From Nitrospiraceae bacterium (GTDB lineage Bacteria; Nitrospirota; Nitrospiria; Nitrospirales; Nitrospiraceae), in the NCBI GenBank assembly GCA_009692155.1, contig SHZW01000001.1, positions 1 to 64,000 on the forward strand: a stretch of DNA of 64,000 nt. The letters are read 5' to 3'. The notes under the pieces were generated by a model. The model saw only the letters and a program-made list of their open reading frames with translations. It was not told where the DNA came from and did no database searches. Numbering within the stretch: position 1 is the first letter of the stretch; every line of letters starts with the position of its first letter. Shown piece by piece: positions 1 to 64,000 of the stretch. A program made the position numbers and the translations under genes.

Positions 1-94
1 GACAATTGCTACGGGCGGAGCATAGACTGCCCTGCGAATGTCGTCAAGCCTGCCCGCTTGCGGGAATGCTCGAAATGTGTGAATATTTTGCCGG

Positions 95-169
95 GCTGGC
101 GTAGCTCAATGGCAGAGCAGCGGTTTTGTAAACCGCAGGTTGGAGGTTCAATTCCTCTCGCCAGCTCCA
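95..169 (+). tRNA. tRNA-Thr (anticodon TGT), CCA encoded
   Basis: GCTGGCG...CGCCAGC acceptor pair, D-arm GCTCAATGGCAGAGC, anticodon stem GCGGTtttgtaaACCGC, T-loop GGTTCAATTCC, TCCA end. Confidence 0.96.
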
Positions 170-356
170 TACCAACCTTCGGTTGAACCGCCCGCTTCGA
201 TCAAATGCGGGCGGATAGTTACTTTGCCTCAAGTAGGCTTAGATTCCCCTCCGCACTTCGTGAGTACGCCGGTTATTCCGATTGACTTCCCCTCCAGGAT
301 GCTTATTCCTCATCCCAAGTACTCACAAAGCTTAGTTACAAGAAATACCAGCGAGC

Positions 357-2960
<2,604 letters not shown>

Positions 2961-2967
2961 GCGGCGA

Positions 2968-3393
2968 CTACCCGATCGCGACCGCCCCTCCCTTGACGTC
3001 GGTATTTCCCCCGCTCATCCGTCGCTTGTCGACCTTCCACTCGATCAGGGAAATATCCATGGTATGTCCCTTGGTGGTGATGAAGCTGGCCTGCTTGACC
3101 ACGACATGGTTGGGCGCCTGCATTTCGACGTGAAGCACCACCCTGCCGGACTCCGTGTGCGTCAGCTTCAAGCCTGTCGGTGTTCTGGCTAGGTCCAGCG
3201 ACCGCCGTTCATTGAACTGCAAGGTGCTCTCCACCATCTTCGACGTCACCCGTCCCACCTCATCGAACGTAATGAAGTTGACCATGGGCGGGCCTTCCGG
3301 TTTTCGGAGCGTCACGGTCAATTGAGGAACGCCCTCGACCTCGACCGTTCCGTCGGTATTGCGGTAGACGTTCGAACCGATTTCCATGTCCAT
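2968..3393 (-). CDS. conserved hypothetical protein
   Basis: 141 aa intact ORF convergent with clpB; no family recognised. Confidence 0.6.
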   Translation of the reverse strand: MDMEIGSNVYRNTDGTVEVEGVPQLTVTLRKPEGPPMVNFITFDEVGRVTSKMVESTLQFNERRSLDLARTPTGLKLTHTESGRVVLHVEMQAPNHVVVKQASFITTKGHTMDISLIEWKVDKRRMSGGNTDVKGGAVAIG

Positions 3394-3421
3394 AAATCGT
3401 GCTAACCTCCAGAGCGTCCGA

Positions 3422-3634
3422 CTACGGTTTCTTGATGCGGTTAAAAATCAGCGCGATGCATCCGGCCAGCAATCCCCCGCCGGCGATGGCCATGAGCAAT
3501 TCCGCCAGTTTGACTTCCCACAGCGGTCCCTGCGCCTGCAGCACCTCGCGGATACCCCCCTGGAGCATGATGACCGATAACGCCATTGTCGATCCGACGA
3601 TGAACCACCAGGCAAAGATTCTAAACGATCCCAT
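3422..3634 (-). CDS. small membrane protein (two predicted TM helices)
   Basis: 70 aa, hydrophobic segments WWFIVGSTMALSVIML and LLMAIAGGGLLAGCIALIF. Confidence 0.55.
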   Translation of the reverse strand: MGSFRIFAWWFIVGSTMALSVIMLQGGIREVLQAQGPLWEVKLAELLMAIAGGGLLAGCIALIFNRIKKP

Positions 3635-3646
3635 GTGTCTGCTCTT

Positions 3647-5176
3647 TCACGGCAGGCCGCCCTGCCGGTCGAGACTGCGGTATTGAATGGCTTCCGCGAC
3701 GTGCGTGGACTCTATGGAGCCAGAGTCTGCCAGATCAGCGATGGTGCGTGCAACCCGCAGGATACGCCCGTAGGCCCGGGCCGATAATTCCAGGCGGGTC
3801 ATGGCCTGTTCCAGCAGATCTTTCGCAGACGCGCCGACGGCACAATACTTCTTGATGTGGCGCGGTTTCAATTGGGCATTGCAGAAGAGCCGTTCATGCC
3901 GGTAGCGGGCGGTTTGGCGCTCTCGCGCAGCGATCACTCTGGCCCGGATGGCGGCGGATGACTCCTGCCTGCCCTCCCCTCCCAGCTCGTGCACGGGTAC
4001 CGGAGGCACGTCGAGGTGGATGTCCAGCCGGTCCAGCAGCGGCCCGGACAGACGCGCGCGATAGCGGCGCACCTGCTGTGGCGTGCATCGGCATTCCCAC
4101 GTGCGGTCTCCATAATAGCCGCAGGGACATGGGTTCGTTGCCGCGACGAGCATGAACCGGGCTGGATAACGGATCGACGCGCTGGCACGGGTGACTATCA
4201 CGGTACCGTCTTCCAACGGCTGGCGCAGACCTTCCAGGACATGGCGCTTGAACTCCAGGATTTCATCCAGAAACAGGACCCCGTGATGCGCCAGCGACAC
4301 TTCGCCCGGACGTGGGAACGCTCCGCCACCCACCAGGCCGGCATCAGAAATTCCATGGTGGGGCGCGCGAAAGGGACGAGTCGTGAGCACGGGAGTGCCG
4401 CTCACCAGTAACCCGGCAACACTGTGCACGCGGGTAGCATCAATTGCCTCTTCAGGTTCCATCGGGGGAAGAATGCCGGGCAGACGCCGCGCCAGCATGG
4501 TTTTCCCTGCTCCCGGTGGACCGATCATCAGCACATTGTGCCCTCCCGCTGCTGCAACCTCAATGGCGCGCTTGGCGTGCTCCTGCCCTTTGACATCGTT
4601 GAAATCTTCGTCATCCATCACGGACGCCGTAAATGCGCGCTGCCGATCCACCGTGAAAGCCTGAATGGGACAGGCCACGCGCAAAAACTCGACCGCTTCC
4701 GTCAAGGTGCGTACTGGATAGGCTTGGACGCCTTCAACAATCGCTGCTTCCGCCACGTTCTCAGCCGGCACAAGCAACGGATGAGCCTTCTGGCAGGCGA
4801 CCCCGATCGACAAGGCTCCGGTGATTGGTTTGACTCTGCCATCCAGCGATAACTCTCCCACCATCACATAATCCTTCACCGATTCGGCCGGCAGCACATC
4901 CTGGGCAACCAGGATGCCGATGGCAATGGCCAAATCCAGTCCGGAGCCTTCCTTCTTGAGATCGGCAGGCGCGAGATTCACGGTAATTTTTTTGACCGGG
5001 AAGCCGAAGCCGGTATTCTTCAGTGCGGCACGGACCCGGTCCCGGCTTTCTCGCACCGTCGCATCGGGCAGACCAACGATGGAGAACTGCGGCAGGCCAC
5101 CGCTGATATCCACTTCCACCTCGACCCGGTGGGCGTCAAGACCGACGACTGCTGCACTCAGCACTTTGGCTAACAC
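3647..5176 (-). CDS. YifB/ComM family Mg chelatase-like AAA ATPase
   Basis: GPPGAGKTMLARRLPGILPP, NPCPCGYYGD motifs; GTG start at 5176 preceded by AAGGAG is preferred over the ORF-track ATG at 5269, which lies inside a terminator hairpin. Confidence 0.95.
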   Translation of the reverse strand: MLAKVLSAAVVGLDAHRVEVEVDISGGLPQFSIVGLPDATVRESRDRVRAALKNTGFGFPVKKITVNLAPADLKKEGSGLDLAIAIGILVAQDVLPAESVKDYVMVGELSLDGRVKPITGALSIGVACQKAHPLLVPAENVAEAAIVEGVQAYPVRTLTEAVEFLRVACPIQAFTVDRQRAFTASVMDDEDFNDVKGQEHAKRAIEVAAAGGHNVLMIGPPGAGKTMLARRLPGILPPMEPEEAIDATRVHSVAGLLVSGTPVLTTRPFRAPHHGISDAGLVGGGAFPRPGEVSLAHHGVLFLDEILEFKRHVLEGLRQPLEDGTVIVTRASASIRYPARFMLVAATNPCPCGYYGDRTWECRCTPQQVRRYRARLSGPLLDRLDIHLDVPPVPVHELGGEGRQESSAAIRARVIAARERQTARYRHERLFCNAQLKPRHIKKYCAVGASAKDLLEQAMTRLELSARAYGRILRVARTIADLADSGSIESTHVAEAIQYRSLDRQGGLP

Positions 5177-5245
5177 AAAGGACTCCTTATTATTGGTGGA
5201 ACGGATTATAGTGGGACGACCGAAGACTTTCAAGACGGCAGGACA

Positions 5246-5287
5246 AACAAAAAAGGTCTCCTGATTCATTCTTGAATCAGGAGACCT
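5246..5287 (-). terminator. Rho-independent terminator downstream of the coiled-coil ORF
   Basis: Minus strand AGGTCTCCTGATTCA-AGAA-TGAATCAGGAGACCT followed by TTTTTGTTTGT; 15 bp perfect stem. Confidence 0.9.
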
Positions 5288-5305
5288 ATCTTACCTACGC
5301 AAACG

Positions 5306-5947
5306 TTAACGCTTCTTCGTGCCGAATCTCTCTTCGTCCACGAATTGGCGGTCTCTCAGATTATTCCTTCTGTTGGCATACTCGCGTTCGTGGTCATGCC
5401 GCTCAGCCAACCGGTGCCTTCTGTTGATATTCTCGTGCTCGTTCTGGAATCGCCCAAATCGTCGCTGGTACTCGTGCTCATCGCCAATCCTGGCGATCCT
5501 GCGCACGATATCATCCTCCACGGCAGCCTGCTGTGCCAGCTTCACCCTCGATTCAGCTTCAGCGATCTTCTCGTTAATCTGCCTTCGCGCCTCTTCCAAT
5601 TCAGCCTGAGTGGCATTGTCATTTCGCAGTTTGGTGAGGTATTGATCGCCAGTCCTTGAAACCCGTTGCACATACTTATCCCCGGACCGGTCCACCTTAG
5701 TAGACTCCCGGACCTGTGCACGGATGATTCGAGCTTCCTGGATCAGCCCAGCCTTGGCAATTTTCGCCTGTTCAATTGAATTCGCTCGTTTCACTTCTGC
5801 TTCCCGGATTGCAGCGGCACGCGCAAGGGCGGCTTCGAGCTTGGCCTTGGCTTTGGCCAGATCATCGGTGTCCCCTTCATCTATCTTCCTCAGCTCCTTC
5901 TCATAGTCCCTCTGCGCTTTCGCAATGCGCTCGGTTTCCTCTTTCAA
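5306..5947 (-). CDS. charged coiled-coil protein
   Basis: 213 aa, rich in E/K/R/A heptads; frame is open about 35 nt further upstream with no ATG. Confidence 0.55.
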   Translation of the reverse strand: MKEETERIAKAQRDYEKELRKIDEGDTDDLAKAKAKLEAALARAAAIREAEVKRANSIEQAKIAKAGLIQEARIIRAQVRESTKVDRSGDKYVQRVSRTGDQYLTKLRNDNATQAELEEARRQINEKIAEAESRVKLAQQAAVEDDIVRRIARIGDEHEYQRRFGRFQNEHENINRRHRLAERHDHEREYANRRNNLRDRQFVDEERFGTKKR

Positions 5948-6125
5948 GGCAGCCTGAATTTTCTTCTGCTCCTCGGCGTCAGCACTAGGTTACGCGGCAG
6001 ACGCTCCCATTCATTGGGGAAGATTTCTTAAGCTTACTAGCCTGTTGTGCTAGAATCTGCCCGCAATAAGACATACTCACGAGTCCGCGCGACATCAGCT
6101 GCGCGGCGAACGGAAAAGGACACTT

Positions 6126-7022
6126 ATGGAGATCGGGTTCATTGGATTGGGCAAGATGGGAATGAACATGGTCACGCGCCTCCAGCGTGACAAGCATCGG
6201 GTCATCGCCTATGACCGCACGGCTGACTTGGTAAAACAGGCCGAAAGCCAGGGCTGCGTGGGCGCCTCCTCTCTCGCCGATGTGGTGTCAAAACTCAAAG
6301 CTCCGCGTGCCGTCTGGATCATGGTCCCCTCCGGCGCCCCGACGGAAGAAACGGTCACCGCTGTCGCCACGCTGCTCCAGAAAGGCGATACGATCATTGA
6401 CGGTGGGAACACCCGATTTATCGACGATGTGCGCCGGGCCGCCGAGCTCAAAAAGAAAGGGATCGAATATGTGGATGCCGGCACAAGCGGCGGCATCTGG
6501 GGGCTGAAGCTCGGCTATTGCCTGATGGTCGGCGGCGAAAAAGAGCCGGTCAAACGCTTGGAGTCCATTTTCAAAACGTTGGCCCCGGAGGACGGCTGGG
6601 CGCACATGGGTGGCCATGGGGCCGGGCACTACGTCAAAATGGTGCACAACGGCATCGAGTACAGCATGATGCAGGGCTACGCGGAAGGATTCGAGTTGAT
6701 GGCAAAGAGCGAGTACAAACTCGACCTGGCAAAAATCGCCGACCTATGGATGCATGGCAGCGTGGTGCGCTCCTGGCTCCTCGAACTGGCCGCCGACGCG
6801 CTGACTCAGGACCCGCGTCTCGACAAGCTCAAGGGCTACGTGCAAGACTCCGGCGAAGGCCGCTGGATGATTGCGGATGCCATTGATAAGGACGTGCCGG
6901 TACCCACTCTGACCACAGCCCTGTTCACGCGATTCCGTTCGCGCCAGGAAGAATCGTTCGCGGAAAAAATGCTTGCGGCATTGAGAAACGCCTTCGGCGG
7001 ACATTCCGTCCGAAAACGCTGA
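6126..7022 (+). CDS. gnd: 6-phosphogluconate dehydrogenase (decarboxylating, short form)
   Basis: GFIGLGKMGMNM Rossmann motif, VDAGTSGGIWGL, GHGAGHYVKMVHNGIEY. Confidence 0.97.
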   Translation: MEIGFIGLGKMGMNMVTRLQRDKHRVIAYDRTADLVKQAESQGCVGASSLADVVSKLKAPRAVWIMVPSGAPTEETVTAVATLLQKGDTIIDGGNTRFIDDVRRAAELKKKGIEYVDAGTSGGIWGLKLGYCLMVGGEKEPVKRLESIFKTLAPEDGWAHMGGHGAGHYVKMVHNGIEYSMMQGYAEGFELMAKSEYKLDLAKIADLWMHGSVVRSWLLELAADALTQDPRLDKLKGYVQDSGEGRWMIADAIDKDVPVPTLTTALFTRFRSRQEESFAEKMLAALRNAFGGHSVRKR

Positions 7023-7047
7023 TGCCATCGGGCATGGAGACCATTCG

Positions 7048-8562
7048 ATGAGCCAAGCCGGACCTGGATCGTCCGCCGAGCCCTGCACACTGGTGATCTT
7101 CGGGGGATCTGGCGACCTGGCCAAGCGCAAGCTTGTCCCTGCAGTCTACAATCTGCTCCTCGACGGAGTGCTCCCTCCCAACTATGCCATCCTCGGACTC
7201 GGGCGAAAGCCGCTTAGCGACGAGGAGTTCCGCGCCAGTTCGCGCGACGGCATCACCAAGTACTCGCGGCAAAAACTGTCGAATGAGAAGTGGACGGATT
7301 TCGAGCGGCGCCTCTTCTACCTGTCCAGCAGCATTGATGAACCGCAGAGCTATCACGACATCAAAACCCGCTGCGAGAAGATCGAAGCCGAACTGAAGCT
7401 GCCTGGCAACCGCATCTTTTACCTGGCCATTCCGCCCACCTCCTTTGCGCCGGCCTGCGAAGGCCTGAAACAGGCCGGACTGATCCAGCCAATAGGCAAT
7501 AAGGCTCCTTTCTCGCGAGTCATCGTGGAGAAGCCGATCGGCCACGATCTGGCTTCTGCCTGCGAAATCAACAGCACCGTCGGGCGGGTCTTTCACGAAT
7601 CCCAAGTCTTCCGCATCGACCATTACCTCGGGAAGGAAACCGTCCAGAACCTCCTGGTGATTCGTTTCGCCAACAGCATCTTTGAACCGATTTGGAACCA
7701 CAAGTACATCGACCACGTGCAAATCACGGTCAGCGAGGCCGAAGGGGTCGGAACCCGTGCCACCTACTATGAAGAAGCCGGTGCTTTGCGGGACATGGTC
7801 CAGAACCACATCCTCCAGCTCATGTGCCTGATTGCCATGGAGCCCCCCTACTCGCTCGACCCCGACGTCGTGCGAAATGCACGCATCGACGTCCTGCGCT
7901 GCTTGCAGCCGATCGCCGGGAAAGACATCGAAAAATTCGTCGTGCGGGCGCAATACTCAAACGGGAAAATTCACGGCACAGAAGTGCCTGGCTATCGACA
8001 CGAAGCGGGCGTCCGCCCGGACTCGACGGTCGAAACCTACGTGGCACTCAAGCTGTTCGTCGAAAACTGGCGGTGGGCGGGCGTACCGTTCTATCTGAGA
8101 ACCGGCAAGGCCATGACAAAGCGGGCCAGTGAGATCGCGGTTCAGTTCAAGGACATTCCGCAGATCCTGTTCAACGTCAACCCGACCGCGCCTCAAGCCC
8201 CGAACGTGCTCACGCTGCGCATCCAGCCGGAAGAGGGACTTTCGCTTCGAATCATGTCCAAGCAACCGGGGTCGCGCACGCAGACGCATCCGGTCGAGAT
8301 GCACTTCAAATACGGCGACGTGTTCGGCGCTCCCTCTCCAGAAGCCTATGAGCGACTGTTGCTGGACGTCATGGCCGGCGACGCCTCATTGTTCATGCGA
8401 CGCGATGCCGTCGAAGCGTCCTGGGCATGGGTCACGGGCATTCTCGATGGGTGGAACGCGCATGGCACCAAATGGCTGCCCGAATATCCGGCAGGAAGCG
8501 CGGGACCAGTCGAGGCGGACCGCTTGATTCAGAATGACGGGCGCGCCTGGCGTGTTCTCTAG
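7048..8562 (+). CDS. zwf: glucose-6-phosphate 1-dehydrogenase
   Basis: FGGSGDLAKRKL, RIDHYLGKE catalytic motif, 504 aa. Confidence 0.98.
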   Translation: MSQAGPGSSAEPCTLVIFGGSGDLAKRKLVPAVYNLLLDGVLPPNYAILGLGRKPLSDEEFRASSRDGITKYSRQKLSNEKWTDFERRLFYLSSSIDEPQSYHDIKTRCEKIEAELKLPGNRIFYLAIPPTSFAPACEGLKQAGLIQPIGNKAPFSRVIVEKPIGHDLASACEINSTVGRVFHESQVFRIDHYLGKETVQNLLVIRFANSIFEPIWNHKYIDHVQITVSEAEGVGTRATYYEEAGALRDMVQNHILQLMCLIAMEPPYSLDPDVVRNARIDVLRCLQPIAGKDIEKFVVRAQYSNGKIHGTEVPGYRHEAGVRPDSTVETYVALKLFVENWRWAGVPFYLRTGKAMTKRASEIAVQFKDIPQILFNVNPTAPQAPNVLTLRIQPEEGLSLRIMSKQPGSRTQTHPVEMHFKYGDVFGAPSPEAYERLLLDVMAGDASLFMRRDAVEASWAWVTGILDGWNAHGTKWLPEYPAGSAGPVEADRLIQNDGRAWRVL

Positions 8563-8903
8563 CTCGTTTCGGGCAGCGCGAGTTGCTTCAAAATCGCATC
8601 TTTCTTCCCAAGCCCGCCGACAAACCGCTCGAACCGACCGTTCCGATACAACGCTAACGCCGGCAGCGCTGAGACTTCAAGCTCGGCCGGAATTTGGAAG
8701 TTCTCCTGGACGTTCATCGCAAGAATCAGCAGCCGGCCGTTTGTTTCGGCTTGTAGCAGCTCAAGCTCGTTCAACAGCGTCCGACACCCTCCGCACCCCG
8801 GCTGCCAGAATTCCACCAGCACCGGCATCCCAACCCGTTCGATCACCTGATCGAACTCCCGGTCGGTCACTGCGCGAATCATCGTGCAGCGCCCCTGCTC
8901 CAT
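8559..8903 (-). CDS. thioredoxin-like protein
   Basis: VEFWQPGCGGCRTLLNEL active-site-like CGGC, cis-Pro region SALPALALY. Confidence 0.85.
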   Translation of the reverse strand: MEQGRCTMIRAVTDREFDQVIERVGMPVLVEFWQPGCGGCRTLLNELELLQAETNGRLLILAMNVQENFQIPAELEVSALPALALYRNGRFERFVGGLGKKDAILKQLALPETS

Positions 8904-9544
8904 TCATTGCGACTGAACACCTCCGCATAGAGCAGTTCCGCAAGACGGCGATACCCTTCCGTCGTCAGATGCAGCCCATCATTTGAATAGGGCTCGGCCA
9001 AGAGCCCGCTACCCTGTTCCTGTGTTGCAGTAAAGAAGTCGACGCAGGAAAGTTTTTTTTCCAGACAGATCTGCCGAATCATCTCGTTCAGCTCCCGGCG
9101 ACGCTGAATGTGTCCCTCCAGCCACAACCGGCCCTCCCCTTCTCCGACATCCCCCGCAATACGGATCGAGGGTACCGTCACGGCGACCGGACGCACCTGT
9201 TCAGCCAGAGCCATGTCGTACATCGCAATCAGATTGCGCAGGATCTCAGCCGGCGCAGCCTGCCAGCCCAGATCGTTCGTGCCTCCCAAAATGACGACGC
9301 TCGCCGGCTTCAGCGCAATGACGTCGCGGGAAAACCTTGCAACCATTTCCCTGGTTAATTCTCCGCATAGGCCGCTCACGGCAACGGTGGCGCAGGCGCC
9401 AAGACGCTCCTGCAGAAACGCACCGTAGGGTGTTTCGCGAAGTTGCGGCCAGTCCGGTGTGGGAGATTGGTAGCCTGCGGTGAGGCTATCGCCGAAACAG
9501 ACGATCAGTGGAACTGCTGAAGGCCGAGACGCATGAGGACTCAT
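8879..9544 (-). CDS. SGNH/GDSL family hydrolase (TesA/arylesterase-like)
   Basis: CFGDSLTAGY block I, GGTNDLG block III, SNDGLHLT block V. Confidence 0.9.
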   Translation of the reverse strand: MSPHASRPSAVPLIVCFGDSLTAGYQSPTPDWPQLRETPYGAFLQERLGACATVAVSGLCGELTREMVARFSRDVIALKPASVVILGGTNDLGWQAAPAEILRNLIAMYDMALAEQVRPVAVTVPSIRIAGDVGEGEGRLWLEGHIQRRRELNEMIRQICLEKKLSCVDFFTATQEQGSGLLAEPYSNDGLHLTTEGYRRLAELLYAEVFSRNEWSRGAAR

Positions 9545-9564
9545 GCCACTGCGCGATCGACTCG

Positions 9565-9966
9565 TTACCGCCGCGCTTCAGCCGGCGGCCAGTCCATCTC
9601 GATCTGGCGCCCGCAATAGAAGCAGGAGAGCCGATATTTGGCCCGGCGGCGAGGATTTGGGAGCGAGGTAAACACGACCGGCGTGCCGTCAAACGGACAG
9701 CTCGGTTGCTGGTGCATGAGATGTTCGTCGGCCATTACGAGAAGCGCGGCGTCGTCCCACGGAGGAATCAACTGCTCCCGCCCGGTCAACCGGGTCTGCC
9801 ACCCGCATTGCTGGCACCGCGCTTCAAAGACTTTAACCCGGTCACGAACCTGCGACAGATCGTGCACCTCCACGGAGCCGGCACACCCTGCCGTTGCGCA
9901 ATGAATCGGCTCATGTTGCAACGCATGGACGAACTGCTGATGCATCAGGGACTGGTCCGACGTCAT
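9565..9966 (-). CDS. hypothetical Cys-rich protein with CxxC pairs
   Basis: 133 aa; CQQCGW, CFYCGR pairs. Confidence 0.55.
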   Translation of the reverse strand: MTSDQSLMHQQFVHALQHEPIHCATAGCAGSVEVHDLSQVRDRVKVFEARCQQCGWQTRLTGREQLIPPWDDAALLVMADEHLMHQQPSCPFDGTPVVFTSLPNPRRRAKYRLSCFYCGRQIEMDWPPAEARR

Positions 9967-9974
9967 CGGTCACC

Positions 9975-11168
9975 TCACGAATCGAACGATAAAATCAACG
10001 AGAGCAGGAACAATTGCTGACCAGCCGTGAGACCCGGCACGCCAGGACTCACGTCACCGCCATTAAAAAATCCGCCGCCTGCGCCGGTGGATTCATCGAA
10101 CCGGTGTTCCAGACGGAACAACGTCGTCGTCTTTGCCAGGGCCAGCTTATACTCCACCGTTGATGTGATGGCCTTGACGAACTGCTCGTTGCCGGTCCAG
10201 CGTCCGTTCCGGTCCCAGTAAAACTCCGGCCTCACAGCCAGACTCCACGGCCCCGACACATTCCACCGGGTAAACAGCGCGCCACCCATCACGAACGCGC
10301 GTGGATCGCCTAGGCGGCCGGCAATGTTTTCGGTACCAATATCATACGAGAGCGCAACCGACACCTCCTCGCCTTTCCATTCGGCGGTGCTGCTCAGATA
10401 CGTCCGCCAGAATTTCAGGTCGGCATCGGTCTGGTCAGGACCGGCATAAAAGGTTTCCGTCAGTGTGAACCGCGATGTCGGCTTCCATGCGCCCTGGACA
10501 CCGTAGCTGGGCTGGTTGTTCGGATGGGCTAGATGATAGTAGCTATTGATTGCAAACAGCGTCGCCGTAAACTCATCGCTGACCGGATAACTGGCCTTGG
10601 CGCCGAACATCATATACGGCGTATTGTCGGCGATCCATGAGCGGGTGTAATTGCTGTTATCCCTGGCATAGAGAGATTCATAGCCGATGAGGCTGTTAAA
10701 CAGCCCCGCTGTCACCGTCAATCCCTTGCCCAACGGCGCCAGATACGACACGTTGGCGCGATGCACGTGACGGAGCGTATCGGCGCCCGCTACCTCTTTT
10801 TCTCCCTTCAGAAACGCGAAGTCCTTGGAGTCGTAGCCACCCTGCAGACCCAGCTCCATGCCCCAGTGCGATTCCGCCGAGAGATCCTTGCGGACATAGA
10901 CCACAGCCATGTTTGGTGCCAGCTCGTTGTGACGGCGGACCGTCGTCCGGCTTCGCCATAGGTGATTTTCAGGAAAATTGAAGTTGATCGTATAGCTGAG
11001 ATCAACAAAGCCGCCGTAGTGCCAGTCGCTCACACCTTTCGCCTCAGCGGCGACGGGTGGGACCTCCCCGGCATAGGCCGGCATGATGCTCGCCAAGAGC
11101 ATCATGCACCACCCGATCAGGTGTACGCGGACGATATAAAACCGGTGCACGCGTCCTCCGATTTTCAA
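9975..11168 (-). CDS. outer-membrane beta-barrel protein (porin-like)
   Basis: Signal peptide, alternating amphipathic strands, HYGGFVDLSYTINFNFPENHLWRSR N-terminus, ends in aromatic/hydrophobic strand. Confidence 0.8.
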   Translation of the reverse strand: MKIGGRVHRFYIVRVHLIGWCMMLLASIMPAYAGEVPPVAAEAKGVSDWHYGGFVDLSYTINFNFPENHLWRSRTTVRRHNELAPNMAVVYVRKDLSAESHWGMELGLQGGYDSKDFAFLKGEKEVAGADTLRHVHRANVSYLAPLGKGLTVTAGLFNSLIGYESLYARDNSNYTRSWIADNTPYMMFGAKASYPVSDEFTATLFAINSYYHLAHPNNQPSYGVQGAWKPTSRFTLTETFYAGPDQTDADLKFWRTYLSSTAEWKGEEVSVALSYDIGTENIAGRLGDPRAFVMGGALFTRWNVSGPWSLAVRPEFYWDRNGRWTGNEQFVKAITSTVEYKLALAKTTTLFRLEHRFDESTGAGGGFFNGGDVSPGVPGLTAGQQLFLLSLILSFDS

Positions 11169-11332
11169 TCACCACCAGTTGGCGGGATATAGCGGCGCTG
11201 GTCGCAGAATGTCAAGGCAAAGCCGCATCTCAATAACCTTGACACACGCTATCACAACCGCTATCCTCGCGCGTTTGCTCGTGCCCATGTGACAGTAGTA
11301 GCCGACCCAAGAAGCAGAAAGGAGACTCACTC

Positions 11333-11887
11333 ATGACACGTTCGTATGCGCGGCTGATCCTCTCCGCGGTGCTCGCGGCAGGAGGATTGACCCTCGGAGC
11401 GGTTTCAGCCGGCCACGCCGCCGACGCCTTCAAAATGGGTGTCGTGGATCCGCAAGCGGTGCTGGAAAAATCGAAGGCCGGCCGCCGTGCCCTCGACGGC
11501 CTCAAAGACTATGCCGCGTCCAGGCAAAAACTCCTCGTTAAGGACGAAGACGAACTGAAGACGCTGGAAAAGCAGGTCAAGGAACAAGAGAGCGGACTCT
11601 CCGAGGCCAAAAAGCGCGACCTGCAGGGGCAGTTCAGGACGAAAATTCAAGACTACCAAAAACGCGTCCAGGACTTTAATCAGGAGCTGGCCGTCAAGCA
11701 AAAAGAGCTCGTGGACGAGTACATGAAGAAAATTCATGTCGCCACCAAAGCCGTCGCCGAAAAGAACGGCGTCGCACTTGTGGTGGACAAGGGCAGCGAC
11801 GCAACCATCAAAATCGTGATCTACAACAAAGACACCATCGATCTGACGGAACAGGTCCTCAAGGAATTCGACAAACTCAACAAATGA
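11333..11887 (+). CDS. OmpH/Skp family periplasmic chaperone-like protein
   Basis: Signal peptide, KMGVVDPQAVLEKSKAGR..., central coiled coil, about 185 aa. Confidence 0.88.
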   Translation: MTRSYARLILSAVLAAGGLTLGAVSAGHAADAFKMGVVDPQAVLEKSKAGRRALDGLKDYAASRQKLLVKDEDELKTLEKQVKEQESGLSEAKKRDLQGQFRTKIQDYQKRVQDFNQELAVKQKELVDEYMKKIHVATKAVAEKNGVALVVDKGSDATIKIVIYNKDTIDLTEQVLKEFDKLNK

Positions 11888-11910
11888 TATCCACTGCTCG
11901 AGGAGGATGC

Positions 11911-13020
11911 ATGAGACCGATAGTGACCCCTCCCTTTGCACACACATGCGCGTTCATGGTTTGCCTGGCCCTGCTGGGAGCAGGAACTGCCCAGGCCGAA
12001 GACTATACACCGATTCCCGGGCTGTCCGGGAAAGACCGGGCCATTCTTGCCGCCAACATGGCCAACCAGGGTCAGTGTCACAACGCCATGGTTGAAGTGG
12101 CGGAAGCGATGAAGGCTCTGCCTGATGATGAAATGCTGATCCGGGTCAAAGGAATCTGCGAAACGGAAATGGGACGCCCCGGAAGCAAGGAAACCATCAT
12201 GAAGTGGCTCAAGCTGGCGCCCCAGTCGCACCCTGAGCGTGGCAAGATGCTGGCGCTCCTCGCCAAAACGCAGGCCGCAAGCGAGATCCCGATGGAATGG
12301 GTGGCGGTTCCTGCCGGCAAATTTGAAATGGGCGCTGAAGGCAGTCCTGCGGAGGCCGATGAAGGGCCGAAGCACAAAGTCTCTGTGCACGCCTTCCTGA
12401 TCGGCAAGCATGAGGTGACCAACGCCCAGTACCATGCCTTCGTCAAAGCGACCGGCCACCGCTTACCGGAAAACGACGGCGATCCAACAAAATTCAGCAT
12501 CTGGAAAGGCGATACCCCTTTGGAGAGCGCGGCGGAATTACCGGCTATCAACGTGAGCTGGGACGATGCCGCTGCCTTTTGCAAATGGGAAAATTCCCGG
12601 CTGCCGACCGAGGCGGAATGGGAAAAAGCGGCTCGTGGTACGGATGGCCGAATCTATCCATGGGGCAACGAACCTCCTTCTGGAAACCGGGCGAACTATA
12701 GTTTCGACCCTGTGTCCCTGTGGGACGGCCCTGCCTCGCTGGCCAAGAAAGACCAATATGAGTTTGGACGGAGCCCCTATGGTGCTTTCGAGATGGCCGG
12801 GAATGTCTGGGAATGGACTCAGGATTGGTACGATGAAAATTATTACAAGAGCAGCCCGGCGGAAAACCCGACTGGACCGACAAATGGCGAAGCCCGCGTC
12901 ATCCGGGGCGGATCGTGGCGGGAGATAGCCGATGTGCTGAGAGCAGCCAACCGCAACAAGCATACCCCAGCGGCACGCCGGGTCTATATCGGCATTCGTT
13001 GCGCGAAGGATGCAAAATAA
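11911..13020 (+). CDS. SUMF1/formylglycine-generating-enzyme-like domain protein, secreted
   Basis: EWVAVPAGKFEMGAEG, HEVTNAQYHAFV, LPTEAEWEKAARG, GNVWEWTQDWYD, RVIRGGSW; ATG at 11911 after AGGAGG. Confidence 0.92.
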   Translation: MRPIVTPPFAHTCAFMVCLALLGAGTAQAEDYTPIPGLSGKDRAILAANMANQGQCHNAMVEVAEAMKALPDDEMLIRVKGICETEMGRPGSKETIMKWLKLAPQSHPERGKMLALLAKTQAASEIPMEWVAVPAGKFEMGAEGSPAEADEGPKHKVSVHAFLIGKHEVTNAQYHAFVKATGHRLPENDGDPTKFSIWKGDTPLESAAELPAINVSWDDAAAFCKWENSRLPTEAEWEKAARGTDGRIYPWGNEPPSGNRANYSFDPVSLWDGPASLAKKDQYEFGRSPYGAFEMAGNVWEWTQDWYDENYYKSSPAENPTGPTNGEARVIRGGSWREIADVLRAANRNKHTPAARRVYIGIRCAKDAK

Positions 13021-13039
13021 GCTGCGCCTGAGTTAATTT

Positions 13040-13074
13040 CAACGGGCTGGAGCCGGATCGGCTTCAGCCCGTTG
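13040..13074. terminator. 16-bp stem hairpin between convergent genes (possible bidirectional terminator, no U-tract)
   Basis: CAACGGGCTGGAGCCG-gat-CGGCTTCAGCCCGTTG. Confidence 0.6.
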
Positions 13075-13110
13075 CAGTGTGAGACCCTCACACGCGGCTG
13101 GATGGCGCCG

Positions 13111-13497
13111 TCAGTCCTTCCGTTCTCTTCCCTGCTCAAGCGGATACCCGGCTTCCCGCCAGGCCCGAATACCTCCATCCATTGACCAGACGTTCGCGTA
13201 GCCCATCTGACCCAAACTTTCAGCAGCAAGCGCAGACCGATACCCGCCGCCGCAATACAGGACGATTTCGGCCTGTTTGTCGGGGACGAGATTCTCGATA
13301 TCCCGTTCGATCACACCGCGTCCGATGTGCCGGGCACCTTGTGCGCGGTCTTTGGCAAATTCCTCGTCTTCCCGCACATCAATGAAATGGAATGGTTCCC
13401 GGCGATCCAGCCTGCCCTTCACCTCCGCGCTCGTGCATTCTTTGACCGCACGTTTCGCCCGTTCGACCAACGTGAGAAATCCTGGATTATGTTTCAT
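13111..13497 (-). CDS. rhodanese-like domain protein
   Basis: HFIDVREDEEFAKDRAQGARHIG, VLYCGGGYRSALAAESL; likely start MKHNPGFL at 13497. Confidence 0.92.
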   Translation of the reverse strand: MKHNPGFLTLVERAKRAVKECTSAEVKGRLDRREPFHFIDVREDEEFAKDRAQGARHIGRGVIERDIENLVPDKQAEIVLYCGGGYRSALAAESLGQMGYANVWSMDGGIRAWREAGYPLEQGRERKD

Positions 13498-13635
13498 GGC
13501 ATCTCCTGAAATGACGGCGTCTGCGCGTCCCCCATCGTTTCTTCCCGCACCGTGGTTTGTCAAGCACAGGCGCGCATGCGCCTTGATTGACTCCCCACAG
13601 GTCAGATGCTAGATTGCCAGCCGCTTACGCACACC

Positions 13636-14910
13636 ATGTACGATCTACGTGTTCTCCGCGACAATTTAGACGCCATCAGAAGCCATCTCGGTCCTCGTGG
13701 CAGCGACGTGGCTTGGGACGATCTGCGCGCCCGCCTCGAAGAGCGCCGCACGTTGACGATCTCCGTCGACGGGCTCCGCCACGAACTGAAGAAGGGATCG
13801 GAAGACGTCGCGAGGCTCAAGCGCGAGAAACAGCCTGCCGATGCCGTCATGGCCCAAATGAAAGCACTGGGCGATCGCATACAAACCGCTGAAGACAGCC
13901 TCCGAACTGCCGAAGAACGGGCGATGGACATGGCGCTCCGCATCCCCAACCTGCCACACAGTTCCGTGCCGGCCGGAAAGGATCCGACCGACAATCAGGA
14001 AATGCGAAAATGGGGCACCGTGCCTGCATTCGCCTTTGCACCCAAAACGCACTGGGACCTTGGGGAAGCGCTCGGCATTCTCGACTTCGAGCGGGCCGCA
14101 AAGATCGCCGGCGCCAGATTTGCCGTATTGACCGGCCCCGGCGCCAGGCTGGAACGGGCACTGATCAACTTTATGCTCGACCTGCACACGACCCGGCATG
14201 GCTATCAGGAAGTACTGCCTCCCTTCATGGTCAACCGCGCTGCCATGACGGGAACCGGCCAACTGCCGAAATTCGAAGAGGATCTCTTCAAGCTTCGCGA
14301 TGACGATTATTTTCTGATTCCGACCGCCGAAGTCCCGGTCACCAACCTGTTACGGGAAGAAATTGTTCCGGACGACCGCTTGCCGATCCGGTATGCCGCC
14401 CATACGCCCTGCTTCAGACGTGAAGCCGGTTCGTACGGCAAGGATACGCGTGGGCTGATCAGACAGCACCAGTTCAACAAGGTGGAACTGGTGGCCTTTT
14501 CCAGACCGGAGGATTCCTATCAGGAACTCGAGCGCCTCACCGGCCATGCCGAAGCCATACTGCGGGAACTCGCACTTCCCTATCGAGTCGTCACGCTATG
14601 TGCCGGAGATATGGGCTTCTCCGCTGCCAAGACATACGACATTGAAGTCTGGCTTCCATCTCATAACGGATTCAGGGAAATTTCATCCTGCAGTAACTTT
14701 GAGGCGTTTCAGGCGCGCCGGGCCGGCATCCGGTATCGACGGAAAGACGGCAAAACTGACTTTGTACATACCCTCAATGGGTCAGGGCTGGCGGTCGGCC
14801 GAACGCTGGTCGCCATTCTCGAAAATTACCAGCAGGCCGATGGGTCTGTTACAATCCCTCATGCGCTCAGTCCCTACATGGGTGGAGCAGAGCGGATCAC
14901 GAAAAGCTGA
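13636..14910 (+). CDS. serS: seryl-tRNA synthetase
   Basis: [10 protein letters not shown] start, N-terminal coiled coil, class II motifs ([46 protein letters not shown]). Confidence 0.98.
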
Positions 14911-15019
14911 GCACAAACTGAAGGGGTTTTATCGGGCTGCGTCAATTGGGATGGTCTACGCCCGATGAGCCGCCGGCTCAACGAAGTGTGTATCCAAGCC
15001 TACTGGAGGCAAACTACCT

Positions 15020-15050
15020 ATCCGCTCGCATGTGATCGAAGCGAGCGGAT
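15020..15050. terminator. hairpin downstream of serS
   Basis: ATCCGCTCGC-N11-GCGAGCGGAT, 10 bp perfect stem. Confidence 0.45.
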
Positions 15051-15148
15051 CAAGCGAAGCTTGATTTCAACGGATCAAATTCACTGGAGGTGTTTATCCG
15101 TCCGCCCGAGCTATCCTATGGGCGGCCGGCACACGCCAAGCGAGGGAT

Positions 15149-15238
15149 GGAGGGGTGGCTGAGCGGCCGAAAGCGCCGGTCTTGAAAACCGGAGTCCGGG
15201 TAACCGGACCGTGGGTTCAAATCCTACCCCCTCCGCCA
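15149..15238 (+). tRNA. tRNA-Ser (anticodon TGA), CCA encoded
   Basis: GGAGGGGTGGCTGAGCGG...CTTGAAAA...long variable arm...GGTTCAAATCC...CCCCTCCGCCA. Confidence 0.96.
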
Positions 15239-15300
15239 AATAGCCACATGGCCGTTCGACTCTCCGTGGAGCGATTGAGACACCAACAGCCACTCGATCA

Positions 15301-15316
15301 AGGGTGGGATTTGAAC
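15301..15316 (-). repeat. inverted partial copy of tRNA-Ser(TGA) T-arm/acceptor strand
   Basis: Reverse complement GTTCAAATCCCACCCT versus tRNA GTTCAAATCCTACCCC starting at 15215. Confidence 0.7.
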
Positions 15317-15359
15317 GAGGGGGACCGCGGGGGAGGAACTCCCCTGCGTGGGGAGACAC

Positions 15360-15428
15360 GAGGGGGCTGGCCCTCTCAGTGAGAGCACTCGCTCCGAGTG
15401 CGACTTCAAATGCCTACCCCCTCCGCCA
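15360..15428 (+). pseudogene. tRNA-like element (degenerate tRNA) ending in encoded CCA
   Basis: GAGGGGG(15360-15366)...CCCCCTC(15417-15423) 7-bp closing stem, internal hairpins CTCTC-AGT-GAGAG and GCACTCG-CTC-CGAGTGC, TTCAAAT T-loop-like, CGCCA end. Confidence 0.5.
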
Positions 15429-15483
15429 CAATTTGTCATGCAAATTGTGGCGAGATCTCGTCATTTCGCGTTGCGAAATGACG
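15424..15483 (+). repeat. double-hairpin element, copy 1
   Basis: CGCCACAATTTG-tcatg-CAAATTGTGGCG then CGTCATTTCGC-gtt-GCGAAATGACG. Confidence 0.85.
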
Positions 15484-15551
15484 GATCCGCCATCCCGCGC
15501 TTGGCGTGTACCGGTGCCTAAGTTGAGCGTTATCGAAATTATTGGCGCCGG

Positions 15552-15698
15552 ATAAACCCCTCAAGTGTTTTGGGTGCTTCAAGCTGAGGCAACGGATAAA
15601 ATCCTTCAGTAATCCTCCTATGGTTCGGGTATAATCCCTCAGTTTATTACGTGGCATGCAAATGCATTGGGAGTAGAAAAAATAAAAAACTGAGGATT
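15552..15698. repeat. iteron-like motif ATAAA(T)CCYTCAGT, three direct and one inverted copy
   Basis: ATAAACCCCTCAAGT 15552; ATAAAATCCTTCAGT 15596; ATAATCCCTCAGT 15631; ACTGAGGATT 15689 (inverted). Confidence 0.55.
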
Positions 15699-15744
15699 TC
15701 GCGGACGCACTATGTAAACGATGCGTCCGCCCAACATGTTCGGT

Positions 15745-15835
15745 GGAGAGGTGGCCGAGCGGCCGAAGGCACCGGTTTGCTAAACCGGCACAGGTCAAAA
15801 GCTTGTCGCGGGTTCAAATCCCGCCCTCTCCGCCA
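15745..15835 (+). tRNA. tRNA-Ser (anticodon GCT), CCA encoded
   Basis: GGAGAGGTGGCCGAG...GGTTTGCTAAACC...GGTTCAAATCCCGCCCTCTCCGCCA. Confidence 0.96.
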
Positions 15836-15891
15836 CAATTTTCGATGGCAAATTGTGGCGGGATCTCGCCATCTTGCAATGCAAAGTGGCG
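15831..15891 (+). repeat. double-hairpin element, copy 2 (overlaps tRNA-Ser(GCT) CCA)
   Basis: CGCCACAATTT-tcgatggc-AAATTGTGGCG then CGCCATCTTGC-aat-GCAAAGTGGCG. Confidence 0.85.
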
Positions 15892-15925
15892 GATACGCCA
15901 AAGCCGTATACCACAAGTGGTTCAT

Positions 15926-16001
15926 GCGCCCGTAGCTCAATGGATAGAGCACCAGACTACGGATCTGGGGGCTACAGGTTCAAGTCCTGTCGGGCGCACC
16001 A
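15926..16001 (+). tRNA. tRNA-Arg (anticodon ACG), CCA encoded
   Basis: GCGCCCGTAGCTCAATGGATAGAGC, CCAGACTACGGATCTGG, GGTTCAAGTCC, CGGGCGCACCA. Confidence 0.96.
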
Positions 16002-16114
16002 TTCAAAGATCTGGGCGTGCCCGATTCAGTCCAACCGAGCGCGCCAGACTCAAACCATCCCTTAATCGTATTTGATTGGACGCCTTTTCTTTCGTGGGCG
16101 TATGATCATTGCAC

Positions 16115-16279
16115 GTGAGAGAAAACCAGCCCGATGGATCGCAGAGAATTTCGAGCGTGTCCACTTTCTGGATTAAGGTCGTCAATTTAAAAGGCATCGG
16201 CGAAGAGCCGGACGCCTATCCGGTTCCTCCTGAAATCGTCGCTCAGTTGACGATGGTCCACTCCGGCTCTTCCAAATAA
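16115..16279 (+). CDS. small hypothetical ORF (54 aa, GTG start)
   Basis: VRENQPDGSQRISSVSTFWIKVVNLKGIGEEPDAYPVPPEIVAQLTMVHSGSSK; below the ORF-track cutoff. Confidence 0.3.
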   Translation: MRENQPDGSQRISSVSTFWIKVVNLKGIGEEPDAYPVPPEIVAQLTMVHSGSSK

Positions 16280-16306
16280 CGCCCGAAGAACCAGCCGCAC
16301 TGCGCA

Positions 16307-17161
16307 TCACGAATAGGGCTTCTCCAAGCGCTTCAGCGCGCGCATCATGGCTGGATCGCTCAACCCCACTTCACTGAGTGCATCGATGATATGGCTGCCT
16401 TTGCGGACGGCCAGCTCTTTCGCCTTGGCATACTGTCCTTGATTGAACCGGGCAACCGACGGTTGTCCGTTGACAATCTGACACGCCAGCACCTCTCCGC
16501 CCACCTCCAGAATCCCGCCGCGATCGATCAGTTCACGAGCCTGCGCAACCGTGATCTTATGAAGTTGTGAAAATTCATCGATGCCGCTGGTTTCCACCAA
16601 TTTCCCGTCAGGCATGATGCACAGGCGTTTAAAGTGTGGCGACCAGTCCTTCCTGAAATCGATGTACTTGATGTCTCCACTTCTGGCGATGCCACGATCC
16701 AGCTTGGCATAATCGAGTCCAAGGTTCTTTTGTTGAAGCTTGGCTTGAAGCTCCGGAGCGAGCGTACGCTGAAAAACACGCCACGCCGCATCATCCAGCG
16801 AAAATCCATACGCCCGCCTTAATTGCTCCACTTCTGCATATTGCTCGACATCGAGCACCCAGGTCAGCTTCGGCATCCCGCCCATGTGATCGAGCCGGCA
16901 TGCAAATGCGCCACGCGTGACCAGCAGCCCTTCGTGCGGGTACACATAGACCCCGCCCTGGAGCAGAAGCCGTCGCATGTCATCGGCTGGAAGCGAGCAG
17001 CTTTCAGAAAGAACCCGTGCATGCGTGTCCACATCTTCCGCTTCGGTCATCGCACATGCCCAGACATTCCCGGGTGGATCGAATTCGCTGTAATCCTCAA
17101 TGATGTTATACAGCGCAGGAGGTTTCGCCGCGGCAGGAGCGCGTCTCTTAATTTTGTGCAT
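16307..17161 (-). CDS. conserved hypothetical protein
   Basis: 284 aa intact ORF. Confidence 0.6.
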   Translation of the reverse strand: MHKIKRRAPAAAKPPALYNIIEDYSEFDPPGNVWACAMTEAEDVDTHARVLSESCSLPADDMRRLLLQGGVYVYPHEGLLVTRGAFACRLDHMGGMPKLTWVLDVEQYAEVEQLRRAYGFSLDDAAWRVFQRTLAPELQAKLQQKNLGLDYAKLDRGIARSGDIKYIDFRKDWSPHFKRLCIMPDGKLVETSGIDEFSQLHKITVAQARELIDRGGILEVGGEVLACQIVNGQPSVARFNQGQYAKAKELAVRKGSHIIDALSEVGLSDPAMMRALKRLEKPYS

Positions 17162-17226
17162 GCCCCACCCGTGTACCTCCTGGCTGGTTGAACCACGCCT
17201 TCATGCAACAGACAGTCATATCTGTG

Positions 17227-18415
17227 CTATCGCCGTATTGCGCCGGACGTCACGGCAGGCGGAGTTACCGGAGGTAACGCGACCGGAGGCGCTGCACGCG
17301 GACAGATTCCTCCGGGAGGGCTCCCCGGCGGGCACGCACGAAGCTCCTCTTCGATTTCCTGGTCAGCCAACTCATTCATGGACGTGCCGATATCATCCTT
17401 CATAGGGAGGCGCAGGCTGATGCGTTTCATGCAGATGGATCATATCGGAAATACTCTTGGCCTGAAACGGCCGGACACCCGTCAGGAGTTCGTAAAAACC
17501 ACTCCGAGCGAAAAGATATCCGAGCGCCCATCCACTTTCACCCCGGCCAACTGCTCGGGTGACATGTAATTCGGCGTACCCAGCACCGTGCCCGTCTGCG
17601 TGAGGAGGTGTCCATCAACCTGGCCACTCCGAAGTCGGTCACCTTGATGTCACCGGTCGATAAAATCATGATATTTCAGGTTTGATGTCCCGATGCACCA
17701 CGTTTTTCGCGTGCGCATAGGCCATCGCCTCGGCTACGAAGGCGGTAATCTCTGCCGCGCGCTTCACGGCGACAGTGCCACGCTTGGCGCAAAAATCCCT
17801 GAGCGTGACGCCGTCCAGCAGCTCCATGGCAAAATAGGCTGTGCCCCGCTCCTCGCCTGCATCGTAGACCTTCACGATGGTCGGATGGGCCAGCTGCTTG
17901 GCCGATTCGGCCTCACGGGAAAATCGTTTTTTATCGTCGGAGAGTTCTTCGGAATCACCCATCGAGAGCCGGAGGGTTTTGACCGCGACGTTCCGATGCC
18001 CAACGGTATCCCTTCCGAGATAGACGGTCCCCATTGCGCCACTGCCCAGCTCCTTGACCAATGCATAGCGGCCCAATCGGGGTGCGCTGTCTCCCTCCGG
18101 GGCAGGCGCCAGTGACGCGGCAACGGCGGCATCGTCCTGAAATACCACGAGATGCTTGCCGATCATGATCTGATCGCCATACTTCAACGCATGCTGCGCG
18201 ACCTTCTCACCATTGAGAAAGATACCGTTGGTGCTCCCCGTGTCCTGGATCACAAAGGCATCATCCAGCCTGGCAATCCTCGCATGGTGGCTGGATACGG
18301 CAAGATTGTCGATGACCAGATCGTTATCTTCTTTCCGGCCGATGGTCACGACCACGTCGGTCAATGTGATCTCCTTGACGACTTTGTCATTATACTTCAG
18401 CAAGATCTTGGGCAT
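17227..18415 (-). pseudogene. FHA-domain serine/threonine protein kinase, frameshifted
   Basis: FHA domain (VTIGRKEDNDLVIDNLAVSSHHARI, TNGIFLNGEKV) and kinase N-lobe to HRDIKP, then stop; remaining kinase motifs ([52 protein letters not shown]) lie in shifting frames 17.43-17.68 kb. Confidence 0.85.
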
Positions 18416-18444
18416 AGTGGCCGGTCCCGCCTGCACAATGGATG

Positions 18445-19251
18445 CTATGAGGTGACGTGCTTCATGAGTTGCTGCCAGACCCCGATGCCCACTTTTTTAA
18501 CCATGATGACGATCACGGTCGTGTTATCCTCTCCTCCAGCCGCATTCGCCATTTTGATGAGTCGATCGCAGGCGGTCTGGGGCTCTTTCGCCTCGCTAAG
18601 AACTTTCAGGATCTCCGCCGGCGTAACCCCCTTGGTCAGGCCGTCCGAGCACAGCAGAATGGCATCCCCTTTGGCCAGCTCAATCTCGTCCAGATCGACC
18701 TGAAGCGTATCCTCGACGCCCAGTGCGCGCGTGACGATATTCTTCTGCACCGACTTCTCCGCCTGCTCCTCCGTGAGAATTCCATGCCGAACCTGCTCGG
18801 CGACAAGCGAGTGATCGGCCGTCAACGCATGGATGTTCCCGCCACGCACCAGATACATCCGGCTGTCACCCGCATGCGCCACCGAAAGCATCGGGCCATT
18901 GAGAAGCGCGCAGACCACCGTGGTCCCCATCCCGGATTGCCCCGGCTTGCTTTGACTCGCTCCGTTGACAACCTGGTTGGCCAGATGCACGGCGCTCGCC
19001 AGCCGGTTGGTTTGAGGAGACAGCTTGGCGTTGACGGCGCCGATCAGCGGAAGCGCGTCGGCCTTGTGCGCATCGGTCATGTGCTTCTGAATAATCTCGA
19101 CCGCCAGACCGCTGGCGATCTCGCCGGCGTTCCGCCCGCCCATGCCGTCGCATACGACGAACAGCCCGAGATGCGGATCGGCACAGAGGCTATCCTCGTT
19201 GTGCTCCCGCTTCAGACCGACGTCGGTTTTTGCGCCAAAAACAATGTCCAT
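18445..19251 (-). CDS. PP2C-type Ser/Thr protein phosphatase
   Basis: KREHNEDSLCADPHLGLFVVCDGMGGRNAGEIAS, AHAGDSRMYLVR, DAILLCSDGLTKG, GGEDNTTVIVI. Confidence 0.95.
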   Translation of the reverse strand: MDIVFGAKTDVGLKREHNEDSLCADPHLGLFVVCDGMGGRNAGEIASGLAVEIIQKHMTDAHKADALPLIGAVNAKLSPQTNRLASAVHLANQVVNGASQSKPGQSGMGTTVVCALLNGPMLSVAHAGDSRMYLVRGGNIHALTADHSLVAEQVRHGILTEEQAEKSVQKNIVTRALGVEDTLQVDLDEIELAKGDAILLCSDGLTKGVTPAEILKVLSEAKEPQTACDRLIKMANAAGGEDNTTVIVIMVKKVGIGVWQQLMKHVTS

Positions 19252-19260
19252 GAATGATCG

Positions 19261-21797
19261 CTAGCTGGTGAGGCTCTGCATCACAGCACGAAGATCCTGG
19301 GCCATTTCCAATCCACGCTGATACCGTTTCGCAGCATCTTTTTGCAACGCGCGATCGATCACCGCGCCCACCGTCTTGGGCAGGTCCGGGCGCAATTCAT
19401 ATGGAGAGGGATGGGGCTGATTGGCGATCACATACATCAGCGTGGCGACACTCTCGCCCTGGAAGGGCCGCTCCCCCGTCAACATCTCGAAGAGAACGAC
19501 GCCGAGCGAAAACAGATCGGATCGCCCGTCGACCTTGGTCCCCGATAACTGCTCCGGCGACATATAGCTGGGCGTGCCGAGCACGATGCCGGTTTGCGTC
19601 TTGGCTGAGGTGGTGATCTTGGCACTCCCGAAATCCGTCACCTTCACGGTGCCGTCCGGCATCACCATGATATTGGCCGGCTTGATGTCGCGATGGACCA
19701 CGTTCTGGCTGTGCGCATAATCCAACGCCTCGGATATCTTCGTGACGATTTCCATCGTCCGCTTGACCGGCAGGAGATTTTTCTTTTTACAGAGGTCCTT
19801 GAGATCGACCCCGTCCAGCACTTCCATGGCAATATACGCCAGGTCCTGTTCCTCGCCGGCATCGAAAATCGTCACGATGTTCGGATGCGAGAGCTTGCCA
19901 GCCGACTCCGCCTCGCGGAAGAACCGCATTTTCACGTCCGGCAGTTCATCGGCATCCACCTCGTCCAGCCGCATGGTCTTAATGGCCACCGACCTGTGAA
20001 TCTTGGGGTCTTTCCCGAGATAGACGATACCCATGGCGCCGCGTCCCAACTCTTTCACAATTTCATAGCGCCCCAGCGTCGGCTTGACGTCGGTGCTTGA
20101 CGACAGCAACGAGCCGCTGGAAGACTGCTTCCCTCCGGTCTCTGAAGCCGCGGCCGCGCTCATGCGTTTCATGCGTTGTTCGATGTCCTTGTAACTCTTG
20201 TCCTTGGTTGCGATGTGCTGATACACGGACAGCGCCTTGGTCGGCATGCGCTTGCGCTCGAAATCCTGACCGAGGCTGTACAGGAGATCCTTCATGCCGT
20301 CATCAACCGGACAGGCTTTGAACTTATCGAATGCCAATTCGAGCATGCCCTGCCCCTGGAACGTCAGCCCCAGCATTCGGTTCGTTTCAGAAGCGCCGCT
20401 ATCGACCCCTGCGACCCGTTCAGCCAGCAAGGCCCGCTTGGCGGCAATAAACGTAAATCCAAGCACCAGCATCAGCGTCGGGTGCACCACCGTCAGCACA
20501 TAGCCTTTGGACGCGTACGCAATGACCACGAAGCCGAGATAGCTCGCGAGGATGGTTCCCGCCGCAATCCCCGACCACTTCGTCCCCAACCACGGAAGCG
20601 CCAGCACGACAAAAACGCCGACCAGAAGAATGACGCTCAATTCGACGGCGGGAGCCCATCGGGGTACGGTCAGAAAACTTTGACTGAGCATGTTCTGGAT
20701 GACATTGACGGTGATTTCCATCCTGGTCATCGCCGGATCAACCGGCGTTTCATTCGTCACGGCGCCGGCAATAGCGATGGTCGGGCCCACCAGCACCAGC
20801 TTGCCGCGGAACGTGCTGGGCGGAATTTTTCCTCCCAACACATGGTGCGCGGAAAAGGCCTTAAAGGAACCGGCAGGCCCGCTAAAACTGATCCTGGTGC
20901 GCATGTGACGGTCCGTCGGCACCCACTGTTCTCCGATTTTCACGCCCTTCCCCAGCACCACGTGGACATCACCGGGGGCGACATCCAGATAGGCACTGAG
21001 CGCGCGGAGCGCGAAGGAAGGATAGAAGCGGTCGAGGTATTCCACCAGCACAGTCTCGCGCCGGGCGACGTTGTCTTGATCGGAAGCAAGGATGCGATGG
21101 CCGAAGCCGACCTGCGGCAGTTGAAACGCAGGGAGCGGGGGGGGGTCATTTTCCGCACCTTGGTGGATGGGTAGGACGCCATCTCGCGAGGATTATCGAC
21201 CAGGCTGAAGGAACTGGCGACAATTGGCGCGCTGGGCTCCACGCTCTCTCCCTCTTCCGGACGTCCCAACTCGAAGGAGACCGGCAGGATGACTTCCGTG
21301 CCGCGACCGAGAACCGTGGCAAACTTCGCATCCTGATCCAGACGGGCCTCGGATTCGTTCAGCGACTGCAACTCGCGGATATAGAATTCACGCTGCCGGG
21401 GTTCGGTTTGCGGCGAGGCGATCTGAGCCGTGTAGCGCTGGCGCAGCGCGCGCATTTCCTCCAGACCCTGACTGCCGGATCGGATTCGCTCAGAGAAAAA
21501 TCGAAGGCGATCACTTTCGCGCCGCCCGCACGGAGATTCTCGATCAGGCGGGCCTGGGTGGCACGGGGCCATGGCCACCGGCCGACCTTGTTCAGGCTTT
21601 CCTGATCCACCGCGACAAGCTCGATTTGCTCAGACTGCTGCCCGTGCGCCCGCTAAGGATGCGCGCAAGTCATAGGTGGCATTTTCCATCAGTCTGAGAT
21701 TGGACCAATCGGCCACATAGCCAACCAGGAAATACAGGGTAAGGATCCCTCCGATCATCCAGTCGGCAAGCAGCACCTTGAACACATTGGCGCCCAT
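19261..21797 (-). pseudogene. CHASE2-domain serine/threonine protein kinase, N-terminal half frameshifted
   Basis: Kinase domain intact (LGRGAMGIVYLG, HRDIKPANIMVMPDGTVKVTDFGSAK). CHASE2 segments MGANVFKVLLADWMIGG, QIELVAVDQESLNKVGRWPWPR, VIAFDFSLSESD, FGHRILASDQDNVARRE in different frames. Confidence 0.8.
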
Positions 21798-21832
21798 GCG
21801 ACTCCTAATTTGCAGATGTTGCGAAGACCGGA

Positions 21833-21863
21833 ACTCGCTCAGCCGGGAGCCGGCTGAGCGAGT
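21833..21863. repeat. perfect 14-bp palindrome between divergent genes
   Basis: ACTCGCTCAGCCGG-gag-CCGGCTGAGCGAGT. Confidence 0.8.
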
Positions 21864-22003
21864 ACGTGTACCACGTCCGCCCTTTCATTGCAACGGGTTA
21901 CGAGGAAATTACGAGCTTGGCCAACTCCCTCCACTTGTGTTATCCCCTCACCTGCCGGCAACACACAGAGACCGGCTCAACTAGTCGGATCGGAAGCACG
22001 ATC

Positions 22004-23086
22004 ATGCTGATCTGGTGCGCGATTTCAAGCCATGGCCTGGGGCATGCCGCCCAAGTCGTACCTGTGTTAAACGAATTGGGACGGATCGTTCCCGATCTCC
22101 ATGCCGTCCTGCGCACGCAGGTGCCCGCGTGGTTCTTCGAAGACCGCCTGACGATCCGCTGGACGCGTTCACCGGAGCAACAAGACATCGGCTGCATCCA
22201 GCATGGCCCGCTCACCATCGACGTCGCAGCCACCTGGGGCGCGCATGCCCGGTTTCACGCAGGGTGGGAGCAGAAAGTTCATGACGAAACCCTTGCCATG
22301 CGGGCCGCCCTGCCGGCGCTTGTCTTTTCCGACATTTCCTATCTCGCCATCGAAGCCGGCGCCACAGCCGGCATTCCGACGGTAGGGCTCTGCAACCTGT
22401 CGTGGGATCGGATTCTCGAGCCATTAGCCGAACCGGGCCGGACCGATCAGCGGGAAGCCATACAGCATATCCAACGCGCCTATGCCCATGCCGGGCTGAT
22501 GCTTAGGCCGGCGCCAGGCGTACCGTTGACCGCGTTCCCCAAAGTTTCCGATATCGGTCCGATTGCCGAGCCAGCATCCAACGCCGCATCAGAACTTCGA
22601 CGAGCCCTGGCGGCCGCACCGGGCGAACGCATCGTCCTCATCGGATTTGGCGGGATCGCGCTCGACACTCTTCCCTTCGAATGTCTGGAACAGATGGGGC
22701 CTTATCGCTTCATCGTCAGTGGGCCGGTGCCGGACCGGTACACACGAATCCACGCAGCCTCGGCTCTCCCCTTCTCGTTTAGAACCCTCCTGGCCTCGGC
22801 CGATCTCATCGTTACCAAGCCCGGCTACAGCACGGTTGTCGAAGCCGTCGCGCTGGGGAAACCGGTCGTCTATGTCAGACGATATAACTTTGCCGACGAA
22901 CAGGCGTTGGTGGACTATCTCCATCGCCACGGCCGCGCCGTGGAATTGTCGGAGCAGGACTTCACCGTCGGCCGCTGGCAGACAGCGCTCCAGGCCGCCG
23001 CATCGGCGCCGCTCCCTTGTGAAACATCCCCCGCGCTGACCGGCGCCGCTGATGCAGCTCAGGCGCTCTCTCAGTACCTAAAATAA
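22004..23086 (+). CDS. MurG-like predicted glycosyltransferase
   Basis: CAISSHGLGHAAQVVPVLNEL N-terminus; SADLIVTKPGYSTVVEAVALGKPVVYVRR donor-binding region. Confidence 0.8.
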   Translation: MLIWCAISSHGLGHAAQVVPVLNELGRIVPDLHAVLRTQVPAWFFEDRLTIRWTRSPEQQDIGCIQHGPLTIDVAATWGAHARFHAGWEQKVHDETLAMRAALPALVFSDISYLAIEAGATAGIPTVGLCNLSWDRILEPLAEPGRTDQREAIQHIQRAYAHAGLMLRPAPGVPLTAFPKVSDIGPIAEPASNAASELRRALAAAPGERIVLIGFGGIALDTLPFECLEQMGPYRFIVSGPVPDRYTRIHAASALPFSFRTLLASADLIVTKPGYSTVVEAVALGKPVVYVRRYNFADEQALVDYLHRHGRAVELSEQDFTVGRWQTALQAAASAPLPCETSPALTGAADAAQALSQYLK

Positions 23087-23127
23087 ACAACACTCATGAC
23101 ACCTCCCTTGACCATTATCGACCTCGT

Positions 23128-24099
23128 ATGGCTAGGATACCCCCGATCATGAGCGCGATTGGCTGGTTCATACGGATGCTTGCCAGAGGCTTGAGTCTTC
23201 TCGGCCTGACATTTACCGGACAGAGGCGTGGGCCATTCATCAGCGCGGGGCTGCTACTCCTCTGGCTCCTGGCGTGCCCTCTCTCCGGCTACGCGCTTGA
23301 AAAATACGGCCGCCCGATGCCGGCCATGGGCGAGACGTCAAAAGAAAAAAAAGAACCTCACGAGCAGAAAGAGCGGCATTGGCTCAAGGGCTATCTCCTG
23401 ACCAGCGCCTTCGTCGATAATCCGACCTTCGCTGCACGACCCGACAACACGGGGCTCGTCGGCCTCCGGCACATGATTCATCTCGAGACCGACCTCTATA
23501 AGGAATATCTCCAGTTTTATACCGATCAGAACTTTTTTTCGGATCGTAAAAACGGCTGGATCGAACTGTCCGAGTGGGACACCACTTTTGCCTTTACCGG
23601 ATCGCTGAATCAATGGGGCTGGCGGTTGCAATACGAACGGGATGCGCCGCTCGACAAAACCGGCATAAAGCAAATTTATGCCGATACTCTGATTAACTAT
23701 AACTTCGCACAAGCCAATCAGTACGCATGGTGGCAGGACCGCTTCCCCAACCAGAATCTGACCTTCTATATGGGCGGCGGGTGGCTCTTTCACAACGAAA
23801 GCTACTTCGCCCGCCCCGACAACACCGGTCGCGCGCTACTCCGTTACGTCGCCCATGCCGATCTTGATCTCTATAAGAATCGCGTCGTGTTATTCGCAGA
23901 CACCAATTGGTTCTCCGACCGGCTAAAAAGCGACAAGGTCACACCGACCGAGCTGGACTGGATCGTCGGCCTGGCCCTGCGATGGAAGGATTACGAGCTG
24001 GCCGTGCTCCACGAGCGGGACATGCCGCTGGACCGCGGGGGATTGATCCAACGCTACACAGCCATCCAGCTTCGCTACGAATTCGAGTGGCAGAAGTAG
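23128..24099 (+). CDS. hypothetical exported protein with two internal repeats (beta-barrel-like)
   Basis: Signal-like N-terminus; repeated FxARPDNTG...DLYK...FxxDxNxFSDR...ERDxPLDxxG blocks. Confidence 0.65.
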   Translation: MARIPPIMSAIGWFIRMLARGLSLLGLTFTGQRRGPFISAGLLLLWLLACPLSGYALEKYGRPMPAMGETSKEKKEPHEQKERHWLKGYLLTSAFVDNPTFAARPDNTGLVGLRHMIHLETDLYKEYLQFYTDQNFFSDRKNGWIELSEWDTTFAFTGSLNQWGWRLQYERDAPLDKTGIKQIYADTLINYNFAQANQYAWWQDRFPNQNLTFYMGGGWLFHNESYFARPDNTGRALLRYVAHADLDLYKNRVVLFADTNWFSDRLKSDKVTPTELDWIVGLALRWKDYELAVLHERDMPLDRGGLIQRYTAIQLRYEFEWQK

Positions 24100-24112
24100 C
24101 ACTCCTACGCTA

Positions 24113-24188
24113 TAGTGACGAGTGCTCAGTAACGAGTAATGAGTGAAAAATCTGAACTCATTACCCCTCACGCATAACTCATGACGTT
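24113..24188. repeat. heptad-unit inverted repeat element A
   Basis: Left GTGACGA GTGCTCA GTAACGA GTAATGA GT; right arm revcomp GTCATGA GTTATGC GTGAGGG GTAATGA GT. Confidence 0.8.
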
Positions 24189-24197
24189 AGGACGACC

Positions 24198-24701
24198 ATG
24201 AGTCTCGCGACCGACAAAGACAGAGAGTACATGCGGCTGGCGCTGGAGCAGGCCCGGACGGCATCTGTGCAGGGGGAAGTTCCCATCGGGGCCGTGCTCG
24301 TGCGGGATGGGCGGGTTCTGGCGCAGGCGCATAACTTCCGGGAGATCTGGCAGGACCCTACTGCGCATGCGGAAATAGTCGCTATCCGGGAAGCGGCGAC
24401 GCAGTCCGGCTCCTGGCGCCTGACCGACACGACACTCTATGTGACGCTCGAGCCCTGTGCGATGTGCATCGGCGCCATCATTCTGGCAAGAATTCCCCGG
24501 CTGGTGTTTGGAGCAATGGACCCCAAGGCCGGTGCCTGTGGATCTATCTTCGATCTGCCAGCGGAACGGAAACTGAATCATCGTGTCGAAGTGATCGGCA
24601 GGGTCCTTGAACAGGAAAGCCAGGCACTGTTACAGACGTTCTTCCGTAACTTGCGCAACGACGTGACCGAGCAGGCAGGAAGATTTGGAAGTGAAAAGTG
24701 A
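24198..24701 (+). CDS. tadA: tRNA adenosine(34) deaminase
   Basis: HAEIVAIREAA and PCAMCIGAI zinc/catalytic motifs, GACGS. Confidence 0.96.
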   Translation: MSLATDKDREYMRLALEQARTASVQGEVPIGAVLVRDGRVLAQAHNFREIWQDPTAHAEIVAIREAATQSGSWRLTDTTLYVTLEPCAMCIGAIILARIPRLVFGAMDPKAGACGSIFDLPAERKLNHRVEVIGRVLEQESQALLQTFFRNLRNDVTEQAGRFGSEK

Positions 24702-24783
24702 AAGGTAAAAGGTGAAAAGGGAGAGCGCGTTCGGACCGTCTTCCTGCTTCTCAACCTTTCACTTTTAACTTTTTACTTTTCAC
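24691..24783. repeat. heptad-unit inverted repeat element B
   Basis: Left GTGAAAA GTGAAAG GTAAAAG GTGAAAA; right arm revcomp GTGAAAA GTAAAAA GTTAAAA GTGAAAG. Confidence 0.85.
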
Positions 24784-24793
24784 ACACTTGAGC

Positions 24794-24883
24794 GGAGAGG
24801 TGACTGAGTGGCCTAAAGTGCCGGTCTCGAAAACCGGTGTCGGGGTAACTCGACCGTGGGTTCGACTCCCACCCTCTCCGCCA
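24794..24883 (+). tRNA. tRNA-Ser (anticodon CGA), CCA encoded
   Basis: GGAGAGGTGACTGAGTGG...GGTCTCGAAAACC...GGTTCGACTCCCACCCTCTCCGCCA. Confidence 0.96.
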
Positions 24884-24892
24884 GTAACAAGC

Positions 24893-24972
24893 CGGTAGCG
24901 AACAGCAAACAGCGAGCAGCAAGATTTTCTGGCTCGTCGCTACTAGCTATTAGCTATGCGCTATTCGCTCCT
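24893..24972. repeat. heptad-unit inverted repeat element C
   Basis: Left GCGAACA GCAAACA GCGAGCA GCAAGAT; right arm revcomp GCGAATA GCGCATA GCTAATA GCTAGTA GCGACGA. Confidence 0.85.
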
Positions 24973-24976
24973 GCCT

Positions 24977-24993
24977 GAGGGTGGGAGTCGAAC
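24977..24993 (-). repeat. inverted copy of tRNA-Ser(CGA) T-arm/acceptor strand
   Basis: GAGGGTGGGAGTCGAAC is the exact reverse complement of tRNA 24860-24876. Confidence 0.85.
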
Positions 24994-25077
24994 GAGGGGG
25001 ATCTAAGGTTTACCCTTGTTGAGGCCGACGGATACGTACCGCAAGAGTTTTCAGGACTTTTAAAGATCAGTCCTTGA

Positions 25078-25827
25078 ATGGAGAATATGCATCGGATCCC
25101 ACCCCACCCACCATTACGTGAGTATTACGAATCGAGTGCGCTTCGGCAACGCTTTCTCAATGGACTGTTCAACCAGACTGCTGCTCATTACAAGACGGTC
25201 AATCACGCTGTGAGCTTCGGATCTGGGATGTGGCATCGCAGGAAAGCGCTCCGTGAAGCCGGTCTCTCAGAAGGAATGCGGGTCCTGGATGTCGCCTGTG
25301 GCCCGGGCCTTGTGACACAGTGTGCCGCTGAGATAGTGGGGCCTTCCGGCTATGTGATCGGGTTGGATCCTAGCACGGGCATGCTCCGCGAAGCTCAGAA
25401 AGGTTTCTGTCCAAGTCTCGTTCAAGGTGTGGCAGAGGCCCTTCCTTTTCTAGATGCCTCATTTGACTTTATCAGCATGGGTTATGCGCTCCGCCATGTG
25501 TCCGATCTCAGCGTTACATTTCGCCAATATCTGCGCGTCCTGAGACCGGAAGGAGTAGTGTTGGTTATGGAAATCTCTCGACCTCGGTCGAAGATGCTCC
25601 GGCGTCTGTCGCGCTTTTACGTGAAATCGGTGTTGGGTTTGGCGTTAACCATAGCAACCCGCAACCCGTCCATGCATACTCTTATGAATTACTGGTGGGA
25701 TACCACCGAGCGCTGTGTGCCGCCCGAGATGATCACGAAGACGTTCAAGGATGTCGGCTTTGCCTGCACGAGTACGAAAGAAGTGTTTAGCGGGCTTCTC
25801 CGCGATTACACGGCAGTCAAAGCCTGA
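25078..25827 (+). CDS. class I SAM-dependent methyltransferase (UbiE-like)
   Basis: MRVLDVACGPGLVTQCAAE, ISMGYALRHVSDLSVTFRQYLRVLRPEGVVLVMEISRP. Confidence 0.9.
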   Translation: MENMHRIPPHPPLREYYESSALRQRFLNGLFNQTAAHYKTVNHAVSFGSGMWHRRKALREAGLSEGMRVLDVACGPGLVTQCAAEIVGPSGYVIGLDPSTGMLREAQKGFCPSLVQGVAEALPFLDASFDFISMGYALRHVSDLSVTFRQYLRVLRPEGVVLVMEISRPRSKMLRRLSRFYVKSVLGLALTIATRNPSMHTLMNYWWDTTERCVPPEMITKTFKDVGFACTSTKEVFSGLLRDYTAVKA

Positions 25828-25912
25828 TATCAGCGTCACACATTGCCATGCCTGTCTGATGATCCTTCCTTGACAGGGCACAGAAAGAATCGTAAAACTA
25901 CGCAAGGATTTC

Positions 25913-26212
25913 TTGAACGTACTGCTCGCGCTGGAGGTTACATCCGTGTCCGGCGTCTCACCACTAGAAGAGGAAGTTGCGAAACTCATCGTGCAGACGC
26001 TCAATCTGAAGATCGATCCCGTACAGATTCAGCCAGAACAGCTTCTCTTCGGCAAAGGTCTCGGCCTTGATTCGATTGACGCACTCGAACTGTCTCTCGC
26101 GATCTCCCAATCCTACGGGTATCACATACGCTCCGATGATCCGGAGATCACTGCCACCCTCGCTTCACTTCGGTCGCTGTGCACGTCAATCCAGAAAAAT
26201 CGGACGAAGTAG
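25913..26212 (+). CDS. acyl carrier protein
   Basis: GLGLDSIDALELSLAI phosphopantetheine site; GTG at 25946 is an alternative start. Confidence 0.9.
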   Translation: MNVLLALEVTSVSGVSPLEEEVAKLIVQTLNLKIDPVQIQPEQLLFGKGLGLDSIDALELSLAISQSYGYHIRSDDPEITATLASLRSLCTSIQKNRTK

Positions 26213-26226
26213 TCCAATGTGGCCTT

Positions 26227-27576
26227 ATGAATACGGCTGCTCTACTCGGCCCCTACCAGCCTGAAAGCGCCTTCGCCTGGATCGGTGGCTCCCCGATCAC
26301 GTGTCATCGTTTCCTTTCTGAGGTGGCCACCCTGGCCGATCAACTGCCGGAAAATGCCACGGTAATCAATCTGGTCGAAGATCGGTTTCGTTTTTTCGTC
26401 GGATTCGCAGCAGCGTTGGTTCGAGGGCAGACAACACTCCTGCCTCCTGGTCGCGCACCGAAAGTCTTGGCCCAGATTACCAACGATCATGCCAACAGCT
26501 ATTGCTTGATAGATGGCCAGGGAAAAGTTGAAGGATTACCTTCATTCCATATTCTTTCTACCTATAGGAACAGTAAAGAACATCAGTTCGTTGTTCCCCA
26601 GATTCCCACCAAACAAATCGCCGTGGTCGCCTTTACGTCTGGCAGCACCGGCACTCCTCGTCCAAATCCGAAAACGTGGGGCTCATTGGTGGCTGTAGCA
26701 CAACACACGGGTGCTCGACTGGGTCTCTCACCAACAGACAACGTGACAGTAGTCGCGACTGTGCCGCACCAACATATGTTCGGGTTGGAGGCTTCTCTCC
26801 TGCTGCCCACGCAATTTGGGCTTCCATTTCACACCGGGCGGCCCCTCTATCCTGAGGATATCCGATCGGCACTTGGATCAGCGCCGCCGCGCCGCATCCT
26901 GGTCACGACACCGTTACATATCAAAGCCTGCGTGACTGAAAAAACCCAATTTCCTAAAATAGACTTTATTCTGTCAGCGACCGCGCCACTGCCGATAGCG
27001 CTCGCACAGCAGGCGGAGACTCTGTTTGACACCAAAGTGTTCGAAGTCTATGGATTTGTCGAAGCAGGAAGTGTGGCGACACGCCGAACAGTCGCCGGTG
27101 ATAGCTGGCAGCTCCTGGATGGGATCAGCTTTGCGAAGCACTCGGATCACTACTCTCTTCGAGCTGACTATTTGCGAGAGCCAGTTCCGTTTCCTGACCA
27201 CATCAGTCTGCAGGGACCTCGGACATTCTTTCTTCAGAGCCGCCATGCCGACCTTGTCAACATCGCAGGACATCGCGGTTCTCTCGGCGATCTGAACCGA
27301 AAACTGAACGAGATCGAAGGAGTGCAGGATGGAGTCTTTCTTTTTCCTGGGCAAGACGAACGTTCAATCACCCGCTTGACGGCCTTTGTTGTCGCACCGG
27401 GGAAATCCGCCGACCAGATTCTGAGTGATCTTCGGACTGTGATCAATCCCGTGTTTCTCCCGAGACCTCTGTATCTTGTGCCCATCCTTCCCCGGAACGA
27501 GACTGGAAAGCTCACCAGGGAATCACTGCTCGAACTCGCGAGACAGCTTCAGTGTGAGGATCACCGTGGGCTATGA
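26227..27576 (+). CDS. AMP-dependent acyl/aryl synthetase (ligase)
   Basis: AFTSGSTGTPRPNPKTWGSL P-loop-like motif, FEVYGFVEAGSVATR, RNETGKLTRESL. Confidence 0.9.
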   Translation: MNTAALLGPYQPESAFAWIGGSPITCHRFLSEVATLADQLPENATVINLVEDRFRFFVGFAAALVRGQTTLLPPGRAPKVLAQITNDHANSYCLIDGQGKVEGLPSFHILSTYRNSKEHQFVVPQIPTKQIAVVAFTSGSTGTPRPNPKTWGSLVAVAQHTGARLGLSPTDNVTVVATVPHQHMFGLEASLLLPTQFGLPFHTGRPLYPEDIRSALGSAPPRRILVTTPLHIKACVTEKTQFPKIDFILSATAPLPIALAQQAETLFDTKVFEVYGFVEAGSVATRRTVAGDSWQLLDGISFAKHSDHYSLRADYLREPVPFPDHISLQGPRTFFLQSRHADLVNIAGHRGSLGDLNRKLNEIEGVQDGVFLFPGQDERSITRLTAFVVAPGKSADQILSDLRTVINPVFLPRPLYLVPILPRNETGKLTRESLLELARQLQCEDHRGL

Positions 27577-27892
27577 ACGGATCGCCACCATCGGCATGGA
27601 TCATCCGTCATTGGCTGGACATTTTCCTGGGCGACCTGTCGTACCTGGTGTCGTGATGCTGGGTGAAATTATGGAAGCCGTTCGCCAGAGCGTGAAGCGA
27701 AATATTGTTTTCATTGGTATGCCAACCGCCAAGTTCCTCTCGCCCTTAGCTCCGGGAGAAAGACTGGTGATCCTTCTCGAGCAGAACAATGGATACGGCA
27801 TCGATTTTATCTGCCAGGTTGGCTCACGTTTGGTCGCAACAGGATGCCTGCACTATCGCCAGATGCCTCATGGTGCGAAGGATCCTCGATGA
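27566..27892 (+). CDS. hotdog-fold 3-hydroxyacyl-ACP dehydratase-like protein
   Basis: HPSLAGHFPGRPVVPGVVMLGEIM FabZ/ApeI-like motif; GTG start at 27566. Confidence 0.85.
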   Translation: MGYERIATIGMDHPSLAGHFPGRPVVPGVVMLGEIMEAVRQSVKRNIVFIGMPTAKFLSPLAPGERLVILLEQNNGYGIDFICQVGSRLVATGCLHYRQMPHGAKDPR

Positions 27893-28782
27893 GCTTGCAA
27901 TGGCTGCGACAGCGTGAGCGCGGGAGTGTGGCAGCCCTTCACTTTATGGTCTGGGTTGCCCTGCGACTCGGCCGTCCCGCTGCTCGTGCGCTCCTGTACC
28001 CCATATGTGCCTACTACGTTGTGTTCTCTGGCCGAGCTCGACGGGCCATCCGTCAGTTTCTCTTCAGGGTCTTGGGCCGACGAATCAGTTGGCGCCATCT
28101 GTTTCATCATTACCATTGTTTTGCCTCTACAATTCTGGACCGCGTCTATTCTTTGGTTGGCCAGCATCATCGATTCCAGATCGACGTGCAGGGCGCCGAC
28201 CTGCTTACAGATTATTTGAATCGTGGCCAGGGATGCATACTGCTGGGCTCCCATTTGGGAAGCTTTGAAATCGTGCGTGCGCTCGGTATGTCTCGACGTA
28301 ACCTTGAGATCAAAGTACTGCTGCATGAAGATAATGCGCCGATGATCAGAGAAGTGGTGCGAAGTCTGAATCCTCAGATAGCCGATACCGTGATTACGGT
28401 CGGCGCGCCGGACACGATGCTGCAGGTGAAGGATTGCCTGGACCGTGGAGGGCTGGTTGGCTTTATGGGTGACCGCCTGGTGCAGCATCATCAGGCGACG
28501 CTCTGTAAATTTTTCGGCACCCTCGCACGATTTCCCACTGGGACCATGCGGCTCACGAGCGTGCTGAAGGCACCGGTAATCCTGTTCTTCGGACTCTATC
28601 GTGGAGGAAATCGCTGGGAAGTTCACTTCGAGCTGTTTGCCGAACACGTAATTCTCGACAAAGAGCATCACGATCAGCAGATCCAGCAATGGACACAACG
28701 CTATGCTGATCGACTGGAACACTACTGCCGTTTGGCGCCTGACAACTGGTTCAACTTTTATGATTTTTGGAGTGAACGCTAA
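27889..28782 (+). CDS. LpxL/HtrB-like lipid acyltransferase
   Basis: LGSHLGSFEIVRAL, VGFMGDRLVQHHQATLCKFFGTLARFPTGTMRLTSVLKAPVILFF. Confidence 0.9.
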   Translation: MSLQWLRQRERGSVAALHFMVWVALRLGRPAARALLYPICAYYVVFSGRARRAIRQFLFRVLGRRISWRHLFHHYHCFASTILDRVYSLVGQHHRFQIDVQGADLLTDYLNRGQGCILLGSHLGSFEIVRALGMSRRNLEIKVLLHEDNAPMIREVVRSLNPQIADTVITVGAPDTMLQVKDCLDRGGLVGFMGDRLVQHHQATLCKFFGTLARFPTGTMRLTSVLKAPVILFFGLYRGGNRWEVHFELFAEHVILDKEHHDQQIQQWTQRYADRLEHYCRLAPDNWFNFYDFWSER

Positions 28783-29410
28783 TCGTACAACGCTCCTGCT
28801 CGTCCTGTTCACCCTGACGCGGTTCATGGTTGTGCCGCTTCCCAGCCAGGTCTGGGCAGATCCAACGACTCAAGCTGAGGGGAACAGCGCGACTGGTGAG
28901 TGGAACGTTGACCAACTGATCATCCGGTTAGCCAAGCAGAGGAAAGAAACCGTGTCCTTTGAGGAGACGACCTTCTCCGCCATGCTGACTGAACCATTAA
29001 AGACACGAGGGACGCTGAAATTCACACCTCCCGCCAGACTCGAAAAACACGTGACGGACCCATACGATGAACGCTATGTCATCGATGGCGACAACGTCCT
29101 TTACGAGAAAAATAGCACGCGCGTTAGCAAAAACTTTTCGCTGGAGGACTATCCGGTTTTGCGGGTATTCGTGGAAGTCTTCCGGTCAAGTTTCGCCGGC
29201 GACCCTGTTACCTTGAAGCGTTTCTACAAGGCGACCTTGGAAGGCAAGCCTCGCCAGTGGTCCCTCATCCTTCATCCGCAGGACGTGACTATCCAATCGA
29301 TCGTACAGAGCGTTCGCTTGTCGGGTGAAGGAGGGCACATAACGAGGATCGAGACTCGATCCCCCGATGGTGATCGGTCAGTGCTCGTCATACAGGCCCC
29401 CGGTGAATAA
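28760..29410 (+). CDS. LolA-like outer-membrane lipoprotein carrier
   Basis: FEETTFSAMLTEPLKTRGTLKFTPPARLEKHV, YVIDGDNVLYEKN. Confidence 0.85.
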   Translation: MIFGVNANRTTLLLVLFTLTRFMVVPLPSQVWADPTTQAEGNSATGEWNVDQLIIRLAKQRKETVSFEETTFSAMLTEPLKTRGTLKFTPPARLEKHVTDPYDERYVIDGDNVLYEKNSTRVSKNFSLEDYPVLRVFVEVFRSSFAGDPVTLKRFYKATLEGKPRQWSLILHPQDVTIQSIVQSVRLSGEGGHITRIETRSPDGDRSVLVIQAPGE

Positions 29411-31724
29411 ACGAGCGGCGACAGTCCTTCTGGCCTGGAGTCTGCTGATGTGTCTCGGCACCTGGTTTGCAGCCGCACGCGTGCCGGTCCATACCGAGCT
29501 CTTCGACCTGTTGCCCGAGGGATCCACCACCACGCAACGTCTCCTTCTGAAACAGCTCAGGACCGGTGTCTCGGGGCGACTGATCCTGATGGGGCTCGAG
29601 GGTGCGGATGCTGATCGATTGGCAGAGAACAGCAAACGGCTGGTGGAGTGGATGCACAAGAGTGAGCTGTTTCATTATGTTGGGAATGGTATCGAAACCC
29701 TGACACAAGAGGAGCGCGATCATCTCTTCCGCTCGCGCTACTTGCTCTCTCCTGGCATACAGAAGGACACCTTTGCACCGGACCATCTCCGGGATGCGCT
29801 CGAACAGCGCCTCGATGACTTGCGGTCTCCCCTGGCTCCCATGATCAAGGAATTTGTTCCAGCCGACCCGACGACTGAATTTCTGAAGATACTCACTACC
29901 TGGACACCATGGAACACGCCTACCAAACATCGTGGCGTGTGGTTCTCGGCTGACCATCAGCGTGCCCTGCTGGTTGCGGAAACGAAGGCGGCCGGCTTTG
30001 ATGTTGACAGCCAAGCGGACGTGCAGCAGCAGATCAGAGAGGCGTTTCAGAGCATGGTCGGGTCGAACACGGGCATGCGTCTGGTCATGACCGGTCCGGG
30101 GGTGTTTGCGGTTGAGGCACAGCAGACCATTCAGAATGAAATCTGGTGGTTATCGCTGATGGCAGTCATGCTGGTATTCACGTTCTTGTACTTCAGCTAC
30201 CGATCCGTCACCCTGCTGGTTCTCAGCTTGGTTCCTCTTGCCAGCGGTATTGTGACGGGAATCCTCGCAGTGGATTTTGCATTTGGTTTCATCCATGGCA
30301 TTACTCTGGGATTCGGCGTGACGCTCCTGGGTGTCGTCGACGATTACCCCATTCATCTGTTCAGTCATCTGACGAGGGAGAGTTCGGCGGTGAACGTCAT
30401 ACAAGAGATTTGGTCCACGATGCGCCTCGGAGTCATCACCACGGCTCTTGGGTTCTCCGCGCTCTTGCTGGCTGGGTTTCCGGGCCTGTCTCAACTTGGT
30501 CTGTTCGCGATTGTAGGCTTGTTGACTGCGGCAGCGACGACTCGCTGGGTGCTTCCCTTCCTGGTTCCTGTCGGGTTCCACCCACGTCGATCCGTGATGG
30601 GCCTGGCGGGCTTGGCGGATCGATTCACGCAAGCGCGTCTGCTGGTTCCGCTCTCCGTGCTCCTTGCCAGCGCCGTGCTGATATGGTCGAATACCCCCCT
30701 GTGGGAACAGGACATTGCCAACGTGAGTCCGATCTCATCCGATAAGAAAATACTCGATCACACCTTGCGGACGGAACTCGGGGCGCCCGATGTTCGCGAT
30801 CTCATCGTAATTGAGGGCGCGACTGAGGAGGACGTCTTGCAGCGGAGTGAAGATACCATGCCTGCCCTCGATCGCCTGGTGAAGCAAGAAGTTCTCACCG
30901 GATTCGACATCGTTACGCGCTACCTGCCAAGCCGCCGCACGCAGGCCATGCGCCAAGCAGCCTTGCCGGACCAGCAGACCGTGCAACGCAATCTCAGAGT
31001 GGCCCTGAAGGGATTGCCATTTCGACCGACTGTCTTCCGGCCTTTTGTCGAGGCGATCGGGGAAGCCAAGACGCAACCATTTCTTCAAAGCCAGACGTTC
31101 CGTGCGACGACGTTGGGAATTAAGATCGACTCATTGCTCCTCGAACATAGCGGACGGTGGATCGCCGTGGTACCGTTACGAGGCATCACGGCTCGAGAGC
31201 GATTATACGAAATCGTGCTGTCATGGGAGAAGCCGTCGATTTCCTATCTTGATCTCAAAGGGGAATCCAATCGCTTGATCATGGCCTACCGGAATGAAAC
31301 CCTGACCCTCGTGGGTTGGGGAACACTCGCCATCGGGTTCGTCCTATTCATGGGGTTGCGATCGCTCTCGGCTGTGTTGCGAGTCCTGATTCCGATCGGC
31401 AGTGCGATCGTGGTAGTGGGAGCGCTCCTTCACAGCCTCGGAGAACGATTGTCGCTCTTTCACGTGGCCTCCTTCCTCCTCGTAGTGGGACTTGGCTTAG
31501 ACTACGCGTTGTTCTTCAATCGAAGACATGGCACTGAGTCCGAACGAGATCGGACCGTGTATGGTCTCCTTGTGTGTAGCACCACAACCATCTTGGTCTT
31601 TGGCGTGTTAGCCTGTTCACAGCTTCCGGTACTGAAGGCCATCGGGATGACTGCCGCGTTGGGCTCGTTCACCTGTTTACTGTTCGCCGCACTGCTGGCA
31701 GACCAAGGAACCCATGAAGTGTGA
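29403..31724 (+). CDS. MMPL/RND-superfamily exporter
   Basis: About 774 aa, two TM clusters with GxxxD-like GVTLLGVVDDYPIHLF and VVGLGLDYALFFNRR. Confidence 0.92.
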   Translation: MNKRAATVLLAWSLLMCLGTWFAAARVPVHTELFDLLPEGSTTTQRLLLKQLRTGVSGRLILMGLEGADADRLAENSKRLVEWMHKSELFHYVGNGIETLTQEERDHLFRSRYLLSPGIQKDTFAPDHLRDALEQRLDDLRSPLAPMIKEFVPADPTTEFLKILTTWTPWNTPTKHRGVWFSADHQRALLVAETKAAGFDVDSQADVQQQIREAFQSMVGSNTGMRLVMTGPGVFAVEAQQTIQNEIWWLSLMAVMLVFTFLYFSYRSVTLLVLSLVPLASGIVTGILAVDFAFGFIHGITLGFGVTLLGVVDDYPIHLFSHLTRESSAVNVIQEIWSTMRLGVITTALGFSALLLAGFPGLSQLGLFAIVGLLTAAATTRWVLPFLVPVGFHPRRSVMGLAGLADRFTQARLLVPLSVLLASAVLIWSNTPLWEQDIANVSPISSDKKILDHTLRTELGAPDVRDLIVIEGATEEDVLQRSEDTMPALDRLVKQEVLTGFDIVTRYLPSRRTQAMRQAALPDQQTVQRNLRVALKGLPFRPTVFRPFVEAIGEAKTQPFLQSQTFRATTLGIKIDSLLLEHSGRWIAVVPLRGITARERLYEIVLSWEKPSISYLDLKGESNRLIMAYRNETLTLVGWGTLAIGFVLFMGLRSLSAVLRVLIPIGSAIVVVGALLHSLGERLSLFHVASFLLVVGLGLDYALFFNRRHGTESERDRTVYGLLVCSTTTILVFGVLACSQLPVLKAIGMTAALGSFTCLLFAALLADQGTHEV

Positions 31725-31734
31725 GAAGTCAGTC

Positions 31735-32946
31735 ATGGCGCCGCTGGTACTGAGCGCGTATACACTCGTGAGTGCGCTCGGAAAAGGACTCGAACCGACC
31801 TACAGGGCCTTGCGCGATCGGCGTTCTGGTTTACGGCCTTGCGACTTCGAGGATGTGGGAATAAAAACCTATATTGGCCGGGTCGATGGTTTGGAAGACT
31901 CATCGGCCGGCTGCGGCTCAACTGCACAAGAGTTGGAACAGTTTGACTGCCGGAATAATCGGTTAGCGCTTCTCGGGCTGCAACAAGATAGGTTCATGCA
32001 AGCCGCCAGTGAGGCGCGGGATCGCTACGGCGCACACCGCGTGGCGGTCATCCTGGGTACCAGCACCTCCGGCATTCTCGAAACGGAGCATGCCTATCAC
32101 GAACGTGATCCCCAGACCGGTGTCTTGCCGGCATCGTTCACCTCTCGGTACCGATACACCCATAACATGTTCTCCCTTGCCCATTTTGTCCGGACTTGCC
32201 TCAATCTCCGAGGGCCGGCCATGGTCATTTCAACTGCATGCTCATCCAGCGCCAAGGCGTTTGCCACCGCCTCACGATTCATCGAAACAGGATTCTGCGA
32301 TGCCGCCATCGTGGGCGGAGTCGATAGCCTGTGCCTCACGACTCTGTATGGATTCTCTTCGTTGGAACTGATGTCGAGCGATCCCTGCCGTCCCTGCGAT
32401 GAGGATCGCGACGGGCTAACATTAGGCGAGGCAGCCGGATTTGCGTTGCTGGAAAAAGCCGATCGTGCGGAGCACTCCGGGGCGGTGGCGTTACTGGGCT
32501 ACGGGGAGAGTTGCGACGGATATCATATGTCGCATCCCCATCCGGAAGGAGCGGGGGCGATCAGAGCGATGCACGACGCGTTGCGACGGAGCGGGCTCAC
32601 ACCCGGGGACATTGACTACATCAATCTGCACGGGACGGCGACGAGGGCGAACGACAGCATTGAAGATAAAGCGGTCAGCTCAGTGTTTGATCTCTCGACC
32701 CCTTGTAGCTCGACCAAAGGATGGACGGGGCACACCCTAGGGGCGGCGGGAATCACGGAAGCGGTCATTGCCGCGATGTGTCTCACTCACAGTTTTGTGC
32801 CGGGAACGCTGAATACGACTCGAGTCGATCCCAACTTAAGAAGCTACGTGCTACTGGAGAACCGGGAGCAGCCGGTGCGGCGGGTGTTGAGCAATATCTT
32901 TGGGTTTGGCGGCAATAATTGCAGCATGATTCTAGGGACTCTCTGA
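31735..32946 (+). CDS. beta-ketoacyl-ACP synthase (KS)
   Basis: Active-site Cys STACSSSAKAF, NLHGTATRANDSIE, KGWTGHTLGAAG, NIFGFGGNNCSMIL. Confidence 0.95.
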   Translation: MAPLVLSAYTLVSALGKGLEPTYRALRDRRSGLRPCDFEDVGIKTYIGRVDGLEDSSAGCGSTAQELEQFDCRNNRLALLGLQQDRFMQAASEARDRYGAHRVAVILGTSTSGILETEHAYHERDPQTGVLPASFTSRYRYTHNMFSLAHFVRTCLNLRGPAMVISTACSSSAKAFATASRFIETGFCDAAIVGGVDSLCLTTLYGFSSLELMSSDPCRPCDEDRDGLTLGEAAGFALLEKADRAEHSGAVALLGYGESCDGYHMSHPHPEGAGAIRAMHDALRRSGLTPGDIDYINLHGTATRANDSIEDKAVSSVFDLSTPCSSTKGWTGHTLGAAGITEAVIAAMCLTHSFVPGTLNTTRVDPNLRSYVLLENREQPVRRVLSNIFGFGGNNCSMILGTL

Positions 32947-33749
32947 TGCGACTGTATGTGAACGGTATCGGAATGATCGGGCCGGGTCTCGTTGGATGGA
33001 GGGACCATCAAGCCGTCTTGACCGGTACCTCTCCGTACCGAGAAACAATGCGACCGGAACCTGTGGCGAGCATCCTTCCCCCGAACGAGCGCAGGCGAAG
33101 CAGCGACATTGTGCGCTGGGCAGTACATGTTGCGCAGGAAGCCATCGAACAGGCTCAGGTGAACCCTCGTGAAGTGGCGACGGTTTTTGCCTCTTCCTGT
33201 GGAGAAACCGATGTCCTAAATCGACTCTGTACGGCCCTTGCAACACCGCAACGGGTGATTTCACCTACACTGTTCCACCATTCCGTCCATAATGCCGCTG
33301 CCGGTTACTGGGGCATCGCTACGGGCTCGCAGCAATCGTCCACAGCGCTGTCTTGTTATGATTCTTCTTTGTGTGCTGCCTTATTAGACGCGGCCGCCTA
33401 TGTCCACATCGAAGGGGGGCTTGTGCTTCTCGTGGCCTATGATCTTCCCCCTCCCCTTCCTCTCTATGCCACGAGACCCCTCCGCGAAGGGTTCGCGGCC
33501 GCGTTCGTCTTGGCAGAAACTCCTGGACAACACAGCCTAGTCCAGCTTGATCTGAGTCTTTCTGATGATCTCTCGTTGAACGTCACGAGCATGGAAGAAG
33601 CGGGACTGGAAACGCTTCGGAGTACAAATCCGGCTGCACGGTCCTTGCCGCTACTGGCCGCCATTGCGGGACACCGAGCCACGCCCGTGTGCCTCGAATA
33701 TTTAGAATATCAGCGACTTTCAATCCGAGTCACACCATGCCGGTCATGA
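32946..33749 (+). CDS. KS-like chain-length-factor protein
   Basis: FHHSVHNAAAGYWGIATGSQQSSTAL; no TACSS active-site motif. Confidence 0.88.
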   Translation: MRLYVNGIGMIGPGLVGWRDHQAVLTGTSPYRETMRPEPVASILPPNERRRSSDIVRWAVHVAQEAIEQAQVNPREVATVFASSCGETDVLNRLCTALATPQRVISPTLFHHSVHNAAAGYWGIATGSQQSSTALSCYDSSLCAALLDAAAYVHIEGGLVLLVAYDLPPPLPLYATRPLREGFAAAFVLAETPGQHSLVQLDLSLSDDLSLNVTSMEEAGLETLRSTNPAARSLPLLAAIAGHRATPVCLEYLEYQRLSIRVTPCRS

Positions 33750-34186
33750 GCAAAGCCGACCTCTGTCGATTGATTCCGCATGAAGGAGCTATGTGTCTCT
33801 TGGATGCCGTGGAGCAATGGGACGAGACTCGCATTACCTGCCGTGCAGAATCACATCGTCACACCGGCAACCCTCTTCGGCGCGGGAATCGGTTGGAGGC
33901 CATCTGTGGATTGGAATATGCCGCGCAAGCCATGGCGGTTCATGTCGGCATTCTGAATAAGAAGACTGCGAATCAAACGGTCGTGGGATATTTGGGGGCG
34001 GTGCGAGAGCTGTCGCTACACGTGAGTTTCCTCGATGATGTAAAGACCGATTTGATCATTGACGCCGCACGTCTGATCGGAGATGCGGCCACCTTTGTCT
34101 ACACCTTTCGCGTGTCGGCTAAGAGCCGAGAATTGCTGAGCGGGCGCGCGTCCATCTTTTTGAAATATCCCGATCAACGCATATGA
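33737..34186 (+). CDS. second hotdog dehydratase-like protein
   Basis: IPHEGAMCLLDAVEQWDETRITCRAESH...CGLEYAAQAMAVH. Confidence 0.88.
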   Translation: MPVMSKADLCRLIPHEGAMCLLDAVEQWDETRITCRAESHRHTGNPLRRGNRLEAICGLEYAAQAMAVHVGILNKKTANQTVVGYLGAVRELSLHVSFLDDVKTDLIIDAARLIGDAATFVYTFRVSAKSRELLSGRASIFLKYPDQRI

Positions 34187-34902
34187 AGCGAGCCTTGGTC
34201 ACAGGTGGGAGCGGATCGATCGGCTCGGCGATCTGCCGTGAGTTGGCTAAACAGGGGCTGCACGTAATCGTCCATACCCACCGTCACCGCGCCACGGCAG
34301 AAGCGCTGACCGGAGAGATCAAGCAGGCGGGAGGCTCGGCGAACATCGTGAGTTTTGACGTGACCGATGGTGAGGCGGCACAGCGCGCGCTCGCTGAAAC
34401 ATTGGAAGCGGGACCAATCCAAGTGCTGGTGAACAATGCTGGCATCCATGATGATGCTCCGATGGCCGGAATGAAGGCGGAGCAGTGGACCCATGTTCTG
34501 GCTGTATCACTTCACGGGTTTTTCAATGTGACTCAGCCGCTGCTGCTGCCTATGATGGGTACACGGTGGGGACGGATTATCACCATCTCCTCAATCTCCG
34601 CAATACTTGGCAATCGCGGCCAGACGAATTATGCGGCGGCCAAGGCGGGGATTCACGGCGCCTCCAAGTCGCTTGCGCTGGAGGTGGCCTCCCGCGGAGT
34701 CACCGTCAATGTGGTTGCGCCGGGCATTATCGAATCGCGCATGGTCGAACAGATTTTTAAACCAGAGATGATTGAGACTCTCGTGCCGATGAAACGGGCT
34801 GGCACGCCTGAAGAAGTCGCACATCTGGTTGGATTCCTGGCTTCTGAGAAAGCGGGGTACATTTCCGGTCAGGTGATCGGTGTCAGCGGGGGTCTGGCAT
34901 GA
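34183..34902 (+). CDS. 3-oxoacyl-ACP reductase (FabG-like SDR)
   Basis: GGSGSIGSAICREL, NNAGIHDD, YAAAKAGIHGASKSLALE. Confidence 0.95.
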   Translation: MKRALVTGGSGSIGSAICRELAKQGLHVIVHTHRHRATAEALTGEIKQAGGSANIVSFDVTDGEAAQRALAETLEAGPIQVLVNNAGIHDDAPMAGMKAEQWTHVLAVSLHGFFNVTQPLLLPMMGTRWGRIITISSISAILGNRGQTNYAAAKAGIHGASKSLALEVASRGVTVNVVAPGIIESRMVEQIFKPEMIETLVPMKRAGTPEEVAHLVGFLASEKAGYISGQVIGVSGGLA

Positions 34903-35729
34903 ACGCTGAGCGAAATTCAGTGACCAACTCCCCGTCTGGATACTGGGTTGTCATCCCGGCCTATAACGAAGCCGCGACAATCAGAGATGTGGCCTCCGGA
35001 GCGCTTCGACAGATGTCGAATGTGATCGTGGTCAATGATGGGTCAACTGATGGCACGGAACAAGCCCTGGCTGGGTTAGCTGTCATTGTGCTCAAGAATC
35101 CTACGAACGGCGGAAAGGCCGCCAGCCTGTGGCTCGGGTTTCAATATGGACTTGAGCGTGGTGCGATGGGAGTGATCACATTAGATGGCGATGGACAACA
35201 TGCGCCGGAAGATATCTCCAAACTGGTGGCCGAAGCGAGACGGTTCCCCGACCATCTGATCATCGGTGCCCGCCGACGTGACCAGCGCCGCGCGGCTTTT
35301 TGGCGCTATGGAGCCAATTGCATCGCAGATTTCTGGATTTCCTGGGCAGCCGGCGCTCCATTTGAAGACAGCCAGTCAGGCTTTCGGGTCTATCCCGAGT
35401 CGCTCTTGCGACGAGTAAAGAGCCAGCATGGAAAAGCAAGGAGCTTTGTCTTCGAAAGCGAAGTCCTGATCGAGGCCACGCACTTAGGCTATCGGAGCAC
35501 AGCAATCTCTATTGATGCATGGCATCGTCCCGGAGCGCGCCCGAGCTATTTTCGGCCAACACTCGATATCGTACGCATCACGCTGATGATAGCCTGGAAA
35601 CTGCTTTCTCGAGGCATGCACCCGGCGGGTCTTTACAGGACACTCACTGATCGAAGCCCGCGTTTGGACATGAGGAATGAATGTGAGCAGTCGCCTTCCA
35701 GAGTCCGGTTAAAACCGCCCCTACTCTGA
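34899..35729 (+). CDS. family 2 glycosyltransferase
   Basis: VVIPAYNEAATIRDVA, VVNDGSTDGTEQA, ITLDGDGQHAPEDI. Confidence 0.95.
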   Translation: MNAERNSVTNSPSGYWVVIPAYNEAATIRDVASGALRQMSNVIVVNDGSTDGTEQALAGLAVIVLKNPTNGGKAASLWLGFQYGLERGAMGVITLDGDGQHAPEDISKLVAEARRFPDHLIIGARRRDQRRAAFWRYGANCIADFWISWAAGAPFEDSQSGFRVYPESLLRRVKSQHGKARSFVFESEVLIEATHLGYRSTAISIDAWHRPGARPSYFRPTLDIVRITLMIAWKLLSRGMHPAGLYRTLTDRSPRLDMRNECEQSPSRVRLKPPLL

Positions 35730-35829
35730 TCGCAATTGAAAAGCGAAACGTAAATCAGTGCTCGGTCGACTGGACATCGGACAAAGAATGACCTATTACC
35801 CCGCAGCTAGAAACTGACCAGGAATTGCG

Positions 35830-36060
35830 TTATTGAGGTTTTGGATCCAGCCATTGTAGTTCTAATAAATTGTTTGTGCCTCTTCGTCATAACGACAACC
35901 CATAACCATAACCGCGCCTGCAAGTGATGCTGAATGTCATCGTGTTGTAGGTGCTGTCGACTCCCGCCAGATGGATACGCAGGTTCAGCTTGCCGACGAT
36001 GTGGCCAGGCTCAGCCTCATCCATGCGCCACGCCAGTCCCGCCCCCACAAGAATTATAGC
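35830..36060 (-). pseudogene. decayed paralog of the 36290-36712 lipoprotein
   Basis: Minus frame: AIILVGAGLAWRMDEAEPGHIVGKLNLRIHLAGVDSTYNTMTFSITC then frameshift NYNGWIQNLNNAI, aligning with AIVEAGGSLKWDMTDVQPGHLVGTLNLRSHQAVVDIKYNTKKYSITY...NYLSWIKNLDAAI. Confidence 0.8.
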
Positions 36061-36246
36061 TTTTGTTACTTGATCAGAGTTAATTCTTTATCCGCTAGAG
36101 TTTTGTTGGGGGCATCTTTTACATTCAATATTGGAGAGGTCCGACAATCTACGATCGAAACCAGCGCGAAATAAACAGGAACAGTCTTGCCCGTTTCAGT
36201 CATGAAATGGCTCCCGTTATGGCGGAATCACTCAGCGAAGTACGGG

Positions 36247-36280
36247 CACTGAGACCAAGATTTTTTCCCGGGTCTCAGTG
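36247..36280. terminator. hairpin downstream of the lipoprotein gene
   Basis: CACTGAGACC-N14-GGTCTCAGTG. Confidence 0.5.
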
Positions 36281-36289
36281 ATCTCAGCT

Positions 36290-36712
36290 TTATCCTCCAA
36301 CCTCTTCATGAACTAGCCGTAGATAGCCACGCCTGATCGCGGCATCAAGGTTCTTGATCCAACTAAGATAGTTGCTATGAATAGTCTTTGCCTCCGCATC
36401 ATAGTTCAGATTCATGCTGCTTTTATAGGTGATGCTGTACTTTTTTGTGTTGTATTTGATATCCACAACCGCCTGGTGACTGCGGAGATTGAGAGTTCCG
36501 ACAAGATGTCCCGGCTGAACGTCAGTCATGTCCCACTTAAGGGATCCGCCAGCCTCGACAATCGCCTTCCTCACTTGCTCCAGTGAAGGCTCCTTGCCGG
36601 ATACGGTCGTAACCGAGCTGTCGACCAGGTCATAAATGCTGTCTGTTCTGCAACCCGTAAAAACTGCCAATGCTATGCAGGCGTAAATAAAGCTCATCAA
36701 TATTCGATTCAT
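36290..36712 (-). CDS. small putative lipoprotein
   Basis: MNRILMSFIYACIALAVFTGC lipobox. Confidence 0.75.
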   Translation of the reverse strand: MNRILMSFIYACIALAVFTGCRTDSIYDLVDSSVTTVSGKEPSLEQVRKAIVEAGGSLKWDMTDVQPGHLVGTLNLRSHQAVVDIKYNTKKYSITYKSSMNLNYDAEAKTIHSNYLSWIKNLDAAIRRGYLRLVHEEVGG

Positions 36713-36750
36713 TGCATTTCCTCCTCGATGGTTAGTGTGATGCTTATTGT

Positions 36751-36866
36751 TTATGACTCAATGGCAGCCAGACGGGCCTGAATTGCATGATCGAGGATCT
36801 CGATCGCTTCGTCATAGTTACCGTGAATGGTCGGATCGGCAGCATGATATTTGAAACCGCTGGCTG
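36751..36866 (-). pseudogene. C-terminal fragment of a third lipoprotein paralog
   Basis: Minus frame IIAASGFKYHAADPTIHGNYDEAIEILDHAIQARLAAIES* versus AEAKTIHSNYLSWIKNLDAAIRRGYLRLV. Confidence 0.6.
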
Positions 36867-36869
36867 CAA

Positions 36870-37955
36870 TTATTGTACTTGATACTGGAGGATGCCTTCA
36901 ATCTCCAGGAGCAACTCACTTCGGCAGATCTCTCCCTCCAGATACACAATCTGCGTCTGAGATGGCAGGTGCTGCTTCAGGATGGAGCGAACCGTCGAAA
37001 CGGCATCTGGATGCCGAAGATACACCTTGAAAAGACCCTGCCAATCACCCCGTCCGTTGTCGGCTGCGTGCAACTGATGAGCGTGATCGATGAGCGCCTG
37101 CAGATTGTGGATGGTCTCCACGGTCTGCTTCTCCAGGTCTCCGACATGCCGACTCATATGCCCCTCGATGCTCGCAGTACCCGCGATGAAGAGATGCTCG
37201 CGATACTCCGATTGCCTGAGCGTCGCACGCGCGAACGAAGGGCTTCGAGGTCCATAGATACTCGGATAGTCATAGGCATTGACTTGCCGAGGGTTCTCAA
37301 TATGCGTCACTGGTGTCGTACCTGCCAAGAAGTAAATCTGAAGCGGTCCTGATCTTGTACCGACCGCGGTCCCCGCTGGCAGAAGTTTTTTAAAATCCGG
37401 TTGACCGTCGGCAAACGCCTCATGCCGGCCGATACAGAATTGCTGGTACCGCGAAAGACCGGCAGGACAAGCGTTAATGTCCGGAAAGTAGTTCCAGATA
37501 CGCAGTAAGTGAGAGTAGCCCATAGTCCGCGTGAGAGCGAGCAACCGGCGATAGGCACTAAAGGCCAGAGTCTCAAGAGATAACTCATGAGACTCGCCTA
37601 TTTCTAATAAACCGAAAAGAATCTGTTCAGTCATGGCGAAAGAAATGCCGTCAATATTGCGATAGGTGCTAGGCGGTGCGCATGTCCAGACTTCGGCTAC
37701 GGGGGGACCGCCCAATTGCGGTAGATTGAGTGACACGACAGGACAGGGAGATTCTTGAGCTAGAAACGACGTGTCCTGGTCAAAACAGATAATCGCGAAA
37801 GGATGACATCGGGATGCTTCAAAAAATGACACCACATCCGATGCCGGCACATAATGAACTTGAATGTGCGGAGGGATGACCGCGCGAACGGGTTCAAGAG
37901 AGGCGGGGTTTTCTGATGAAGGCTTGGGCCGCATGATGACCAACTTTGGTTTCAC
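36870..37955 (-). CDS. chorismatase (FkbO/Hyg5/XanB2-like, hydroxybenzoate-forming)
   Basis: LLRIWNYFPDIN, RYQQFCIGRHEAF, GTRSGPLQIYFLAGTTPVTHIENPRQVNAYDYP..YGPRSPSFARATL, LFIAGTASIEGHMSRHVGDLEKQTVETIHNL, KVYLRHPDAV, EICRSELLLEIEG. Confidence 0.9.
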   Translation of the reverse strand: MKPKLVIMRPKPSSENPASLEPVRAVIPPHIQVHYVPASDVVSFFEASRCHPFAIICFDQDTSFLAQESPCPVVSLNLPQLGGPPVAEVWTCAPPSTYRNIDGISFAMTEQILFGLLEIGESHELSLETLAFSAYRRLLALTRTMGYSHLLRIWNYFPDINACPAGLSRYQQFCIGRHEAFADGQPDFKKLLPAGTAVGTRSGPLQIYFLAGTTPVTHIENPRQVNAYDYPSIYGPRSPSFARATLRQSEYREHLFIAGTASIEGHMSRHVGDLEKQTVETIHNLQALIDHAHQLHAADNGRGDWQGLFKVYLRHPDAVSTVRSILKQHLPSQTQIVYLEGEICRSELLLEIEGILQYQVQ

Positions 37956-37960
37956 AGGAC

Positions 37961-39292
37961 TTACACTATTGCATTGCTGGTATCGCCAAGCGTCGAAGGA
38001 ATTCCCTGAGTTCTTCTCCGATGAGCCAACCAGTTTTCCTTCAGATTGAAGAGGTAGACGAGGTAGTACGCGATTTTGAAAAGAAAGATCGGGATCTGTA
38101 TCGGAGACTTGCCGAACGCATCGCCGGCCAATACGGAAAGCACGGCTTCCTCTATCTTAAACTTGCTGCGTCTTGACATAAAGAGGGCCCGAAAGGCCGG
38201 TTGCGTGAAGTGATAAATGAACCAGGAATAGGTGTTGATCCCTCTTCGCACTGTGCGCTGAAACTGCCGAAGGAGCTGAGCATATTCAGGCGCGCATCGC
38301 AAGTGGGCGTCCACAACCTCCGCACCCAGCATTGCGCTGTTCAACGCCAAATGCACCCCGCTGGAGAAGACAGGATCGATAAAGGCAAACGCATCGCCGA
38401 TCATGATGTAGCCGTCGCCTGACATCGTCCTTCGACGATACGAGTAGTTAGCAGCGGCATAGGCCTGTGAGATCAGCTTCGCGTTCTTCATGCGCTCGGC
38501 GACCGGGGGGCACAGCGCAATCGTTTCCCACAAAAACTGGTCAAGTGGAACCTTCCTCGAGCTGATGTAGTAGGGCCAGCAGACGGCTCCCACGCTGGTG
38601 GTCCCGTCCTTGAAGGGGATAATCCACCACCAGCCGTGATCGAACCAGACGATACTGATATTGCCCTCGTCCATGCCGGCCAAGCGCTTCACGCCCTCGA
38701 AATGACCGAAGATGGCGGCGCTGCTATGGTGAGGATTGCGGTGTTTGCCCCCCACCTGTCCGGAAAGAAACGTGTCACGGCCACTGGCGTCTACGACGAA
38801 GCGGGCCTCCCATGTTAGTATTTGCCCTTGCGAATCCTCTGCATGCACCAGGGTGGATTGCCCTGGACGAAGCTTGACCTGCTTGGCCCTAACTCCTTCT
38901 CGCACATGAGCGCCCTTGGCAATGCAGTTACGGAGCAGAATCTCATCAAACTCGGCTCTCTTGACTTCAAAGGCAAACGGTTGCGAACCATCGAGTGCAC
39001 GAGAAAAGTACAGCATGCGCGACCTCCCGTGATAATGGGAGACCACCTCCGCGCCATACTTCGTAATGCCGATCTTTTCGACCTCGGACAGAACGCCCAG
39101 CCGTTTGAGCATGGGCAAGGAATGAGGCAACAAGGACTCGCCGATGTGGAACCGTGGGTGGCGATCCTTTTCAAGCACCTCTACATGCCACCCTTGCTCA
39201 GCTAAGATCGCAGCCATTGTCGAACCGGCAGGACCACCTCCAATTACAAGCACATCGCATGAGCAGACTGACTTCTTCTCTGTTGCATCCAT
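37961..39292 (-). CDS. flavin-dependent halogenase-like / NAD(P)/FAD oxidoreductase
   Basis: DVLVIGGGPAGSTMAAILAEQGW, FHIGESLLP, GWWWIIPF (fits WxWxIP), GDAFAFIDPVFSSGVHLA. Confidence 0.88.
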   Translation of the reverse strand: MDATEKKSVCSCDVLVIGGGPAGSTMAAILAEQGWHVEVLEKDRHPRFHIGESLLPHSLPMLKRLGVLSEVEKIGITKYGAEVVSHYHGRSRMLYFSRALDGSQPFAFEVKRAEFDEILLRNCIAKGAHVREGVRAKQVKLRPGQSTLVHAEDSQGQILTWEARFVVDASGRDTFLSGQVGGKHRNPHHSSAAIFGHFEGVKRLAGMDEGNISIVWFDHGWWWIIPFKDGTTSVGAVCWPYYISSRKVPLDQFLWETIALCPPVAERMKNAKLISQAYAAANYSYRRRTMSGDGYIMIGDAFAFIDPVFSSGVHLALNSAMLGAEVVDAHLRCAPEYAQLLRQFQRTVRRGINTYSWFIYHFTQPAFRALFMSRRSKFKIEEAVLSVLAGDAFGKSPIQIPIFLFKIAYYLVYLFNLKENWLAHRRRTQGIPSTLGDTSNAIV

Positions 39293-39530
39293 TATGTGAA
39301 CCCTCATCAGCGGTCTGGCGGGGATGAGAAAGTATACCCAACATGAATGAGCATGGCTAGAGACTTCTCGCGATGCATTCTTAATCTTGCATGACCGGGT
39401 TTTAATATTCGCTCTCATGACTTGGCAATATCATCTTAGAAATAGATACTTTCCCCAAGCCACATACGGATGAGGAGATTTGGTTATGAGCCTTGGTGAA
39501 TATCAGATTGCTCTCGGAAGGAAAGAAATA

Positions 39531-39869
39531 ATGAAACATCTTAAAGTTGTGTCACTTGGCATTTTTCTTCTCCTGGCTCTGGCATGCACATCTACGCCCT
39601 TGCACCTACAGACCGCTCCGGTCGGTCCGGATGAGCAAGTGCTTGGACCCGTTGAAGGCTCCAGTACCGGAATCATGCTGTTCCAGTTTATTCCGATCAA
39701 TCAGAACGACCGTTTCGTGAGGGCGTATCAACGAGCGGTCGCGACTAGAGGGGGAACTACACGGTTGGTCGATGTGACCATGCAAGAACGGTGGTTCTGG
39801 GCATGGGTCCTAAATGGCTCTATTTTCCATGTCTCAGGGACGGCGGTTGGACCTAAACAGGAAAAGTAA
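39531..39869 (+). CDS. small putative lipoprotein
   Basis: MKHLKVVSLGIFLLLALACTS lipobox. Confidence 0.7.
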   Translation: MKHLKVVSLGIFLLLALACTSTPLHLQTAPVGPDEQVLGPVEGSSTGIMLFQFIPINQNDRFVRAYQRAVATRGGTTRLVDVTMQERWFWAWVLNGSIFHVSGTAVGPKQEK

Positions 39870-39903
39870 TTGAATTCCACACTGACGACAATACCATAGT
39901 GTT

Positions 39904-41415
39904 TTAACCCTTCTTCCCCAACTCTCGCCTTAGCTCCACCATCGCCAGCGTATCGCGCGCGCAATATTTAAGCAGCGCTTCCCGAATCCTGGCCTTCTCC
40001 ACCCAATCCATCTCATCGAACAGCATCCGGTGATAGGCCCGCGCGGCGATCTCGCCGTCCCGAATTTCCAGATCGCCGTAGCCGAGCGCCGGGACGACTG
40101 CCGGCAGCACGGACTTGATCGAGTAGGATCCTTTGAACGCCGGATGGTAGTAGTGGTCTCTGACCACGTCGAACAGGTCCCACAGCCGGCTCAGCAGCCG
40201 CTGGAGTTCCTGCCGCAACGACGGGAGGGCTTCGGCCAGACGACCGATCACCGACCGTTCGTAGTCCGAGTAGACGCAGATGCTTCCTTCCCGCCCCAGC
40301 GATTCCAGCAGCCGAACGGCCAGCTCCTCGCGCGGATCCTTCTGATCCAGGCAGAGGTAGTGGTCATGTTCGATCCTGCCATCGTCGTATTCCACATGAT
40401 TGGACCATTGGGTGGGAATCACCTGATAGGGCCGCGTCTGCGGAAATCGCGGGATGGCAGGCATGAACGTTTCAAAATCCAGATGGTGAACGGGATAGCG
40501 AACAGTCTTCAGCATGATGGGCAGCTTGGGGCTCACCCATTCGACGTTGTCTTTCACTCGGCGCTGCCCGGTCGTCAAATTAAAGCCGGCAGGAATCTCG
40601 TCGATTGTCTGGATGCCCAATCGTGCAAGCTGCCGGTAAGTCCTGTCCCCTCCCGGCAGATAGTAGACCCAGCGCTCGGGCTTGCCCTTCGTGCAATGGT
40701 CCCAGAACTGGCATTCGTAGGGAGAGAAACAATGTCCGTCCGGCTCAATGACCGGCGGCGCCGTCTCGGCCAGCATGGCTTTCATTTCGTTCAGCTTGTC
40801 CGGCACGTCGGCCAGCCGCGCCTGCACCGGCTCGGTGCAATCCTGAATTCCGAAGAACTCATGCAGGTTAAGCTCGCCGCCTGGATATACGTACTGCGTG
40901 CTGATGTGCATGAGGCAGGATTTCGCCAGGATCACGCCGGCGCCGTTGATGACATAGGTCTGGATGGCAAGATCGGCGAGATGCACGTCCTTGACGCGCG
41001 TGGAGGATTTGACTTCGATCAGCCGCCAGATCGATTCGCCGCTCTCCCCCGTCGAAAGCCGTTCAAGAATGTCCACGCGAATGAAGACGTTCTCGAACAT
41101 GAAGGCCGCCTCAAAGATGGCGGGAACGCTGGGATCGGCCAGCAGCGCCTTCGTATGGGCAATCGCCTCTGCCGCGTGCTTCCGATCGGCCTCGACCAGC
41201 ACACCGCCGGGATACCGCTTCCGGGCTAATTCCCCGATCTCGGTGCCCATGTCGAGGATCGCCTGCGTGATCTCATCCGGCTTGGTGGCCAGCGCCGGCT
41301 GATAAATTTCCAGGAAGAGCCGCTTGTGGCACTGAAGGCCTGAGAGAAACTTTGATTTGGACAGACGGTACGAGACGGTTTCGGATTGAGACAGGCGTTC
41401 CGGCGAGATCAGCAT
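39904..41415 (-). CDS. DUF2779-type protein (RecB-like nuclease/exonuclease fold)
   Basis: LSKSKFLSGLQCHKRLFLE, IEVKSSTRVKD, HHLDFETFMPAIPRFP, CARDTLAMVEL. Confidence 0.85.
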   Translation of the reverse strand: MLISPERLSQSETVSYRLSKSKFLSGLQCHKRLFLEIYQPALATKPDEITQAILDMGTEIGELARKRYPGGVLVEADRKHAAEAIAHTKALLADPSVPAIFEAAFMFENVFIRVDILERLSTGESGESIWRLIEVKSSTRVKDVHLADLAIQTYVINGAGVILAKSCLMHISTQYVYPGGELNLHEFFGIQDCTEPVQARLADVPDKLNEMKAMLAETAPPVIEPDGHCFSPYECQFWDHCTKGKPERWVYYLPGGDRTYRQLARLGIQTIDEIPAGFNLTTGQRRVKDNVEWVSPKLPIMLKTVRYPVHHLDFETFMPAIPRFPQTRPYQVIPTQWSNHVEYDDGRIEHDHYLCLDQKDPREELAVRLLESLGREGSICVYSDYERSVIGRLAEALPSLRQELQRLLSRLWDLFDVVRDHYYHPAFKGSYSIKSVLPAVVPALGYGDLEIRDGEIAARAYHRMLFDEMDWVEKARIREALLKYCARDTLAMVELRRELGKKG

Positions 41416-41488
41416 CTTGCCGAAGCAGAATACACAAGGCCCGCGCAAATAGCTAGACGCGCTGGTGCGGCGCAAGCAACCGGCGCGC

Positions 41489-41965
41489 TCATTGCGATGT
41501 CAGGCGGATTGGATCGGTCGAGAACACGTACCCGCAGGCACCATCGGGCAAGCGAAGCTTGTAGGCGATAAACCCGTTGCCGGCGTGATGCGTAATCACC
41601 TCGCTCGTATCGCCCAGCTTCTTCACCGCCAGTACGCTGTTGACCACAAGACCAGCGGACGATGGGTTGATAGGCACCGGTTTGGCCAGCACGCGAGTCG
41701 TATCCGTGAAGGTCAGGGCCGTGCGAATATCCTTGAGCCGGTTGATGGCCTGCTCCGTGATTTCCTGTTGAGTCAAATCTCTCAGGTCCCGGCCCGGCTC
41801 TTTCGTATTGCAGACCGGCCCCGTCACTGCCAGGCCTCCGATGCCCAACACGATCCCGAGCAACGTCACGACATAGATCGGGCGAACAACCGGTCCTGTT
41901 CTGGGCGGAGGCGCGCTGGGTTCCTCTTCAACTTCTTCCTGGTTCTGCTCGTCCGACTGGCTCAT
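41489..41965 (-). CDS. hypothetical single-TM protein
   Basis: 158 aa, one TM segment YVVTLLGIVLGIGGLAV. Confidence 0.6.
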   Translation of the reverse strand: MSQSDEQNQEEVEEEPSAPPPRTGPVVRPIYVVTLLGIVLGIGGLAVTGPVCNTKEPGRDLRDLTQQEITEQAINRLKDIRTALTFTDTTRVLAKPVPINPSSAGLVVNSVLAVKKLGDTSEVITHHAGNGFIAYKLRLPDGACGYVFSTDPIRLTSQ

Positions 41966-43311
41966 GTGGCCTTTCTCGAGGGCCGCGTGTCTTTCCCTGG
42001 ACCCTTCGTCAGTTCAATACGGACAACCCCTTTCACGTTGGCGCACAAATCGCCGAGCCCTGGCGCGACCAGCCTGAACGGTCCTCCCTTGGATTCAGGC
42101 ATCGGCTGCCCATCCAGTTCATAAACAAGGACACCGTACTCCGCTGCCTGCTTGACCGTCAGGCTGGCGGCGAATTGACCATCCTGCGAATGAAAGGTGA
42201 CATGGTCGGCGCCAACCGCCAGTGCCGGGACCTCAAGAACTCCTTTCACTCTAATGGCTTTCCCTTTCATATTAGGCATGATTGTACCAAGATCTGACAC
42301 CTGATGTTCAGCCGGAAGTTTGGTCAGCGACTCCCGATCCAACGTGACCGGCTGCACGACCGCTCCTTCGATGCGCAGGATTCCTGGACCGCTCTTTTCC
42401 TTTTCCATCACCGCCTTGACCATTGCCGTGAGAGCCTCATTCACCGGCGTTGGAATTCCCAGCTCCCGCCCCTTCTGAACGATGTAGCCGTTGAGCGAGT
42501 CGATCTCGGTCGGCCGGCCGGCCTTCCAATCGTCGTACATGGATGTATGGATGTCCCGGATGGCCTGGGTCGCTTGAATGGTTTTTTCGGCTATATCCGG
42601 CGCGAGAGGGACCTTGAGCGTGGCGGACACCGCCGCCACCTCGCCGACAATCTGACGGATCACGCCCATCATCTCCGGATTGTCCAGCGCCTTGGCCACC
42701 CGGTCGTTGATCAGGACCGTGATCGGATTGAAGACGCAGTTCCAGCACATCTTCTCCCATTTGCTGCGACGGATGTCATCCGATATCCGGCACTGAATGC
42801 CAGCCTGTTTGAACAGATCGGCGATCATCCCAAGCCGTTCACTCTTGTGCCCCATCATTTCACCGATCGCCACCGATCCACCCTTGTAGTGTTCGATCAC
42901 GCCCGGTTCGACGATCTTCGAATAGATAAAGGCCACGCCGCCCACAACGCAATCACGGTGCAGGCGCGCGTGGATGCGGTCCTCCACATCCACCCCGTTC
43001 TGCAAGGTCAGAATGATCGTCTTCGCGGTCAGGACCGGCTCAAGCTGATCCATGACTTCGTCAAGATCGTAAGCTTTGACCGCCAGGATGATGAGATCGG
43101 GGCACACCAATTCGCGTGGATCGGACGCAGCCGGCGGCCGAACAGTCAAGATTCCGCTTGCGCTGCGGAGAATGAGTCCTCGCTCCGTGACGGCCTGCAA
43201 GGTCCGAGGCCGAAGCAGGAAGGATACGTTCGGATTGCCCTTGGCCAGATGGGCGCCGAAGAACCCGCCGACCGACCCGGCGCCGACGATCATGATCTGC
43301 TGCATAACCAC
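41962..43311 (-). CDS. 2-dehydropantoate 2-reductase-like protein with C-terminal oxidoreductase-molybdopterin-like domain
   Basis: IMIVGAGSVGGFFGAHLAKG, KWEKMCWNCVFNPITVL; C-terminus KGVLEVPALAVGADHVTFHSQDGQFAASLTVKQA...VLVYELDGQPMPESKGGPFRLVAPG. Confidence 0.85.
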   Translation of the reverse strand: MVMQQIMIVGAGSVGGFFGAHLAKGNPNVSFLLRPRTLQAVTERGLILRSASGILTVRPPAASDPRELVCPDLIILAVKAYDLDEVMDQLEPVLTAKTIILTLQNGVDVEDRIHARLHRDCVVGGVAFIYSKIVEPGVIEHYKGGSVAIGEMMGHKSERLGMIADLFKQAGIQCRISDDIRRSKWEKMCWNCVFNPITVLINDRVAKALDNPEMMGVIRQIVGEVAAVSATLKVPLAPDIAEKTIQATQAIRDIHTSMYDDWKAGRPTEIDSLNGYIVQKGRELGIPTPVNEALTAMVKAVMEKEKSGPGILRIEGAVVQPVTLDRESLTKLPAEHQVSDLGTIMPNMKGKAIRVKGVLEVPALAVGADHVTFHSQDGQFAASLTVKQAAEYGVLVYELDGQPMPESKGGPFRLVAPGLGDLCANVKGVVRIELTKGPGKDTRPSRKAT

Positions 43312-43317
43312 CTTGGT

Positions 43318-43392
43318 CGCAAAGTCGAAAGTCCGAAAGTCATAAGGTCACGACGTGAAGACTTGCTGACATTACGACTTCGTGACTTTATG
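43318..43392. repeat. 7-8 nt unit inverted repeat element D
   Basis: Left GTCGCAAA GTCGAAA GTCCGAAA GTCATAAG GTCACGAC; right arm revcomp GTCACGAA GTCGTAAT GTCAGCAA GTCTTCAC. Confidence 0.8.
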
Positions 43393-43444
43393 CCCCCTCA
43401 GTTGTGCGCTACTATACCACGCCATCTTGGAAAGCGAGGTCCTC

Positions 43445-44176
43445 ATGGCCGGCATTCTTGAAGTCAAAACACGCCTGGCTGCTGCGCGTTCGGTGACGGT
43501 GCTAACCGGCGCCGGCATCTCGGCCGACAGCGGCGTGCCGACATTTCGTGGCGCAGACGGCCTCTGGCGGAACTTTCGTGCCGAAGACCTGGCCACTCCC
43601 GAAGCGTTCGCGCGCGACCCCCGCCTGGTTTGGGAGTGGTATAACTGGCGGCGCGAACTGATCGCGACCAGGAAGCCGAATCCGGCACACGATACGGTTG
43701 CCGTAATGGAGCGGCGGTTCTCCCGCTTCTGGCTTATTACACAGAACGTGGACGGCCTGCATCGCGATGCCGGCTCCACCAAGCTGTCCGAGATTCACGG
43801 CAACATCTGGACGGTCCGTTGCACCGCTTGCGGCCGGACGGAAGTTAACCGCCAGGTGCCGATTCCCATCCTGCCGACCTGCACCATCTGCCACAAGCTG
43901 GTGCGGCCGCATATCGTGTGGTTCGGAGAATCGCTGGCCACTGAAGACCTGGCAAAGAGCTACGAGGCACTCGAATCCTGCGACGTGTTGCTGATCATCG
44001 GCACCTCCGGCATCGTCTATCCCGCCGCATCGTTTGCACCGGTCGCCAAGTCGGCCGGCGCCTTCGTCGTCGAGATCAATCTGGACACCACACCGGGTTC
44101 CGACGCCGTGGACGTATCCTTACAAGGCCACGCGAAGGATGTGGTGCCGGAGCTACTCTGCGACAGGCCTGTCTAA
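43445..44176 (+). CDS. SIR2-family NAD-dependent protein deacylase
   Basis: VLTGAGISADSGVPTFRG, TQNVDGLHRDAG, CxxC pairs, RPHIVWFGES. Confidence 0.96.
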   Translation: MAGILEVKTRLAAARSVTVLTGAGISADSGVPTFRGADGLWRNFRAEDLATPEAFARDPRLVWEWYNWRRELIATRKPNPAHDTVAVMERRFSRFWLITQNVDGLHRDAGSTKLSEIHGNIWTVRCTACGRTEVNRQVPIPILPTCTICHKLVRPHIVWFGESLATEDLAKSYEALESCDVLLIIGTSGIVYPAASFAPVAKSAGAFVVEINLDTTPGSDAVDVSLQGHAKDVVPELLCDRPV

Positions 44177-44382
44177 ATGGTGCCGGCCGTGCGTTCCCGA
44201 TAGCGATGCGGTCGATCGGTGAGAAAACGGGCAAATTCCGTGGCCCCGCGCATGCGCTGGGTGATCGTATTCTGGGTCATCTGCTCGTTTCTGAGATGTT
44301 GCTCAAATTTCCTGAGAGTCTGGCTGATGAACTCCTCAAAAATCGATTTATCAAATGGCAGTTTCATAGCTCCCCCTTGCAT
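44173..44382 (-). CDS. small hypothetical protein
   Basis: 69 aa; MKLPFDKSIFEEFISQTLRKFEQHL. Confidence 0.5.
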   Translation of the reverse strand: MQGGAMKLPFDKSIFEEFISQTLRKFEQHLRNEQMTQNTITQRMRGATEFARFLTDRPHRYRERTAGTI

Positions 44383-44388
44383 CCACCC

Positions 44389-45108
44389 TCAGAGACCGGC
44401 AATCAATTTTGGCAATCCATCCAGCGTGCGGATCGCGGGCACTGACGCTGCAGACCGGATATCCGACTCGCGACTGACCAGTACCGCCGCGAGACCCGCC
44501 CTCCTTGCTCCCTCGACATCGTCCCGCAGGCTGTCTCCCACGTGCGCGGCGTCGTCCGGATCCATCGCATGTTTGTCGAGCGCAAGCTGAAAAATCTTGA
44601 GCGCCGGCTTGGCGGCATGGGCCAGGCTCGAAATCGTAATCGTATCGAAGAGAGCGGCAAGGCCCAGTCCGCGCAGCACGTTGAACAGCCGCGAGTCGAA
44701 GTTTGAAATAATTCCAAGCTCGTATCCCTGCTCCTTCAGCCCCTTCAGCACCCCTATGGTTTCCGGGTAGAGTGTCCAGCAGGACGGCCCGCCGAATGCG
44801 TCGAAGACGTCGTCGAAATAGTCGTCGAATCGCTCGAACATCCCGACGCGATACCAGACGTTATGGACGACATCAAACCACCAGAGCCGCTCGCACCGCT
44901 TGATCTCTTTCGGGTCGCTCACGGCAAACACCGGCGGCGGCGCATCGGCAAAAGCGCGCACAAACGCCGCCTTGACCGAACTCAACAGTTTCGGCGTTTT
45001 CTTGACGCCATACTTCTCCGCATGGGTCAGGTAGATGTCCGCGACAGACCCCTTCACATGAAAGAGCGTCCCGGCCGCGTCGAAAAAGATGACCTTGATC
45101 CTGCTCAT
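44389..45108 (-). CDS. HAD-superfamily hydrolase
   Basis: IFFDAAGTLF, ISNFDSR, HVGDSLRDDVEGARRAG. Confidence 0.92.
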   Translation of the reverse strand: MSRIKVIFFDAAGTLFHVKGSVADIYLTHAEKYGVKKTPKLLSSVKAAFVRAFADAPPPVFAVSDPKEIKRCERLWWFDVVHNVWYRVGMFERFDDYFDDVFDAFGGPSCWTLYPETIGVLKGLKEQGYELGIISNFDSRLFNVLRGLGLAALFDTITISSLAHAAKPALKIFQLALDKHAMDPDDAAHVGDSLRDDVEGARRAGLAAVLVSRESDIRSAASVPAIRTLDGLPKLIAGL

Positions 45109-45554
45109 GACCGCAACCGATCGATCCCTTCCTTGCAATACCCGAGCGGCAGCCAGCGGCACTGCCCGCAGATAGCCGGCAAGTCGCTCCCCTTGATCGA
45201 GGCACGAATGCGATCCAGCACGTCACGCCAGCGCACCACGCTGCCTGCTGCGAGTCCCAACCGCTTCAAAACGTGCCGATCCTGCATCTGCATCCCCGCT
45301 TCCGACCCCTTGCCGTTCAGCGTGCAGCCGGCAGGCGCCCGATGCGGGCAAGCCCCGCAGACCGCATCGGGTTCTTCCACCAGTTCGACGGAATGATCGG
45401 GATTCTCAGCCAGGCTTCGATGAATGGCGGTCAGGTTGTCGGTAAAACCAGGGCTGTAGCCTTCCCCGCGAAAGCCCTGCAGGCATAGCAGCGTATGCCC
45501 GCGCAATCGAATAGCTGATGGTGGACGGGTGCCGTTCATAGGCACACCCCGCAT
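45105..45554 (-). CDS. DUF1284-type Cys-rich protein
   Basis: LRGHTLLCLQGFRGEGYSPGF, CGACPHRAPAGC, CGQCRWLPLGYC. Confidence 0.85.
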   Translation of the reverse strand: MRGVPMNGTRPPSAIRLRGHTLLCLQGFRGEGYSPGFTDNLTAIHRSLAENPDHSVELVEEPDAVCGACPHRAPAGCTLNGKGSEAGMQMQDRHVLKRLGLAAGSVVRWRDVLDRIRASIKGSDLPAICGQCRWLPLGYCKEGIDRLRS

Positions 45555-45598
45555 TGAAAGGAGGATGGATGATCGATCTCCCGTCTGAACGGGAGCGA

Positions 45599-45730
45599 CT
45601 ACTTCCGTTTCGCTTTTGCCGCAGCGGCCTTCGCTTCCGTTCGCCGTTTTTGGACCAGCGCTTTCATGCGCCGGACGTTCTTGCGGTGTTTCAACTTCAA
45701 CTTGCGTCGTTTCATGTGACTCCGCGGCAT
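45599..45730 (-). CDS. very small basic protein (possibly ribosome-associated, mS38/COX24-like)
   Basis: MPRSHMKRRKLKLKHRKNVRRMKALVQKRRTEAKAAAAKAKRK; absent from ORF track. Confidence 0.55.
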   Translation of the reverse strand: MPRSHMKRRKLKLKHRKNVRRMKALVQKRRTEAKAAAAKAKRK

Positions 45731-45775
45731 ATCTCAGTCCTTTCTATATGCGAGTTGAGTACGGACCGCACGATG

Positions 45776-45868
45776 TATAGCACACTAGCCAGGCTATGGG
45801 CGATAGGGAAGTCGCCTAATTTTCTCTCCAACCCATAGCCTATCACCTATTGCCTCTCGCCTGCGCAA
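45776..45868. repeat. heptad-unit inverted repeat element E
   Basis: Left GCTATGG GCGATAG GGAAGTC; right arm revcomp GCGAGAG GCAATAG GTGATAG GCTATGG. Confidence 0.7.
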
Positions 45869-45933
45869 TGCGCCGCCTTGCGAGGCGAAAGTTCGCGTGT
45901 TACGATGCGCGCCAACTTTCACCTCAGGCGAAC

Positions 45934-48690
45934 ATGTCCGGCAAACAACTGGAAAAAATCTACGAGCCGAAACAGGTCGAAGACCGGTGGTACCGGCACT
46001 GGGTCGAGAAGGGCTATTTTCACGCTCCGCTCGCCCATCCCGGCGAGCCCTATACGATTGTCATCCCGCCGCCGAACGTGACCGGCTCGCTCCACATCGG
46101 CCACGCGCTGAACAACACCCTGCAAGACATCCTGATCCGATGGCGCCGGATGCAGGGCCGCAATGCCCTCTGGGTCCCCGGCATGGATCATGCCGGCATC
46201 GCGACGCAGAACGTCGTCGAACGCCAACTCTCGACCGAGGGTTCTTCGCGCGAACAACTTGGACGCGAGAAATTCATCGAGCGGGTCTGGGCGTGGAAAG
46301 GACAATCCGGCGGCACGATCATTCAGCAGCTCAAGCGGCTCGGCGCGTCATGTGATTGGAGCCGCGAACGCTTCACAATGGACGAGGGACTCTCGAAAGC
46401 CGTCCGCGAGGTGTTCGTCCGGCTCCACGAAGACGGACTCATCTATCGCGGCGAGCGGCTGATTAACTGGTGCCCGCGCTGCCTGACTGCCCTGTCAGAC
46501 ATCGAGGTCGAGCATGAAGACACGAAGGGCAAGATGTACCACATCAGCTATCCACTGGCGGATGATCCGAATACGGCTCTGACCGTCGCCACGACGCGGC
46601 CCGAGACAATGCTGGGCGACACGGCCGTCGCCGTCCATCCGGAGGATCCCCGCTATCGGCATCTAATAGGCAAAAAGGTCCGCCTGCCGCTGACCACGCG
46701 CGAAATTCCCATCGTGGGGGATTCGATCCTGGTGGACCTGGAATTCGGCACCGGCGCAGTCAAGATCACCCCGGCGCACGACTTCAACGACTTCGAAGCC
46801 GGCGAGCGGCACAAGCTGCCACGCCTGACGATCTTCAATCATCTCGCGCAACTCGACCCGAAGGGCCTCAAGGCCGCCGAGGTTGAAGAAACCGTCACAA
46901 GCGAGATTCAAAACCTGCCCGTCAGCAAGGCCAGGTCGAAAGTCGAGCAGGCCCTCAAAGCGCGCGACCTGCTGGTCAAAACTGAAGATCACAAGATGGC
47001 GCTCGGCAAATGTTACCGCTGCAAGACAGTCGTGGAGCCGTACCTCTCCCCGCAATGGTTCGTCAAAATCAAACCGTTGGCCGAGCCGGCCATCAAAGCC
47101 GTCGAAGACGGGCGAATCCGGATCGTCCCCGAGAGCTGGACGAACAATTATCTTGGGTGGATGCGGGATATTAAGGATTGGTGCATCTCCCGCCAGATCT
47201 GGTGGGGCCACCGGATTCCGGCCTGGTATTGCACGTCGTGCAACCGCGCGGCGATGGTGGAAGCCGCCTCCTCGACTTCGTCGCAGCGCGCCTACACCTT
47301 TCTGGCCACGGCTCAACCGATGGTCGGACGCACGGCGCCGGCACAATGCCCGGCTTGCCAGCAGAAGGATTTTATCCAGGACCCGGACGTGCTCGACACC
47401 TGGTTCTCGTCCGCCCTCTGGCCCTTCTCCACGCTCGGCTGGCCGGAGCAGACACCGGACCTGAAAAAATTCTACCCGACTTCAACGCTGGTCACCGGCC
47501 TCGACATTCTGTTCTTCTGGGTTGCCCGCATGATCATGATGGGGCTCAAATTCATGGGCGACGTCCCGTTCCGAGACGTCTACATCCATGCCCTGGTCCG
47601 CGACGCAGAAGGCCAGAAGATGAGCAAGTCCAAGGGCAACGTCGTCGATCCCCTCCACGTCATGGAGCAATACGGGACCGATGCGCTGCGCTTTACCCTG
47701 GCTGCCATGGCCTCGCCGGGCCGCGACATCAAACTGGCCGAGGAACGGATCGAAGGCTACCGCAACTTCGCCAATAAAATCTGGAACGCGGCGAGATTCA
47801 TCCTCATGAACCTCGATGGCCCGCGTGAAGCGGTTTCTCCGAAGGATCGCCCCTTTGCCGACCGCTGGATTCTCAGCCGTCTGAATCGAACGATCCGGGA
47901 AGTCACCGCTTCGCTCGAGCAATACCGGTTTGATCAGGCTTCAAGCCATCTCTATCAATTCATCTGGCACGAGTACTGCGACTGGTATCTGGAGCTGATC
48001 AAGCCCGCGTTACAGAACAAGGATTCTGTCGAGGCCACACGAACCAGGCAGACGCTTGTGGAAACATTCGAAACCGTACAACGGCTGCTGCACCCCTTCA
48101 TGCCGTTTATCAGCGAGGAAATCTGGCAGACGCTGCCCCACGAAGGAGAGAGTATCGTCACGCAGCGATACCCCGCGCCCACACCAGACTGGGATTCCAA
48201 GGAAACGGAGACAGAATTCGCCACAGTGGAGCGGTTCGTCAGCACGGCGCGAACCGGGCGGTCCCTGCTGAATGTCCTGCCTGGAAAGGCTCTCACCCTC
48301 TTTGGCACGGCAAGAGATCCCGAGCAATGGACCACGTTGGTGAACCGCCAGTCCTATGCGGCCCACCTGAGTAAGGGGACCATCACGGCCGACAAGGCAC
48401 CGGACAAGTGGGGTGCGCGCGTCCTGCGTTTGCCCGCCGAAGGCCTGATCGTGGGCATTCAAGTCGAGCAGGACGTGGACCTTCGGGACGCGCTGGTGCG
48501 GATTTCAAAACAGAAGCAGGAACTGTCGAAGGAATGCGAACGGATGGAAGCCAAACTCTCCAACAGGGAATTCATGGCCAAGGCGCCGGAGGATGTCGTC
48601 GCGGAATGGCGACAACGCATCGTCACGCTCAAGCGGGAGTCGGACCTGCTCGCCGATAGCGAACGGCAGCTGCAAGAGATGACGGCATGA
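45934..48690 (+). CDS. valS: valyl-tRNA synthetase
   Basis: PPPNVTGSLHIGHALNNTLQD (HIGH), KMSKSKGNVVDP (KMSKS), C-terminal coiled coil. Confidence 0.98.
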   Translation: MSGKQLEKIYEPKQVEDRWYRHWVEKGYFHAPLAHPGEPYTIVIPPPNVTGSLHIGHALNNTLQDILIRWRRMQGRNALWVPGMDHAGIATQNVVERQLSTEGSSREQLGREKFIERVWAWKGQSGGTIIQQLKRLGASCDWSRERFTMDEGLSKAVREVFVRLHEDGLIYRGERLINWCPRCLTALSDIEVEHEDTKGKMYHISYPLADDPNTALTVATTRPETMLGDTAVAVHPEDPRYRHLIGKKVRLPLTTREIPIVGDSILVDLEFGTGAVKITPAHDFNDFEAGERHKLPRLTIFNHLAQLDPKGLKAAEVEETVTSEIQNLPVSKARSKVEQALKARDLLVKTEDHKMALGKCYRCKTVVEPYLSPQWFVKIKPLAEPAIKAVEDGRIRIVPESWTNNYLGWMRDIKDWCISRQIWWGHRIPAWYCTSCNRAAMVEAASSTSSQRAYTFLATAQPMVGRTAPAQCPACQQKDFIQDPDVLDTWFSSALWPFSTLGWPEQTPDLKKFYPTSTLVTGLDILFFWVARMIMMGLKFMGDVPFRDVYIHALVRDAEGQKMSKSKGNVVDPLHVMEQYGTDALRFTLAAMASPGRDIKLAEERIEGYRNFANKIWNAARFILMNLDGPREAVSPKDRPFADRWILSRLNRTIREVTASLEQYRFDQASSHLYQFIWHEYCDWYLELIKPALQNKDSVEATRTRQTLVETFETVQRLLHPFMPFISEEIWQTLPHEGESIVTQRYPAPTPDWDSKETETEFATVERFVSTARTGRSLLNVLPGKALTLFGTARDPEQWTTLVNRQSYAAHLSKGTITADKAPDKWGARVLRLPAEGLIVGIQVEQDVDLRDALVRISKQKQELSKECERMEAKLSNREFMAKAPEDVVAEWRQRIVTLKRESDLLADSERQLQEMTA

Positions 48691-49559
48691 CACCTGTCCC
48701 TACCCGGCAGATTCGCACGGCCGTCACAATCGCTCTCGCCGAAGATATCGACCACGGTGACGTGACGACCTCGGCCCTCTTTCCCAAACCGATCCGTGCC
48801 CGCGGGACCATCGTCGCCCATCAGACAATCACGGTCGCCGGCATCGCTGCCGCCAAACAAACGTTTCATGCCGTGGATGCCTCGCTCACGATCGTCCGTG
48901 CCGTCAAAGACGGCACGCGAGTGAAACGTGACCGTCCAGTCATAATCGTCGAAGGCGACGCACGGTCATTGCTGACGGCCGAACGAATCGCGCTCAACTT
49001 TCTTCAGCGCCTCTCCGGCATCGCGACCCTCACCGCCAGGTTTTGCAAAGCGGTGCGAGGCCGCCGCGTCAAGATCCTCGATACGCGGAAGACCACGCCC
49101 GGCCTGCGCGCATTGGAAAAATGGGCCGTCACACTCGGAGGTGGGCACAATCACCGTCACTCGCTGGGCGATGGCGTGCTGATCAAGGACAACCACCTTG
49201 AACTGATCGGCCACGATGTGGCGTCCGCCTGCCGTCTCGCAAGAAAGCGGGTCCCGCGCGGGCTGAAGATCGAAGTGGAAGCCAGGACTCTCGGCGAAGT
49301 CCGTGCCGCGCTCGACGGCAAGGCTGACATCATTCTGTTGGACAACATGACCGTGCCGGATATCAGACGGGCCATCAGACTGATCAAACAGCGCGCGACA
49401 ATCGAGGTGTCCGGCGGTGTGACGCTGGCGAATGTTCGGAAGCTCGCCACGGCAGGGCCCGATAGAATTTCGATCGGCGCCCTGACCCATTCTGCGCCGG
49501 CCGCCGATTTGAGCATGGATATCGTGCCGATCCGGCGGCGCACTGGTCGTAAACAATAA
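48687..49559 (+). CDS. nadC: nicotinate-nucleotide pyrophosphorylase (carboxylating)
   Basis: EDIDHGDVTTSALFP, LDTRKTTPGLRALEKWAVTLGGGHNHR. Confidence 0.97.
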   Translation: MTPVPTRQIRTAVTIALAEDIDHGDVTTSALFPKPIRARGTIVAHQTITVAGIAAAKQTFHAVDASLTIVRAVKDGTRVKRDRPVIIVEGDARSLLTAERIALNFLQRLSGIATLTARFCKAVRGRRVKILDTRKTTPGLRALEKWAVTLGGGHNHRHSLGDGVLIKDNHLELIGHDVASACRLARKRVPRGLKIEVEARTLGEVRAALDGKADIILLDNMTVPDIRRAIRLIKQRATIEVSGGVTLANVRKLATAGPDRISIGALTHSAPAADLSMDIVPIRRRTGRKQ

Positions 49560-50383
49560 TGGCAACGCCCGCAGCTTTCCAGCCTCTCAACGCGCAGAGC
49601 ATCCAGCGTGCCCTCTCCACCAAAACATTCGGGCGCATGCTCCACGTTCTGGAGGAAGTCGCCTCAACCAATACCCACGCTGCCGCGCTGGCCCAGGACG
49701 GCGCCCCACACGGCACCGTCGTCGTCGCAGAAACCCAGACAGCGGGACGCGGACGACTGGGTCGCCACTGGCACTCCCCTTCCGGCAAGAATCTCCACTG
49801 CTCGATCCTTTTGCGTGCGATGCCGGCTCGCGAGCAGCAACCGCTCTGGCTATCCTGGATTCCCCTCACCGCCGCCCTCGCCATCGGCCGGGCGGTGCAG
49901 GTCGTGGCAAATCTGAAGCCATCCGTCAAATGGCCGAACGATATCCTGATCGAAGACCGGAAGCTCGGCGGCGTCCTGTGCGAAAGCAGCGGAGTCGGGA
50001 CCGCGCATGCGACCGTCATCGTCGGAATCGGCTTGAACGTGAACATCCGCCGCGATGAATTCCCCGAGGAGCTGCGTGAGATTGCCACCTCGCTGGCGAT
50101 TGAAGCTCAGCGGCCATGCGACCGGACCGCTCTTCTTGCCGCCCTGCTCGTGGAATTGGAAACCCGGTGCGAGTCGTTGCTCGCCGGGCACCACGGAGAC
50201 ATTCTCAAAGAATATATGCTACGCTGCTCGACAATCGGCCGGCGGGTGCGGATTGAACTGGCCCATGGGGAACAGATGGACGGCACAGCCAAATCCGTCG
50301 AGGTGGACGGTTCGCTTCGAATCATCCGTGATGATCGCACCACCGTTGACATTCGGGCCGGCGACGTCATCCACTTGCGCTGA
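49559..50383 (+). CDS. birA: biotin--[acetyl-CoA-carboxylase] ligase (no N-terminal HTH)
   Basis: AETQTAGRGRLGRHWHSP, KWPNDILIEDRKLGGVLCES, GIGLNVN. Confidence 0.95.
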   Translation: MATPAAFQPLNAQSIQRALSTKTFGRMLHVLEEVASTNTHAAALAQDGAPHGTVVVAETQTAGRGRLGRHWHSPSGKNLHCSILLRAMPAREQQPLWLSWIPLTAALAIGRAVQVVANLKPSVKWPNDILIEDRKLGGVLCESSGVGTAHATVIVGIGLNVNIRRDEFPEELREIATSLAIEAQRPCDRTALLAALLVELETRCESLLAGHHGDILKEYMLRCSTIGRRVRIELAHGEQMDGTAKSVEVDGSLRIIRDDRTTVDIRAGDVIHLR

Positions 50384-50388
50384 AAACC

Positions 50389-50467
50389 GTGATGCGTGAT
50401 CGGTCATGAGTAAGGGGTACCGATTCAACTTTATTACTCATTACGCGTAACGCATCACGCATAACGA
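50389..50467. repeat. heptad-unit inverted repeat element F
   Basis: Left GTGATGC GTGATCG GTCATGA GTAAGGG GTA; right arm revcomp GTTATGC GTGATGC GTTACGC GTAATGA GTAATA. Confidence 0.85.
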
Positions 50468-50473
50468 GGCTTG

Positions 50474-51247
50474 ATGCTGCTCGCTATTGATATCGGCAAC
50501 ACGAACGTCGTCTGGGGCATCTACGAGGGACGGACCCTCAAAGGCCATTGGCGGCTGGCGACCGAAGCATCCAAAACCGCCGACGAGTACGGCATCCTCT
50601 TTGTAAACATTCTCCAGCAGGCCGGCATCGATACAAACAAGATTACCGACGCCATCCTCTCCAGCGTCGTGCCGTCGCTCACCGCCGTCTTCGATGAAAT
50701 GGTGGAGACCTATTTCAAGTGCACCCCGCTGATCGTATCGTCCGACCTCGACATGGGCATCCAGATCGCCTACCCATACCCTCTCGAGATTGGAAGCGAT
50801 CGGTTGGTGAACGCCGCCGCCGCCTATGCCCGTTACAAAACCTGCCTTATCATCGTGGATTTCGGCACCGCGACAACGTTCTGCGCCATCAGCTCACGAG
50901 GCGAATACCTGGGCGGTGCCATTGCGCCGGGCCTGGGCATTGCGAGCGAAGCCCTGTTCACCCGGACGGCGAAACTTCCCAAGGTGGACCTGACCCGTCC
51001 GAAAACCGTGATCGGCAAGGATACGGCCGGCAGCATGCAGTCCGGGTTGATCTTCGGCTATGCCGGCCTGGTAGACGAACTTGTCACCCGCATACAAGTC
51101 GAACTCGGCCAGAAAGCGACCGTGCTCGCCACTGGCGGGCTGGCGTCCCTGATTGCCCCGGAATCCCGCACCATTCAGGAAGTCCGGCCGTATTTAACTC
51201 TCGAGGGTCTGGAACTGATCTATCGAAAGACCCGCGGAGAGGAATAA
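50474..51247 (+). CDS. coaX: type III pantothenate kinase
   Basis: LLAIDIGNTNVVWGIYEG, DFGTATTFCAI, ATGGLA. Confidence 0.96.
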   Translation: MLLAIDIGNTNVVWGIYEGRTLKGHWRLATEASKTADEYGILFVNILQQAGIDTNKITDAILSSVVPSLTAVFDEMVETYFKCTPLIVSSDLDMGIQIAYPYPLEIGSDRLVNAAAAYARYKTCLIIVDFGTATTFCAISSRGEYLGGAIAPGLGIASEALFTRTAKLPKVDLTRPKTVIGKDTAGSMQSGLIFGYAGLVDELVTRIQVELGQKATVLATGGLASLIAPESRTIQEVRPYLTLEGLELIYRKTRGEE

Positions 51248-51330
51248 ACGTCCTCTCAGACTGTTTTCGCCTCTTTTCTCTACCTTCCCACGCAACATAA
51301 AAGAAAACCATCGTAACTAGTTGACTTTAT

Positions 51331-51945
51331 ATGCCTCATGGCTATCTGACCCCAAGTAGAGGTACCCAGGTGAGCAAAAGACAAGAAAACTTAAATACAT
51401 TCAGTGACTTGGAAGATTCTGAGCCTGGGAAATCCAGTGTTGATCAGCCTGTTGAGGAAACAGATCTGGAGCAGACCCTGGCAGCCAGGACTGAAGAAGC
51501 GAAGACGTCCCAGGACAAATACCTCAGGTTGGCGGCTGAGTTCGAAAATTTCAAGCGGCTGGCGCAGAAACAGAAGCAGGACTATTCGCAGTTCGCCAAT
51601 GAAAGCATCCTGAAAGAATCGCTCCCCATCGTGGATAATTTGGAACGCGCCCTGAAATGCGTGCAGGAGGGCCGCACGACCGATGGGCTGGTCCAGGGAG
51701 TCGAGTTGACGTTGAAACAATTTACGGAAACCCTGGCGAGGTTCGGCGTCAAGCCGATTGCCAGCCTGGGCGTTCCCTTCGATCCGACCTGTCATCAGGC
51801 GGTGGCACGGCAGGAATCGAATACGGTAGCGGAGAACATCGTCATCGAGGAATATCAAAAGGGATACCAACTGCATGACCGCATCCTGCGGGCTGCCATG
51901 GTGGTAGTCGCAACGGCGCAGGCATCGGACACACACGACGAATAA
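51331..51945 (+). CDS. grpE: nucleotide exchange factor GrpE
   Basis: LRLAAEFENFKRLAQKQKQD, PIVDNLERAL, YQKGYQLHDRILRAAMVVVA; start may be internal. Confidence 0.96.
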   Translation: MPHGYLTPSRGTQVSKRQENLNTFSDLEDSEPGKSSVDQPVEETDLEQTLAARTEEAKTSQDKYLRLAAEFENFKRLAQKQKQDYSQFANESILKESLPIVDNLERALKCVQEGRTTDGLVQGVELTLKQFTETLARFGVKPIASLGVPFDPTCHQAVARQESNTVAENIVIEEYQKGYQLHDRILRAAMVVVATAQASDTHDE

Positions 51946-51996
51946 AATAACCGGAGACCTCGCGCCCATCTGAGGGGCGAGGGAAGGAGCAGACAC

Positions 51997-53931
51997 ATGG
52001 GCAAAGTCATCGGCATTGATCTCGGAACGACCAACTCGTGCGTCGCCATTATGAGCGGCGGCGATCCCGTCGTCATCGCCAACGCGGAAGGCAGCCGCAC
52101 GACGCCGTCCGTGGTCGGCATCACCGACAAGAACGAACGGCTGGTGGGACAGATCGCCAAGCGCCAGGCGATTACCAATCCTGAAAATACGATCTTTTCC
52201 GTCAAGCGGCTGATGGGCCGGAAGTTCGACAGCCGCCAGGTGCAGGATGCCATGAAGCGCCTCCCCTACAAAGTCACGAAAGGCAGCAACGGGGACGCCC
52301 ACGTGGAAATCCGCGGCAAGCAGTACAGCCCTCCGGAGGTTTCCGCGATGATCCTCCAGAAGATGCGACAGACCGCGGAAGACTTTCTCGGCGAAAAAGT
52401 CACCGAGGCGGTCATCACCGTCCCGGCCTACTTCGACGACAGCCAGCGGCAGGCCACCAAGGATGCCGGCCAGATCGCCGGACTGAACGTGCTGCGCATC
52501 ATCAACGAGCCGACGGCGGCTGCGCTGGCCTACGGACTCGACAAGAAAAAAGACGAGCGGGTCGCGGTATACGACCTGGGCGGCGGCACCTTCGACATCT
52601 CAGTCCTGGAAATCGGCGAAGGCGTCTTCGAGGTCAAGTCCACCAACGGCGACACGTTCCTGGGCGGCGACGACTTCGACGAGCGCGTCATGGACTGGCT
52701 CGTGGACGAATTCAAAAAAGACCAGGGCATCGATCTTCGCAAGGACCGGATGGCACTGCAACGGCTCAAGGAAGCCGCCGAGCGGGCGAAGATCGAGTTG
52801 TCATCCTCGCAGGACAGCGAGATCAACCTGCCCTTCATCACGGCCGACCAGAGCGGGCCGAAACACCTGGTCATCAAGCTGACCCGTGCCAAGTTCGAAC
52901 AGTTGGTGGATGACCTGGTCCAGCGTACCGTCGAGCCGTGCAAAAAGGCGCTGGCGGATGCCGGCGTCACGGCCAAGGACATCCATGAAGTGGTGCTCGT
53001 CGGCGGCATGACCCGTATGCCGAAAGTCATACAGGTCGTGCGCGACTTTTTCGGCAAGGAACCGCACAAGGGCGTGAACCCGGACGAAGTGGTGGCCATC
53101 GGCGCCGGCGTCCAGGGCGGCGTGCTCAAGGGCGAGGTCAAGGACGTGCTCCTGCTGGACGTGACGCCCCTGACCCTCGGCATCGAGACGCTGGGCGGCA
53201 TCTTCACGCATCTGATCGAACGGAACACGACCATCCCGACGAAAAAGAGCCAGGTCTTCTCGACCGCCTCGGACAATCAAAGCGCGGTCACGATCCGGGT
53301 CTTTCAGGGCGAACGCGAGATGGCCAACGACAACAAGTTGCTCGGCCAGTTCGACCTGGTCGGCATTCCTCCGGCTCCGCGCGGCATGCCGCAGGTTGAA
53401 GTCGCGTTCGATATCGATGCCAACGGCATCGTGCACGTCAACGCGAAGGATCTGGGCACCGGCAAGGAACAGTCCATCAAGATCACGGCCTCCAGCGGAT
53501 TGAGCAAGGACGAAATCGAGAAGATGGTGAAAGAGGCCCAGTCCCACACGGAAGACGACAAGCAAAGGAAAAAGCTGGCCGAGGCGCGCAATCAGGCCGA
53601 CAGCCTCATCTACGGCACGGAAAAAAATCTGACTGAGCACGGCGACAAGATCGGCGAGGACGATAAAAATAAAATCAAGGAAGCGGTCGCCGCCGCGCGC
53701 AAGGCCATGGAAGGCGACAATCCGGACGCGATCGACGAGGCCGTGCGAACCCTGACGGTGGCGTCGCACAAGCTGGCCGAAGAAATGTACAAAAAAACAT
53801 CGAGCGGAGCGGAAACGGGCGGCGCAGGAACCGGGCCGAACGGCCAAGGCAGCGGCTCAACCGACTCGGCCAAGAGCGACGAAAAAGTCGTGGACGCCGA
53901 ATTCGAAGAAGTGGATAAAGAGAAGAAGTAG
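51997..53931 (+). CDS. dnaK: chaperone DnaK
   Basis: [28 protein letters not shown], 644 aa. Confidence 0.99.
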
Positions 53932-53933
53932 CA

Positions 53934-54011
53934 GGTAGCGAACAGCGGGCAGCCGATAGCTTTGAACTCTTCGTTGAAAGCCGTTAGCTACCCGCTATTT
54001 GCTATTCGCTA
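53934..54011. repeat. heptad-unit inverted repeat element G (dnaK-dnaJ intergenic)
   Basis: Left GCGAACA GCGGGCA GCCGATA GCTTT; right arm revcomp GCGAATA GCAAATA GCGGGTA GCTAACG. Confidence 0.85.
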
Positions 54012-55148
54012 GTGGTACTGACACAGGTGGCTAAGCGCGACTATTACGATACCCTCGGCGTCGATCGGAACGCGTCCGATGACGAGTTGAAAAAAGCCTA
54101 CCGCAAGCTCGCCCGCCAGCATCATCCCGATCTCCAGACCGGCGACCAGCAAAAAAAGACGTCCGAAGAGAAATTCAAGGAAGTCAACGAAGCCTACGAA
54201 GTGCTGAGCGATCAAGGCAAACGCCAACGCTACGACACGTTCGGCCATGCCGGAGGGCAACAGGGCTCCGGCGGCGGCTTCGAGGGGTTCGATTTTGGAC
54301 GAGGCGGAGGCGGTGCCGATATCTTCGGCGACATCTTCGAGGATTTCTTCGGCGGCAGGCGGTCGCGCACGGAACGCGGCGCCGACCTCCAGTACAATCT
54401 CGAGATCTCGTTCGAGGAGGCGATCTACGGCAAGGACGTCAAACTCAAAATCCCCCGATGGGAAAAGTGCCAGGAGTGCAACGGCTCGGGCGCGCGGTCG
54501 AGCACCGGCGTCAAGACCTGCCCCGGATGCCGGGGCACGGGACAACTGCGCTTCCAGCAGGGATTCTTCAGCGTGAGCCGCCCGTGCAGCCAATGCGAAG
54601 GCAGCGGCCACATTATCACGGAGCCGTGCAACACCTGCCGCGGGGAAAAACGCGTCCACCGCGAGCGGACGCTGTCCGTGACCATCCCGGCCGGCATCGA
54701 AACCGGCATGCGCCTGCGACTGTCGCACGAAGGTGAAGGTGGGAACAATGGCGGACCGGCCGGAGATCTCTACGTCGCCGTCACAGTCAAACCGCATCCG
54801 ATTTTTACCCGGCAGGACACCGACATTATCTGCGACGTGCCGGTCAGCTTCGTGACTGCGGCACTTGGCGGCAAGGTGGCCATCCCCACGCTGACCGGCG
54901 AGACGATCATCAAGGTTCCATCCGGCACGCAGCACGACAAACTGCTGCGCTTGAAGGGCCTGGGCGTACCGAGTCTCAAACACAGCCGGCGCGCCGGCGA
55001 TCAGATCATCAGGGTCAAGGTCGAAATTCCCACCAAACTGACGGCCAAGCAAAAGGACATTCTGGCCGAATTCGCCAAGGAAAGCGGGATGTCGCTGGAT
55101 AAGGATGGCGACGGGTTTTTTGAAAAGATGCGAGATTACTTCGAGTGA
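54012..55148 (+). CDS. dnaJ: chaperone DnaJ
   Basis: J-domain HHPDLQTGD, G/F region, four CxxCxGxG-type zinc repeats. Confidence 0.98.
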   Translation: MVLTQVAKRDYYDTLGVDRNASDDELKKAYRKLARQHHPDLQTGDQQKKTSEEKFKEVNEAYEVLSDQGKRQRYDTFGHAGGQQGSGGGFEGFDFGRGGGGADIFGDIFEDFFGGRRSRTERGADLQYNLEISFEEAIYGKDVKLKIPRWEKCQECNGSGARSSTGVKTCPGCRGTGQLRFQQGFFSVSRPCSQCEGSGHIITEPCNTCRGEKRVHRERTLSVTIPAGIETGMRLRLSHEGEGGNNGGPAGDLYVAVTVKPHPIFTRQDTDIICDVPVSFVTAALGGKVAIPTLTGETIIKVPSGTQHDKLLRLKGLGVPSLKHSRRAGDQIIRVKVEIPTKLTAKQKDILAEFAKESGMSLDKDGDGFFEKMRDYFE

Positions 55149-55157
55149 GCGACCAAG

Positions 55158-55266
55158 CGTGAAAGGTGAAACGTGAAAGGTAAAAAGTTCTTGCGGCACC
55201 TTCTGTCAAACCCCGTGACGCGCACCTCTCCTTACTTTTCACTTTTCACTTTTCACTTTTAACTTC
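55158..55266. repeat. heptad-unit inverted repeat element H
   Basis: Left GTGAAAG GTGAAAC GTGAAAG GTAAAAA; right arm revcomp GTTAAAA GTGAAAA GTGAAAA GTGAAAA GTA. Confidence 0.88.
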
Positions 55267-55273
55267 TCAGAAG

Positions 55274-56014
55274 ATGCCCGTCTTCTTCATCACGGCCGAT
55301 CAGATCCAAAACGGAACTGTGACGATTGCAGGCGATCTCCTGAACCATCTTCGCGCCAGCCTGCGCGTTCACGCCGGCGAGCGGATCTGGGCCGGCGACG
55401 AGCACCGGCGGCGCTACCTCATCGAGATCGTGCACATGGACCGCCGGACCCTGCGCGGAAATGTCGTCGAACAGCGTACCGGAGCAGCACCGTCAACCTC
55501 ACCTATTCTGATCGGGCAAGCCATCCTGAAGGGAGAGCGGATGGACTGGGCCATCCAAAAAACCACGGAACTCGGCGCCGCAGCCATTATCCCTCTGGTA
55601 ACCGAGCAAACGGTTGTCCGGCCGAAGCAGGCGCGCATCAACGCACAGCAGGAGCGCTGGCAACGGATTGCTCTCGAGGCGGCGCAGCAGTCTGAGCGGT
55701 GGGATGTGCCGACATTCGGCACTCCCTGCACCGCCATGGAGTTCTTTTCAACCCCTCATCTGGCGGCGCTTAAATTGATTTTGAGCGAACGGGAAACCGG
55801 GCAGAGTCTTCGTTCCGTTCCTCTTCCCTCCTCACCTGAGAACGCAATCGCACTGGCGATCGGCCCTGAAGGCGGGTGGCGGGATGAGGAATTGGCCCAG
55901 GCCTGCGCAAGCAATTTTCTTTCTGTCACGCTGGGCACAAGAATTTTGCGTGGCGAGACCGCCGCACTGGCTGCCTTAAGCGTGCTACAAAGCCGGCTGG
56001 GAGAGCTTGGGTGA
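55274..56014 (+). CDS. rsmE: 16S rRNA (uracil(1498)-N(3))-methyltransferase
   Basis: ERMDWAIQKTTELGAAAIIPLVTEQTVVRPK, AIGPEGGWRDEE, LGTRILRGETAALAAL. Confidence 0.95.
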   Translation: MPVFFITADQIQNGTVTIAGDLLNHLRASLRVHAGERIWAGDEHRRRYLIEIVHMDRRTLRGNVVEQRTGAAPSTSPILIGQAILKGERMDWAIQKTTELGAAAIIPLVTEQTVVRPKQARINAQQERWQRIALEAAQQSERWDVPTFGTPCTAMEFFSTPHLAALKLILSERETGQSLRSVPLPSSPENAIALAIGPEGGWRDEELAQACASNFLSVTLGTRILRGETAALAALSVLQSRLGELG

Positions 56015-56017
56015 AAG

Positions 56018-56098
56018 TACGATTTGGTGATCTGGTGATTGGGCGAATTTCAGGAACTTCGCCAAATCAACACATCACGAAATCACCAAATTCCTATT
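56018..56098. repeat. octamer-unit inverted repeat element I
   Basis: Left GTGATCTG GTGATTGG GCGAATTT; right arm revcomp GTGATTTC GTGATGTG TTGATTTG GCGAAG. Confidence 0.8.
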
Positions 56099-57092
56099 GT
56101 GCGGTGATTTGCAGAATCGTGCCCTGCTCGCCGGCCGCCCACCCCTGCGCGGGATTGGAAAACGAGAGTCCAAAGAGCGTCGTTTTTGTCGCCTGGGTGG
56201 TCACTTCATTCCAACTGAATCCCGCATCCACCGTTCTGAAAATCGTTCCCCGCTCACCGACGATCCACCCCGCTTGAGGACTGGAAAACCGGACTCGCAG
56301 CAGATCCGCGGGCCGCGTACAGGTCCTGACGCAGACCATCGCGCGATCGATCCATTGCTGCCCGCCATCCGTCGTCTGATACAGCGCGCCAGCGTTGCCA
56401 ACCGCCCATCCCGCATTGACATCGGTGAAAAAGACGTCGAAAAACGTTGCGGCATTGTCGGTCTCGTGCGACCGCCAGGTCGTTCCCCCGTCGGCCGTCA
56501 CCAGGATCGTGCCTAATGCGCCGACCGCGCCGCCATAAGCCGAATCCACGAAATGCACGGCATACAGGATGGCATTGCTGCCGCTGACTTGATCATCCCA
56601 ATGTGCGCCGCCGTCGGTCGTGTGCAGGATCGTCCCGCTCGCGCCCACGGTCCATCCGACGGACGCCGTCAGAAAAAAGACGCCGTACAGAGCCGACTGC
56701 GTGCCGCTTTGTTGCGCAGTCCATTTCTCTCCACCGTCGGACGAATGGAGAATGACCCCGTTTGCCCCGACGGCCCACCCCTGCTGCCGGTCGGTAAACG
56801 ACACGCCAGTGAGCAGCGCGGTCGTCCCGCTCGGAACGGCTTTCCACCGTTTTCCCCCGTCGCTGGTTTTGAGAATCGTCCCGCCGGTTCCCACCGCCCA
56901 CCCGAGCGCGGCGTCACGAACATGGACGCCCATCAGATTGGCGGAGGTCCCGCTCTTTTGGATGGTGGTCGCCACGCGAGGCGCCGGCGCATCAGCCGCC
57001 AGGACGACGCCGGTCGCCATGCAGCAGGACACAATCGCCGCCACGATGCATTGCAAGCCTGCGCGCGTGAGGATGGAAGAGATTGGTGTCAC
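56094..57092 (-). CDS. YCF48/BNR-repeat photosystem II stability/assembly factor-like secreted protein
   Basis: Repeated GWAVGxxGTILxTxDGGxxW units; GTG start overlaps upstream stop by 4 nt. Confidence 0.88.
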   Translation of the reverse strand: MTPISSILTRAGLQCIVAAIVSCCMATGVVLAADAPAPRVATTIQKSGTSANLMGVHVRDAALGWAVGTGGTILKTSDGGKRWKAVPSGTTALLTGVSFTDRQQGWAVGANGVILHSSDGGEKWTAQQSGTQSALYGVFFLTASVGWTVGASGTILHTTDGGAHWDDQVSGSNAILYAVHFVDSAYGGAVGALGTILVTADGGTTWRSHETDNAATFFDVFFTDVNAGWAVGNAGALYQTTDGGQQWIDRAMVCVRTCTRPADLLRVRFSSPQAGWIVGERGTIFRTVDAGFSWNEVTTQATKTTLFGLSFSNPAQGWAAGEQGTILQITAQ

Positions 57093-58750
57093 GGAACGGT
57101 GTTGGCTTCCGGCCTGGTGTCCGTAAACATGCTCTGGTTCGGCAAGCCGCGCGCCAGAATCGTGAACGTCCCCGCTTCGGCTGTCACCCACTGTTTGGTG
57201 GTGCAACAGGAGCCGTCAGGTTTGACGTCCCACGACCCGCGCCGGACAAGCAGCGGCCCGGTAGCGAGGTCCGTATTGAACTCGTTCTTTTTCCCGATGC
57301 CGAAGAGATGCCGTCTCGGCACCCGCACTTGAATTTCCGTATCCGACCACGCCACGATGACACCGGCCTGGTTATTGAACAGCACTTCGGTGCGGGCGAT
57401 ATTTTCGCCGAATTCATACGGCACCGAGTCATGTCCAGCTTCGTTCAGGCCCGGCTGAGTCTGCTCCGCCGTTTTTAGAAATGTCCCGAACCCGGACCCT
57501 TTAATCGTCACAATTTCATCCAAACCGGCGGAGGTCGGCGCATAGGAAGCCACGGTGGGCGCGCTCACCGTGAAGCGGCCGGCTTCCGTCGTGATCAAGC
57601 CGCGTTCGGCGCAGCAGGAACCGTCCGCTTTGGGCTTCGTGCCGCCCCGCTTGACCACCACCGGCCCGCTTTTCGCGCTGAACGTCACCCAGACGTCGAT
57701 TTTATCATCATGCCAACGATAGACGACCGCCGGCACGCCGCCGATTTCGACGACGTTTTCCCCTCTGTTGAAGTCCGTGAAGGAGAACGGCGTCGATCCG
57801 CTCTCGGAGTAAAACCCAAAATTCTCACCGGCAATCCGCAGCAACGTTCCGATCGGCCCGCTCGACACCGACAAGCCGGTGGCTTTCGGCGTCGCCACCG
57901 AGAACGTGCCCACTATCCGCCGCGTGTCCCCCTTCTTGAGCACCAGCGGACCGCTGGTTGCGTCCAGGGGCACGTGCGCGACCACGAGCACGTCCGTCCA
58001 CTGGGCAATGGCGCCAGGATGGCCGTTAAACAGCAGTTGATCGCCGGGCGCCTTGACGCCGAATCCCTGGCCGAAGATCACAACTTTCGTGCCGATCGGC
58101 CCACTGAGCGGATCGGCACGAATCGCCGGAATGACCGTGAGCGGAGCCGGATTGCTCAGGCTGTACTCCACCTGCGCGCAGCAGGACCCGTCTGGCAGAG
58201 GATCGGAAGACGCCAGCCGCACGACCACGTGACCGGAGACGGCGGTGCCTGGCACTTCGACTTCGATCTTGTCGTCACGCCAGCGTCTGATTTTGGTTGT
58301 GGCGCCGCCGATCACGACGTCATTGACGCCGAACATGGTATTGGGATCACGCGATCCGGCCGTGGTGCCAAAGTGCTCCCCTACGACCTGCAGCACGCCC
58401 CCAGGTTCGACCTCGGCCGGAGAAACCGAGCGAATGGTCGGCTGCTGCGCGGTAAACGCGCCGGCCGTGATCGTCTTTTTGCCGCTGACGACCGTGACCG
58501 GTCCGCTGGTCGCTCGCAACGGAACTTTGACCGCGATGAGTTCGGAGTCCCACTGCTGCACCAGCGCCGGCAGCCCATTGAAGAACACGCGGTTGTCGCG
58601 GGTCGATTTAAAAGATCCGAATCCCTTTCCTGAAATAACGACGGTGGCGCCGGGTGGTGCGGCCTGTGGCGACAGACCGTTCTCAGCCAATGCCGGCGAC
58701 GCCAGGCCGACCAGCAAACACCCCATCCACGCGAATACCGTCAAACGCAT
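57089..58750 (-). CDS. secreted IPT/TIG-repeat protein
   Basis: Signal peptide; repeated PxxGPIGTxVxIxGxxFG units. Confidence 0.85.
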   Translation of the reverse strand: MRLTVFAWMGCLLVGLASPALAENGLSPQAAPPGATVVISGKGFGSFKSTRDNRVFFNGLPALVQQWDSELIAVKVPLRATSGPVTVVSGKKTITAGAFTAQQPTIRSVSPAEVEPGGVLQVVGEHFGTTAGSRDPNTMFGVNDVVIGGATTKIRRWRDDKIEVEVPGTAVSGHVVVRLASSDPLPDGSCCAQVEYSLSNPAPLTVIPAIRADPLSGPIGTKVVIFGQGFGVKAPGDQLLFNGHPGAIAQWTDVLVVAHVPLDATSGPLVLKKGDTRRIVGTFSVATPKATGLSVSSGPIGTLLRIAGENFGFYSESGSTPFSFTDFNRGENVVEIGGVPAVVYRWHDDKIDVWVTFSAKSGPVVVKRGGTKPKADGSCCAERGLITTEAGRFTVSAPTVASYAPTSAGLDEIVTIKGSGFGTFLKTAEQTQPGLNEAGHDSVPYEFGENIARTEVLFNNQAGVIVAWSDTEIQVRVPRRHLFGIGKKNEFNTDLATGPLLVRRGSWDVKPDGSCCTTKQWVTAEAGTFTILARGLPNQSMFTDTRPEANTVP

Positions 58751-58984
58751 GCGCACTGCTCCCGGTTTAACCTGTTCGAACATGTCCGGCATGGCGATTT
58801 TTCTGGCGCGACAGGTGGCACAACGAGGCAACTGCAGGCGTGTCGCGAAACGCACAACTCGTGGTCTGACTATAACAAGCGCCTCTTTCCGCTGTCAATT
58901 TGCCACGGGAAAGAGGCGCGTCTAGGGTTGGGCGGGTGAGATAGTGGGTGCGACAACGCCTAGGGTGGGCGGGTGTAATTGTGC

Positions 58985-59449
58985 CTAGAGCTTGACCTGC
59001 ACGATCAACTCAATTTCAATCGGCGCATTGAGCGGTAACTCGGCAGCCCCAAGCGCCACGCGCGCGTGCTGGCCGGCCTCGCCGAATATCTTCACCAGCA
59101 GATCGGAGGCTCCGTTAATGACCGCCGGATGCTGGACAAATCCATCAGCGGACGCCACATGGCCGGTCATGCGCACGATTTTTTTGACCCGATCGAGCGT
59201 GCCCAATTCATGGCGGACGATCGCCAGCGCATTCAGCAGCGTCACTCGAGCGGCCTCATATCCCTGCTCCACCGTCAACTCCCGTCCGAGTTTCCCCTCG
59301 AAGGCCAGCTTGCCGTCACGAAACGGAATCACCCCGCTCAGAAACAGCAATTCGCCGGCAAGCACCGCCGGAATGTAGGTCGCCACCGGTTTGGGGGGAG
59401 CCGGCAGCGTGAGGCCCAGTTCGATCAACGTGCGCTCAAAGGACATCAC
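58985..59449 (-). CDS. RidA/YjgF-family protein
   Basis: YIPAVLAGELLFLSGVIPFRDGKL, VRMTGHVASADGF, ARVALGAAELPLNAPIEIELI. Confidence 0.9.
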   Translation of the reverse strand: MMSFERTLIELGLTLPAPPKPVATYIPAVLAGELLFLSGVIPFRDGKLAFEGKLGRELTVEQGYEAARVTLLNALAIVRHELGTLDRVKKIVRMTGHVASADGFVQHPAVINGASDLLVKIFGEAGQHARVALGAAELPLNAPIEIELIVQVKL

Positions 59450-59454
59450 CGCTC

Positions 59455-59546
59455 CTCGTGATCCGTAATCCGTGATGCGTTAATGGGTATTCGGTCAGGT
59501 GATTCGTGCTCACTCGCGTCACGGATCACGCATAACGCGTTACGTT
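59455..59546. repeat. heptad-unit inverted repeat element J
   Basis: Left GTGATCC GTAATCC GTGATGC GTTAATG; right arm revcomp GTAACGC GTTATGC GTGATCC GTGACGC. Confidence 0.85.
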
Positions 59547-59550
59547 CCCT

Positions 59551-60726
59551 TTACCCCTGCATCACCACATGAAGAAAACTTTCACCCCACGCGAGACGCT
59601 TGACCCCCAGGCCCTCCGCGATCGTCTGGCCAAGATCGGCAAAGCTTTTTCGCGTTCCCAGATTCACACCGTTCGCCACACGGGCGCCATACACCAGAAG
59701 CGGCACATACTCACGCGTATGGTCGGTCCCCGGCATGGTCGGATCGTTGCCGTGATCGGCTGTAATGCAGAGTAGATCGTCCTGCTGCATCCCGCCGATG
59801 ATATCCGGCAGCCGCGCATCGAACGCCTGCAACGCCCGTGCGAATCCTGCCGCATCGTTCCGATGCCCATAGAGCATGTCGAACTCGATCAGATTCGAAA
59901 AAATCAGCCCGCGCGGGATGGACCTCAGGGCCCTCAGAGTTTCTTCCAGCGTCGCCGTATCGTTTTTGGCCGGCACGGCGCGCGTGAGCCCGCGTCCCTT
60001 GAAAAGATCCTCGATCTTCCCGATCCCGATCACCGGGTAGCCGCCGGCCTTGAGCGAGTCGAGCAACGTCCGGGCCGGCGGTTCGACGGAAAAATCCCGC
60101 CGCCCATCCGTCCGTGTGAACGCGCCGGGCTCGCCGATAAACGGCCGCGCAATGACTCGCGCAACCTGGTGAGGCGGAGCCAGCAGTTTCCTTGCCGTCC
60201 GGCACATACAGTACAACTCCTCGACCGGAATCACCCGCTCGTGCGCGGCAATCTGGAAGACGCTATCGGCGCTGGTATAGACGATCGGCGACCCGGTTTG
60301 GAGATGTTGCACGCCCATCTCCCCGATGATGGTCGTCCCTGAGGCGGCGTAGTTGCCGAGAGTTTTTCGTCCGACCGCCTGCTGAAACGACTCGATGACG
60401 TCCGGAGGGAAGCCATTCGGATACGTCGGAAAGGGTTTCTCCAGCACGACGCCCATCATTTCCCAATGGCCGGTCGTCGAATCTTTCCCCTTGGACAACG
60501 CGGCCATCCTCCCAAAACAGCCGTCTGGCTGCGACGTGCGGCGGACTCCGGCGAGCGCACCCAAATGGCCGAGCCCCAGGGCCTCCAGGTTCGGAAGGCG
60601 AAGCCCGCCGGCCGCTTCCGCCACGTGCGCGAGCGTATGCGCCCCCTCGTCGCCGTAGGCCGCCGCATCGGGTTGCGCCCCGACGCCGACTCCGTCAAGA
60701 ACGATAAGAATGACCCGGTTGACCAT
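59551..60726 (-). CDS. deoB: phosphopentomutase
   Basis: VILIVLDGVGVGAQPDAAAYGDEGAHTLAHV, TADHGNDPTMPGTDHTREYVPLLVYG. Confidence 0.97.
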   Translation of the reverse strand: MVNRVILIVLDGVGVGAQPDAAAYGDEGAHTLAHVAEAAGGLRLPNLEALGLGHLGALAGVRRTSQPDGCFGRMAALSKGKDSTTGHWEMMGVVLEKPFPTYPNGFPPDVIESFQQAVGRKTLGNYAASGTTIIGEMGVQHLQTGSPIVYTSADSVFQIAAHERVIPVEELYCMCRTARKLLAPPHQVARVIARPFIGEPGAFTRTDGRRDFSVEPPARTLLDSLKAGGYPVIGIGKIEDLFKGRGLTRAVPAKNDTATLEETLRALRSIPRGLIFSNLIEFDMLYGHRNDAAGFARALQAFDARLPDIIGGMQQDDLLCITADHGNDPTMPGTDHTREYVPLLVYGARVANGVNLGTRKSFADLGQTIAEGLGVKRLAWGESFLHVVMQG

Positions 60727-60736
60727 GCCCGTCCGT

Positions 60737-63222
60737 TTACGGCCGCGGGGCTTGTGAAGGCTTAAAACCGAAGACAGGCATGCTCATGGCGGTGCTTTCC
60801 ATCTTCAGGCGCTCGCTGGCGGCAGTGATCAACTGCTCGTTGGCTACGATTTCGTAAAACACCTGTCCGTTCTCCTTCCCGCCACTATCTGATTGCCGGT
60901 CGAAGAAACGAATCCGTCCCTCGCGCACGACCAGCCGGTGCATCGTGCCTTTCGTGTCGGGAAACCGGCCGGCATAAAAGGTGACGGGGTCCGGGGCGCC
61001 GACCACCGGCATCTCGAAACTTTGCAGCGAGATTTCCAGCTTCAATTTCTCAAAGCCGGCGGCATCGAGTTCGATCCCGTTCACGTTGTACCGCAACTCG
61101 ACCTCGCCCTTTTCCCCGCGCAAGGGATCGCCTTCGGGAATTTCATAGACCTCGACATTGAGCTGCGTCGCCGCGCGCGCCCCCGGCTGGCTGCGCTGCT
61201 TGCGCAACATCCAGGAACAGGAGGATGTTCTGTCGGCCTTGCCGATGGCGGACGAAATCATGATCGGCGTTTCACCGTCGAACAGATAGGCCGGCGCTTC
61301 CGTGCTGTAGACCAAGCCAATACCCAGCTCCAACTCAGGTAGGCCGGCTTTCCGGCAGGCGACGTTTTGCAACTGCACGACGTCCAGCAGCTGCCTGGCC
61401 AGGCCGCAGGCGCGCGCAACGCTCATGTGCTGCTCCGACGCCTCCGCATATTCCATGATGGACAGGATGACGGCGTCCCCCTCGATGAACACCTTGCCCG
61501 CCCCGTAGGTCTCCAGCAACGCATTGATCGGCGTGAAGAAATTCAGGCTGAAATGCGACGCTGGATTAAGCCCCTGCTTGCGCAGCGCCGCTGTGATGGT
61601 CGTAGACCCCCGCACGTCGGCCTTGAGAATCATATGGCCGATGACTGTCCTGGAAACCGCGCCTTCCTCCTTCGCCGCCAGAAATTCGTTCAGCGTATTG
61701 TTGGCCTTCGACAGCTTCAGATGGTTCGGATCCTCCAGTAACTGAATCTGCGACATGGCCTTCTGCATGAGGTGGTAGCTGCGAAGATCCCGTCGCAACG
61801 TCAGAAAGTCCCGCAGGAACCGCACCAGGCACGCGCGGCTTTCCTTGCCGCCGACCCGGCCCACGCGCGTCGCCGACTCATCCAGCAACTCATACGTCTC
61901 GGCGCAGTCGGCGGACGAAAACTTCTCCTTGATCCTCTGCTTGATCTCGCTCCGGCTAGCGGGGGTGGACAGATACTGATGAAATTGCTGCGCCGTCACG
62001 ACGCCGACCAGATTTTTGAACGTGGCGGCCGCTTCATAGGACGCCACGATCGATGGCGTCAACCCGCTGTCATCCGCCTGCGACTCCACCACCCTCAGAA
62101 GCCGGCGCTGGAATTTATGCTGGGCTTCCCAGGCAGACGCGGCCTGCTGGTCGTTGGCCTTCTGCGCGGCCGCAAGCTTCTGCTGCGACTGCCCGACGTC
62201 GAACAGGATATCCGAGTTGGCCGGCATGTCCGCCCACAAGTAGCTTTCCTGCGCATAGGCCATTTGCGCCTGCCCCAACACGGCCGTCGCGTCCCTGATC
62301 TTCTCTTCCAACGCCGCACCTGGGAGTCGAACTGCCCTGTCTTGGTGGCACTCTGAGTCCACCCGCGTTTCTTCTTGATCCGGTTTTGCTCGGCACTCAG
62401 GACATCGCGATCCTGTGTCGCACGGGCGAGTGTCTGCTCCACCGCCGTCACCGGTGTGCGCCGCCAGAACAGGTACAACAGAAAACGATCCAGTTGGGCA
62501 AATGAGTACAACTGGTCGGGTCCCTGCGTCACCAGGACGTAATGTTTCATGAGCAGCTCGTCGTCCATGGGACTTTCGCCAAAGAGCAGCGGATTGATCA
62601 GCACGTGCTCGGACAACGTCCACCGATCGCCATGCAGCGACTGGCGCAAATCGCCCAGCGGGCCGGCCTCGGCCTTGCGGATCTGCTCCAACACCTGGCT
62701 GCTGACCGTGTAGTGCAACTTGGCCCGGTTTCGCGTGAACCAGACCGTTTGGTCGGCCACGGCCTGCCGATCGGCGGCCGTGGTCGTGGTCGCCGCTTTG
62801 CGCAGCCGTTGTTTGGCCTGCTCCAATGCGACTTGCACATGACTAAGCACGAGCTTCAATGCCGCGGCTTGCGCCATCTCGACCAGCGGCATTGCGCTCT
62901 GCTGCTTGGCGCGATGAATCACCGCCTGGATCATCTGGCCATAGGCGCTCTTGAACTCCTCCACATCCGGAGATTTCGCGCCGCCCTGCCCGCGCCAGAG
63001 CTGATACTCCAGAAGGCCGTAGACGAGACGCACCGCCGCGTTCGTAAACGTGGGGCTCAACCGCACGTCCACGTGTACGTTGTCGATGCCCCGCGTGAAT
63101 TTCTCGAGATCGAGATTGACGGGAGTTCCCGCCTGGAGAGGAATGCCCGTATCGGCAGGCGAGATGCGTCCCCTCAGAAGAACGAGGAGTCGCCGAAAGA
63201 TTTTTGCCAGCAGTCTGATCAT
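60737..63222 (-). pseudogene. large protein with degenerate class III nucleotidyl cyclase-like domain, apparent single frameshift near 62.3 kb
   Basis: Two overlapping ORFs join as ...RIKKKRGWTQSATKTGQFDSQ / AALEEKIRDATAVLGQAQM...; cyclase-like LKADVRGSTTITAAL, FIEGDAVILSI, LGIGLVYS. Confidence 0.75.
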
Positions 63223-64000
63223 GCCGATCGTCGAACGGCCTTTACCACCCGGTGCCGCTGGTATTTATCCACAGCTCGGTTATGCTCTGCAAGCGTTGAT
63301 GAAAATTGGTGCGTGCCGTCATTCCGGGAGACAAAGTAGAGGTGCTTGGTGGGAGCCGGGTACAGGGCGGCCCTGATGGCCCCCAGACCGGGGTTGGCGA
63401 TCGGTCCGGGCGGGAGGACCCGGACACGGTAGGTATTGTAGGGGCTTTTAGAGTCGAGATCTTTCTTCCTCAGGTTTCCATCGAAATAGTCCAGCCCGTA
63501 AATAACCGTTGGGTCGCTTTGCAGTGGAATGCCGAGCCTCAGCCGGTTATGAAACACGGCCGAGATCAATTCCCGCTCCTCCGCCGAACCGGTTTCCTTC
63601 TCAATGACCGAGGCCAGGGTCAGCACTTGATGCGGGGTCATGTGAATCTCCTGGGCCCGCTGACGCAGTTCCGGCGTAAAGACGTGCCAGAGGCCTTCGA
63701 CCATCTCTTTCACAATCTCTTTCGGTTTCGTCCGCCGCGCAAACTTGTAGGTATTCGGGAAGAGATACCCCTCAAGGCTTGCCGTCTCGATGGCGAGGGA
63801 CTGGATGAAGTCCCGGTCATGCGCCAACCCGATCAGCGCTTCCGGGTCGGCGAGGCCCTGCTGCGCAAACACCTGCGCCAGCTCGACGACGGTGTAGCCT
63901 TCAGGAATCGTCACCTGATACAGCACGACGTGCCCGTTCAGGAACTCGGTCAGCATTTCACTCGGCCGCATCCCCGCGTGCACGGCATATTCCCCTGTTT
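63219..64000 (-). CDS. mltG: endolytic transglycosylase MltG (truncated by window edge)
   Basis: LASVIEKETGSAEERELISAVFHNRLRLGIPLQSDPTVIYGL, PYNTYRVRVLPPGPIANPGLGAIRAALYP. Confidence 0.96.
   Translation of the reverse strand, partial: TGEYAVHAGMRPSEMLTEFLNGHVVLYQVTIPEGYTVVELAQVFAQQGLADPEALIGLAHDRDFIQSLAIETASLEGYLFPNTYKFARRTKPKEIVKEMVEGLWHVFTPELRQRAQEIHMTPHQVLTLASVIEKETGSAEERELISAVFHNRLRLGIPLQSDPTVIYGLDYFDGNLRKKDLDSKSPYNTYRVRVLPPGPIANPGLGAIRAALYPAPTKHLYFVSRNDGTHQFSSTLAEHNRAVDKYQRHRVVKAVRRSA

Follow-up and report, generated by a model that had tools for sequence, protein, structure and literature searches.

A chorismatase gene paired with a halogenase-like gene in an aryl-polyene cluster: a candidate source of the aryl starter in a probable Nitrospira lineage

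Introduction

Aryl-polyene pigments of the xanthomonadin type protect Xanthomonas and Lysobacter from light and oxidative damage. In Azoarcus, the neighboring genes arcA and arcB, encoding a halogenase and a chorismatase, serve the formation of an aryl polyene; ArcB makes both 3- and 4-hydroxybenzoate (3-HBA and 4-HBA), of which 3-HBA is a substrate of the ligase ArcT (PMC3949708). Loss of the XanB2 homologue in Lysobacter lowers pigment by about 90%, and added 3-HBA restores it; the Lysobacter polyene cluster contains no halogenase (PMC3691225).

Here we describe a related locus in a 64,000-nucleotide stretch of DNA from a bacterium of the family Nitrospiraceae (the window). The original prediction took the protein encoded at 36870-37955 for a XanB2-like chorismatase dedicated to supplying an aryl starter. 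We compared this protein, its neighbors and its relatives in the same bacterial family with the described systems.

Gene organization of the locus

A complete aryl-polyene set is present in one locus of the window: acyl carrier protein (ACP), AMP-ligase, ketosynthase with chain-length factor, ketoreductase, dehydratases, LolA, MMPL exporter and acyltransferase. These genes form a plus-strand operon (25078-35729) that faces the chorismatase gene and a halogenase-like gene. The features are:

25078-25827, plus strand: UbiE-like SAM methyltransferase of the polyene operon
25913-26212, plus strand: acyl carrier protein with the phosphopantetheine motif DSI
26179-27576, plus strand: AMP-dependent ligase, predicted to attach the aryl acid to the ACP
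27476-27892, plus strand: FabA/FabZ-like dehydratase
27844-28782, plus strand: LpxL-like acyltransferase
28703-29410, plus strand: LolA-like carrier protein
29367-31724, plus strand: MMPL-family exporter
31714-32946, plus strand: ketosynthase of the PRK09185/aryl-polyene type
32919-33749, plus strand: ketosynthase-like chain-length-factor protein (Ketoacyl-synt_2)
33689-34186, plus strand: second dehydratase-like protein without a Pfam hit, alignable with the protein annotated as hydroxymyristoyl-ACP dehydratase in the Azospirillum cluster
34183-34902, plus strand: FabG-type ketoreductase, also matches flexirubin FlxB
34899-35729, plus strand: family 2 glycosyltransferase
36290-36712, minus strand: small conserved lipoprotein-like gene without Pfam match, between glycosyltransferase and chorismatase, at the same place in 23 related loci
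36870-37955, minus strand: chorismatase of 361 aa, GTG start
37961-39292, minus strand: FAD-dependent halogenase-like protein; the frame opens at 39418, with the methionine at 39292 as likely start
39480-39869, plus strand: small conserved lipoprotein-like gene without Pfam match, upstream of and divergent from the halogenase-like gene, near it in several related loci

The halogenase-like gene lies upstream of the chorismatase gene on the same strand, and its stop is located 5 nt before the chorismatase start. The original prediction had placed the chorismatase beside an AMP-ligase and an ACP. All three belong to the same cluster, but the chorismatase gene does not directly adjoin the other two: it faces their operon from the opposite side, at a distance of about 10 kb to the ligase gene. 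Directly next to it lies the halogenase-like gene, of which no mention had been made. With this adjacent gene, the locus resembles the xanthomonadin and arcuflavin clusters more closely.

Identity of the chorismatase

Read as its reverse complement, the stretch 36870-37955 gives one uninterrupted frame that starts with GTG, encodes 361 residues and closes with a stop codon. The plus strand contains many stops; the gene, for which no strand had been given, is on the minus strand. All motifs quoted in the original prediction are present in this frame. The protein matches Pfam PF21168, the FkbO/Hyg5-like N-terminal domain, above the cut-off (E 2e-35). With NCBIfam TIGR04444 it reached E 4e-68 and 230 bits, which is under the curated cut-off of 325 and places it some distance from the core of that model. 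The sole matches of a PDB sequence search were Hyg5 (5ag3 and 5a3k; E 1e-49) and FkbO (4bps; E 4e-43). We predicted the structure with AlphaFold2, using 24 sequences of the family (mean pLDDT 81.3, pTM 0.83), and submitted it to a Foldseek search, in which ranks 1-7 were all occupied by Hyg5 or FkbO chains (E 1e-27 to 5e-26, TM about 0.8) and RidA-type chains did not appear before E about 1e-4.

The YjgF/RidA fold of the C-terminal half would also fit a protein of that fold which lacks chorismatase activity and came to lie in this cluster by chance. We consider this extremely improbable: in Foldseek, chorismatases are ahead by over 20 orders of magnitude in E-value, the tree described below places the protein with Hyg5 and FkbO apart from the Rid-type rows (98/94 support), and conserved synteny excludes a chance placement. 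Sequence, predicted fold and phylogeny all identify the protein as a chorismatase with the FkbO/Hyg5 fold, as opposed to a generic RidA-fold protein. The original assignment is thereby borne out by the PF21168 match, the PDB matches, Foldseek and the tree.

Phylogenetic position

We constructed a tree of 49 rows, 41 of them from the same bacterial family, which includes Hyg5 and FkbO, does not contain XanB2 and ArcB, and has long outer branches according to a tool warning. The 41 chorismatases of the family form one clade (99/99). Its sister group consists of Hyg5, FkbO and one protein each from Caballeronia, Streptomyces and Pseudonocardia (95/89), and the Rid-type and Bacteroidota rows fall outside both (98/94). 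Grouping with unrelated RidA-fold proteins, which the original prediction had named as the contrary outcome, was checked for and did not occur. The protein is placed with the Hyg5/FkbO group; Hyg5 and FkbO themselves fall outside the family's own clade. The chorismatase of the window pairs with the protein of genome G022 (68%), which also has a halogenase neighbor. The other family rows split into copies without (group A) and with (group B) a halogenase neighbor. A search of plasmid records for chorismatase relatives returned only Actinomycete, Caballeronia, Bacteroidota and Rid-type proteins, and neither XanB2 nor ArcB. The term "XanB2-like" is therefore supported for the cluster logic only.

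Several related genomes contain a second chorismatase (group A loci L037-L049 and L075); genes for a methyltransferase and a polysaccharide deacetylase come after it. In some of these genomes the second copy does not lie near a polyene operon, and in one case an ACP-like frame is nearby (L042). A further chorismatase-like protein, annotated as "Rid family hydrolase", is encoded on plasmid pACMV3 of Acidiphilium multivorum (L094:1018-2136) and keeps the Cys and both Glu residues. Its gene adjoins two genes of the U32 peptidase family, one annotated with ubiquinone biosynthesis, and pdxST; the protein might be a source of 4-HBA for ubiquinone.

Active-site residues and predicted product

We compared the active sites in an alignment numbered after Hyg5 that includes the window protein and 40 relatives from the same bacterial family (41 rows). 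The catalytic Glu334 of Hyg5 corresponds to E351 of the window protein and is invariant in all aligned rows. Arg328, Gly240 and Cys327 of Hyg5 are retained as R345, G259 and C344, and all four catalytic residues are present in 41/41 family rows. The position of Hyg5 Gly173, a Gly in both Hyg5 and FkbO, is taken by Ala in the window protein (A197) and in every other family member (41/41).

The catalytic role of the Glu has been described, and Gly164/Gly231/Cys318 of Nat-Hyg5 are characteristic of the 3-HBA-forming type (PMC7170507); with a numbering offset of 9, we equated these residues with Gly173/Gly240/Cys327 of Hyg5. The window protein thus carries the second and third residue of this type II signature and Ala at position 173. 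FkbO, the type I enzyme, has Ala at both 240 and 327. An FkbO-type enzyme releasing trans-3,4-dihydroxycyclohexa-1,5-diene carboxylate would have fold and family in common with the window protein, but the Gly and Cys found at these positions in all 41 family proteins make the dihydrodiol product unlikely. No FK506-type modular PKS is found among the neighboring genes either, and we regard this alternative as very improbable.

A fourth subfamily of chorismatases (type IV) forms 4-HBA. If the window protein were of this kind, the pigment would start from 4-HBA. The subfamily is recognized (PMC7170507), and the family-wide Ala, absent from Hyg5 and FkbO, suggests that the product could differ. 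Against this, the enzyme retains the Gly and Cys that mark the 3-HBA type, and the nearest described clusters with a chorismatase use 3-HBA, so that a 4-HBA-forming enzyme appears quite unlikely to us. The match in two of three signature positions favors a 3-HBA-related reaction, but the product of a chorismatase is not accurately predictable from an alignment (PMC3949708), and with Ala at the Gly173 position and a separate clade it may be 3-HBA, a mixture of 3- and 4-HBA, or 4-HBA. On balance, 3-HBA is the probable main product, which we propose with moderate confidence. The active-site comparison of types called for by the original prediction was thus informative against the FkbO type, but Ala197 breaks the full Hyg5-type signature.

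Conserved synteny and co-occurrence

A halogenase gene directly adjoins the chorismatase gene in 24 related loci, and wherever the contig allows, these loci show the order glycosyltransferase, lipoprotein, chorismatase, halogenase; the lipoprotein gene is present in 23 of the 24 loci, and the last one is cut by the contig end. We then determined the distribution of the genes in 148 genomes of the same bacterial family, counting ketosynthases at an identity of at least 69%. Chorismatase is present in 37/148 genomes and the close polyene ketosynthase in 36/148. Both occur together in 34 genomes, one alone in five (2 and 3) and neither in 109, corresponding to p 1.4e-27 in a Fisher test, a value that overstates independence because the 148 genomes are related. 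All 29 genomes with the halogenase also have the chorismatase. Two other genomes assigned to the window's own genus lack chorismatase, ketosynthase and halogenase together. Synteny and co-occurrence support the chorismatase as a dedicated partner of the aryl-polyene cluster, and the link originally drawn to these genes is thereby strengthened. In five group A loci, the polyene operon and a chorismatase occur without a halogenase, and halogenation is therefore not general.

The halogenase-like protein

The best PDB matches of the halogenase-like protein are 3e1t (CndH), the FADH2-dependent halogenase 5buk, ChlB4 and PltA (E 1e-52 to 1e-57). They have the Lys and the motifs WxWxIP and FxxPxxSxG in common with the halogenase-like protein, but are distant in sequence. 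The FAD motif (GGGPAGS in the halogenase-like protein of the window), the catalytic-type Lys (K120), WxWxIP and FxxPxxSxG are kept in 29/29 compared proteins, and the partner gene probably encodes a halogenase. In-frame stops are reported for some relatives, but the affected matches start upstream of the likely start codon, and these stops therefore need not be real. Within the cluster, this gene was recognized by its motifs; it is not a universal feature of such clusters, being absent in Lysobacter.

Proposed pathway and the quinone question

By analogy with ArcB/ArcT and XanB2 (PMC3949708, PMC3691225), we propose the following pathway. The chorismatase would remove pyruvate from chorismate and aromatize the ring, yielding mainly 3-HBA, which the AMP-ligase would load on the ACP of the cluster. 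The type II ketosynthase/chain-length factor, the ketoreductase and the dehydratases would extend this aryl starter to an aryl polyene. The product would be methylated and exported by the LolA-like protein and the MMPL exporter, and its ring or chain would probably be halogenated by the halogenase-like enzyme, as in xanthomonadin. The route from chorismate via hydroxybenzoate to hydroxybenzoyl-ACP had already been put forward in the original prediction. It gains from the cluster context and from the lack of another visible source of an aryl acid, with 3-HBA as the probable hydroxybenzoate. Neither UbiC (Pfam PF04345) nor an aromatic ammonia-lyase (PAL/TAL) was detected in the genome of the window, which is 89.6% complete, so these absences are not final. 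We consider it likely, though far from certain, that the chorismatase provides 3-HBA as the starter unit for a polyene of the xanthomonadin type, which is probably halogenated.

A bifunctional enzyme of the XanB2 type would in addition provide 4-HBA for the quinone of the organism. XanB2 and ArcB yield both acids (PMC3949708), and methyl-plastoquinone is known from Nitrospirota (PMC12324825, PMC13386864). MpqE is above the cut-off (405 bits) in the genome of the window, which indicates that the organism probably makes methyl-plastoquinone, a benzoquinone, and is probably an aerobic representative of Nitrospirota. In the same genome, UbiC, the futalosine route and an Rv2949c-like chorismate lyase (PF01947) were undetected, and the sole MenD hit is a TPP enzyme resembling acetolactate synthase. 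But the chorismatase is missing from three quarters of the family, including the two further genomes of its genus, and a lineage-wide quinone cannot therefore depend on it. Moreover, the published methyl-plastoquinone pathway includes a homologue of UbiC, MpqC (PMC13386864), which the Pfam models may fail to recognize. The models for UbiC (PF04345) and the Rv2949c-like enzyme (PF01947) found no chorismate lyase in nearly all family genomes (that of the window and 147 others), and they therefore do not decide the source of 4-HBA for the quinone. A bifunctional enzyme is conceivable but on the unlikely side, and supply of 4-HBA to the quinone is possible as a side activity of an enzyme that, in our preferred reading, makes mainly 3-HBA for the pigment.

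The 4-HBA step of methyl-plastoquinone formation is not visible with the PF04345 and PF01947 models, though MpqE is clear in the genome of the window. The MenD hit mentioned above was rejected as a candidate since it has full TPP-enzyme domains and is placed before an ilvC-like frame.

Significance

The locus is probably a xanthomonadin-type cluster with its own chorismatase and a gene set conserved in the bacterial family, probably in the Nitrospira lineage; the type of system is already known, the lineage little studied. We found no description of such a cluster with a chorismatase in this lineage among the best-ranked open-licence papers. Our analysis predicts that part of the lineage makes a xanthomonadin-like, probably halogenated pigment with its own supply of starter acid. 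To our knowledge, members of Nitrospira are difficult to cultivate and not yet genetically tractable, which makes a gene-based pigment prediction useful. The separate chorismatase clade also offers a natural set of enzymes in which product-determining residues could be identified. That the family's chorismatases represent a product type of their own, marked by the Ala at the Hyg5 Gly173 position and feeding an undescribed halogenated aryl-polyene pigment in a methyl-plastoquinone-making (probably Nitrospira) lineage, is a speculative extension that we regard as doubtful.

Comparison with described systems

Hyg5, the type II chorismatase, has the fold, E334, G240, C327 and the surrounding motifs in common with the window protein, but the two are only about 30% identical, belong to separate clades and differ by the Ala in place of Gly173. 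FkbO, the type I enzyme, has the same fold and catalytic Glu, but Ala at both discriminating positions, where the window protein has Gly and Cys.

A plasmid of Azospirillum ramasamyi (L084) carries a halogenase-containing aryl-polyene cluster (13977-28195). The same polyene set was detected there with the window's proteins, whereas no chorismatase was detected in that stretch. A 225-aa hypothetical protein without Pfam match is encoded between its ligase and ACP genes (27243-27920).

The xanthomonadin (xan/pig) cluster of Xanthomonas resembles the locus: it too combines a chorismatase and a halogenase with a type II set for polyene synthesis (PMC3691225). There, XanB2 provides the pigment with 3-HBA and ubiquinone with 4-HBA, whereas the organism of the window probably makes methyl-plastoquinone. 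The arcuflavin cluster of Azoarcus sp. BH72 (ArcA, ArcB, ArcT) shares with the window an AMP-ligase, ACP, ketosynthase-type protein, ketoreductase, dehydratases, LolA, exporter, acyltransferase, methyltransferase and glycosyltransferase (PMC3949708). Azoarcus adds dialkylresorcinol genes, none of which was seen among the annotated neighbors in the window, and its genes are distributed over two loci, whereas those of the window form two facing operons in one locus. In both clusters, the halogenase and chorismatase genes are adjacent.
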